The position numbers and the translations under genes were made by a program. From Nitrosopumilaceae archaeon (lineage in GTDB: Archaea > Thermoproteota > Nitrososphaeria > Nitrososphaerales > Nitrosopumilaceae): a stretch of 38,045 nucleotides of DNA. The notes below the pieces were generated by a model that had not been told where the DNA came from, made no database searches, and saw only the letters and a program-made list of their open reading frames with translations. Below, piece by piece: positions 1-38,045 of the stretch (its first letter is position 1; the number at the start of each line of letters is the position of its first letter). The stretch is taken from the NCBI GenBank assembly GCA_022823825.1, contig JAJEHG010000064.1, forward strand, positions 1 through 38,045, in the 5' to 3' direction.

Positions 1-21
1 TCCTCCTCCTCCTCCTCCTCC
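1..21. repeat. (TCC)7 microsatellite at the window edge
   Basis: Seven perfect TCC units are followed by imperfect GCC units to about position 47. They encode the poly-Gly tail of the SWIM protein on the minus strand. It is one of several trinucleotide runs in this window that lie inside or beside genes. Confidence 0.9.
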
Positions 22-342
22 GCCGCCGCCGCTGCCGCCACCGCCGGACGCCCCGTGGCTCCGTATTATGGCAATCTGCACGGCGGCCGCATGCTTGCAG
101 CGCGCCTCGTGCTTTACATAGTACGGGCACTCGCATCTGAGATCCTCTCCGTCGTACCGCACGTTGTACTGCATCGCGCCGTCTGGCTCGGACAGCACGA
201 GCCATTCGTCCTTCCTGACGCGCACCACGCCGCCCGCGGCGTCCGCGATGCGCATGCCCTCGCGCTCTATGCCCTCCTGGGACTTTCTCCTCCTGGCCCC
301 CTTCTGCTTCCTGCTCCCGCTGCCTCTCCTCTTCCTTACCAT
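1..342 (-). CDS. Small basic SWIM zinc-finger protein, C-terminus cut by window edge
   Basis: The 114 visible residues begin with a Lys/Arg-rich tail (1-25) followed by a compact domain. That domain carries a SWIM-type zinc signature: C70-x-C72, then C82-x-H84 (context CECPYY...ARCKHA). SWIM fingers bind DNA or protein, but the partner here is unknown. From about residue 98 the protein becomes Gly-rich, encoded by GGC/GGA repeats including (TCC)7 at 1-21, and it runs off the window edge. ATG at 342 lies 25.5 nt from the centre of a TTATAA box (365-370), so the mRNA is probably leaderless. The gene is divergent from the small AbrB-like gene at 393 and shares that box with it. The family assignment rests on the Cys/His pattern only; the function is not known. 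Confidence 0.7.
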   Translation of the reverse strand, partial: MVRKRRGSGSRKQKGARRRKSQEGIEREGMRIADAAGGVVRVRKDEWLVLSEPDGAMQYNVRYDGEDLRCECPYYVKHEARCKHAAAVQIAIIRSHGASGGGGSGGGGGGGGGG

Positions 343-364
343 GCATATAGCTTACAAAATCAGT

Positions 365-370
365 TTATAA
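365..370. promoter_or_regulatory. Single palindromic TATA box serving two divergent genes
   Basis: TTATAA reads the same on both strands. Its centre (367.5) is exactly 25.5 nt from the minus-strand ATG at 342 and 25.5 nt from the plus-strand ATG at 393. The same 25-27 nt spacing recurs upstream of many starts in this window, as expected for leaderless archaeal transcripts. One box may therefore drive both genes, with orientation set by flanking BRE/TFB contacts. The bidirectional use is inferred. Confidence 0.7.
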
Positions 371-392
371 GCTCGGCCGGCCACCATACCGT

Positions 393-572
393 ATGTCAAG
401 ATGGTCCAGGGACGCCACGGAGTTCACCGTGTCGGTGACACCCCAGCCCAAGAGCCGCAGCCACATCACGTCAATGCCAAAGCCGATTCTCGACATGTTC
501 GGCTATCCGCACCGCATCACGTTCAGGATACGCGACGGCGGGCAGGTTACGGTGGAAAGGGCCGACGAGTAA
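393..572 (+). CDS. Small AbrB-like (swapped-hairpin) protein
   Basis: This is a 59-residue ORF. Residues 26-56 contain SMPKPILDMFG followed by ITFRIRDGG and VTVERAD, the loop-strand-turn-strand pattern of AbrB/MazE/SpoVT-type DNA-binding hairpins (Pro-rich turn, hydrophobic helix, then a beta hairpin with DGG). Proteins of this kind usually act as dimeric transcriptional regulators or antitoxins. No toxin gene is adjacent. The start is ATG at 393, 25.5 nt from the centre of the TTATAA box shared with the SWIM gene, so it is probably leaderless. The fold call is moderate because the N-terminal half is not diagnostic. Confidence 0.65.
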   Translation: MSRWSRDATEFTVSVTPQPKSRSHITSMPKPILDMFGYPHRITFRIRDGGQVTVERADE

Positions 573-692
573 AACGCCCGCAGATGACGGGACGGAGGGA
601 CCGCGCCTAGGAGAAGGCGTCACCCGATAATGCAGAGGAATCACAACTCACAAAACTTATAATCGCATCCAAGGCATCCAAGCAGGGTTTCA

Positions 693-2129
693 TTGGCGGA
701 GTTCAGGGAGGGGCTGACATTTGACGACGTCCTGCTGGTTCCCAAGTACTCTGACATAACAAGCAGGTCGCAGACGGACCTTACCACTAAACTTTCGCGC
801 AACATAACGCTGAACATGCCGTTTGTGAGCGCCAACATGGACACCGTCACGGAGTCCGCGATGGCAGTCGCCATGTCCAGGGCCGGCGGGATAGGGATAA
901 TACACCGCTTCCTGTCCATATCGGACCAGACAGAGGAGGTGCTCAGGGCAAAGCGCTCAGGCAGCGTCATGATAGAGCACCCATACACCATATCGGCGGA
1001 CAGGACGGTGCGGGACGCCCGCGAATACTCGGAGGACAAGCAGGTGTCCGGGCTGCTCGTCCTTGACAAGGACACGGGGAGGCTGGACGGCATCATCACG
1101 GGGCGCGACATCATCTTTGCGGACCCCGACGACAGGGTCCGCGACGTGATGACCAAGGACGTGGTGACGGCGGGCCCCGGGGTGGGGCTGGAGGAGGCAA
1201 AGAGGATACTGCACGACAGCCGCATAGAAAAGCTCCCCATACTGGACGAGAAGGGCAAGGTGTGCGGGCTTGTCACGTCCCGCGACATAATCAACACGTC
1301 GGACTATCCCAACATGTCAGTCGACGGCAAGGGCAGGCCCCTCGTGGGGGCGGCAGTCGGCGTAAAGGGCGACTTTATGGAGAGGGGGGAGTCCCTGCTG
1401 AACGCGGGCGCCGACGTCCTGGTGGTCGACATAGCGCACGGCCACAGCGAGAACGCGATGAACACTGTGCGCAACCTCAAGAAGGCGTTCCCCGACTGCG
1501 AGCTGATCGCGGGAAACGTGGCCACCGCGCAGGGCGCCCGGGACCTGATAGGGGCCGGCGTCGACGCCGTAAAGGTCGGGGTGGGCTCAGGCTCCATATG
1601 CATCACCAGGGTGATTACGGGATCCGGCGTGCCGCAGCTGACCGCGGTGATCGACTGCGCCAAGGTGGGCCGCGAAAACGACGTTCCGATAATATCAGAC
1701 GGTGGCACCCGCACGTCAGGCGACGCCACCAAGGCGCTCGCGGCGGGGGCCTCCTCGGTGATGGTGGGCAGCATGCTGGGTGGAACCGACGAGTCACCGG
1801 GGACGGTCCTGACCAAGAACGGCAAGAGGTTCAAGGTGTACAGGGGCATGGCGTCGCTTGCCGCGTCCATAGGGCGCAAGTCAAAAGAGTCCGGGTACGT
1901 GTCGCTTGACGACGACCTCAACGACTACGTGGCGGAGGGGGTCGAGGCGATGGTGCCCTACAAGGGGGGCGTCACGGACATACTAAAGCAGCTTACGGGG
2001 GGCCTGCGCTCCGGGCTGAGCTACTGCGGGGCGCACACCATACCGCAGATGCAGCAGAACGCCGAGTTTGTCAAGATGTCAAGGGCCGGGTTCGCGGAGA
2101 GCAACCCGCACGACGTCTCGCTGATGTGA
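693..2129 (+). CDS. guaB: Inosine-5'-monophosphate dehydrogenase
   Basis: GuaB oxidises IMP to XMP with NAD+, the committed step of GMP synthesis, in the cytosol. The 478-residue length is normal for the family. The catalytic loop GSGSICITR places the nucleophilic cysteine at 303. The N-terminal barrel segment contains LTFDDVLLVP. A Bateman module of two CBS repeats spans roughly residues 92-205. ISDGGTR (334-340) and the flap motif KVYRGMASL (381-389) complete the active site. The start is TTG (693), giving the canonical N-terminus AEFREGLTFDD; no in-frame ATG lies nearby. A TTATAA box at 657-662 is about 33 nt upstream, so a leader of roughly 8 nt is likely. No frameshift or missing key residue is seen. 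Confidence 0.97.
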   Translation: MAEFREGLTFDDVLLVPKYSDITSRSQTDLTTKLSRNITLNMPFVSANMDTVTESAMAVAMSRAGGIGIIHRFLSISDQTEEVLRAKRSGSVMIEHPYTISADRTVRDAREYSEDKQVSGLLVLDKDTGRLDGIITGRDIIFADPDDRVRDVMTKDVVTAGPGVGLEEAKRILHDSRIEKLPILDEKGKVCGLVTSRDIINTSDYPNMSVDGKGRPLVGAAVGVKGDFMERGESLLNAGADVLVVDIAHGHSENAMNTVRNLKKAFPDCELIAGNVATAQGARDLIGAGVDAVKVGVGSGSICITRVITGSGVPQLTAVIDCAKVGRENDVPIISDGGTRTSGDATKALAAGASSVMVGSMLGGTDESPGTVLTKNGKRFKVYRGMASLAASIGRKSKESGYVSLDDDLNDYVAEGVEAMVPYKGGVTDILKQLTGGLRSGLSYCGAHTIPQMQQNAEFVKMSRAGFAESNPHDVSLM

Positions 2130-2203
2130 CATGGGTGCGGGGGGGCGGCCGCGCAGGGCGGCTCCTGCCAATCTTTTTATCTTGAAGCGGCCTGATCACG
2201 CGC

Positions 2204-2671
2204 ATGTGGTCAAAACTTACGGTCATCGGCGTGGTAGTCGGCAGCGCAATCATAGGGATAGGCGCCACGGCCCTCATCATGCACCTGGGCCCCATCACGG
2301 TTACGGAGGAATACACCGTCCTGCCAGGCGAGTCGGTGTCGTACCTGATACCGGCGCCCGAGCACACGTACCAGACGATGAACATAGCCGGCGACCGATT
2401 CAACGTCACGCTCTCAAGCCCCGGCGACGGGCTGCAGATTCCAAACGCAGAGTACCGCGAGTCCGCCGCGCTGGAGTGGACCCACGCGGCGTCCGGCGAC
2501 ACCACCATATACATCAAGAATACGGGCGGCAGCGGCCTGCTGATAAACCCGGTCATCGTGAGGAGCTCGGATCCCATATGGATCGCGTTCGACTTTATGG
2601 TGATCATATCCGGAATCATTATCATTGGGTTCAGCATGGGCTTTGCGGCCAGAAGGCCCAAGGGGTTCTGA
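2204..2671 (+). CDS. Membrane-anchored extracytoplasmic protein, unknown function
   Basis: The protein has 155 residues. An N-terminal hydrophobic helix (about 5-27) precedes a beta-rich extracytoplasmic segment (28-123) and a second membrane helix (about 126-148) ending in a basic tail, so both termini are probably cytoplasmic. No catalytic motif is visible. A T-rich TATA element (2175-2180) is centred 26.5 nt upstream of the ATG, which supports this start and a leaderless mRNA. Its stop codon (2669-2671) directly abuts the stop of the convergent pheA gene with no intergenic base. I do not recognise the family beyond its general resemblance to small thaumarchaeal membrane proteins. Confidence 0.75.
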   Translation: MWSKLTVIGVVVGSAIIGIGATALIMHLGPITVTEEYTVLPGESVSYLIPAPEHTYQTMNIAGDRFNVTLSSPGDGLQIPNAEYRESAALEWTHAASGDTTIYIKNTGGSGLLINPVIVRSSDPIWIAFDFMVIISGIIIIGFSMGFAARRPKGF

Positions 2672-3619
2672 TCACGCGGCGGGCGGCCCCGCGGCGGACG
2701 GGTACGACCCGAGCACGCGCACAGACGAGTCGGCGCAGATCCTCTCCAGCATGCCCGCTATCCGGGGGTCCTCCGCGTGCCCCTCAAAGTCGACGTAAAA
2801 GTTGTACTCCCACGCGTTTCCGCGGGTGGGCCTCGACTCTATCTTTGTCATGTTGACGTCGTTCTCGTAAAAGTTCTTGATGACGCGGTAGAGCGAGCCC
2901 GGCTCGTGCTTTAGGGAGAGTATTATCGATGTCTTGTATGCGGTGTCGCCCTTACCGGGCGGCGCGGGCCGCGCCAGTCCCGACGTGTCCCGGCCCCTCG
3001 CGGCCAGTATCAGGAACCTCGTGTAGTTGCTAGAGTTGTCCGCGATGTCCTCCGCGATTACGGGCACCCCGTACAGCGCGGCCGCCTCCCTGCTTGCGAT
3101 CCCGGCGGCCGCCCGGTCCTTTGCGTCCCTGACGTGCTTGATGCTGCCCGCAGTATCGTACGCGGGGATCGTCCTCATCTTGCGCCCCTCAAGGAACCTC
3201 CTGCACTGCCCCAGAGCCTGCGGGTGCGACCACACCTGCCTCACGTCGGATATCTGGCCGTATCCTATGAGGCAGTGCCTTATCCGGTGGCGTATCTCGC
3301 CCGCGGCCACGAGCGGGGTGGACGTGAGCAGGTCGTAGCTCTCGCCGACGCTTCCCTCTATCGAGTTCTCCACGGGCAGTATGGTATAGTCCGTGTCGCC
3401 GTCGACCGTGCTGTTCATCGCGCTTGCAAAGGAGGGGTGCGGCACGGTTTTCACCTCCCCATCCACCGCCACCCTTCCTGCAAAGAATGATACGGCCGCG
3501 GCCTCGCTGTATGCGCCCCGCTCGCCCTGGAACGAGACTTTGATTATGTCGCTGCTGCTGCTGCTGCCGTTATCGTTGTCAGCGTCGGTGTGGGACGTGG
3601 CGCGCTCACCCCGAGGCAC
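2672..3619 (-). CDS. pheA: Prephenate dehydratase with C-terminal ACT domain
   Basis: This enzyme converts prephenate to phenylpyruvate in phenylalanine synthesis. After a Ser-rich N-terminal stretch (about 1-25), the catalytic domain begins with VSFQGERGAYSE. It includes LPVENSIEGSVGESYDLL and the diagnostic NYTRF motif, whose threonine is catalytic in the family. A regulatory ACT domain follows with SLYRVIKNFYENDVN and ESRPTRGNAWEYNFYVD; ESRP is the phenylalanine-binding signature, so feedback inhibition is likely. The start is taken as GTG (3617-3619), overlapping the end of csl4 by 14 nt, which implies translational coupling. The Ser run is encoded by AGC repeats and resembles the low-complexity inserts in neighbouring enzymes. 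There is no chorismate mutase domain. Confidence 0.95.
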   Translation of the reverse strand: MPRGERATSHTDADNDNGSSSSSDIIKVSFQGERGAYSEAAAVSFFAGRVAVDGEVKTVPHPSFASAMNSTVDGDTDYTILPVENSIEGSVGESYDLLTSTPLVAAGEIRHRIRHCLIGYGQISDVRQVWSHPQALGQCRRFLEGRKMRTIPAYDTAGSIKHVRDAKDRAAAGIASREAAALYGVPVIAEDIADNSSNYTRFLILAARGRDTSGLARPAPPGKGDTAYKTSIILSLKHEPGSLYRVIKNFYENDVNMTKIESRPTRGNAWEYNFYVDFEGHAEDPRIAGMLERICADSSVRVLGSYPSAAGPPAA

Positions 3620-4214
3620 TGCTGCTGCTGTTGCCGGCGGCGGCTGGCTCCAGGCTTACAAAGTCGCCGTTGTTGAGCCTGTTTGAGAGCTTGCGCTCGT
3701 CTATCCACGAACACTCCGTACATTTGATCACGTCCCGAAGCGGTACGACGGAGCCGCCGCACTTGCGGCACTTTGTGAACACGACGCCGAGCTCGGGCGC
3801 GCTCATCGTGCCGTGTATGGCGCCATTAAGGCTTCCGAGTATCTTCAGGGCGACCACGTCGGCCACGAGCGCCACGTTCTTTCGGCGTATGTTGCGCGTA
3901 GAGCATATGCACTCGACCTTTGAGGTCGTCGGCTTGCCGTTGATGTAGTCGATGCGGACTGCCATCATGGAGGACATCACGGCCGCTACCGTGCCTATTA
4001 TGATGTCGCCCTTCCTGGGAACGGAGAACACCCTGGGGTGCCTGATGCTTGCCGTCCACGTCTCGCGGTCTATGATCTTTTCGCCGACCGTCGCGGCCCT
4101 TACCATGTCGCCGTCATCAAACGTGTTCGCGCCGGCCTCGTACTCCTCTATGGAGGCTATGCCGTCGCCTGGAAGCATCACCGATGCGCTCCCCGTCGTT
4201 GCTGATGCAGTCAT
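3606..4214 (-). CDS. csl4: Exosome RNA-binding subunit Csl4
   Basis: Csl4 is one of the cap proteins of the archaeal exosome, recruiting RNA and partners to the Rrp41/Rrp42 ring. The 202-residue protein has the family order: an N-terminal domain beginning VMLPGDGIASIEEYEAG, an S1-like OB fold (about 65-140, with KGDIIIGTVAAV), and a C-terminal zinc ribbon with CRKCGG and CTEC. ATG at 4214 is 25.5 nt from the centre of a TTATAA box (4237-4242), which fixes the start and argues against longer upstream reading. The tail ends in a short Ser/Ala run that overlaps the start of pheA, so the two genes form an operon. The combination with pheA is not functionally obvious. Confidence 0.93.
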   Translation of the reverse strand: MTASATTGSASVMLPGDGIASIEEYEAGANTFDDGDMVRAATVGEKIIDRETWTASIRHPRVFSVPRKGDIIIGTVAAVMSSMMAVRIDYINGKPTTSKVECICSTRNIRRKNVALVADVVALKILGSLNGAIHGTMSAPELGVVFTKCRKCGGSVVPLRDVIKCTECSWIDERKLSNRLNNGDFVSLEPAAAGNSSSSASG

Positions 4215-4325
4215 GCGGGCGCTTGGGGCAGTATGATTATAATTGTTTGTCGGCGGGGTGGGGCGGCGGACCGGCCCCGGGCAGGCCTCAGAATCCATAT
4301 AATCGGCATCCGTGCGAGACGAACC

Positions 4326-5435
4326 ATGAGGGCCCTGGTATACGACAGGTACGCCGAAAACGACGACTTTGCGTCGATCCTGAGCGTCAGGGACGTCCCC
4401 GACCCGGAGCCGGGGCCCCGCGACGTGGTGTTCAAGGTGGAGGCGGCCGCCCTCAACTACGACGACATCTGGGGCATGAGGGGCAAGCCCCTGGCGGTGC
4501 CGCTGCCCCACATATCAGGCAGCGACGCGGCGGGCAGGGTGACTGCGGTGGGCCCCGACGTCAAGACCGTAAAGCCGGGGGACAGGATAGTCTCGCACGG
4601 GAACCTGTCGTGCCGCACCTGCAAAAGGTGCACGGCCGGCAGGGAGTACGACTGCAGAAGAAGGCGCATCTGGGGCTTTGAGACCGGCCCCCTGTGGGGC
4701 GGGTACTGCGAGTACTCGAGGCTGCCGGAGTCAAACGCGGTCCCGATACCGGACGGCGTCACGTACGACGACGCGGCAGCGGCCTCGATGACCCTCCTGA
4801 CCTCGTGGCACATGCTGGTGGGCAGGGCTGCCGTGCGCCCGGGCCAGATAGTGCTGGTGATGGGCGGGGCCTCGGGGGTCGGAAGCTACGGCATACAGAT
4901 CGCAAAGCTGTTCGGGTGCCGCGTCATTGCGACCGCGAGCGCCGAGAAGCTCGACAGGCTCCTGGAGCTGGGGGCCGACCACGCGGTGGACCACCGCAGG
5001 GAGGACTGGCACAGGGAGGTGCGCCGCATCGCGGGCGCCATGCCAAAGCAGAACGGGGAGCCGCCAGGAGTCGACGTGATATTCGAGCACGTCGGGGGCT
5101 CGCACTGGAAAAAGGAGCTCGGGCTGCTCAACTACGGGGGGACCATAGTCACCACGGGGGCCACCACCGGGTACGACGCGCCGACCGACCTGAGGCACAT
5201 ATTCTTCAAGGGGATAAGCATACTGGGCTCGACGCAGGGGACCAGGGCCGAGCTCGAGCAGGGGCTGTACTGGATGTCCAGAAAGAGGATACGCTCTATT
5301 GTGGACTCCGTGTTTCCGCTTAACGACGCGGCCAGCGCGCACCGGAGGATGCTAAGGGGCAGGGGGCTGTTTGGAAAGATTTTGATAAAGCCGCACATGA
5401 ACCAGGCGGCGCGCCAGAGTTCGGCAGCTAGCTGA
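4326..5435 (+). CDS. Zinc-type medium-chain (MDR) alcohol dehydrogenase / enoyl-CoA reductase family protein
   Basis: The 369-residue protein is a typical MDR reductase. The N-terminal GroES-like domain has a four-cysteine structural zinc loop (SCRTCKRCTAGREYDC). The Rossmann domain has the nucleotide-binding GGASGVGSYGIQIAK. HISGSDAAGRV replaces the usual catalytic-zinc GHE segment. MDR enzymes of this branch include acryloyl-CoA reductases and crotonyl-CoA reductases, so a role in CoA-thioester reduction is possible, but the substrate cannot be read from sequence. The start ATG is 26.5 nt downstream of the centre of an ATATAA box (4297-4302). It is divergent from csl4 with its own box, and the short tail after KILIKP is poorly conserved. 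Confidence 0.85.
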   Translation: MRALVYDRYAENDDFASILSVRDVPDPEPGPRDVVFKVEAAALNYDDIWGMRGKPLAVPLPHISGSDAAGRVTAVGPDVKTVKPGDRIVSHGNLSCRTCKRCTAGREYDCRRRRIWGFETGPLWGGYCEYSRLPESNAVPIPDGVTYDDAAAASMTLLTSWHMLVGRAAVRPGQIVLVMGGASGVGSYGIQIAKLFGCRVIATASAEKLDRLLELGADHAVDHRREDWHREVRRIAGAMPKQNGEPPGVDVIFEHVGGSHWKKELGLLNYGGTIVTTGATTGYDAPTDLRHIFFKGISILGSTQGTRAELEQGLYWMSRKRIRSIVDSVFPLNDAASAHRRMLRGRGLFGKILIKPHMNQAARQSSAAS

Positions 5436-5462
5436 CTTGTCGATGCGGCCCGCACCGCGTCG

Positions 5463-5479
5463 GTAGCGATTGTTGCTAC
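5463..5479. terminator. Possible shared hairpin between convergent genes
   Basis: GTAGC (5463-5467) and GCTAC (5475-5479) can form a 5-bp stem with a 7-nt loop in the 48-bp gap between the convergent MDR and dph2 genes. The stem is weak and lacks a long U tract, so a terminator role is only suggested by position. Confidence 0.25.
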
Positions 5480-5483
5480 TGCG

Positions 5484-6494
5484 TCACAGCCAGTGCGGGA
5501 TCTGCATATAGTTCTCGTCGGCCTGCCCGCCGCGGATTATCCTGAGCAGCATCCTGGCCTGCGGGGTGGACAGGACGGGCCTGTCAAACTTGTTGTCCGT
5601 CGATATGCGGGGGCAGGCCACCTGCACGAACGCGTCCACCCCCCGTATGTTTGCCAGCCGCTCGTTTGTGATGTCGGTCATGGCAAACAGGTGCACCTTC
5701 CTGCCCTCTTCCTCCAGCTCCCTCTTGATCTTCAGCGCGAACGTCTTTGAGAGCTGCCCCTCCTTGAGGCCCACTATGACCCCGAACGTCCTGGCCTCGG
5801 CGGCCTTGTACACGGCAAGGGTCGCCCTGCGCCTCAGCTTCTGGGCAAACTCGGATATTTCGCGCACCTCGCCAAAGTACGGGTCGAGCACGTAGGTGGG
5901 CAGCCCGGTGGCAAGGGCGATTCCCGCCGCGTGAAAGTTGCTCTGCCCCAGAAACACGTGCGCGTCGGCGCCGCCGTCCGCGGCCGCCTCGCGGGCAGGA
6001 TAGAACTCGCACCCGAACACCTGCCCGTCGCTGAGCTGCCCGGAGCCCCCGCCGATCACCACGCCGACGCCGCCCTCCTCGAGTATCTTCTTGACGCGGC
6101 CCAGCTGGTGCAGGTGCTGGCTGTCCGTCACGAGGGACGCGGTCATGCCCCGGAGCTTTTCGGCGCACTCGGAGGCGACCGCGTCAAACGACACGTCGTC
6201 GAACGCGTCTATCAGTATGGTGTTCTCGCTGCCCGGAATGGTCTCGGAGTTTATCGTATGTCCGATGTTAAAGTGAATCTCGGCGCCGAGCGTCCTTGCC
6301 CCGTTGGAGTTCAGGTCGCAGGTGCCCCACGTGGTGTCGGCGATGACGTACGCGGGTATGCCAAACTCCGCCGCTATGCGCTCCGCGGCGTCCTGCACCT
6401 GCGGCAGCATCCCGTCGGGGCCGTTAAGCGAGACTGACGCGGGGTGCTTGTCCCGTATTACGCTGAAGATCCTGTCAAGGTCTACGGTTATCAT
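5484..6494 (-). CDS. dph2: Diphthamide biosynthesis protein Dph2 (archaeal homodimeric type)
   Basis: Archaeal Dph2 is a [4Fe-4S] radical-SAM-like enzyme that transfers a 3-amino-3-carboxypropyl group from SAM to a histidine of elongation factor 2, the first step of diphthamide synthesis. The three cluster cysteines, one per repeat domain, are visible: C59 (TWGTCDLN), C162 (VFGCEFYP) and C293 (QVACPRIS). Also present are FGIPAYVIADTTWG, the conserved HFNIGHT and the third-domain DAFVQVACPRIS. The length (336) is normal. A TTTAAA box (6518-6523) centred 26.5 nt upstream of the ATG supports a leaderless start. It is convergent with the MDR gene and divergent from tiaS. Confidence 0.95.
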   Translation of the reverse strand: MITVDLDRIFSVIRDKHPASVSLNGPDGMLPQVQDAAERIAAEFGIPAYVIADTTWGTCDLNSNGARTLGAEIHFNIGHTINSETIPGSENTILIDAFDDVSFDAVASECAEKLRGMTASLVTDSQHLHQLGRVKKILEEGGVGVVIGGGSGQLSDGQVFGCEFYPAREAAADGGADAHVFLGQSNFHAAGIALATGLPTYVLDPYFGEVREISEFAQKLRRRATLAVYKAAEARTFGVIVGLKEGQLSKTFALKIKRELEEEGRKVHLFAMTDITNERLANIRGVDAFVQVACPRISTDNKFDRPVLSTPQARMLLRIIRGGQADENYMQIPHWL

Positions 6495-6540
6495 GCGGTA
6501 TGCATCGCCCGTATTAATTTAAAGGAATGGAGCTGCTGCT

Positions 6541-6561
6541 GTCGTCGTCGTCGTCGTCGTC
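6541..6561. repeat. (GTC)7 microsatellite in the dph2-tiaS divergent promoter region
   Basis: Seven perfect GTC units follow (GCT)3 in the 111-bp interval between divergent dph2 and tiaS. The run lies between the dph2 TATA box and the presumed tiaS promoter, so changes in repeat length would alter their separation. No regulatory role is shown. Confidence 0.85.
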
Positions 6562-6605
6562 GCCACCGCAACAACCTAAATGATGCGCCTCCCCCAACTC
6601 TGGCG

Positions 6606-7970
6606 ATGGGCTCGGATGTCACACTCAACGTGGGGTTTGACGACACGGACTCGCCGGCGGGGATGTGCACCACGTACCTTGCATACGTGATTGCAGGGTC
6701 GCTCCGGGAGGGGGGCGCGGCAGAGTTTCTTGACTATCCGAGGCTGGTCAGGTTCAACCCCAACGTACCGTGGAAGACGCGGGGAAACGGCGCGGTGTCC
6801 ATGCGCGTCAGGACCGGCGATCCCGGGCGCGTCAAGGACGAGATACGCAGGACCGTGTTTGAGCACGCGGACGTCGCGCACGGCGCAAACCCCGGGCTGG
6901 TGTTCTGGGAGGGGGACGACGTACCGGAGCAGCTTGCCGGGTTCGGCCGCCTAGCGCTCTGGCAGCTCATAGGCAGGGCCGACGCCAGGCGCCTTGCTAG
7001 GGACAACGGCCTGGAGATCCACTACATGGGGAACGGCCAGGGGCTGGTCGGGGCCATAGGCGCCACCGGATACCGGTGGGACGACCACACCATGGAGCTG
7101 CTGGCGTACCGCCGCGCCGAGATGTGCGGGACCAGGCGCGTCGTGTCGCCTACAAGCGTGAAGAGCATGCAGGACCGCACGTCTCCCAGCACGTTCAACA
7201 GCTACGACGAGAGGAGAGGCCGGGTGCTGATCACGCCGCGCGGGCCGGACCCCGTGTTTTACGGGATACGCGGCGAGGATGCCGCCTCGCTTGTGGCCGC
7301 CTCGCGGATGATAAGGAGCGACGAGTCCCCGCTGGGGTACATGATCTTCCGGACGAACCAGGGGACGGGGGCGCACCTGCGCAACGAGCTGACGGAGGAG
7401 TATATGAAACCCTTTGCGTCCGGATGGATACGCGGCGCCGTAACTAGCAGTCCCATAGCGGAGCGCGGAGGTCACGTGTTCTTCGAGGTGGAGTCGGGGG
7501 GGCGGCGGCGGCAGCAACGGCAACGGAGAGTCAGGTGCGCCGTGTACAAGCCCACCAGGATGACGGGCGTGGCCCGCCGCCTCGTGGCCGGCGACGAGGT
7601 GCGCGTGGGAGGCGGCGTCCGGAAGGCCTCAAAGGGCCACCAGAGGGTACTCAACGCAGAGTACATTGAGGTCATATCGCTTGCCGACGACTCGTACCTC
7701 GCAAACCCCCCGTGCCTTACATGCGGCAAGAGGATGAAGTCAAAGGGGGTGGGCCAGGGGTTCGAGTGCGTGCGGTGCGAGGGCAGCCGCTCGGCGTCAA
7801 AGGTGAGGGTAGGAAAGAAGCGCGCGGTGAAGACCGGACTGTACGTCCCGGACGCGGGCGCCCAGCGCCACCTGACCAGGCCCGTGCAGAGGCTGGAGAG
7901 GCGAAACCGCGCGGAGGCGCCCGACCGCGGCCTCGAGTGGCGCCATGTTTACGATAATAGCGGGGAGTAG
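6606..7970 (+). CDS. tiaS: tRNA(Ile2) 2-agmatinylcytidine synthetase TiaS
   Basis: TiaS uses ATP to attach agmatine to C34 of tRNA-Ile(CAU), so that the tRNA reads AUA instead of AUG. The 454-residue protein begins with the diagnostic NVGFDDTDSPAGMCTTYLA and has YPRLVRFNPNVPWKTRGNGAV. A central domain has SYDERRGRVLITPRGPDPV and YMIFRTNQGT, then an OB-fold region, and a C-terminal zinc ribbon with CLTCGKRM and CVRCEG. A short Arg/Gln-rich insert (GGRRRQQRQRR) sits before the OB fold. ATG at 6606 gives the canonical N-terminus, with an A/T-rich element about 27 nt upstream. The stop overlaps by 13 nt the 3' end of a convergent tRNA gene with a CAU anticodon. Confidence 0.94.
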   Translation: MGSDVTLNVGFDDTDSPAGMCTTYLAYVIAGSLREGGAAEFLDYPRLVRFNPNVPWKTRGNGAVSMRVRTGDPGRVKDEIRRTVFEHADVAHGANPGLVFWEGDDVPEQLAGFGRLALWQLIGRADARRLARDNGLEIHYMGNGQGLVGAIGATGYRWDDHTMELLAYRRAEMCGTRRVVSPTSVKSMQDRTSPSTFNSYDERRGRVLITPRGPDPVFYGIRGEDAASLVAASRMIRSDESPLGYMIFRTNQGTGAHLRNELTEEYMKPFASGWIRGAVTSSPIAERGGHVFFEVESGGRRRQQRQRRVRCAVYKPTRMTGVARRLVAGDEVRVGGGVRKASKGHQRVLNAEYIEVISLADDSYLANPPCLTCGKRMKSKGVGQGFECVRCEGSRSASKVRVGKKRAVKTGLYVPDAGAQRHLTRPVQRLERRNRAEAPDRGLEWRHVYDNSGE

Positions 7971-8047
7971 ACTTGAACTACTGATCTGCGGGTTATGAGC
8001 CCGCCGGGATGACCTAGCCCTCAAGTGTCTGACTTCCCCACCCCGCT
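7958..8047 (-). tRNA. Initiator tRNA-Met (CAT) with a D-loop intron of about 15 nt
   Basis: The cloverleaf runs AGCGGGG (8047-8041) to CCCCGCT plus discriminator A (7958); CCA is not encoded. The anticodon CAT is at 7997-7995. Initiator features are the A1-U72 pair and three consecutive G-C pairs in the anticodon stem (GCGGG/CCCGC). The T arm has TTCAAGT. The D stem GGGA (8038-8035) pairs with TCCC (8009-8006), but the D loop is about 15 nt too long. Removing 15 nt (about 8029-8015, GACACTTGAGGGCTA) leaves a normal D loop AGTCAGGTCA. Noncanonical tRNA introns are known in archaea, so this is most likely an intron; the exact boundary is ambiguous by one base. A TATATA box (8071-8076) lies 26.5 nt upstream. 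Confidence 0.93.
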
Positions 8048-8309
8048 AGAGAATGGAGGCGCCCGCGCCGTATATACGCCTTTCAATGAGGGCGCCCGCG
8101 GCCCGGAGTTTGTGCACATACTCGGGGTCCGCCCGCGGAACGTGCCCGGCTGCTGCAGCAGCAGTGCAGCAGATGCAACGGCGTCGCGCGGAGCCGCCCG
8201 CACCATGAACTGCACGGGGTTCAGGCAGCAGGCAGGCGGCCTGCCAGGCCTCCGCCGGCTTGATGCCCGCGGCAGGAACAAAAAACGCGGAGCCAGTCAT
8301 TTGTGCCAT
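8046..8309 (-). CDS. Doubtful 87-residue ORF upstream of tRNA-Met
   Basis: This ORF fills most of the 327-bp interval between the tRNA and the gene at 8375. It starts ATGGCACAAATG and ends on the first bases of the tRNA gene. A GCA/GCT run near 8149-8176 gives an Ala/Cys-rich middle. The C-terminal part (EYVHKLRAAGALIERRIYG) is plausible protein. However, the tRNA TATA box lies inside the ORF, no clear promoter is seen, and two other frames are also open because of the high GC. I list it only because nothing else explains the interval. Confidence 0.25.
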   Translation of the reverse strand: MAQMTGSAFFVPAAGIKPAEAWQAACLLPEPRAVHGAGGSARRRCICCTAAAAAGHVPRADPEYVHKLRAAGALIERRIYGAGASIL

Positions 8310-8374
8310 TCTGACACAAGGTAGGGGGCAGCGGCAACCGACAAGTTAAAAGAGAATGACGCGTAACATACCAC

Positions 8375-8692
8375 ATGGCAAAGCAGGAGGTCAGGACCGT
8401 AAACGGCAAGAAATACCTTTACTATACGCACTACCAGAAGAGCGACAGGATCGTGGTGTACTGCGGCCCCGCCCACCGGACCGACGCAAAGCTAAAGGCC
8501 GCAAAGCTGGAGATGAAGCAGACGGCAAAGTCAGTCAAGGAGCTGCAGGCCAGGCGCAAGGAGCTAAGGGCGGACATAGCAAAACTCAGCGCCACTGCAA
8601 AGTCAGAGGGGGCCAAGAGGGGCGCAGGCGGCAGCGGCAGCGGCAGCGGCCGCCGGCGGGCAAAAAAGAGGCCCAGGGCCGCCAGACAGTAG
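8375..8692 (+). CDS. Small basic coiled-coil protein, unknown function
   Basis: The 105-residue product starts with a compact module (KKYLYYTHYQKSDRIVVYCGP), followed by a Lys/Glu-rich helix (about 35-75) likely to form a coiled coil, then a Gly-Ser repeat (GGSGSGSG) and a very basic tail. The composition suggests nucleic-acid or ribonucleoprotein association, but no named domain is recognised. The ATG is 26.5 nt downstream of the centre of a TTAAAA box (8346-8351), a strong argument that the gene is real and leaderless. The Gly-Ser linker is encoded by a GGCAGC repeat, in keeping with the low-complexity inserts of this genome. Confidence 0.75.
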   Translation: MAKQEVRTVNGKKYLYYTHYQKSDRIVVYCGPAHRTDAKLKAAKLEMKQTAKSVKELQARRKELRADIAKLSATAKSEGAKRGAGGSGSGSGRRRAKKRPRAARQ

Positions 8693-8779
8693 CACACTCC
8701 CGCAGCTATGTCAGGGCCGCGGCCGGTGCGGGCACGCGCCCAACCAAGAGATAATTAGCAGGTTTGATCTGCAGCTGTA

Positions 8780-9940
8780 ATGGACAAAAGGATCCAGATC
8801 GCGGCAGTTGCCGGGGCAATCGCGTTCTCCGTAATGGTGCTCTCGTCCCCGGCCGACCCGCTGCCGCTGCCGGATCCGGCCTCAATGTCGGGGCGGGAAG
8901 GCGGCGACGCGCTGTCAGTGCCGGCCGAGTCGTCAGTATCCATACTTGCAACGGGCCTCGAAAAGCCCCGCGCCATCGCCATATACGGGGACCGCGTGTT
9001 TGTGACCGAAAAGGCGGGCGCAGTCCGCGTCGTGCAGAACGGCACCCTCCTGGAGCAGCCGCTTGCCGCGTTCCGCGCGGCCGACACCTTCGACGGGGGC
9101 CTGCTTGGGATTGCCGCGCACCCCGACTTTGAGGAGAACCACTACCTGTACGTGTACCTCACGTACGTACGGCAGGACGGCGCGGGGGCGCCCGACGGCC
9201 CCGCCACGCTGTGGAACAAGGTGGTGCGCATCACAGAGGCCGACAGCAGGCTGGCCGACGCGGTGGACATAATCGACGGCATCCCCGGCTCAAAGTTCAC
9301 AAACGGCGGCTTTGTAAAGTTCGGCCCCGACGGCAAGCTGTACGTCGGGACGGGCACCACGTCTGAAGCGTCCCACCTGCCGCGCGATGCCGGCTCGCTT
9401 GCCGGCAAGATACTGCGCATAAACGACGACGGCACCATACCGGAGGACAACCCGCTTGGCCCTGACTCGGCCGTGTACTCGTTGGGGCACCGCAACCCGC
9501 AGGGTATCACGTGGGACGGCAGCGGGGCCATGTACGTCGCAGAGCACGGGCCCGAGAAGAACGACGAGATCAACATAATCACCCCAGGCGCCGACTACGG
9601 GTGGCCCGACCGCGAGTGCTCCGGCGACGAAGACGGCGCGGGCGCGGCCGTCCTGTGCTACGACCCGAGCATAGAGCCGGGCGGAATCGCGTTTTACGAC
9701 CACGACAGGCTGGGGCTGGACCAGCCGTTCGTGATGACGTCTCTGAGGGCGTCCAACCTGTACCAGATTGACTTTGAGGAGGGGCTGCCGTCCCAGCAGA
9801 CCATACTGAGCGGCGCGGGGCGCATAAGGGATGTGGTGGTGCACCCGGAGGACGGCAGCGTGTACGTAATAACGTCAAACACGGACGGCAAGGGCTTTGC
9901 GGGCCCTGACGATGACAGGCTTATACATATCAAGAGGTGA
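8780..9940 (+). CDS. Exported PQQ-type sugar (aldose/sorbosone) dehydrogenase homologue, catalytic His replaced
   Basis: This is a 386-residue six-bladed beta-propeller protein of the soluble glucose/aldose sugar dehydrogenase family, with an N-terminal membrane anchor or signal (about 6-23), so it acts outside the membrane. Family motifs are GGLLGIAAHPDF (106-117), FGPDGKLYVGTG, SLGHRNPQGI (R238, PQQ-contacting position), VAEHGPEKNDE and DYGWP. In characterised enzymes the general-base histidine sits in a DHxxGRL-type segment just before the GPDG motif. Here the aligned segment is SKFTNGGFVKFGPDG, with Thr at 174. Activity is therefore doubtful or altered. The start ATG is 26.5 nt from the centre of an ATAATT box (8751-8756). 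Confidence 0.85.
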   Translation: MDKRIQIAAVAGAIAFSVMVLSSPADPLPLPDPASMSGREGGDALSVPAESSVSILATGLEKPRAIAIYGDRVFVTEKAGAVRVVQNGTLLEQPLAAFRAADTFDGGLLGIAAHPDFEENHYLYVYLTYVRQDGAGAPDGPATLWNKVVRITEADSRLADAVDIIDGIPGSKFTNGGFVKFGPDGKLYVGTGTTSEASHLPRDAGSLAGKILRINDDGTIPEDNPLGPDSAVYSLGHRNPQGITWDGSGAMYVAEHGPEKNDEINIITPGADYGWPDRECSGDEDGAGAAVLCYDPSIEPGGIAFYDHDRLGLDQPFVMTSLRASNLYQIDFEEGLPSQQTILSGAGRIRDVVVHPEDGSVYVITSNTDGKGFAGPDDDRLIHIKR

Positions 9941-9948
9941 CGGCCTGC

Positions 9949-11322
9949 ATGGGAAGAGAGGGGGAGGAGGGGAGCGCCGACTCACCGTCGTCATCAGCAT
10001 CGTTGTCGTCGTCGTCATCTTCATCAACAACAACAGCATCGCCACCATCATCGGCCATACCAAGATTCTTTGAAAAGACGCGCGACGAGCGGCTGGGCGC
10101 GATATCCGACGCCGCCGGCCTCGGCGCCGGGGACGCCGAGACCCTGAGGGATGCGTCCGGCGGCCTCGCATTCGAGCAGGCCGACAACATGGTAGAGAAC
10201 GCCATAGGCACGTTTGCCACGCCCCTGGGGGTCGCCACCAACTTTGTGGTAAACGGCAGGGACGTCCTGGTCCCGATGGTGATAGAGGAGCCCTCCGTGA
10301 TCGCCGCCGCGTCAAAGGGCGCAAAGGCGGCCCGCGGCGGCGGAGGGTTTCGCGCAGCCGCGTCAGACGCGTACAGCATAGGCCAGATACAGCTCCTAGA
10401 CGTGGCCGACGCGGACGCGGCCGCCCGCAGCATATCCGAGAGGTCGAAAGACATAATCGCGCTTGCAAACACAAAGAGCCCGACCCTCTCCAGGATGGGC
10501 CGCGGCGCAAAGGAGGTGTCGTGCCGTACAGTGGACGCGCCGTCGGGAAGAATGCTGGTTGCCGAGCTGCTGATAGACGTGGGGGACGCGATGGGCGCCA
10601 ACGTTACAAACAGCATGTGCGAGGCAGTGGCGCCGCTCCTGGAGGACGTATGCGGCGGCGGCGCACGCGCCCTGCTGCGCATACTCTCAAACTACTCCAC
10701 GCGCCGCACGGTCAGGGCCCAAGCCACGTTCCCGCAGGGCGTGGTGGGGGGCCCCGGTGTGGTAGGCGACATGATATCAGCCTTTGAGTTTGCAGACTGC
10801 GACGTGTACCGCGCCGTCACGCACAACAAGGGCGTGATGAACGGCATCATAGCAGTCGCAAACGCGACGGGCCAGGACGGCAGGGCGATAGAGGCGGCCG
10901 CCCACGCGTACGCGTGCCGGACGGGCAGGTACCGCTCGATCACGCAGTGGGACAGGAACGGTGCAGGCGACCTGGTCGGCACGATAGAGCTGCCCATGTC
11001 AGTCGGCGTGGTGGGCGGCGTGGTCAACATACACCCCGTCGCAAGGGCGTGCATGCGCATACTGGGGGCGGGGTCGGCCGGCGAGCTTGCCTGCATAATG
11101 GCGTCGGCGGGGCTGGCCCAGAACTATGCGGCAATGCGGGCGCTTGCCACCGACGGCATACAAAAGGGGCACATGCGGCTGCACGCAAGGAACCTGGCAG
11201 TCGCCGCAGGGGCCGGTCCGGACGAGGTGGACGGGGTGGTCCGCAGGATGGTGTCTAAAGGCGCGGTCTCGGTGCAGGGGGCAAGGGACGCGCTCGGCTT
11301 GGAGCGACAGACCCAGGAGTGA
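9949..11322 (+). CDS. hmgA: Hydroxymethylglutaryl-CoA reductase, class II
   Basis: HMG-CoA reductase makes mevalonate for archaeal isoprenoid lipids. This protein is of class II (Pseudomonas mevalonii type): ENAIGTFATPLGVATNF, VIEEPSVIAAASKGAK (catalytic Glu), DAMGANVTNSMCE, THNKGVMNGI (catalytic Lys), ATGQDGRA (catalytic Asp), ELPMSVGVVGGV and KGHMRLHARN (catalytic His) are all present, so it should be active. The N-terminus before IPRFFEKTRDERL is a Ser/Thr-rich tail from TCA/TCG repeats. ATG at 9949 is used; an in-frame GTG at 9937 overlaps the preceding stop codon and is possible. In archaea class II is the less usual type, often explained by transfer from bacteria. Confidence 0.93.
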   Translation: MGREGEEGSADSPSSSASLSSSSSSSTTTASPPSSAIPRFFEKTRDERLGAISDAAGLGAGDAETLRDASGGLAFEQADNMVENAIGTFATPLGVATNFVVNGRDVLVPMVIEEPSVIAAASKGAKAARGGGGFRAAASDAYSIGQIQLLDVADADAAARSISERSKDIIALANTKSPTLSRMGRGAKEVSCRTVDAPSGRMLVAELLIDVGDAMGANVTNSMCEAVAPLLEDVCGGGARALLRILSNYSTRRTVRAQATFPQGVVGGPGVVGDMISAFEFADCDVYRAVTHNKGVMNGIIAVANATGQDGRAIEAAAHAYACRTGRYRSITQWDRNGAGDLVGTIELPMSVGVVGGVVNIHPVARACMRILGAGSAGELACIMASAGLAQNYAAMRALATDGIQKGHMRLHARNLAVAAGAGPDEVDGVVRRMVSKGAVSVQGARDALGLERQTQE

Positions 11323-11380
11323 TAGGGCGGCGGCGGCGGCGGTTTCTGCCGCCCGCGCCGCTGCGGTGCAAGCTACTAGA

Positions 11381-11386
11381 TTATAA
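11381..11386 (+). promoter_or_regulatory. TATA box of the histidine operon
   Basis: TTATAA is centred 25.5 nt upstream of the hisG ATG at 11409, the same spacing seen at other leaderless genes here. It is the only strong box before the tightly overlapping his genes, so it probably drives the operon, with a possible weak internal ATAATA box at 13875-13880 before hisC. Confidence 0.7.
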
Positions 11387-11408
11387 GCGCCCGCATGGAA
11401 CACCACGC

Positions 11409-12401
11409 ATGGCGCCAAAAAAGGCCGCGCAGGTGCGCTTTGCGATTCCAAAGGGCTCGCTTGAGGCGGCCACGTTCAAGCTGCTTGAGAGGGCCTGGAC
11501 CAAGGTCAACCGCAAGGACCGCACGTACCGCGTCTACCTTGACGACCCCGGCATCATAGTCAAGATGCTCAGGCCCCAGGAGATTCCAAACATGGTGGCC
11601 GAGGGGCTCTACGACGTGGGCATAACCGGCCGCGACTGGGTGGGGGAGACAGACTCGGACGTGGACCCTGTGCTCGACCTCGAGTACGGCCGGATCAGGC
11701 TCGTGGTGGCATTTCCAGACAGGTACCGCTACGCGACGCTCGACGCCATGGTGGCAGACTATGCCAAAAAGAAGAGGACGCTGCGCATATCCTCCGAGTA
11801 CCTCACCACCGCGTCGGAGTTCATCAGGAGGCTCCCCTCGTACAAAAAGCACTACGGCTCAAAGAAACCGCTTATAGTCACCCCGTGGGTCCGGCTAGGA
11901 TCCAACCACATGGTGCAGATACACCTGTCGTTCGGGGCGACGGAGGCAAAGCCGCCGGAGGAGGTGGACTGCATAATCGACGTGACCGAGACGGGGACGA
12001 CCCTGCGCCAGAACAAGCTAAAGATCGCCGACGAGATACTGACGTCGTCGGCGCACCTGATTGCAAACAGGGACTCGCTTGCCGACGCGGCAAAGCGGGA
12101 AAAGATATACGACATCATCACGCTCCTGCGGGGGGCGGTGCACGGCGTAAAGTACCTGCACCTGTACCTCAACGTCGAGGAGAAGAACCTGGAGAGGCTG
12201 CTCAGGGAGATGCCGTCGCTCAAAAAGCCGACTGTCAGCAGCCTGAGCGAGCCGGGATGGTTCGGCGTCAACACCATAATACCAAAAGAAGAGTTCCACA
12301 GGCTGATACCGGCCCTCAGAAGGATGGCGCAGGGGCTGGTGGTCCACGAGCCGCGCCAGATACTGGAGCTCGAAGAGATAAAGCGCGATGAGGAGAATTG
12401 A
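11409..12401 (+). CDS. hisG: ATP phosphoribosyltransferase
   Basis: HisG catalyses the first step of histidine synthesis, ATP plus PRPP to phosphoribosyl-ATP. The 330-residue length suggests the long form with a C-terminal regulatory domain, so no HisZ would be needed. Visible motifs are FAIPKGSLEAATFKLLERA at the N-terminus, GLYDVGITGRDWV, LRISSEYLTTASEFI and the PRPP-binding DCIIDVTETGTTLRQNKL. The C-terminal segment (about 225-300) has RGAVHGVKYLHLYLNVEEKNL. The start is fixed by the TTATAA box 25.5 nt upstream. The last codon and stop overlap the TTG start of hisD, so the two are translationally coupled. Confidence 0.96.
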   Translation: MAPKKAAQVRFAIPKGSLEAATFKLLERAWTKVNRKDRTYRVYLDDPGIIVKMLRPQEIPNMVAEGLYDVGITGRDWVGETDSDVDPVLDLEYGRIRLVVAFPDRYRYATLDAMVADYAKKKRTLRISSEYLTTASEFIRRLPSYKKHYGSKKPLIVTPWVRLGSNHMVQIHLSFGATEAKPPEEVDCIIDVTETGTTLRQNKLKIADEILTSSAHLIANRDSLADAAKREKIYDIITLLRGAVHGVKYLHLYLNVEEKNLERLLREMPSLKKPTVSSLSEPGWFGVNTIIPKEEFHRLIPALRRMAQGLVVHEPRQILELEEIKRDEEN

Positions 12402-13831
12402 TCCGCGTCATCACACAACGAAAGGGGGCGGGCCCGGAAGGGTTTGCGGCCCGGCTCGTGCGGGACGCGCAGGGGCGCCGCGCGGGGCCCGACCGCGCGC
12501 GGGTGCGCTCCATAGTAAGAGGCGTCCGGGAAGGCGGGGACGCGGCGCTCTACCGCTATGAGAAGAGGTTCGGCGGGCTTTCCGACGGCAGCGTGCCCCT
12601 CCGGCTCTCGGAGCCTGAGATCAAAGCCGCATACGGCATGGTATCCAAGCCGCAGCGTGCGGCTATAAGGGAGGCGGCCGCGCGGCTGGCCGCGCTGGAG
12701 AGGCGCACCATGAGAAAGCTAAAGGGGAGGATCGAGACGGTCCACGGGAGGCCCCCGGCCAGCGCCACGGTGTCGCGCAGGTTCGCCCCCATCGACAGCG
12801 TGGGGTGCTACATACCCGGCGGGCTTGCAAGGTACCCGTCCTCGGCGGTGATGTCCATAGTGCCCGCCGCCGTGGCGGGCGTGCCGAGGATAGTCGCCGT
12901 CTCGCCCGTGTCTCCCTGCCCCCCTCCTCTTGCCGCCTCCTCCGCTTCCGCTTCCGCTTCCGCCTCCTCCTCCACACCCCCGCACGGCGGCGCGCCCGCA
13001 GCCGGCCGCATGATCGACCCGCTTACGGTGGTGGCGGCCGACATGTGCGGGGCCACCGAGATATACCGCACGGGGGGCGCCCAGGCGGTGGCGGCCCTTG
13101 CATACGGCACGGAGTCCATCCCCCGCGTGGACAAGATAGTGGGCCCCGGCGGCGCGTACGTGACCGCCGCAAAGTCGCTGGTCTCGGCAGACGTGGGGAT
13201 CGACATGCTGGCAGGGCCCACCGAGCTTGGCATACTGGCAGACGCGGACGCGCCGCCGCGGCTAGTCGCCCTGGACCTCGTGTCCCAGGCCGAGCACAGC
13301 GAGGATACGCAGTGCTACCTGATAACCGACTCCGCCATACTGGCGCGCCGCGTCAATGATATTTTGGACGATCTGGTGCCGGGCCTCGAGCGCGGCCCGC
13401 TGATATCAAAGAGCCTGTCTAGAAACGGGTTCATCGCAGTGGTGAGGAGCATGGAGGACGGGGCCGCAGTGGCCCGCGCGCTGGCGCCGGAGCACCTGGA
13501 GATAATGATGTCCAAGGGTGCGGCCCGGGCCGAGTCCTCCGTCACGTCGCCGGGGCTGGTGCTGGTCGGGCGCAACTCGCCGTCCGCTGCAAGCGACTAC
13601 CTGCTTGGCTCAAACCACGTCCTGCCGACCAACCGGACCGGAACAGTGCGCGGCTCCCTCTCGGTGCTTGACTATCTCAAGGTGCACACCACCGTCAGGT
13701 CCACGAGGGGCGCGCTCCGCGGGATCGACGGCATGATGAGGGAGCTTGCGCACGCAGAGGGGCTTGTCAACCACTACGAGGCCGTGCGCGGCAGGCTAAA
13801 GGGTGCGGGGGCAAGGCGCCGGCGCGCATGA
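12398..13831 (+). CDS. hisD: Histidinol dehydrogenase with low-complexity insert
   Basis: HisD performs the last two oxidations from L-histidinol to L-histidine with NAD+ and zinc. Motifs include GCYIPGGLARYPSSAVM, EIYRTGGAQAVAALAYG, DKIVGPGGAYVTAAKSL, DMLAGPTELGILAD, SQAEHSEDTQ (zinc site), ALAPEHLEI (catalytic Glu-His) and SNHVLPT (zinc His). The start is TTG within TTGA, overlapping the hisG stop, with AGGAG just upstream as a ribosome site. About 20-25 extra residues rich in Ser/Ala/Pro interrupt the VVCTPP-type segment before MIDPLTVVAAD. They are encoded by a TTCCGC hexanucleotide repeat (about 12941-12963). The insert lies at a surface loop and all key residues are intact. Confidence 0.96.
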   Translation: MIRVITQRKGAGPEGFAARLVRDAQGRRAGPDRARVRSIVRGVREGGDAALYRYEKRFGGLSDGSVPLRLSEPEIKAAYGMVSKPQRAAIREAAARLAALERRTMRKLKGRIETVHGRPPASATVSRRFAPIDSVGCYIPGGLARYPSSAVMSIVPAAVAGVPRIVAVSPVSPCPPPLAASSASASASASSSTPPHGGAPAAGRMIDPLTVVAADMCGATEIYRTGGAQAVAALAYGTESIPRVDKIVGPGGAYVTAAKSLVSADVGIDMLAGPTELGILADADAPPRLVALDLVSQAEHSEDTQCYLITDSAILARRVNDILDDLVPGLERGPLISKSLSRNGFIAVVRSMEDGAAVARALAPEHLEIMMSKGAARAESSVTSPGLVLVGRNSPSAASDYLLGSNHVLPTNRTGTVRGSLSVLDYLKVHTTVRSTRGALRGIDGMMRELAHAEGLVNHYEAVRGRLKGAGARRRRA

Positions 13832-13859
13832 CGGCGGCACGGGCGGCAGCAAGCGGCAG

Positions 13860-15101
13860 ATGTGCAGAAACATCATAATAGAGCAAAAAGACGGGACGCC
13901 TATGGGAAGGCGCGCAACAGACTCGTCGTCGTCACCATCGTCGTCACCCAAGTCCCCCACCAGGCGCCCCCGCGCAAAACCCAAGACAAGGCTGCTTGCC
14001 GACCGGATTGACGCCATATCCAGGATAGGCGGCTACCAAAAGCCCGAGATGCTGCCCGGCGCGCTAAAGCTCGACTCCAACGAGAACTATACGGTCCCAA
14101 AGCAGTTCCAGACAGACGCAATAATCGCGGCCCGCAGGAACGCCGACGTGCGGGAGTATCCGCTTGGCGGGACCGAGCGGCTGGTGGCGGCCCTCTCAAG
14201 GTCCACCAAGATGCCGGCGTCCATGATTGCAGTCGGAAACGGGTCCGACCAGATACTGGACATGCTGCTTGCGCACGTGGCCGGCGGAGGGCGCAGCGGC
14301 CCCGCGGCGACGGCGGAGGGCGCGAAGAAGGGCGAAAAAACAGTGCGCATACTGACGTCCGATCCCACGTTCGGGTTCTTCGAGGACCGGTGCCGGCTGT
14401 ACGGCATGCAGCTGGACGGGGTGCCGTTCTCAGACGACATGGCGCTTGACGCGTCGGAGTTTCTGGAGAGGGCGAAGGGGGCCGACGTCCTATACCTGGA
14501 CTCCCCGAACAACCCGACCGGCTTCCAGTTTGCCAAGTCAGACCTGCAGGGGATAATATCCGGGTTCGACGGCCTGGTGATAATCGACGAGGCGTACGGC
14601 GAGTTTGGCAGGTACACGGTATCCGGCATGACAAGGGGGCACCCGAACCTGGCGGTGGTGCGCACGCTCTCAAAGTCGTTCGGCCTCGCCGGGCTGCGGC
14701 TGGGCTACATGATAGCCGACAGGCGCCTCACAGGCGCGTTTACGGACGTGGTGCAGTACCCGTACCCGCTCAGCACGATCTCAATCGAGGCGGGGCTGGA
14801 GGCGCTGCGGCGCCATGATCAGATACGCGAGGCGGCCAAGGTAGTAAAGTCCGAGCGCGCCCGCATCATAGAGGCCCTGAGGAAGTACGACGCCTTTGAC
14901 GTGTTCGACTCTGACGCGAACTTTGTCCTGTTTGACGCAAAGGGCGCCTACAAGCGCGTGCATGCGGCCCTGGCCGAGCAGGGCATATCGGTGCGCCGCC
15001 TTGGGAGGGTCGCGGGGCGGCAGGGGTGCCTGCGCGTGACGGTCGGTACGCGCGAGATGAACTCCAGGTTCCTGATTGCGATCCGCGACCTGCTGGGGTG
15101 A
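13860..15101 (+). CDS. hisC: Histidinol-phosphate aminotransferase
   Basis: HisC is a PLP enzyme converting imidazole acetol phosphate to histidinol phosphate. Class I/II aminotransferase motifs are clear: LKLDSNENY, YPLGGTERLVAAL, VGNGSDQILDML, DSPNNPTGF, IIDEAYGEF, LSKSFGLAGLRLGY (PLP lysine) and LRVTVGT (substrate Arg). The start is uncertain. ATG at 13860 is used here. ATG at 13902 is also attractive because an ATAATA element lies about 25 nt upstream. Between them and the core is a Ser-rich stretch (SSSSPSSSPKS) typical of this genome's low-complexity additions. The stop TGA overlaps the GTG start of the next gene. Confidence 0.94.
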   Translation: MCRNIIIEQKDGTPMGRRATDSSSSPSSSPKSPTRRPRAKPKTRLLADRIDAISRIGGYQKPEMLPGALKLDSNENYTVPKQFQTDAIIAARRNADVREYPLGGTERLVAALSRSTKMPASMIAVGNGSDQILDMLLAHVAGGGRSGPAATAEGAKKGEKTVRILTSDPTFGFFEDRCRLYGMQLDGVPFSDDMALDASEFLERAKGADVLYLDSPNNPTGFQFAKSDLQGIISGFDGLVIIDEAYGEFGRYTVSGMTRGHPNLAVVRTLSKSFGLAGLRLGYMIADRRLTGAFTDVVQYPYPLSTISIEAGLEALRRHDQIREAAKVVKSERARIIEALRKYDAFDVFDSDANFVLFDAKGAYKRVHAALAEQGISVRRLGRVAGRQGCLRVTVGTREMNSRFLIAIRDLLG

Positions 15102-16156
15102 TTCGTTTGGCGGGGGATGGCGGCAACGGCGGCGGCAGCGGCGGCAGCACGACAGCCAAGACGGCACAGGCCGACTATGACATCATACGGGACATGACCC
15201 GGGACGCCGAATGCATCGTGTTTGACTGCGACGGGGTGCTGGTGGACGTGTCGGGCTCCTACCACCGCGCCATACAGCAGACTGTCACATACATGGTCGG
15301 CAGGATAGCCTCGGAGCTTGCCATCCCCGGCATGCCCGCGCGCCATACGGTGTCAAGGCGCACGGTAGAAAAATTCAAGAACACTGGACTCTTCAACGAC
15401 GAGACAGACGTGTCGTGCGCCATAACGCTGGCGGCCGTAATGCCGCACCTGGCAGGAGGCTGCACGTACGAGTCGGCAATCGACGCGGCAATAGAGAACT
15501 CAAAACCCGACGGGATCGCCTCCGTCATTAGGAGCGTGCGGGACGATTCAAAAATGTCCCGCGCCGCGGATCTCCTGGAACACCCGTCGCCGGACAGGAA
15601 GGGGCTGACGTGCCGCGTCTTTGATGAAAAGTTCTACGGCTCGGAGATGTACGCGGAGCGCGGGGGCAGGCCGCTGCTCGGAGGCGAGAGCGGGCACATC
15701 AAGTGCGACGACGTCATTGTAACAGACGCGGCAATGGAGGCGCTGTCAGGCAGGTTCGGCAGGAGCATGGCGATGGTGACCGGCCGCGGGCTGCAGGCGG
15801 CCAGGCACGCGCTTGAGCCCGTCATGGGGTGGTTTGACCTCGGGAACTCTGCCTTTCTTGAGGACGAGCCGCGGGAGAACGCAAAGCCCAACCCAAAGAG
15901 ACTTGACGACTGCATAAGGGGCATGGGCTGCAGAAGGGCCATATACGTGGGGGACTCCGCAGAGGACGCGGCAATGGCAAGGGACGCCGAGTCCGACGTT
16001 GTATTCTGCGGCATCACGGGGACGGGCGTTGATCCTGGTGAGCGCCGCAGGATCCTGGAGCGCGCGGCCGGGGCGGCGGGAAACCGGAGCTTTACGCTTG
16101 GCTCCGTGCTGGAGATTCCAAAGGCATTAAATCTAGAGGGGCACATACAGGTGTGA
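15098..16156 (+). CDS. HAD-superfamily phosphatase in the his operon, candidate histidinol-phosphatase
   Basis: The 352-residue HAD hydrolase contains motif [10 protein letters not shown] (nucleophile and acid Asp), motif II AMVTGRG, motif III lysine in [11 protein letters not shown] and motif [14 protein letters not shown], so it should be a functional phosphohydrolase. It lies between hisC and hisB with GTGA and TGATG overlaps on either side. The otherwise near-complete pathway here lacks a histidinol-phosphate phosphatase, the step between HisC and HisD, making this the natural candidate. That function is inferred from context and chemistry. The N-terminus is Gly-rich ([12 protein letters not shown]). 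GTG at 15098 was chosen because it overlaps the hisC stop; a TTG lies 9 nt downstream. Confidence 0.85.
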
Positions 16157-16803
16157 TGCCTACTGCTGAGGGCGCCGACGGCGGCGGCGGCGCAACAATA
16201 GCAAAAAAAAGAAGCGCCACCGAGGAGCGCGCCACGGGGGAGACCCGCATATCCGCGTCAGTCAGCCTGGACGGGAACGGCGCCGCCTCGGTCAGCACCG
16301 GGCTCAGCTTCCTTGACCACCTGCTCGTATCCCTTGCAAAGCACTCCATGATCGACATGACCGTAAAAGCCGAGTCGCTTGACGGCATAAAGCACCACCT
16401 CGTAGAGGACACGGCCATAACGGTCGGCGCGGCGATAGACAAGGCACTCGGGGACAGGGCCGGCATAGCGCGCTTTGGGCACGCGTCGGTACCGCTTGAC
16501 GAGTCGCTTGCCGAGTCCACCATAGATCTGGTGCGCCGCCCGTACGTGAGGGTGTCGCTTGCGCTAAAGCCGTCGGGCCAGAACCCCGCAATCGAGGACA
16601 TGCCGCAGGAGGACGTCGAGCACTTTTTCCAGTCGCTGCTAGAGAACATGGCGGCCTGCATACACCTGGACGTCAGGTACGGCCAGAACGACCACCACAA
16701 GGCCGAGGCCGCCGTCAAGTCGCTGGCCGTCTCGCTCAGGGCCGCGCTGGCAATAGATACAAAACGGGCCGGAGGGGCGCCAAGCACGAAGGGTTCCATG
16801 TAG
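16156..16803 (+). CDS. hisB: Imidazoleglycerol-phosphate dehydratase
   Basis: HisB is the manganese enzyme converting IGP to imidazole acetol phosphate. This is the stand-alone dehydratase (215 residues) without a fused phosphatase. Motifs are [37 protein letters not shown] (metal-binding His pair), [11 protein letters not shown] and [15 protein letters not shown] (second metal His pair). The start ATG overlaps the preceding stop as TGATG. An in-frame GTG one codon upstream is less likely. The N-terminus is a short Gly-rich tail. The hisH ATG follows directly after the stop, with no gap. Confidence 0.95.
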
Positions 16804-17478
16804 ATGACGCGCGTCGCCATATTCGACTACGGGGCAGGCAACATATTCAGCCTGAAAAACTCGCTAGAGCGCGAGGGCGCAGCGGCGGACGTCATATGCG
16901 ACTTTGCGGCGCGGCCCGGGGGGGATGGTGACGCCGCGGCAGACGCCGCCAAACACTACGACGGGCTGCTGCTTCCCGGAGTCGGGAACTTTGACCCCGC
17001 CATGAGGGCGGTCACCCGCGACTCGAAGAGCGGGTTTTCAGACTACGTGGGGCACGGCATGCCCGTCCTTGGGATATGCCTCGGGATGGAGATGTTCTTT
17101 TCGGGCAGCCAGGAGGGATCCGAGCCCGGGCTTGGCGTCATGTCCGGCGAGGTGGCCGCCCTGCCCGACACGATGAAGGTGCCGCACATGGGGTGGAACA
17201 GCCTCCAGATAAGGAGGAGGGGCCGCCTGCTGGAGGGCGTGGAGGACGGCGCGTGGGTGTACTTTGTGCACTCGTATATGGCCCAGCTGCCGGCGCCGCC
17301 CCCTCCGGGAGGGGGGGCAGGCGGCGACGTGGTAACCGCCGAGTCCTCGTACAACGACGTCGTAATACCGGCCGCCGTCGAGTACAGGAACTATATCGGG
17401 ACGCAGTTCCACCCCGAAAAGTCGGGCCCCGTCGGGAGGCAGATGATTCGGAACTTTCTGGGGGTGTGCCGCAGGTAA
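16804..17478 (+). CDS. hisH: Imidazole glycerol phosphate synthase, glutaminase subunit
   Basis: HisH hydrolyses glutamine and channels ammonia to HisF. It is a class I glutamine amidotransferase with the full catalytic triad: C92 in GICLGMEMF, H203 and E205 in FHPEKSG. Other motifs are IFDYGAGNIFSLKN, LLPGVGNFDPAM and MGWNSLQ. A Pro/Gly-rich insert (PAPPPPGGGAGG, about 163-174) enlarges a loop before the C-terminal strands. The length (224) is slightly above normal because of it. The gene starts immediately after the hisB stop, and its own stop shares one base with the hisA ATG (TAATG). Confidence 0.95.
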   Translation: MTRVAIFDYGAGNIFSLKNSLEREGAAADVICDFAARPGGDGDAAADAAKHYDGLLLPGVGNFDPAMRAVTRDSKSGFSDYVGHGMPVLGICLGMEMFFSGSQEGSEPGLGVMSGEVAALPDTMKVPHMGWNSLQIRRRGRLLEGVEDGAWVYFVHSYMAQLPAPPPPGGGAGGDVVTAESSYNDVVIPAAVEYRNYIGTQFHPEKSGPVGRQMIRNFLGVCRR

Positions 17479-18293
17479 TGGCTAATGGGGCGGCGGCGCC
17501 AGGTGGAGAACGGCGCGCCATAAAGGTGATCCCGGCAGTCGACATCATGGGCGGCAAGGTGGTCAGGCTCTACAAGGGCGACCCTAACAAGAAGACCGTA
17601 TACGGCGACGACCCGGCCGAGGCTGCGCGCCGGTGGGAGTCGGAGGGCGCCGACATGCTGCACGTGGTGGACCTGGACGCCACGCTGGGCTCCGGGCGCA
17701 ACACCGACGCCGTGCGCGGCGTCGTGGACGCGGTCTCCATACCCGTGCAGGTGGCAGGCGGCCTGCGCACGGTGCGGGCCGCGGCGGAGGCGGCGGCTGC
17801 CGGCGCCGACAGGATAGTGGTCGGGACGCTTGCGTTCTCCGACAGGGAGTCGCTTGCCGCGCTGGTGCGGGAGCTGGGCCCGCACCGCGTGGTGGTCTCC
17901 GCGGACCACCTGGACGGCAGCATCGTAACGCGCGGGTGGCAGAGCAGCACGGGGCTTGACATGATCGAGTCCGTGGAATCGCTACACCGCGAGGTCGGGG
18001 TCACCGAGTACCTGCTGACAAGCGTGGGCCGGGACGGCACGCTACAGGGCCCCGACACGTCGTACATGGGCAGGGCCTGCCGGATATCCGACGGCATCAA
18101 CATCATTGCAAGCGGCGGCATATCGCACGAGCGCGACGTTGCGGCCGTGAGGGACGCCGGGGCGTGGGGCGTCATACTGGGGCGCGCGCTGTACGACGGC
18201 AGGATAACCATACCGGCTGCCAAGAGGAGGGCGCAACACGGCGGCCCCTCAGCGGACGGAAAGGGCAGGGAGGGAGACCCGCAACGGCCCTGA
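17478..18293 (+). CDS. hisA: Phosphoribosylformimino-5-aminoimidazole carboxamide ribotide isomerase
   Basis: HisA is a (beta/alpha)8 isomerase that makes the HisF substrate [24 protein letters not shown] has the first catalytic Asp (D22), and [10 protein letters not shown] the second (about D143). QVAGGLRTV and IIASGGIS are phosphate-binding loops from the two half barrels, and [15 protein letters not shown] is typical of the family. The start ATG overlaps the hisH stop (TAATG). After the barrel there is a hydrophilic tail (about 245-271, Lys/Arg/Gly-rich). The stop TGA overlaps the CTG codon proposed as the hisF start. Confidence 0.95.
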
Positions 18294-19126
18294 CAAAGCG
18301 CGTAATCCCGTGCCTTGACGTCAAGGACGGCAGGGTGGTAAAGGGGACCAGGTTCGTGGAGATCAGGGACGCGGGCGACCCGGTCGCGCTGGCCAGGCGG
18401 TACAGCGACGAGGGGGCCGACGAGCTCGTGTTCCTGGACATCACCGCGTCAGACGAGAGGCGCAAGACCATCCGGGAGCTGGTGCGCGGCGTGGCGTCGG
18501 TGATAGACATCCCGTTTACCGTCGGTGGCGGCGTCTCGACGATGGAGGACGCCCGCAACATACTGCTGAGCGGCGCAGACAAGGTCGGGATCAACACGGG
18601 CGCCATAAACAACCCGCCGATCATAACTGAGATGATGGGCTTGTTCGGGCGGCAGTGCGTCGTGGTCGCAATAGACGCGAAGAGAAACTATGCAGAGCCC
18701 GCGGACCGCGGTTCCGGTTCCGGTGGCGGAGGGGGGCCGCCGGTCATGCTGGAGGAGGAGGGCAGCGGCCGCCGGTTCTGGTTTGAGGTGCACACGTACG
18801 GGGGCAAGAAGGGCACCGGCGTGGACGCCATACGGTGGGCGCAAAGGGCCCAGAGGCTCGGCGCAGGCGAGATACTGCTGACCAGCATGGACAGGGACGG
18901 CACAAAGGACGGCTACGACCACGAGCTCACCAAACGCGTGGTGGACGCGGTCTCCATTCCCGTGATAGCGTCCGGCGGCTGCGGGCATCCCGACGACATG
19001 GCCGGCGTCTTTGAGGCAACCGACGTGGACGCGGCGCTGGCCGCCTCCATATTCCACTACCAAGAGTACGGCGTGTCCGGCGTAAAGCGGATCCTCAGGG
19101 ACAGGGGCGTTCCTGTAAGGTTATAA
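18290..19126 (+). CDS. hisF: Imidazole glycerol phosphate synthase, cyclase subunit, apparent CTG start
   Basis: HisF uses ammonia from HisH to close the imidazole ring. [18 protein letters not shown] contains catalytic Asp D10, and [11 protein letters not shown] contains D129, one less than the Thermotoga numbering D11/D130. Phosphate loops are FTVGGGVST and VIASGGCG. The canonical N-terminus begins at CTG (18290-18292), which overlaps the hisA stop as CTGA, with GGGAGGGAG about 10-15 nt upstream. The only conventional in-frame start is GTG at 18164, 126 nt inside hisA, which would add 42 unrelated residues. About 20 Gly/Glu-rich residues (near [11 protein letters not shown]) are inserted after the AIDAKR strand. 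The stop codon lies within the TATA box used by hisI. Confidence 0.93.
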
Positions 19127-19149
19127 GATGCGCACGCTGCGTGGGCGCA

Positions 19150-19485
19150 GTGGCCCAGATCGACATTGACGCAATCGACTTTGAAAAGGGCGGCGGGCTC
19201 GTACCCGTCATAGTCCAGGACGAGGACACGCGGGAGGTGCTGACCCTTGCATACGCAAACCGCGAGTCGTTGGGGCTTGCGGCCAGTACGGGCAGGTCGT
19301 GGTTCTACAGCCGCTCAAGGGACAGACTGTGGATGAAGGGCGAGGAGTCGGGAAACGTCCAGCAAATCAAAGAGATACTGGTGGACTGCGACTCTGACGC
19401 GATCATATACCTGGTCAAACCGGCGGGGCCCGCGTGCCACAAGGGGGAGCGCGCGTGCTTTCACAACAGGCTTGCAGGGCAGTAG
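19150..19485 (+). CDS. hisI: Phosphoribosyl-AMP cyclohydrolase
   Basis: HisI opens the adenine ring of PR-AMP using zinc and magnesium. The stand-alone domain has VPVIVQDEDTREVLTLAYAN, TGRSWFYSRSRDRLWMKGEESGN, the metal-binding VDCDSDAIIYLV and PACHKGERACF with the zinc cysteines. No fused HisE (PR-ATP pyrophosphohydrolase) is present and none is in the window, so hisE must lie elsewhere. GTG at 19150 is chosen over the in-frame GTG at 19141 because a TTATAA box (19121-19126), overlapping the hisF stop, is 26.5 nt upstream of it. The gene therefore probably has its own promoter. Confidence 0.94.
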   Translation: MAQIDIDAIDFEKGGGLVPVIVQDEDTREVLTLAYANRESLGLAASTGRSWFYSRSRDRLWMKGEESGNVQQIKEILVDCDSDAIIYLVKPAGPACHKGERACFHNRLAGQ

Positions 19486-19545
19486 CGGCCTAAGGGCGCG
19501 GGGGCGCATTGGATACCTACCAGTAGTCCCAGAGCCGCGCCCGGG

Positions 19546-20070
19546 CTATTGCCCCGAGTCGCCGGCCGGCGGACCCTGCAAGTCCACGATGTCCGTCTCG
19601 GCGCCGGGGGCGAACTCGTCGACCACCTCGAAGAATATCTCGTCGTTGTTTATCCCCTCAAACCATATCATCCACTGCCCCACCAGCTGGTCCTTTTCGT
19701 AGAGGCCCTTGATTGCAGTCGTGTCCGGCTTGAAGTAAAACTTTGCCATCTCGCGCTCCGACCCGTCGTACGCCTTTTCCAAAAAGATCTTGCCCTCCGG
19801 GCTTGCAACCCTGATTATCACCTGCTGGCCCGGGTTCAGCGTCCCTGCAAAGAACACGTCCTCGCCGAGCCTGTACGACTCCTTGTTGATTCCAAAGGCG
19901 CCCGCCGTGTTCCAGACCTCCTCCGGCTCGCCCTGCGGCTGCTGCGGGTTGTTCAGTATGAGGTTCTCAGCGTCAGATATGTGCTCATCAAAGTCTGACA
20001 GGCTGGACGCCAACATCATACCGGCGATTATTCCAACCGCAGCCAGCCCTATTATGATCTTGCCGATCAT
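19546..20070 (-). CDS. Membrane-anchored extracytoplasmic protein, unknown function
   Basis: The 174-residue protein starts with a single transmembrane helix (about 3-24), so most of it lies outside the cell. The exported part has an Asn/Gln/Pro-rich linker and a beta-sandwich-like domain (GINKESYRLGEDVFFAGTLNPGQ, VIIRVASPEGKIF, WMIWFEGIN), resembling Ig-like or macroglobulin-type domains that carry no catalytic motif. ATG at 20070 is 26.5 nt from the centre of a TTATAA box (20094-20099) on this strand, which rules out the upstream in-frame start. It converges on hisI. The function is not known. Confidence 0.75.
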   Translation of the reverse strand: MIGKIIIGLAAVGIIAGMMLASSLSDFDEHISDAENLILNNPQQPQGEPEEVWNTAGAFGINKESYRLGEDVFFAGTLNPGQQVIIRVASPEGKIFLEKAYDGSEREMAKFYFKPDTTAIKGLYEKDQLVGQWMIWFEGINNDEIFFEVVDEFAPGAETDIVDLQGPPAGDSGQ

Positions 20071-20486
20071 TACGGTACTACAATGGCGCCATCTTATAAC
20101 CATTGAGTATGGGTTCTCCTAGCCTGTTGTACAAAAAGTCGTTCCCCCCCCCCCCTTCCGTGCACAACCCAAGCAGGACAGGCGGCTCGTCACCGGCACG
20201 CGGCGGACAGGCCAAAAGACGGGGACGGTTCAGGCGGCAGACGGCGCCGTCGGTGGCTTCCTTCTTTTTCTCTCCTCCCCCCCCCCCTTTCCCCATCTTT
20301 CCAAGATTCGCAAGCATGGGCCGCGGCGACAGGACCGGGGCGCCGCGGCGCCGTGCGGCGCGCGCACAACCGGCAGCGAGATCTCAGGCGGGGCCGCGCA
20401 CGCGCCAGAATCCGCCCGCGCCGCAGCTGTTTGATGTTTGTACCAAAATCCGACCGCTAAACCCTTAAATAGAAATCTGAAACCAC
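20071..20486. other. Intergenic region with two long poly-C tracts, no supported gene
   Basis: This 416-bp interval between divergent genes holds the TTATAA box of the minus-strand gene (20094-20099) and a TTAAAT element (20465-20470) before the oxidase genes. C runs lie at 20144-20155 (12 C) and 20277-20287 (11 C). A minus-strand ORF (20317-20078) reads through both runs as poly-Gly but contains the neighbouring promoter and has no other support. I see no RNA gene. Confidence 0.5.
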
Positions 20487-20774
20487 GTGATTCAATTACT
20501 GATGAGGGGCATGCTTGGAATATCGTTGGTACTGATAGCGGTAGCGGCGGCAGTGGCGATCATACCGGCTGCCGGCGTCGCGCTTGCGGCCGGCGACGAG
20601 CCCGGCGAGTACATAGACCGCCGCGTGCTCATCTGGAACCTGTTCTTTAGGATGATGACAGTCGCGTTTACGGTCGGGGCGGTCGTATCCGGCACTATAA
20701 TCTGGCAGGTGTGGCGCTTCCGGGAGTCGCACCCCAAGGCAAAGCCTACTCCGTACGAGGGGACTGACTGGTAG
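20487..20774 (+). CDS. Cytochrome c oxidase subunit II, split N-terminal membrane part
   Basis: The protein is about 95 residues: a signal-like helix (8-35), a short extracytoplasmic segment (AAGDEPGEYIDRR) and a transmembrane helix (about 47-72) ending with IIWQVWRFRESHPKAKP. The last part matches the first membrane helix of COX II and the basic segment after it. The TAG stop is followed directly by the ATG of the CuA-bearing gene, so the two together reconstitute one COX II (TM1 here, TM2 plus CuA domain next). The start may be GTG 20487 or ATG 20502. A TTAAAT box at 20465-20470 sits 19.5 and 34.5 nt upstream of these, so it does not decide between them. Confidence 0.82.
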   Translation: MIQLLMRGMLGISLVLIAVAAAVAIIPAAGVALAAGDEPGEYIDRRVLIWNLFFRMMTVAFTVGAVVSGTIIWQVWRFRESHPKAKPTPYEGTDW

Positions 20775-21209
20775 ATGGCCGGACATCACTCAAACTGGCC
20801 CGAGTGGATATACATCGGGATCGTGGTGGCGCTCATGACGTGGGTCGGGGCCGAGGCCTGGGAGGTAGAGCGCCTCATCGAGCACGTCCCGGCAGACGCC
20901 GAGATCATAAAGGTGACTGGGCAGCAGTGGTTCTGGACCTTTGAGCACGAGGACGGCACAAAGGAGATAGGCGAGCTGCACCTGGAGGCGGGCAAGGCCT
21001 ACAAGTTCGAGGTGGTGGCCACTGACGTCATACACTCGTTTAACATACACGACTACGTGGTGCTGATAGACGCGGTTCCCGGCAGGGTGAACACGGTATG
21101 GTTTGCGCCCGACGAGCCGGGCGTGCACGACATACAGTGCCGCGAGTACTGCGGGCTGATACACTACAACATGCGCGGCACGCTGTACGTGGAGGAGCCG
21201 TCGTCCTGA
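20775..21209 (+). CDS. coxB: Cytochrome c oxidase subunit II, CuA domain
   Basis: This subunit accepts electrons from a small copper or heme donor and passes them to heme in subunit I. One N-terminal membrane helix (about 10-28) precedes a cupredoxin domain. The CuA ligands are complete: H87 (VIHSFNIHD), C122, C126, H130 and M133 in QCREYCGLIHYNM. The aromatic GQQWFWTFEHEDG is the typical electron-entry patch. The length (144) is short because the first helix is encoded by the preceding gene. It belongs to an operon with COX I, the two-domain cupredoxin and CtaA. Confidence 0.96.
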   Translation: MAGHHSNWPEWIYIGIVVALMTWVGAEAWEVERLIEHVPADAEIIKVTGQQWFWTFEHEDGTKEIGELHLEAGKAYKFEVVATDVIHSFNIHDYVVLIDAVPGRVNTVWFAPDEPGVHDIQCREYCGLIHYNMRGTLYVEEPSS

Positions 21210-21322
21210 CGCGGAGGATATGGTGGGGTTGAGACGGACATGGACATGACAATTACGATTATACGGGCCCCGGGTTCGGGCGATGCCACCGATTATAATG
21301 TGGCGGGAGGTGCACACACGTC

Positions 21323-22849
21323 ATGGTCCTAGAGCTGCAAAAGCCGCGCCCCATATGGCAGATAATGTTCTCTACCCACCACACGGACGTGGGGCTCCTG
21401 TACCTCATAACGTCCCTGGGGTTCCTGTTCCTGGGCGGCGCGCTGGCGCTTGCAATCAGGGCCGAGCTGTTCCTGCCCGGAGCCCAGATCATAGGCGACG
21501 CGATGACGTTCAACCGCATATTCACCGTCCACGGCACCACGCTGATCTTCCTGTTCATCATACCGTTTGCGTCGGCAGTCGGCAACTACTTTGTCCCGAT
21601 AATGGTGAGGTACAAGGACATGGCGTACCCAAAGCTCAACGCCATAGCGTTCTGGATGATACCACCCTCCGGCGCCCTGATATGGCTCGGCTTTGCAGAC
21701 TTTACGTGGTACGCGACGCCCCCCTATTCGATAATCAGCGCCCCGGGGCCGGCAGCCGACATGTGGATATTCGGACTCAAGATCCTGGGCGTCTCCTCCG
21801 TGCTGGGCGCGATAAACTTTGTCGTCACCATACTAAAGTGCAAGCACCCGGACATGTCAATCGGGCAGGTCCCGCTGCTGGCGTGGTCCTTCCTCTCCTC
21901 GTCTCTCATCATACTGGTCGCAATCCCGACCTTTGCGGCAGCTCTGCTGATGCTGCTCACCGACCGCCTCGGCGTGAGCGGATTCTTCAACCCCGCGCTC
22001 GGCGGCGACCCGATAGCGTACGCGCACCTGTTCTGGTTCACGTTCCACCCCGAGGTGTACGTGCTGGTGATACCTGCGATCGGGATGATGTACGAGATAA
22101 TACCGAGGTTCTCCAGGAGGCCGATCTACAGCTACGGCTCCGGCGTGTTCGCGTTCGTCCTGCTGTCGATAGTAGGGTTCTCCTCGTGGGCCCACCACAT
22201 GTACGCGACGGGCATGTCGTTTACCGAAAAGACCGTGTTCATGGTCGGCACGCTGGCGGCGGTCCCGGCGTCTGCGATGCACGTGTTCAACTTTATCGCT
22301 ACCATGTGGAACGGCCGCATCAGGTTCTCCACCCCCATGATGTGGGCGGTGGGCGGAATCGCGCTCTTCTTCTCGGCGGGCGCCGGCGGCGTCGTTAATA
22401 GCGCAATGCCGCTTGACTTTACCACGCACGACACCTACTGGGTTGTGGGGCACTTCCACCTCTTCGTGATGGGGACCATAGCGTTCGGGTCCATCGGGTA
22501 CCTCTACTACATGTTCCCGTACGTGACGGGGCGCATGTACAACGAGACCATGGGCAAGATACACTTTGTAATGTCGTTTATCGGCACCGTTTTGGTGTTC
22601 TTTACGCAGCACGTGCTCGGGCTGTACGGCATGCCCCGGCGCATATTCGACTACCCGCCCATACCGGAGTGGATCGCGATGAACCAGATCGCGTCGATAG
22701 GGGCGATGATAATCGGGGTCAGCATGGTCATATTCTTGGCAAACATGATACACAGCTCCGCAAAGGGCGAGCCGGCAAACACGGACGACCCGTTCGGCGT
22801 GGGCGGCAGGTACTATTACCCGTTTGAGGCGAAGAACCCCTCGCATTGA
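21323..22849 (+). CDS. coxA: Heme-copper oxidase subunit I
   Basis: This is the catalytic subunit of the terminal oxidase, reducing oxygen to water and pumping protons. It has 508 residues and about 12 membrane helices. Ligands are visible: H70 (FTVHGTT) and H379 for the low-spin heme, H377 (VVGHFH) for the high-spin heme, and H242, H291 and H292 for CuB. The HPEVY motif (242-246) supplies the cross-linked Tyr and the D-channel Glu, so this is an A-type oxidase. The start ATG has GGGAGG about 14 nt upstream and a TTATAA box (21293-21298) centred 27.5 nt away. A 30-codon ORF overlapping this start is not considered real. Confidence 0.98.
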   Translation: MVLELQKPRPIWQIMFSTHHTDVGLLYLITSLGFLFLGGALALAIRAELFLPGAQIIGDAMTFNRIFTVHGTTLIFLFIIPFASAVGNYFVPIMVRYKDMAYPKLNAIAFWMIPPSGALIWLGFADFTWYATPPYSIISAPGPAADMWIFGLKILGVSSVLGAINFVVTILKCKHPDMSIGQVPLLAWSFLSSSLIILVAIPTFAAALLMLLTDRLGVSGFFNPALGGDPIAYAHLFWFTFHPEVYVLVIPAIGMMYEIIPRFSRRPIYSYGSGVFAFVLLSIVGFSSWAHHMYATGMSFTEKTVFMVGTLAAVPASAMHVFNFIATMWNGRIRFSTPMMWAVGGIALFFSAGAGGVVNSAMPLDFTTHDTYWVVGHFHLFVMGTIAFGSIGYLYYMFPYVTGRMYNETMGKIHFVMSFIGTVLVFFTQHVLGLYGMPRRIFDYPPIPEWIAMNQIASIGAMIIGVSMVIFLANMIHSSAKGEPANTDDPFGVGGRYYYPFEAKNPSH

Positions 22850-22864
22850 GTATGGTGATGACAG

Positions 22865-23884
22865 ATGGGGTATGGAAGTAGCAGCAGCGGCGACAACAGG
22901 GGGGGCGGGACGCAGCATCAGGTGTACAGGACCTCGCCTGCAAGGACGGGCAAGATGATGGCCATAATGCTGGGCATATGCATAGTCGGCGGCGCCATCT
23001 TCTTCGGGATGTGGGACTACTGGATATCCGAGCCGGCCCCGATCGTGGCAATAATGGCGGCCTCCACCGCGGCGCCCGCCGCGGAGCAGGCGGAGCAGAC
23101 GGGCCAGACCATAACCTCGGATTTGGTCTTCATAGAGAGCGACGACTTTATCACCATGGCCTTCAACGCGCTGCCCGGCGAGGAGGGCAACAACCCGACG
23201 ATAAACATGAACGTGGGCGACAAGGTTGTGTTTAACGTGGCAAGCGATGGCATCTCGCTGCACGCGTTTGGCGTCACGCAGGAGGAGGAGGGCACCGCGG
23301 GCATCATACCCGGCACCGAGATCGGCAGCCCCAACAGCCCGATGCTGAAGGGTGACAGCGGCACCTCCGAGTTCGTGGCAGGCGAGGAGGGCACCTACTA
23401 TTACATATGTACCGTCCCAGGGCACAGGGCCCAGGGCATGGAGGGCACCATTGTGGTGGGCCCCGCTCCCGAGTCCGAGGGTGGCAGTGGTGGTGGAGGA
23501 GGCGAGGCGGCCCCCCCGACCGGCGTGTCGCACGAGTTTGATTTTGACTTTGTAGAATCCGACGACTTTAGGACGTTCGGGTTCAACGGGCTCGAGGGCG
23601 AGGAGGGGGCAAACCCCGACATTGTGGTCAACTCCGGCGACGAGATTACCGTCACCACGGTCAACGTTGGAGTCTCGTTCCACTCCTTCGGGGTGGTGGC
23701 AGACCCCACCGACTTTGCAAACGTGCTGTGGGAATCGGAGATTGGGTCCATGACAAGCCCGCTTAAGAACGGCGAGAGCGGCTCCGTCACGTTCACTGCC
23801 GGGGCGCCGGGCAAGTATTACTACATCTGCACCGTCCCAGGCCACGCCCTGCAGGGGATGCAGGGAACCCTGATCGTCGAGTAG
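22865..23884 (+). CDS. Membrane-anchored tandem blue-copper (plastocyanin-like) protein
   Basis: The 339-residue protein has a cytoplasmic Ser/Gly-rich N-terminus, one membrane helix (about 30-50), an Ala/Glu linker and two cupredoxin domains outside the membrane (about 85-200 and 225-339), joined by a Gly-rich linker. Each has a full type 1 copper site: H133, C182, H187, M192 in domain 1 and H273, C322, H327, M332 in domain 2, both within ICTVPGH...GM. The domains are clearly an internal duplication (ESDDF and PGEEG/EGEEG repeated). Located between coxA and ctaA, it most likely carries electrons to the oxidase in the copper-based respiratory chain of these archaea. The electron-donor role is inferred. 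Confidence 0.93.
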   Translation: MGYGSSSSGDNRGGGTQHQVYRTSPARTGKMMAIMLGICIVGGAIFFGMWDYWISEPAPIVAIMAASTAAPAAEQAEQTGQTITSDLVFIESDDFITMAFNALPGEEGNNPTINMNVGDKVVFNVASDGISLHAFGVTQEEEGTAGIIPGTEIGSPNSPMLKGDSGTSEFVAGEEGTYYYICTVPGHRAQGMEGTIVVGPAPESEGGSGGGGGEAAPPTGVSHEFDFDFVESDDFRTFGFNGLEGEEGANPDIVVNSGDEITVTTVNVGVSFHSFGVVADPTDFANVLWESEIGSMTSPLKNGESGSVTFTAGAPGKYYYICTVPGHALQGMQGTLIVE

Positions 23885-23886
23885 CC

Positions 23887-24480
23887 TTGGCTGCCATAAA
23901 GTACCTTGCACTATCCAGCATGATCGTGCTGTACTCGCTCATGTTCCTTGGCGGGTACATATCCGCCGCGGGTTTGGGGCTCACGTGCCCGGAGTGGCCG
24001 CTGTGCCCGGACGGCATAATGCCCTCCGAAGAGTACCTGATAGAGTGGATACACAGGCTGGCCGCCGCTACCACGGGCGCGCTAGTGGTCGCCACCATGA
24101 TCGCGAGCTTTCTGCACAAAAGGGCCGACGCCAAGATCAGGGTCACAAGCTCGCTTGCGACCGTCTTTGTCATCGTGCAGATCACGCTCGGGGCGCTCGT
24201 CATAGACCTAAAGCTGCACGCAGTCCTGGTCGCGATACACCTGGGGATAGGGATACTGCTGTTTGCAATGGTGCTGATGACGACGCTGTTCGCGTTCCGC
24301 ATACCGTCGTCTGCAAAGGCCGTGGCGCACGGCCGCGGCGGCGGCAACGACGGTGACAGCAGCAGAAACAATAGTGACGGCAACAGCGGCGCCAGCCGCG
24401 GCGGCCGCGGACGTCGCCGGAACCCCGATAGCGCCGAAATGATTCAGGATGCCGCAACGGCCGCGGACGTCGCGCACTGA
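23887..24480 (+). CDS. ctaA: Half-size heme A synthase (CtaA-like)
   Basis: CtaA oxidises the methyl group of heme O to make heme A for the oxidase. This 197-residue version has only four membrane helices (about 6-26, 57-76, 88-107, 113-137), half the bacterial eight-helix form, so it probably works as a dimer. Motifs are the cysteine pair in GLTCPEWPLC (C34, C40), EWIHR (H56) and the H111 and H118 positions (LKLHAVLVAIHLG). The tail (140-197) is hydrophilic and Gly/Asn/Arg-rich, encoded by GGC repeats. The start is TTG, two bases after the stop of the cupredoxin gene; there is no earlier in-frame start. Confidence 0.88.
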   Translation: MAAIKYLALSSMIVLYSLMFLGGYISAAGLGLTCPEWPLCPDGIMPSEEYLIEWIHRLAAATTGALVVATMIASFLHKRADAKIRVTSSLATVFVIVQITLGALVIDLKLHAVLVAIHLGIGILLFAMVLMTTLFAFRIPSSAKAVAHGRGGGNDGDSSRNNSDGNSGASRGGRGRRRNPDSAEMIQDAATAADVAH

Positions 24481-24520
24481 CCAGGCCGCGGCGAAGGAGC
24501 GCCGCCTGCAGCGCACCAGA

Positions 24521-25141
24521 TTACCGGTCAAACGGTGGATTCCTGCTGTCTGTAGCGCCGTCTCCCCCCTCCCGACGACTCCATCGCCGCCGCATCTTTG
24601 GAAGGTAGACGTACGCCATCACGCCTGCAAAGCAGAACGCCCCGACGGTAATTGAGATGATAAAGATGTACCCAAACGGGCTCTGCGTGCCCATGTTGAA
24701 CGTATACGTAGTGACCCCGGGCTTGTCCACCATGTCATAGAGGTCCACCTTTACGATGTGGTTTCCCTGGTACCGCCACGTGTGCCCAAAGTCCCAGTGC
24801 CCCCCCTCAATGGCCGTGGGCGGGACCGCGTCCACCTGCTGCCCGTTGTAAAAGAACCGGATCCCCATCGTAAACCTGTCGACCTCCTCAAAGTCCGTGT
24901 CGGTCACCCTGACCAGAAACATCGACTGCTCGTCGATCTGGGGAAACTCGGGGGCCGTCGCAACCTGCACCCTGTACCCCGCCATAAACTCCTCGGCCGA
25001 GTTGAACATGGAGTGCCCCGACGCCTCCTGCGCGCCCGGCACCAAGGCGCACGCCGCGCACAGCAGCGCGATCGCGGCCACTCCCCGGACGCGGGCGGAT
25101 CCCGGGGCCTTCCCCCGCTTTCCCGCCGGTTTTGTCATCAT
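24521..25141 (-). CDS. Exported membrane protein beside the oxidase cluster, unknown function
   Basis: The 206-residue protein has a basic N-terminus, a signal peptide (about 18-42, ending GAQEASGHS), an extracytoplasmic beta-rich domain (about 45-150, with FLVRVTDTDFEEVDRF and HWDFGHTWRYQGNHIVKV) and a C-terminal membrane helix (about 155-178) followed by a basic tail. Several His and Met residues (GHSMF, GGHW, FGHTW) could bind copper, but this is speculative. ATG at 25141 is 26.5 nt from the centre of a TTTAAA box (25165-25170) that also fits the divergent gene. Its place next to the oxidase genes suggests a role in respiration or copper delivery. Confidence 0.75.
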   Translation of the reverse strand: MMTKPAGKRGKAPGSARVRGVAAIALLCAACALVPGAQEASGHSMFNSAEEFMAGYRVQVATAPEFPQIDEQSMFLVRVTDTDFEEVDRFTMGIRFFYNGQQVDAVPPTAIEGGHWDFGHTWRYQGNHIVKVDLYDMVDKPGVTTYTFNMGTQSPFGYIFIISITVGAFCFAGVMAYVYLPKMRRRWSRREGGDGATDSRNPPFDR

Positions 25142-25164
25142 ACTCTGGGATCGTCTTCAAAAGC

Positions 25165-25170
25165 TTTAAA
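25165..25170. promoter_or_regulatory. Second palindromic TATA box between divergent genes
   Basis: TTTAAA is self-complementary. Its centre (25167.5) is 26.5 nt from the minus-strand ATG at 25141 and 27.5 nt from the plus-strand TTG at 25195, repeating the arrangement at 365-370. No other box is visible in the 53 bp between the two starts, so one element probably serves both leaderless transcripts. Confidence 0.65.
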
Positions 25171-25194
25171 TCCTTATTGGCAAGAGTCGGATCG

Positions 25195-25806
25195 TTGACA
25201 CTTGTCACAAAGTCCACCGAGATAAAGGTGCCAGTAGATAGCGTCTTTACCTATTTTGCGCGGCCCGAGCACGTCTCGGATCAGATGAAGAGCGAGACGG
25301 TGGGCATGACCGTAATCCCCATGGACATCAAGGAGGGGATGGGGGTCGGAACCACGTTTCGTATAATAGGCGACTTTGGAGGCAAGCGGCTGGAATGGGA
25401 CTGCGAGACCACCGAGTTTGTGCGCAACAAGAGGATATCCGCAGAGCAGACTGAGGGCCCGTTCAAGAAATGGGCCATCACAAACGAGTTTGAGGAGCTG
25501 GGGGCCAACCTGACCAGGGTTACCATGTCAGTGGACTATGAGATGCCCTTTGGCCCGCTGGGAGCCATCCTAAACAAGGCAAAGTTTGCAAAGTCCGCCG
25601 AGAGGGGCATGGAGACGGCCCTGTACAGCGTCCGCGGACTCTTGGAGGGCAACGGCTCGATTCCCGTATACATCACGCTTGATGCGTACCAAAAGCTGCT
25701 CGAGGAGAAGAAAAAGATGAACGACGTGCCGGTCTCCACCGCGCTGACGGCCATCATACAAAAGTACAACCAGATAGAGCAGAAAGAGCTTGCCGTCACA
25801 GGATAG
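25195..25806 (+). CDS. SRPBCC (START/Bet v1-like) superfamily protein
   Basis: The 203-residue protein begins with the pattern of polyketide cyclase / coenzyme Q-binding SRPBCC folds: KSTEIKVPVDSVFTYFARPEHV, then GVGTTFRIIGDFGG, and LTRVTMSVDYEMPFGPLGAILNK with a C-terminal amphipathic helix. These proteins bind hydrophobic ligands in a cavity; the ligand is unknown. A C-terminal extension (about 150-203) contains a Lys/Glu helix. TTG at 25195 is chosen because it begins the domain exactly and lies 27.5 nt from the TTTAAA box. The longer in-frame reading would run through that box. It precedes the tRNA-Lys gene on the same strand. Confidence 0.8.
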   Translation: MTLVTKSTEIKVPVDSVFTYFARPEHVSDQMKSETVGMTVIPMDIKEGMGVGTTFRIIGDFGGKRLEWDCETTEFVRNKRISAEQTEGPFKKWAITNEFEELGANLTRVTMSVDYEMPFGPLGAILNKAKFAKSAERGMETALYSVRGLLEGNGSIPVYITLDAYQKLLEEKKKMNDVPVSTALTAIIQKYNQIEQKELAVTG

Positions 25807-25939
25807 GCAGCGCCGTGCCTTTGCAGCTTCCAAGCCTTGAATATCCACAGCCCGCCTGCAACATATGTCCCGCTGCAGGGGCCCCGCGCCCCGGCGGATC
25901 TGAAGATTATAATAGTAATTTTGCGCCGGTTGTAACGGT

Positions 25940-26013
25940 GGGTCTATGGCGCAGCCAGGTAGCGCTCAGGACTCTTAATCCTGCTGTCGTGGGTTCGAAT
26001 CCCTCTAGACCCG
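25940..26013 (+). tRNA. tRNA-Lys (CTT)
   Basis: The 74-nt cloverleaf has acceptor GGGTCTA/TAGACCC, discriminator G (26013), D arm GGCGCAGCCAGGTAGCGC, anticodon stem CAGGA/TCCTG around the loop CTCTTAA (anticodon CTT, Lys) and T loop TTCGAAT. CCA is not encoded and no intron is seen. A TTATAA box (25907-25912) lies about 30 nt upstream. A tyrosine recombinase gene follows on the same strand, so the 3' half of this tRNA is the likely attachment site of the downstream element. Confidence 0.96.
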
Positions 26014-26163
26014 CTGTTTCTGATCATATTCGAGGAAACGGCTTTGGGGTTATACCATATGCAACGGGCGCCGGGATCTCCATGTGGGATGAATGCGGCG
26101 GGGTCAGCCCGACGTTGCGGTCCGAAGTTACAGAGCCTCTGCATACGCGCGAGGTCCTGCCGC

Positions 26164-27609
26164 ATGGCTAATATGAATATATTACAGTCCGGCGCCAGCG
26201 GCCTTAAATCGGGACTGGAGATCTTGGAGGAGAAGTTGGGGGGATCTTCTAGGAGTCTGTTGGAATCAGACGAGAATGTTGCAAGGTGGCACGCAAACCT
26301 TGCGCGCTCAAGCCAGCTCACCGCCGACTCGCGCATAAGACGGCTCAACATGTTCTACAAGAACACCGGGATAACCCCCGCCGAGATGGTCGCGACGGGA
26401 AAGGAAAACAGCATGATGGCCGAGGATATGATACTAGATTATGTGACGTGGATGGAGGCGCAAAAGTACGCGCCGGGATACATAGAGGACGTCGTCAAGG
26501 CGCTCAAGTCGTGGCTGTCGTACAACTATGTCGACATACGGCGCAAGATAAAGGTGGCAAACGCCAGGATTCCCGTGACGCTGGAGGACGAGCAGGTACC
26601 CACCTCGGCGCAGCTCGAGTCGATCATGAACACCGCGGATTCGCGCACGCGCGCCTGCATGTCCCTGATGGCCTTTGCTGGGGTGCGGCCGCAGGTGATA
26701 GGCAGTCACGACGGGACCGACGGGTTGCGTGTCTCGGACGTGGAGGGACTGCACTTGGACGGTGACGGAGGGGGCTTGGTCTCGCTTGAAAGAACGCCGG
26801 CAATGGTTACAATAAGGCCGCAGATAAGCAAGGCAGGACACAGATACTTTACGTTCCTCACGTCCCAGGGATGCTCGTACCTCCTCGGATACCTGCGCGG
26901 CCGCGTAACCGCGGGTGAGGAGATAGGACCAGACTCGCCCCTGATATGCAGGAAGAGGACTGCGGGCCGGCGGGCAACCGGCGGGCAGGAGTTCATAACC
27001 ACAAAGGCCGTGACATTCCCGATAAGGGCCGCAATCAGGAGCGCCATCAAGGCAAGGCCCTACGTGCTCCGCGCGTACTTTGACACGCAGCTCCTCATGG
27101 CCGAGAGCAGCGGATGCATGACGCACGCGTACAGGCAGTTTTTCATGGGACACACGGGCGACATGGAGGCCAGGTATACTACCAACAAGGGAAGGCTGAC
27201 CGAGCAGATGATCGAGGACATGCGGGGCGCCTTTGCAAGGAGCGAGCCGTTTCTGAGCGCGGGCAGCGGGGATGACACAAAGCACAGAAGGGAGATGTTC
27301 CTGCAGTCGCTACGGCAGCAGGCCAGGGCGTACGGGATAGACCCGTCCAGCATAAGGATGCAGACGGGGGACGATGACGGCGGGGTGACAACCGCGCCGG
27401 ATCCGGGTACCGTCTCCGAACCGGCGCCGGCCGTCACGGTGCTGGAAAGCGCGGAACTGCCGCAGGACGGCCCGCGCGGGGCGCCGCCATACCAGACAAG
27501 GATGATCTCGCGTGAGGAGCTGCTGTCAAGCGTCGCATACGGGTGGGATCTGGTAAAGGACATGCCAGACGGAAAATTCCTGATCAGGCGCAGGGCCGTG
27601 CATGCATGA
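26164..27609 (+). CDS. Tyrosine recombinase / integrase
   Basis: The 481-residue protein (from ATG 26164) has an N-terminal SAM-like core-binding domain (about 35-125: ENVARWHANLARSS, FYKNTGITPAEM, YIEDVVKALKSWL) and a C-terminal catalytic domain. Residues fitting the active site are R175 (FAGVRPQVIG), K223 (ISKAGHRY), R303 (PYVLRAYF), H330 (FFMGHTGD) and Y338 (EARYTTNKGRL). The usual His of the HxxR box is Tyr300. About 100 extra residues follow the nucleophile. Its position just after tRNA-Lys points to site-specific integration there. The start is uncertain: in-frame ATG 26173, ATG 26089 and TTG 26044 also exist and no TATA box is decisive. The stop overlaps the next small ORF. Confidence 0.88.
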   Translation: MANMNILQSGASGLKSGLEILEEKLGGSSRSLLESDENVARWHANLARSSQLTADSRIRRLNMFYKNTGITPAEMVATGKENSMMAEDMILDYVTWMEAQKYAPGYIEDVVKALKSWLSYNYVDIRRKIKVANARIPVTLEDEQVPTSAQLESIMNTADSRTRACMSLMAFAGVRPQVIGSHDGTDGLRVSDVEGLHLDGDGGGLVSLERTPAMVTIRPQISKAGHRYFTFLTSQGCSYLLGYLRGRVTAGEEIGPDSPLICRKRTAGRRATGGQEFITTKAVTFPIRAAIRSAIKARPYVLRAYFDTQLLMAESSGCMTHAYRQFFMGHTGDMEARYTTNKGRLTEQMIEDMRGAFARSEPFLSAGSGDDTKHRREMFLQSLRQQARAYGIDPSSIRMQTGDDDGGVTTAPDPGTVSEPAPAVTVLESAELPQDGPRGAPPYQTRMISREELLSSVAYGWDLVKDMPDGKFLIRRRAVHA

Positions 27610-27745
27610 CGGCTCGTTGTGGAGGCACCTGTCGCGGATAATAAACATGACATCGACAATCTGGTGCGATGCCACAAATGATTTCTATCACTACAAGGCC
27701 TTTAATCCGTGGGAGAACGTAAAGCCGGCGCTAGGCATGCAATGA
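27602..27745 (+). CDS. 47-residue Trp-rich ORF linked by overlaps to the integrase gene
   Basis: The ORF begins at ATG 27602, 8 nt inside the end of the integrase gene, and ends at 27745, overlapping the next ATG (27742) as ATGA. It spans exactly the gap between two larger genes. It is rich in aromatic residues (SLWRHLSRII, TIWCDATNDFYHYKAFNPWEN), unlike the shadow frames here, which are Arg/Gly/Ala-rich. Overlaps on both sides are what one expects of a real translationally coupled gene. No family is recognised; a recombination directionality factor or small regulator is possible but unsupported. Confidence 0.5.
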   Translation: MHDGSLWRHLSRIINMTSTIWCDATNDFYHYKAFNPWENVKPALGMQ

Positions 27746-28185
27746 TTTCATACCTGCCCTTGGGAATCGGAGGCGCGGTGGCCGTTGCGGCCTTGGCACT
27801 GATGCTCACGCCTACGGAGTGTTTTGTGATGCAGAACTATCCGCCTGAGATACCTTCGGCGTTACCTCTTCCTCCCGAGCTTGACGTTCTGCGTCTAACC
27901 TTTGATAGTGAAGGCAACATTTTGTTCGCGAAGAAGGTCTTCTCAAATCTTGAGGGGAACGAGGTGATCGTAGTCGATGATCCGCCGGACAGCGCGCTTG
28001 ACGCCTTATTGTTCTGGGTTAACGAGGGCGGGATCACCGTCTCCCCTGACGTCTGGTACAGATCGTACCACGTGGAGTGCACCGACCCCGTGAGTCGTGG
28101 CGTATATCAGATGTTTCCGTCCATGTTTCCAAACAGCGTGTACGAGTCCGACATCCATACGCGCCGTAATGCCGGCACACGGTGA
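27742..28185 (+). CDS. Membrane-anchored small exported protein of the element
   Basis: The 147-residue product begins MISYLPLGIGGAVAVAALALM, a single membrane helix, followed by a Pro-rich segment (NYPPEIPSALPLPPELD) and an extracytoplasmic domain with no recognised fold. ATG 27742 is supported by its ATGA overlap with the preceding ORF; a longer GTG start at 27709 is possible. Codon use is less GC-biased than in the core genes. The stop overlaps another ATG (TGATG). The peptide downstream in the -1 frame looks like a natural continuation, so the gene may have been frameshifted near 28165-28185. Confidence 0.6.
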   Translation: MISYLPLGIGGAVAVAALALMLTPTECFVMQNYPPEIPSALPLPPELDVLRLTFDSEGNILFAKKVFSNLEGNEVIVVDDPPDSALDALLFWVNEGGITVSPDVWYRSYHVECTDPVSRGVYQMFPSMFPNSVYESDIHTRRNAGTR

Positions 28186-28295
28186 TGTGGGTGAAGACGG
28201 ACGGTAAGACGTTCGCTGCGCAACAGTTCGTCCCTTCTTGCGTGCCGCTAGTGGATTCCGGGGCTCTGGTACTTGACAAGACTGACACTTTCTGA
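28185..28295 (+). CDS. 36-residue ORF overlapping the previous stop (possible frameshifted C-terminus)
   Basis: ATG 28185 shares one base with the TGA of the preceding gene. The peptide (MWVKTDGKTFAAQQ..., ending LVLDKTDTF) looks like a globular protein end rather than a shadow. Either it is a coupled micro-gene, or it is the true C-terminus of the 147-residue protein separated by a -1 frameshift. Sequence of a relative would decide. Confidence 0.4.
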   Translation: MWVKTDGKTFAAQQFVPSCVPLVDSGALVLDKTDTF

Positions 28296-28337
28296 ATTAC
28301 TTCACCAAACCGTTTAACGACTGCCGAAGCCGCCACT

Positions 28338-28547
28338 ATGTCGTTTGGGGACGCTGCTGGATCGACTGGTACTTTCGTGTTGCATGCAAGGGTAGACGCC
28401 AAGAAAGGCCGGCTTAAAACAAAACGCGCGCGATTACGCGTGGTGACTTGTATGTGTCTTGAAGCAGGGGCGGCGGGTTCTTCCGGGCGCCACAGTGCGA
28501 TGTATCTGGTCGGATCCGCGTACTGCAAGGACGCGCGGGGGGTATAA
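28338..28547 (+). CDS. 69-residue basic ORF, unknown
   Basis: The ORF begins ATGTCGTTTGGG with a TTTAAC element centred about 22 nt upstream (28313-28318). It encodes a basic middle (DAKKGRLKTKRARLR) and a Ser/Gly/Cys-containing end. Its TAA stop lies one base before the TTG start of the next gene, which suggests coupling. A longer ORF on the opposite strand (28528-28034) covers the same bases; it is Thr/Arg/Cys-rich and less likely. The function is not recognised. Confidence 0.35.
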   Translation: MSFGDAAGSTGTFVLHARVDAKKGRLKTKRARLRVVTCMCLEAGAAGSSGRHSAMYLVGSAYCKDARGV

Positions 28548-28548
28548 G

Positions 28549-29286
28549 TTGGCGGATCCTTCCGAGGTGCTGATTTTCCGGGACTATTCGGGCTGGGAGG
28601 AGCCCGCGCTGACCACCCCGTTCGGGTTCATGTCGCTGCGCAACCTGGCGGTGCTGGGCGTCTTCGGTATGGTGTCCGCCGCGCTCTACTGGGCCGTGGT
28701 GCCCGACAATGTGGAGATAACGCGGGACTGGGCATCCGTCTGCGCGGCCCTCCTGCCGCTCGGGGCGGGCGCGGTGTTAGGCACCATAAAGACGCCGTAC
28801 GGGACGGCTGATGTCATACTGCTTTCCCTGCTGTCGCTGCTCGCTACACGCCTACGGGAAAGGACGGGCTGCGGCGGCCTGATGCGCAGGATGCGCAAGG
28901 GGCGGCGCGGGGCGGGGGGACACAGAAAGTCCAGGGTGCTGGGGTTCCCGCGGCGGCTTGACACGGACGCGGCGCAGAAGGCCGAGCGCGTCCTAGAGAT
29001 TTCGTGCGCCGATCTGGAGGAGCTAAAGTCCATACGCGTCACCATACACGGCGGCGACGGCTCCGTGTTGGGCAACAGGCTCGTCAAGTGCTACCTGGAC
29101 GACGAGCTGATAGACGCGCTGCGGACGTCCGCGGAGGGCGCGCTTGTGCTGCACGTCAGGCCCGAGCGCGAGGGCTACAGAACCCTTGCCATACGGGAGC
29201 ATGCGGGCGGCGCGATCCTGTTGCGCAGGACGGTGTGGTTTGTGCGCCGCGCCGGGGCCGGGGCCGGGGCCGGCAACAACAGGTGA
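28549..29286 (+). CDS. PrgI-like membrane protein with C-terminal Ig-like domain
   Basis: The 245-residue protein (TTG start) has a short cytoplasmic N-terminus, then closely spaced membrane helices (about 31-52, 61-80 and 88-102). The arrangement SLRNLAVLGVFG...PLGAGAVLGTIKTPYGTADV resembles PrgI/VirB3-type membrane partners of VirB4 ATPases. A basic linker (RRMRKGRRGAGGHRKSR) leads to a beta-sandwich-like C-terminal domain (about 153-238) with the pattern of bacterial Ig-like repeats: IRVTIHGGDGSVLGNRLVKCYLDDELI, TSAEGALVLHV, TLAIREHAGG. A GCCGGGGCCGGGGCC repeat encodes the tail. The PrgI resemblance is by topology and context only, supported by the VirB4-like gene at 30397-32244. Confidence 0.5.
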   Translation: MADPSEVLIFRDYSGWEEPALTTPFGFMSLRNLAVLGVFGMVSAALYWAVVPDNVEITRDWASVCAALLPLGAGAVLGTIKTPYGTADVILLSLLSLLATRLRERTGCGGLMRRMRKGRRGAGGHRKSRVLGFPRRLDTDAAQKAERVLEISCADLEELKSIRVTIHGGDGSVLGNRLVKCYLDDELIDALRTSAEGALVLHVRPEREGYRTLAIREHAGGAILLRRTVWFVRRAGAGAGAGNNR

Positions 29287-29291
29287 CTGGA

Positions 29292-29669
29292 ATGAGCATC
29301 TACAGGGTCAAGGTATACGGAAAGACGAGGGCCGAGCTTGAGGTCGCCGCGGACGGGACGATTATCTGCACCGGCGCCGGCGGTGGCGCGGCAAATCATT
29401 TTGAGGTGCCACTCCGGGATCTGATATTTGCAGAACAGGTGTCGCACGACACCGTACTGCTCAACTTTTTTCACAATGGCGACGCGGACTCGCTGGTGCA
29501 GGTTTCTATGACCTCTGACAACTGCACCTCCATGTTTGGAGAGATCATGTCTGCCGCGTCATCATCATCGTCATCATCGTCATCGTCACTGGCCGAACCT
29601 AAAGACCCTGCCGCTCTCGGTGACGATGGAGACCGTGCCGCCGTCAAGGGCCGAGACGATGCGGACTAG
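29292..29669 (+). CDS. Small protein with Ser10 tract, 3' end antisense to the convergent pilin-like gene
   Basis: The 125-residue product starts 6 nt after the PrgI-like gene. The N-terminal part (SIYRVKVYGKTRAELEVAADG, NHFEVPLRDLIFAEQV, TVLLNFFHNGDADSLVQVSM) looks like a compact beta-rich domain. A run of ten serines (29559-29588, TCA/TCG repeat) follows, then about 26 acidic residues. From 29586 the gene overlaps, on the opposite strand, the end of the gene at 29586-29984 by 84 nt. The tail is therefore probably a read-through of the repeat rather than a folded domain; repeat-length change would alter it. Function unknown. Confidence 0.5.
   Translation: MSIYRVKVYGKTRAELEVAADGTIICTGAGGGAANHFEVPLRDLIFAEQVSHDTVLLNFFHNGDADSLVQVSMTSDNCTSMFGEIMSAASSSSSSSSSSLAEPKDPAALGDDGDRAAVKGRDDAD
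29559..29588. repeat. TCA/TCG trinucleotide run encoding Ser10
   Basis: Ten codons of TCA or TCG in a row sit exactly at the convergent gene end, overlapping the stop codon of the minus-strand gene (29586-29588). Confidence 0.85.
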
Positions 29670-29984
29670 GCTGCCCGCGCGCAGCTCGTCGGCGGGCCCG
29701 TCCCTGTCCCTGATTGTGTACGCGTCGTCCCTGACGCCGTCCACGTACAGGTGCCTTATCCTGACGTCCTTTGCGCCGGCGTTTACTAGGTCTACCGTGG
29801 CAGGCTCGGCGTCCGTCACCTCCACCAGCCTGAGGTGCTCTGCTGCCTGCGCCTTGTACAGGTCGAGCCTGTCGCCGTACGACGCGATCCTGTCCCCGAT
29901 GTCGTCCGTAGCGCCCTGGTACAGCGCCGCAAAAAAGACGCCGACCACGCCAAATATCAGGACATACTGTATAATCTGGTTCAC
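29586..29984 (-). CDS. Pilin-like / membrane-anchored exported protein
   Basis: The 132-residue protein (GTG start) begins NQIIQYVLIFGVVGVFFAALYQGA, a hydrophobic helix at the extreme N-terminus. It is followed by an amphipathic helical segment (IGDRIASYGDRLDLYKAQAAEHLRL) and a beta-rich domain (LVNAGAKDVRIRHLYVDG, LRAGSLVRIVSAL), an arrangement typical of archaeal pilin-like proteins. No clear class III cleavage site is seen. Its GTG overlaps the stop of the upstream pilin-like gene as GTGA, so it belongs to the operon of the VirB4-like ATPase. The 3' end is antisense to the Ser-rich gene. Confidence 0.5.
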   Translation of the reverse strand: MNQIIQYVLIFGVVGVFFAALYQGATDDIGDRIASYGDRLDLYKAQAAEHLRLVEVTDAEPATVDLVNAGAKDVRIRHLYVDGVRDDAYTIRDRDGPADELRAGSLVRIVSALDGGTVSIVTESGRVFRFGQ

Positions 29985-30400
29985 GGCGTGGCCACCCCGC
30001 AGAGCGCGCTGCCCCCTCCCCCGCGGCCCACCACCCTTGCAGGCAGCAGGTGTGACCCGTCGCCCGCGTCAGTCACTACGAACTCCAGTACCGCGGTCTG
30101 GCCCGGCTCCCAGACCGAATGGGACGACGCGGCCGGCGCGTCGCCGTCACCCACCATGACATGGTACTCGCGCATCGGATGGTCGCCCGTGTTCCGGATG
30201 GTCGCCTGAACCCAGTACGCGCCGTCGGATATCTCGTGTGCGTCTATCCACGCGGTGCACCCGGCCTCCTGCAGCACGTCGTGCGATCCAGAGAACCACG
30301 CGGCAAGGGCGCCGGCGCCCACGACAGCCACCGAGACCAGCACCAGAACCTCGATCATCCCGGATGCCGCGCGCCGCCCCTGCTGTCGTCGCCGCGTCAC
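29981..30400 (-). CDS. Type IV pilin-like protein
   Basis: The 139-residue protein has a short basic leader (TRRRQQGRRAASG), then a hydrophobic stretch beginning MIEVLVLVSVAVVGAGALAAW with an early Glu. This is the pattern of class III signal peptides cut by archaeal prepilin peptidase, probably after the Gly. The exported part has a CARDB-like beta-sandwich motif (YWVQATIRNTGDHPMREYHVMV, WEPGQTAVLEFVV) and two cysteines that could pair. The start GTG overlaps the stop of the ATPase gene (GTGA), and its stop overlaps the start of the next gene, so the three are one operon. The pilin assignment is from the N-terminal pattern only. Confidence 0.55.
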   Translation of the reverse strand: MTRRRQQGRRAASGMIEVLVLVSVAVVGAGALAAWFSGSHDVLQEAGCTAWIDAHEISDGAYWVQATIRNTGDHPMREYHVMVGDGDAPAASSHSVWEPGQTAVLEFVVTDAGDGSHLLPARVVGRGGGGSALCGVATP

Positions 30401-32244
30401 TCCTGCACCGCCTTTGTGTTAAAGTACCGCTTCGCCTCGTCGCCGGTGGCCTCGAACCTGAGGTATACGGCGTTGTCGCTTGTCTGGAGCAGCCCCATCC
30501 CGGCCCGAAAATTAGTGACGCGCTCTATCTCCGCCCCGGTCAGCCCCAGGGCCGCGCCCATGGCGCGCGCGGCCGACTGCGACATCTGCATTATCATCTT
30601 CGTGTCGAACAGCTCGGTGAGCCGGGACTCGTCGTCGAGCGCGCGGTCCATGTCGGAGAACTGCTGCGTGGACACCGCGAATATCAGCGACCTCTTGCGG
30701 CCCTGCCGCGCCATCTCGCCTATCTTTCTTATGCTGTGGTTGATCTTGGTCATGCGCCACGCCTCGTCAAGCAGGACGAACTTCCACCGCTTGGCGGGCA
30801 GCTCGTTTACGCGCCTCCACGCGTACGCCAGCACCAGCAGTATCAGCAGCCCCTCGTACTCCTGCCCGTCAGTCCTCCTCAGCGACACCACCATTCTGTC
30901 CGAGAACCGGGGGCTGCCGCGAAAGACGCGGGAGACGCCGCCGCGGACCAGGTCGGCCAGATACCTTTTCGAGTCCTCGGAGCTCGCCTCGTACAGCCCG
31001 TCTATGGAATGCACCGTATCGCAGATGCTCCTCCACTCCCTCCTCGTCTGGTTTGGCGCGTTGGTCGCGGCCCCCAACAGGTCGGCCGCCTCCACCGCGG
31101 AGCCGAACATGGCAAACGGGTCCAGCCCGTACTCCTGTCCGGGCGCCATCTCCACCCTGTCAAGCCCGAAATATTCTGCATGCTCCGCGTACTCGCCCTG
31201 AGGGTCTATCACCATACACATGGTGTCAGGGCGCTTTTCGAGAAACCGCTTTAGCAGTATCTTGTTCGTAAACGACTTGCCGGAGCCCGTGGTCCCCGCG
31301 GTGAAGACGTTGTGGTTCTTGCGCAGGTTGACATCATATATGACGGGGCCCTGCGTGTCGAGGTTTCTGCCGAGCATGACGCCGTTTGGGACCTCGAGCA
31401 TGTCCGATGACACGAACGGGTAGAGCACGTGCATGCTGTGTATGGCGCCCAGCCACGAGGCCCCGCCGCCCGAAACGATGTGCCTCTGCCTGCCAAGCGA
31501 CGTCGTGACCCGGACGTTCATCGCGGACGTGTTGCGCTTGACCGTGCGGTGCAGCTCGCGGAGCTTTTTTCTGGACGCGGCAAACACGAACCCGTTGACC
31601 GTGAATGTAAACGCCGACGTGTTGCCGAGCTCAAGCTCCTGCTTGAGGGCGCGTATGTCCCGGAGCTTTTTCTGTATGTCTGCCCTGCCTGTGCGCACCC
31701 CGCTGTAGAGCAGCTCGCGGTTCTCCATCTTGCGCAGGGCGTCGTCGGGGCGGACCGGCGCCACGTGTATCTGGAGCCGGTGGAACGTGCCAAACACGTC
31801 GTGGACCCAGGCTGGAGGCAGGACCGCGGGAGCGCCGTATACGGTGTACGCCCTCCCGTACAGGGGCGAGCCGTTTATGACACACGCAAAGTCCCGGACC
31901 CCCTGCGCCGTGACCGCCGGCGCGTTGTGGGGCTCGTCTATGGTGTATGAAAAGTTCAGCCTCTCCAGTATGTCGTCAAGCGGCTCCGCCGAGTCAAGCA
32001 TGACGCGCAGAACGTCCATCTTGGCGCCACTCGTCTGGTTCCCCTTCCCGACTGTTATGGGAACGCGCTCAAGGGTGATGACGGCCGCGCGCTCCAGCAT
32101 CTTGAGCATCTCAAAGAACTCGGCGAGCCTGCGCCGCCTCTTTTCCTCCGGCAGTATGCGGAAGTTGGTCGGGGTTATCGAGTACGCGTGCCCGTATACC
32201 CGTTTGGGCGGCCCGCCGAAGAGCCGTTCTCGTATGATCTCCAC
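30397..32244 (-). CDS. VirB4/HerA-type ATPase of a secretion or pilus-like system
   Basis: The 615-residue protein has an N-terminal domain (about 1-285) typical of VirB4/TraC proteins, then an ASCE/HerA-FtsK ATPase domain. Walker A GTTGSGKS is at 317-324, VIDPQGEY at 345-352 and Walker B FVLLDEAW at 489-496. The VirB4-like RQGRKRSLIFAVSTQQFSD (514-531) contains the sensor Gln pair. Such ATPases drive DNA or protein transfer and pilus assembly. The GTG start at 32244 gives a clean N-terminus and lies 24.5 nt from a TTAAAA element. A TTG at 32349 would add 35 atypical residues. It is followed by two pilin-like genes with GTGA overlaps. No separate coupling protein or relaxase is seen in the window. 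Confidence 0.82.
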   Translation of the reverse strand: MEIIRERLFGGPPKRVYGHAYSITPTNFRILPEEKRRRRLAEFFEMLKMLERAAVITLERVPITVGKGNQTSGAKMDVLRVMLDSAEPLDDILERLNFSYTIDEPHNAPAVTAQGVRDFACVINGSPLYGRAYTVYGAPAVLPPAWVHDVFGTFHRLQIHVAPVRPDDALRKMENRELLYSGVRTGRADIQKKLRDIRALKQELELGNTSAFTFTVNGFVFAASRKKLRELHRTVKRNTSAMNVRVTTSLGRQRHIVSGGGASWLGAIHSMHVLYPFVSSDMLEVPNGVMLGRNLDTQGPVIYDVNLRKNHNVFTAGTTGSGKSFTNKILLKRFLEKRPDTMCMVIDPQGEYAEHAEYFGLDRVEMAPGQEYGLDPFAMFGSAVEAADLLGAATNAPNQTRREWRSICDTVHSIDGLYEASSEDSKRYLADLVRGGVSRVFRGSPRFSDRMVVSLRRTDGQEYEGLLILLVLAYAWRRVNELPAKRWKFVLLDEAWRMTKINHSIRKIGEMARQGRKRSLIFAVSTQQFSDMDRALDDESRLTELFDTKMIMQMSQSAARAMGAALGLTGAEIERVTNFRAGMGLLQTSDNAVYLRFEATGDEAKRYFNTKAVQE

Positions 32245-32357
32245 GCGTACGGTGCGCCGTGCGGCTTTTAAGCGGATGTGTGAGGACAGCCCGCCAAGAA
32301 CCCGGAATCTGCAAGTCCTAGCGGCGGCAGGTACGGTGGAACCGCTCAAGCTTGCCG

Positions 32358-32435
32358 TTAGTCCGGGATAGTACGGCGGGAGTTTATCAGGACGATGTCG
32401 TTCTCGAGTAGCTCCTCAAAAACCCGCGCATATAT
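32358..32435 (-). pseudogene. 3' remnant of a gene cut by the AT-rich insert
   Basis: Immediately upstream of the ATPase gene one frame reads YARVFEELLENDIVLINSR...PD and then stop. It is a convincing protein end with normal GC-rich codons, but has no start. It runs straight into the AT-rich sequence at about 32430 and meets a stop (32436-32438). It looks like the C-terminus of a gene whose 5' part was removed when the AT-rich segment arrived. Confidence 0.4.
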
Positions 32436-32523
32436 TTATATATTATAAGCTCATATTTAGGTGGGCCTAACTTTTGGGTTAACTGATGGGACAGGAGAAC
32501 TTAAATAAATAATTGGAAAGATC

Positions 32524-32923
32524 TCAATTCTTTGAGTTTTCTTTTACAGAGATAGCCACGATGTTCATACTAATTTTATCAATTATGACGTCTTCACCGT
32601 CAACCCATATTACATACTCATCAAAATATGAATTGGGAAGGTTTTTCTCAGGTTTTTTAGGGGGTTATCAATTACTAACCGACCGTCTTCGTCTAGTTCA
32701 ACATTAATGACTATTGCAGGGATTTTTTCATCCACTTTGACACTGAGTATGCCCCCACTTGAAAGTGAGAGTGCCATGTCAGTTAAAATTACACCTACTG
32801 ATAACCATTTTTTGGAGAGGAGATTGGCCCGTGCATAGTCTCAGAAAGTTGAACAGTTACCAGTACCATGACTATAATGGCCACAACGAACGACGAAACC
32901 AAGAATATTTTTTTGATAGTCAT
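32524..32923 (-). pseudogene. Exported small protein gene in three frames, breaks at two A6 slippery heptamers
   Basis: Three consecutive frames on the minus strand join into one plausible protein of about 133 residues. An N-terminal membrane helix (MTIKKIFLVSSFVVAIIVMV) is followed by a beta-rich exported part (GVILTDMALSL, ILSVKVDEKIPAIVINVELD) and an end EYVIWVDGEDVIIDKISMN. The first frame change is -1 at CCA AAA AAT, the second -1 at CTA AAA AAC. Both have the A_AAA_AAN form in the zero frame. Either two single-A losses inactivated the gene (or are sequence errors), or it uses two programmed -1 frameshifts. Without slippage the first frame stops after about 42 codons. Function unknown. 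Confidence 0.6.
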
Positions 32924-32950
32924 ATCAAAGAAATATATCAAGATGTTGCG

Positions 32951-33148
32951 TCATTTCCTGATTAACAATACCAGTCCTATGATCAGTGGCACTACGGTGA
33001 GTCCCAGTGAATATGTGAGCGATATTGCCGTTCCCAGCACATACTCCGGTTCTGTAGGCAACGGCGGGGGATAAAGCAACATCAGACCCGTACTCACGAT
33101 ACCATATGCTATAAGGGCATAGGAGATTTTTAATTTTTTAGAGGCCAT
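32951..33148 (-). CDS. Small two-helix membrane protein in AT-rich insert
   Basis: The 65-residue protein has two membrane helices (about 8-25 and 40-61) joined by a Pro-rich loop (YPPPLPTEPEYVLG) and ends LLIRK. It is AT-rich in codon use, like its neighbours. It starts 17 nt after the stop of the 300-residue exported protein on the same strand, so the two are probably cotranscribed. No family is recognised; size and topology recall holin-like or viral membrane proteins, but that is only a resemblance. Confidence 0.6.
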   Translation of the reverse strand: MASKKLKISYALIAYGIVSTGLMLLYPPPLPTEPEYVLGTAISLTYSLGLTVVPLIIGLVLLIRK

Positions 33149-33164
33149 ATTAAAAAAAGGGGTG

Positions 33165-34067
33165 TTAGTTGAGGGATATGTCCGAGATTGTCGTTGACAG
33201 TGATGCGCTGTATGTTCCCGGCACTACGGTGCTCCTAGTATAGGTCTTGCAGTCACCAGCATCCTCGTGATTGACATCAAAATCCCTATCAAAGTTGAAT
33301 TGGACCTGTCCTAGGGCATTTTTGGTGTTTCCGGAAGAGTTCATTTCAAAGTCAACACTGTCATGGTGCGTGTCGCTGTCAAGACATACTATGGACTCAT
33401 ATGTTATTTTACCGTGTATGGCAGTTATGAAGCCCCATGAGGATGTGCTTGTACCCTGATTCCAACCATGTGTTACTACAGGGAACGGTATGGTTGCAGG
33501 GCCTACTCCAAACACAGGTACAGTCAGTATGGATGTTCGCTTCAAAGCTAGATCTGTCTGATGCACATGGTGAAGTGTTGAATCGTCACCGTCTGCGCTG
33601 GCATTACTAGTCTGTGGTTTCTCCATCTCGGATTTTGCAGCAATTACACGATCCTTCCAGTATTTAGGGTTAGCATCGAACCTGTCTTTGGTAGTAACAC
33701 CATATTCCTCAAGTTCGAAATACGATGTCATCAGTTTCGTTTCGAGTTCCTGAACTATCTCATCTGGTTTGTCTTGTTCCTGTGCTATGTTGAGCTGTTG
33801 TTCTATCTCTGCAATGTCATTCACCTTATCGAATATGAATGCCTCATATCCGGTAAGCGTGGCAACAAAAGTCCTCAGTTTTTCAATATTCTGTGCCTTC
33901 TCCGTATCTGTCTGTCCATCCAGAACGTTAGTCAGTACCCACTGCTCGTATGCGGTCAGATTGTCCAAGTCATTTTTGTCTTGATTTGCTTCCACCGTCT
34001 GTATCACTGAAAACACAGCTACTGCGATCAGCGATGCAAACAGTATAGTTGTCGCATTTCTAGTCAT
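33165..34067 (-). CDS. Exported protein with coiled-coil segment, unknown function
   Basis: The 300-residue protein has a signal peptide (about 1-27: ATTILFASLIAVAVFSVIQ, then TVEANQ). A helical, Glu/Gln-rich region follows (about 28-160: LTAYEQWVLTNVLDG, YEAFIFDKVNDIAEIEQQLNIAQEQ), likely coiled coil. The C-terminal beta-rich part has many Ser/Thr/His residues (VTHGWNQGTSTSSWGFITAIHGKI, TRSTVVPGTYSASLSTT) and two cysteines that could pair. ATG at 34067 is 28.5 nt from the centre of a TTTATA element (34093-34098), favouring it over the ATG 15 nt upstream. Surface or S-layer-like function is possible but nothing specific is recognised. Confidence 0.7.
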   Translation of the reverse strand: MTRNATTILFASLIAVAVFSVIQTVEANQDKNDLDNLTAYEQWVLTNVLDGQTDTEKAQNIEKLRTFVATLTGYEAFIFDKVNDIAEIEQQLNIAQEQDKPDEIVQELETKLMTSYFELEEYGVTTKDRFDANPKYWKDRVIAAKSEMEKPQTSNASADGDDSTLHHVHQTDLALKRTSILTVPVFGVGPATIPFPVVTHGWNQGTSTSSWGFITAIHGKITYESIVCLDSDTHHDSVDFEMNSSGNTKNALGQVQFNFDRDFDVNHEDAGDCKTYTRSTVVPGTYSASLSTTISDISLN

Positions 34068-34522
34068 TATAACACTCGACATTCGTCTAGGATATAAATG
34101 GATATAATGGAGGTACTGTATGCACTCAGGTCTACGCCTGTGAATTTGTAAAATACTGAGAAATAGGAACGAATCCTTCAAGGGACCTGAGTGCATACGT
34201 GGTACTAGTACAAATTCGCGATACAGTCACGCTTGTGACTCTGAATTAGGTATCAACTCGCACGTTGTGCTAGATATGTGCGTGAGGTGATGCCCCATTA
34301 TCGGAACAAAACGGGGCAACACGTAACAACAGTGAGAATTCGCGTAACGTGAATTTAAGATGTTCAGAGTCGCGCTCTTGTAGCAGGCAGTCGTTTGGGG
34401 AGGGGAGGAGGTATGCGTAACTGTTTCCATTCGAGTGTTTTCAATCTGATGGAATTCGCACCAAAAAAAACCAGCTTGTTCAGATTTTGCAGCTTTTCTG
34501 ACCTGCCGATCCCCCCCAGGGA
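34068..34522. other. Non-coding end of the AT-rich insert, rich in inverted repeats
   Basis: No convincing gene is seen; the 104-codon minus-strand frame (34541-34227) has shadow-like composition. The region holds the promoter of the exported-protein gene, the 14-bp inverted repeat (34119-34197), the palindrome GTACTAGTAC (34202-34211), AGTCAC-gctt-GTGACT (34225-34240), and three copies of AATTCGC (near 34213, 34335 and 34451). Confidence 0.5.
34119..34197. repeat. Perfect 14-bp inverted repeat, 51-bp spacer
   Basis: TATGCACTCAGGTC (34119-34132) is repeated as its exact complement GACCTGAGTGCATA (34184-34197). It lies about 20 bp upstream of the promoter of the exported-protein gene. It may be an operator pair, a terminal repeat of a small element, or a recombination site. 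Confidence 0.85.
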
Positions 34523-34699
34523 CTAGTGAGAGGCTAGACAAGCATCGGGGGCAGTATCAGTAGCAGGATCATTGCTACCAGCAGAAACGGCACCACGGGG
34601 GCGGTCGCCCCCGAGCAGGGCCCTGCGCCTGACGTCCATATACGAGTTTGCCACCAGCACGCCCAGCACCATGAGCAGCCGGATCAGCTCAGTATCCAT
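34523..34699 (-). pseudogene. Small two-helix membrane gene, probably frameshifted at a G5/C5 hairpin
   Basis: ATG 34699 overlaps the end of the wHTH-like gene by 11 nt. The first 29 residues form a membrane helix followed by a basic turn (LIRLLMVLGVLVANSYMDVRRRALL). After GGGGGCGACCGCCCCC the zero frame becomes hydrophilic and stops at 34523, whereas the +1 frame gives a perfect second membrane helix (VVPFLLVAMILLLILPPMLV) and stops at 34534. A one-base error or mutation in the G5/C5 hairpin explains this. SYMDVRRR resembles the first catalytic-Asp region of A24 prepilin peptidases (SYxDxRxR), so it may be a decayed or miniature peptidase, which would suit the pilin-like genes. That link is weak. 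Confidence 0.45.
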
Positions 34700-35327
34700 G
34701 TAAGAGTACGCGGCGTATCTCCTCCCCCGTGTCGTCGACCCACCTGCCTATTTCCGAGAGCTCTGCGCGCATGGCGCCCAGCCGGGACATGTCGCATGTA
34801 ACCCTCCGGGGGCGCGACCTCGGGATCAGCCCGCGGCCGCGCAGGCGGGACAGCGCGTGCTGTATGCGCCCCGGGTAGATGGGCCAGTCCTCAAAAAAGT
34901 ACTGGACGGTCTTGAGGGGTATTGTAACCGTGCGCGCCGGGCTCCCGCCTGCCCCTCCCCCTCCTCTCGCGCCCTCCATGCTGCGCGCTACATCGTACAC
35001 CTTTGCCAGCACGCACATCTCAAGGAACGATATGCCCAGCCCGGACGCCGTGGCCGACCAGCGGCCCACCCGCGTGACCGCGGGCGTGCCGTCCCCCGAA
35101 TACCGTATCAGGCCCGCGTTTTCCATGCGCCTCATGTCGTCCGGCCCCATGCGGCCGACCCGCGTGCGGCGGCGCACGGCCGCGTGCATGTGGGCTATGC
35201 GCCTCGGGCCCACGGGCCACGGCATGCCGCCCCGCATCATCCCCAGCTTGACGGCCCTCGTAGAGTGCGAGCGCATGGACAGCCCGCGTATGACTGACGC
35301 GGCGTCGCGGCCGTCGGACTGCGGCAT
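34689..35327 (-). CDS. Possible winged-helix DNA-binding protein
   Basis: The 212-residue basic protein has a segment typical of winged-helix regulators (about 60-95: MGPDDMRRMENAGLIRYSGDGTPAVTRVGRW, helix-turn then wing). A second similar segment (about 135-175) includes TVQYFFEDWPIYPGRIQHALSRLRGRGLIPRS, which has the HTH-like pattern helix-turn-recognition helix with LxxRGLI. A Gly-rich linker (ARGGGGAGG) separates them. The start ATG overlaps the stop of the ParB-like gene (TGATG). It is probably a DNA-binding protein of the element working with the ParB-like and TFB-like proteins; no named family is recognised. Confidence 0.5.
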   Translation of the reverse strand: MPQSDGRDAASVIRGLSMRSHSTRAVKLGMMRGGMPWPVGPRRIAHMHAAVRRRTRVGRMGPDDMRRMENAGLIRYSGDGTPAVTRVGRWSATASGLGISFLEMCVLAKVYDVARSMEGARGGGGAGGSPARTVTIPLKTVQYFFEDWPIYPGRIQHALSRLRGRGLIPRSRPRRVTCDMSRLGAMRAELSEIGRWVDDTGEEIRRVLLHGY

Positions 35328-36436
35328 CAGGCCCTCCTCCTCCTTCTCCTGTAGAACACGACCCCGCGCGTATCGCGGTGCTTTTGCGCAAATTCCGCAA
35401 GGTTCGCGGCGGCGTCAAACTGCATCATCTCCACGTCCGAGCCGTCCTCCTTGCCACCCGAGAGCCCCAGCCACCGGCCCGCCTCACTCGGGAACAGGTA
35501 CGTCATGGCGGCGCCGGCGCCCTCGGGGTCCGCGTCCCTGAGGACCGTGACCGTCTTGCGGTCATCCACTATGGAGGCGCGCCTTGTCTTGAGGTCTATG
35601 AGGTATGGGGGGTGCTCGTCGGTCCCCGGGATTGCGATGATGTCGCGCGCGCCCTTGATCAGCTGCCTTGCGCGCCGCACCTCCGCGGGGGGCGGCCTCT
35701 CGCCGTCCGGCGTCACTACGGCGGGCTCCTCGTCCCTGCGGTACCGGGGGGAGCCGGAGATCATCCTTACCTCCTCGTAGCTGGGCCACGCAAAGCGGGC
35801 GTCGTTGACGGGGCGCGCCCTCACCAGCCCCGACACCTTTTCGGCCAGCTCCCCCTGCATGTCGGGCCTCTGCCTTGCTATGTGGTACGGGATGTAGTAC
35901 GGCAGCACGAACTGTGACAGCTTTGAGCCCAGAAACTTGCAGAGCTCGCCCAGCGTGGCGGCGGCCCCGGGATCCAAGTCGAGCGCGATGAACTTTTGGT
36001 GTACCGTCCCCGCGCATATGCGCGACAGGGCCGCCGCGTCCTCCGCGCTCCCGTGGGCCGCCACGTAGTCAGACACGTTGCGCAGGAGGAGCGGGTTGAT
36101 CCCCGCGGGCCTGTGGTTGTACTGGACGTGCCTTACAAGAAAGTCCGACGCGTCGGCGCATTTCATGACGGCGCACCTGATATACTCGGCGCCCGCCTCC
36201 AGGGCCCCGCGGTACACGTCGCCGTCTGCCATCAGGTACGGCGTGCCGTCTATGTAGCCCACCCTGACTGCCGGAACCCCGTCCGCCGGGGACGGCTGCC
36301 CGGCCGATACCCCTGCAAAGATGAGCCTGTACGCGTCCACGTGCCTTTGCAGCGGGACCGTAATGTCGAGATCATGGCATCGTATGGACGCGGTACGGAC
36401 CTGCCGCAGCCGCCCCTGCGTGTTTTTCGCGCTCAC
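35327..36436 (-). CDS. ParB-like N-domain protein
   Basis: The 369-residue protein has, near its N-terminus (about 25-125), the pattern of ParB/Srx-type domains: VRVGYIDGTPYLMADGDVYRGALEAGAEYIRCAVM corresponds to the 'DGhHRxxAxxxxG..ipc.v' box. It is followed by DASDFLVRHVQYNHRPAGINPL, like the helical segment after the ParB box. The middle is mixed alpha/beta, and the C-terminus is basic (FYRRRRRRA). ParB-like proteins partition DNA or, in elements, act as regulators or nucleases; no ParA gene is seen. The start GTG overlaps the stop of the TFB-like gene (GTGA). Confidence 0.5.
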   Translation of the reverse strand: MSAKNTQGRLRQVRTASIRCHDLDITVPLQRHVDAYRLIFAGVSAGQPSPADGVPAVRVGYIDGTPYLMADGDVYRGALEAGAEYIRCAVMKCADASDFLVRHVQYNHRPAGINPLLLRNVSDYVAAHGSAEDAAALSRICAGTVHQKFIALDLDPGAAATLGELCKFLGSKLSQFVLPYYIPYHIARQRPDMQGELAEKVSGLVRARPVNDARFAWPSYEEVRMISGSPRYRRDEEPAVVTPDGERPPPAEVRRARQLIKGARDIIAIPGTDEHPPYLIDLKTRRASIVDDRKTVTVLRDADPEGAGAAMTYLFPSEAGRWLGLSGGKEDGSDVEMMQFDAAANLAEFAQKHRDTRGVVFYRRRRRRA

Positions 36437-37329
36437 CGCGCCCCGTACCTCCTCTCTGCTATGCGCACGGCCGCGCGCGCCGCGCGCGCCCGGCTGGTCT
36501 CCCTCTGCTCCAGCACGGGGAGGATGGCGCGCGCCTCGCGCGCCAGCTCCTCCGCGATTCCGGGCTCGTACTTGTACCCCAGGGACTGGATCTCGGTGCT
36601 CATGGAAAACGCGCTCGACGGAGGGGGAGGGGGAGGACTACGGGCCGCATCATCATCATTACCATCGCCGCCGCCGCTGCCGTCATCATCATCATCATCA
36701 TCATCAGACATGCCGTGTCCGATCATGTCAAGGAACCCTATCCTGCGCAGCACGTGCTCCCCGGTCTCCTCATCCACGTATGACGAGGCCTCCATTATGA
36801 CGTGCAGGTACGAGTGCGCGTGCCTCACCCCCAGCTCCATGCGTATGGCGTCCCGCAGCCTGGCCTCGTTTAGCGGGCAGCCCCACGTCCTGCAGACGCC
36901 GTGGAACGCCAGGACCAGGAGCTTTGCCTTTGTCATGCGCATGCCGGGCGCGCGGCGCAGCCTCCGGTACCACGCCCACACGTCCCTGCCCGCGCCGTTC
37001 GGGATGCCGAGCTTTTGCGATATGTTGCTGACCACCGCCATGTCGCGCCCCCGGCGCACGAACCTGTCCGCCCGCAGCCTCGGGTCCGGCTTGCCGCCCA
37101 CCTCCATCTCAAGGTACAGGTTGGTCCGGGTGCGCGGGAGCGCCGCCGGGTCCGCATACGCCTGCCGCCGGTCGCCGTCTCCCTTGACCACCCCGCACGC
37201 GCGGCAGACGATCTCCCCCTCGGGGGTGGCCGTCTCGTATCGCATATCGTGCGCGCAGGCGTCCGCGGCCGCCCCTTGCCCCGCGGGGCATTCGGGGGAT
37301 GCGGTGCGTCTTGGCGCGGTCGTACCCAT
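36433..37329 (-). CDS. TFB-like zinc-ribbon/cyclin-fold protein with Asp8 tract
   Basis: The 298-residue protein (from ATG 37329) starts with a zinc-ribbon-like segment (CPAGQGAAADACAH, then PEGEIVCRACGVV), very close to the TFB/TFIIB ribbon 'GEIVCxxCGxV'. A helical domain (about 95-185: MAVVSNISQKLGIPNGAGRDVWAWYRRL, KAKLLVLAFHGVCRTWGCPLNEARLRDAI) resembles one cyclin repeat of TFB. A low-complexity segment with Asp8 (TCA repeat, 36683-36706), Gly and Pro runs follows, then a helical C-terminus. It may redirect TBP/RNA polymerase to element promoters. An in-frame TTG at 37383 would add 18 residues. Divergence from true TFB is large, so this is a family-level call. Confidence 0.55.
   Translation of the reverse strand: MGTTAPRRTASPECPAGQGAAADACAHDMRYETATPEGEIVCRACGVVKGDGDRRQAYADPAALPRTRTNLYLEMEVGGKPDPRLRADRFVRRGRDMAVVSNISQKLGIPNGAGRDVWAWYRRLRRAPGMRMTKAKLLVLAFHGVCRTWGCPLNEARLRDAIRMELGVRHAHSYLHVIMEASSYVDEETGEHVLRRIGFLDMIGHGMSDDDDDDDDGSGGGDGNDDDAARSPPPPPPSSAFSMSTEIQSLGYKYEPGIAEELAREARAILPVLEQRETSRARAARAAVRIAERRYGAR
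36683..36706. repeat. (TCA)8 microsatellite encoding Asp8
   Basis: Eight perfect TCA units lie within the TFB-like gene and read GAT on the coding strand. Imperfect units extend the acidic region on both sides (about 36640-36715). Confidence 0.9.
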
Positions 37330-37524
37330 ACCCGTAACAATAATGTTTTTTGTATTTGATGTTTTTGTAATATGCCTTCCCAAAGGGGTACATTACCGTA
37401 GTATGCCTTTGGCGCGGGCCGCCCGCGGCGCCCGGAATGCGGCAGCGGGGCGTACGTGTCGGAAGTAAAATGTGTACGCGCCCGCCCCTTTGCCCTTTTA
37501 CGCTTTCCGTACTTGTGACGGACG

Positions 37525-37704
37525 GTGCTGATTCGTAAGATAGTCCAAAAGAACGGCGGGTCGTGGGGAGTGAGCCTTCCCGCGGACCTCGTCAGGGAGC
37601 TCGGGTGGGAAAAACACACCTACGTCTACGTCCAAAAGATAAAGAACAATTCCCTGATGCTGCGGGCCGTGCCCGACGTTGCCGTAGCCGCCGCAGACAA
37701 GTAG
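37525..37704 (+). CDS. AbrB/MazE-like DNA-binding protein
   Basis: The 59-residue protein RKIVQKNGGSWGVSLPADLV, then RELGWEKHTYVYVQKIK and SLMLRAV, is a textbook swapped-hairpin (SpoVT-AbrB) domain: N-terminal strand, G-S-W-x-V-S-L-P turn, short helix, then a hairpin. It probably binds DNA as a dimer and regulates the element or a nearby promoter. GTG at 37525 lies 27 nt after the centre of a TTTTA element (37496-37500), fitting leaderless expression. It is divergent from the TFB-like operon. No toxin gene is visible beside it. A GC hairpin directly follows the stop. Confidence 0.8.
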   Translation: MLIRKIVQKNGGSWGVSLPADLVRELGWEKHTYVYVQKIKNNSLMLRAVPDVAVAAADK

Positions 37705-37725
37705 CCGCCGCGCGTTTTGCGGCGG
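37705..37725 (+). terminator. GC-rich hairpin after the AbrB-like gene
   Basis: CCGCCGC (37705-37711) pairs with GCGGCGG (37719-37725) around the loop GCGTTTT, starting at the base after the stop codon. Its position suggests a role in transcript termination or mRNA stability, although there is no downstream U tract. Confidence 0.45.
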
Positions 37726-37800
37726 CGGCCGCATGCCAGGCGGCCCCCGCGCGCCGGGTTTGCAACATGCAGGGCATGACAGAACATGTCCCGGGGGAGG

Positions 37801-37880
37801 GGCGGCGGCCAAATCATTCCTGTTGCCGCCGCAGGACGGGGCACTGGGGCGGCCCGCCTGCCCTGCACGGAACTGGCAGG
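37801..37880. repeat. Two stem-loops next to the long palindrome
   Basis: GGCGGC (37801-37806) can pair with GCCGCC (37825-37830), and CCTGCC (37857-37862) with GGCAGG (37875-37880). The second stem ends one base before the 42-bp palindrome begins. Together they form a dense structured zone of about 120 bp without a gene. Confidence 0.6.
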
Positions 37881-37881
37881 T

Positions 37882-37923
37882 TACCCGCAAACTTTCATAG
37901 TGCACTATGAAAGTTTGCGGGTA
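37882..37923. repeat. 42-bp perfect palindrome
   Basis: The sequence TACCCGCAAACTTTCATAGTG (37882-37902) is followed directly by its exact reverse complement (37903-37923), with no spacer and no mismatch. It can extrude as a cruciform. It is more AT-rich than its surroundings and lies in a gene-free stretch, followed by a TTATAA box at 37938-37943. Possible roles are recombination or resolution site, replication origin feature, or regulator-binding site; none is established. Confidence 0.95.
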
Positions 37924-37972
37924 TCTATGTTGGAACGTTATAAAGAGCGCGGCGGATTTCGTACGGCGGTGC

Positions 37973-38045
37973 ATGGCACGCGCTAAGCGTTGGTTCCTCC
38001 CTAGGATGAGTCGAATACGTATCTATGCGGGCATGCAATCCCAGT
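37973..38045 (+). CDS. Possible start of a gene running off the right edge
   Basis: ATG 37973 opens a frame of 24 codons to the window end (MARAKRWFLPRMSRIRIY...). A TTATAA box at 37938-37943 is centred 32.5 nt upstream, somewhat more than the usual 25-27 nt. The peptide is too short to recognise; the box could equally serve an RNA gene beyond the edge. Confidence 0.25.
   Translation, partial: MARAKRWFLPRMSRIRIYAGMQSQ

Follow-up and report, generated by a model that had tools for sequence, protein, structure and literature searches.

A 42-bp perfect palindrome recurring in thaumarchaeal ICEs, a candidate dyad-symmetric site for a ParB-type protein

We analyzed a 38,045-nucleotide stretch of Nitrosopumilaceae DNA (hereafter the window; contig C43 of the G000 genome, which comprises 1.70 Mb in 68 contigs) that carries a 42-bp perfect palindrome near its right end. 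We tentatively propose that a thaumarchaeal integrative-conjugative element (ICE) family uses this palindrome as a dyad-symmetric recognition site acting in cis, with the loading of a ParB-type clamp as its most likely role. An ICE-encoded DNA-binding protein would read it as double-stranded DNA with two symmetric halves, and the most likely binder would be a ParB-type clamp, loading as at parS or KorB operators. From the palindrome, ParB might tag the element for partition or else spread to promoters nearby, a spread that would coordinate the transfer and actin operons. An IS110-family element, whose putative RNA guide matches the edge AGATAC, would have inserted at the palindrome edge later. 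The paired changes between the arms, the ParB fold of a nearby gene product, and the association of the sites with ICE modules together favor docking of ParB on a dyad-symmetric site. From these observations we infer protein binding, ParB as the binder, and an effect of binding, all for what is a candidate site.

The first-pass annotation had described a 42-bp inverted repeat free of spacers and mismatches, and this description proved exact: at 37882-37923, TACCCGCAAACTTTCATAGTG runs directly into CACTATGAAAGTTTGCGGGTA, giving 21-bp arms that are 100% complementary (21/21 pairs). By chance, 2.9e-8 spacer-free arms of this length would be expected in the window; 30 Markov simulations produced arms of at most 11 bp, and the next-longest spacer-free arms in the window itself are 7 bp. 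The palindrome lies close to the contig end, as an assembly fold-back artefact might, yet next to no probability attaches to that origin: its two sides carry different flanks, relatives sit inside long contigs of three genomes, and an IS110 repeat accounts for the contig end. A second copy on contig C44 differs from the window's at 3 positions and has a different left flank, and the interior of contig C9 holds an independent 46-bp perfect relative. The differing flanks and independent copies rule out the single-arm fold-back of which the annotation had warned.

To find related sites, we used blastn to search 100 relatives and then ran a covariance model across all 95 genus genomes. Looking for the same palindrome in related genomes, as had been suggested, yielded a family of about 23 sites confined to 3 of the 95 (G000, G030, and G056), with 5-11 sites per genome; the remaining 92 gave no match to the model at E<=0.001. 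This restriction may be partly phylogenetic, as the three genomes may be close relatives. A relaxed pattern found one unrelated Atribacteria match among named GTDB genomes and none among viral contigs. Long palindromes in the approximately 200 kb examined first were nearly all of this family. The sites are intergenic, number up to three per locus, and form arrays on G030 C85 and C139 and on G056 C39, C124, and C15. The 16-bp core pattern TCATAGNNNNCTATGA occurs at 16 places in the three genomes, all within full 42-bp sites and never alone, and full arms apart from palindromes were absent in a search allowing up to 2 mismatches. We rejected transposon ends or a MITE as the identity of the palindrome, its half-arms being found only within palindromes and never as separated terminal repeats around a transposase. 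Separately, locus L041 (G056 C39) carries at about 8861-8951 a ~91-bp MITE-like hairpin (ends GTACACNCTCAGGTCGATT) inserted at a palindrome edge, with an apparent 8-bp duplication, TAACTGCC. The same locus holds two other long near-perfect palindromes, at 9125-9160 (GTCAAAGGTGACAAAGA...) and 14255-14292 (GGTCAAAACAATCAAAGA...), which have short motifs in common with the site family.

Of the 483 pair cells in the 23 sites, Watson-Crick pairs fill 445 and G-U pairs 6. Both arms have changed with pairing kept in 39 cells, compared with at most ~7.5 expected for independently varying arms, and 34 cells have changed singly; none of the 500 shuffles or the slid controls reached this covariation. Between the homologous blocks of the window and C9, the palindromes differ at four positions within the arms, all of them paired changes. 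Homologous palindromes can be aligned, whereas the intergenic DNA around them cannot. Palindromes at homologous places in three species thus keep their dyad by paired changes, which supports the suggestion that survival reflects selection; the very recent origin offered beside it is disfavored. The trinucleotide TCA (positions 6-8 from the center) is invariant across 46 half-sites, and information peaks at positions 3-8 and 12-21, with positions 9-10 variable and co-varying between arms. Judged from this pattern, the two blocks of each half-site may reflect a symmetric protein touching two grooves one helical turn apart. Hairpin-templated correction could also keep the arms matched; alone, it predicts no particular conserved blocks. 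An RNA hairpin was set aside, with G-U pairs few (6 of 483 cells) and no Rfam match, as was an intrinsic terminator, for which the match was to a generic pattern only and the stem lacked a clear T-tract downstream.

Table 1. Features of the window, with positions counted from its first nucleotide
Feature	Position	Strand	Basis or remark
tRNA-Lys(CTT), presumed attachment site	25940..26014	+	Beside the predicted integrase
Predicted tyrosine integrase beside tRNA-Lys	26044..27609	+	Sequence motifs; no family match for the window copy
VirB4/HerA-type transfer ATPase	30397..32349	-	PF01935, PF12846
Winged-helix protein, same operon as ParB-like	34689..35327	-	Weak MarR-like fold
ParB-like gene (CTPase + HTH fold)	35327..36436	-	Best 29 PDB matches
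TFIIB-like gene	36433..37383	-	Zinc-ribbon motif read from sequence; position as in PMC6563490
AbrB/MazE-like gene, 59 aa	37525..37704	+	PF04014, E 2.4e-5
8-bp GC stem, 15-nt loop, left of palindrome	37802..37832	.	Arms 37802-37809 / 37825-37832
Box GGGCGGCCCGCCTGCCC, left of palindrome	37847..37863	+	Conserved at ParB-type loci
Extended dyad GGCAG..TACCC...GGGTATCT	37875..37926	.	Outer part conserved only partly
42-bp perfect palindrome, the symmetric site itself	37882..37923	.	21/21 pairs
Outer conserved block TACCCGCAAA, left arm	37882..37891	.	Mirror copy 37914-37923; positions 12-21
Inner 16-bp core TCATAGTGCACTATGA	37895..37910	.	TCA at positions 6-8 from center
CT (AG on other strand), apparent IS110 insertion core	37925..37926	+	Inside the palindrome's outer edge
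Right (non-coding) end, IS110-family element	37927..38045	-	Transposase would lie past the contig end, pointing at the palindrome
TTATAAAG, TATA-like box in IS end	37938..37945	.	Read from sequence
Putative guide CATAGATAC, IS non-coding region	38019..38027	-	Identical to IS/palindrome junction

The sites concentrate beside two ICE modules, a ParB-type module (wHTH–ParB–TFIIB-like–AbrB) and a second one with pilin-like, actin-like, and VirD4 genes. The ParB-like–TFIIB-like–AbrB block of the window recurs in C9, 30C4, 56C15, and 56C51 with 81-85% DNA identity over 1.8-2.3 kb, and a palindrome lies beyond AbrB at five of six close ParB-TFIIB blocks; the sixth, 56C59, has neither AbrB nor a palindrome beside it. 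Palindromes also occur at actin-type loci (C20, C44, 30C8, 56C59, and 56C39), where the actin-like gene (PF06723, 45 bits) neighbors a pilin-like gene and a VirD4/TrwB-like ATPase. At the first four of these, the pilin-like-actin-VirD4 operon has a conserved TATA box, with the palindrome 70-150 bp upstream of it. On 56C51 a palindrome precedes VirB4, the order tRNA–integrase–palindrome is found at four loci, and the actin locus 56C114 has no palindrome. In total, 11 of 14 loci have an actin-like gene or a ParB-like gene (>70% identical) no more than 5 kb away, and such regions make up 2.4% of the genomes (naive p 4e-16; p 6e-4 counting only two independent modules, as orthology makes the loci non-independent). 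The remaining three are 30C139, 30C85, and 56C124, two of which follow an integrase at tRNA-Lys. Only genomes with a close ParB have the palindrome family, and divergent ParB loci in other genomes showed neither such a palindrome nor another convincing long one. This absence is as expected if site and ParB co-evolve, and phylogeny alone would predict it too.

The surroundings resemble the published thaumarchaeal ICEs, which have VirB4, pilin genes, and TFIIB beside ParB, and in which no relaxase was found (PMC6563490). Two homologous loci, L041 and L093, give weak integrase matches. Of the attL/attR direct repeats we saw only a presumed attL, at tRNA-Lys; when we searched for attR, the sole other genomic match was a second tRNA-Lys. 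We also observed that positions 32350-34200, between the VirB4 and winged-helix genes, have 45-47% GC against ~62% for the window and are probably a later insertion. Loci L040 (G056 C124) and L046 (G030 C139) correspond to the window's tRNA-Lys/cytochrome oxidase locus and have an integrase with palindromes behind it, which may be what is left of an ICE. The ICE transfer module also includes an actin-like gene (MreB/ALP; L003 7225-8076 and homologues) that is conserved in all three genomes.

Immediately left of the palindrome, the first of the two further stems that had been annotated is a simple GC stem of 8 bp, for which the alignment of homologous loci showed no counterpart; the second amounts to a weak 4-5 bp stem. 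The latter overlaps, at about 37847-37863, the box GGGCGGCCCGCCTGCCC, which is shared by C43, C9, and 30C4 and is weaker in 56C51.

To the right, the palindrome adjoins an IS110-family end. The end of C44 likewise has the palindrome (3 differences) followed by 122 bp identical to C43 through the last base, so both contigs stop inside a repeat, and the window ends at 38045 because C43 ends inside this IS110-family repeat. Intact relatives on C55 carry PF01548 and PF02371 (DEDD and Transposase_20 domains), and in them the non-coding region comes after the transposase, the IS1111-type arrangement (PMC11187229). The IS non-coding region has two GGGATTNNATGCCCG loops, then bases copying the element's own junctions, CATAGATAC for the right end and CTAGCTAA for the left end (copy C55a). 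In both C43 and C44 the putative guide matches the IS/palindrome-edge junction CAT-AG-ATACCC (edge AGATAC). The apparent insertion core recurs at the matching position in C44 and G056 C124, and the latter has a remnant of the same IS end at the same place on the palindrome. Since other copies of this element do not adjoin palindromes, the palindrome is one target rather than part of the IS, and the best explanation is that the element entered the palindrome's outer edge in a separate, later event. The TATA box noted earlier beside the palindrome belongs to this IS110 end and not to a host gene, while the AbrB-like gene noted with it is real and conserved; by analogy to PMC11187229, the box may be part of an IS circle-junction promoter. 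A promoter for a new gene at 37974 was discarded, as the short open frame (37974-38045) falls in the IS110 non-coding end. On C55 (L037, G000), the copies at 6061-7590 and 9395-10877 are archaeal IS110-family elements with a putative guide RNA region 3' of the transposase, and their guide bases differ per copy, each matching its own flanks.

Among proteins that could bind the palindrome, ParB is our first candidate and AbrB a strong rival. A binding site for AbrB-like or ParB-like regulators, one of the functions first suggested, is the best-supported class, though a putative one, given the ParB/Noc/KorB fold and the presence of the palindrome with the ParB-TFIIB-AbrB block at five of six loci. 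The ParB-like gene lies 1.5 kb from the palindrome; its product has no Pfam match, and its AlphaFold model, of high confidence over the first ~220 residues, has ParB, Noc, KorB, or Spo0J as all of its best 29 PDB matches. The TFIIB-like gene has no Pfam or NCBIfam match. Against recognition by ParB stand the 42-bp length of the conserved unit, compared with 14-16 bp for parS or OB, and the close ParB locus 56C59, which has no adjoining site; the distribution of the site follows AbrB more closely than ParB. The palindrome may instead be an operator through which the AbrB-like (or winged-helix) protein controls the ICE operons, with ParB uninvolved in recognition, an account we regard as doubtful. 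AbrB/MazE-type proteins are symmetric oligomers and would suit a dyad site. The AbrB-like gene (24.6 bits against a PF04014 cut-off of 24.7) occurs at all five palindrome-bearing ParB loci and no other, where the remaining four copies are 80-83% identical to the window's, and is missing at 56C59. The sites lie upstream of operons, and the winged-helix protein weakly resembles the MarR fold. However, the site is downstream of abrB and not in its promoter, its distance from promoters varies (70-150 bp), and 42 bp is long for one dimer. We think it unlikely that ParB and actin form a hybrid partition system in which one 42-bp centromere would serve a ParB-type CTPase clamp and an actin-like filament protein, with additional KorB-like silencing of transfer operons.

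Were the palindrome a REP-like or minimal mobile element, its link to ICEs would be an insertion preference and its symmetry would be kept by hairpin-templated (quasipalindrome) correction without selection. The sites are indeed dispersed, intergenic, and in arrays, REPs are targets of IS110 elements (PMC1525189, PMC11187229), and template switching can perfect palindromes (PMC7202029, PMC3820800). Yet the sites number only 5-11 per genome, we noticed no target duplication, full half-arms never occur alone, sites are kept at homologous places across species, and the base composition of two protein-contact-like blocks is conserved, which correction alone does not predict; we judge this less likely, indeed improbable. 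Long perfect palindromes are also typical of protelomerase targets and of some nick sites, and these ICEs have no known replication or relaxase genes (PMC6563490), so that one might envisage an origin of replication or transfer with a hairpin nick site, or a site where the telomeres of a linear form of the element are resolved. The protelomerase family PF16684, however, matched none of the three palindrome genomes (one control genome matched), which disfavors a protelomerase site; up to three sites share a locus, two module types carry them, and no relaxase is known in these ICEs. We consider such a role quite improbable, and no positive evidence emerged for the resolution site, oriT, or origin named at the outset.

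Thaumarchaeal ICEs are known by gene content only, and we found no cis-acting site (centromere, operator, or oriT) described for them. A defined 42-bp site beside ParB, AbrB, and actin-like genes would offer a DNA handle on ICE partition, activation, and transfer and could become a component of genetic tools for thaumarchaea; its flank adds a likely archaeal example of an IS110-family element guided by RNA into the edge of a palindrome. The elements here share with the published ICEs VirB4, VirD4, a ParB-like gene beside a putative TFIIB-like one, pilin-like genes, and an integrase at a tRNA; neither the palindromic site nor the actin-like module seems to be described there, the string "palindrom" occurring only within the title of a CRISPR reference (PMC6563490).

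Returning to ParB-type docking, our preferred reading, the closest comparison is with parS and its ParB proteins (Spo0J, Noc): a ParB-type CTPase + HTH fold is encoded in cis, and a palindromic site lies near parB, here at five of six close ParB loci. The parS site, however, has an autonomous core of 14-16 bp, whereas the site here spans 42 bp, has its 16-bp core only inside full 42-bp sites in the three genomes, and is unrelated in sequence to canonical parS; in addition, we noticed no ParA in the window, and an actin-like gene stands in the companion module. The KorB operator (OB) of plasmid RK2 likewise pairs a ParB-family protein with several sites upstream of operons at variable distances, and KorB can influence promoters from OB sites at distances ranging between 4 bp and more than 1 kb (PMC11790492). 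OB is 16 bp, though, the counterparts here of a KorA-like co-repressor are at most the candidate AbrB and winged-helix proteins, and the promoters are of the archaeal TATA/TFB type. Because its length departs from the defining size, we do not file the palindrome as parS or OB, and its binder is a candidate only; none of the known site families fits it in every respect. The AspA centromere of pNOB8 also belongs to an archaeal conjugative element, with a long palindrome and with ParB-like and winged-helix proteins in one operon, but AspA binds a 23-bp palindrome (PMC5120986) upstream of aspA; here the winged-helix protein is only weakly MarR-like, AspA is absent among the best matches listed, and a TFIIB-like gene takes the place of parA. 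REP/BIME sequences with IS110-family insertions (ISPa11, IS621) share extragenic palindromes, arrays, and insertion at a fixed position, and differ in copy number (over 100 compared with 5-11 per genome here) and from a palindrome tied to ICE modules and conserved at homologous sites. For the right flank only, the likeness is to IS110/IS1111 elements, with DEDD and Transposase_20 domains on the intact C55 relative, a long non-coding region downstream of tnp, and a putative guide matching the insertion junctions.
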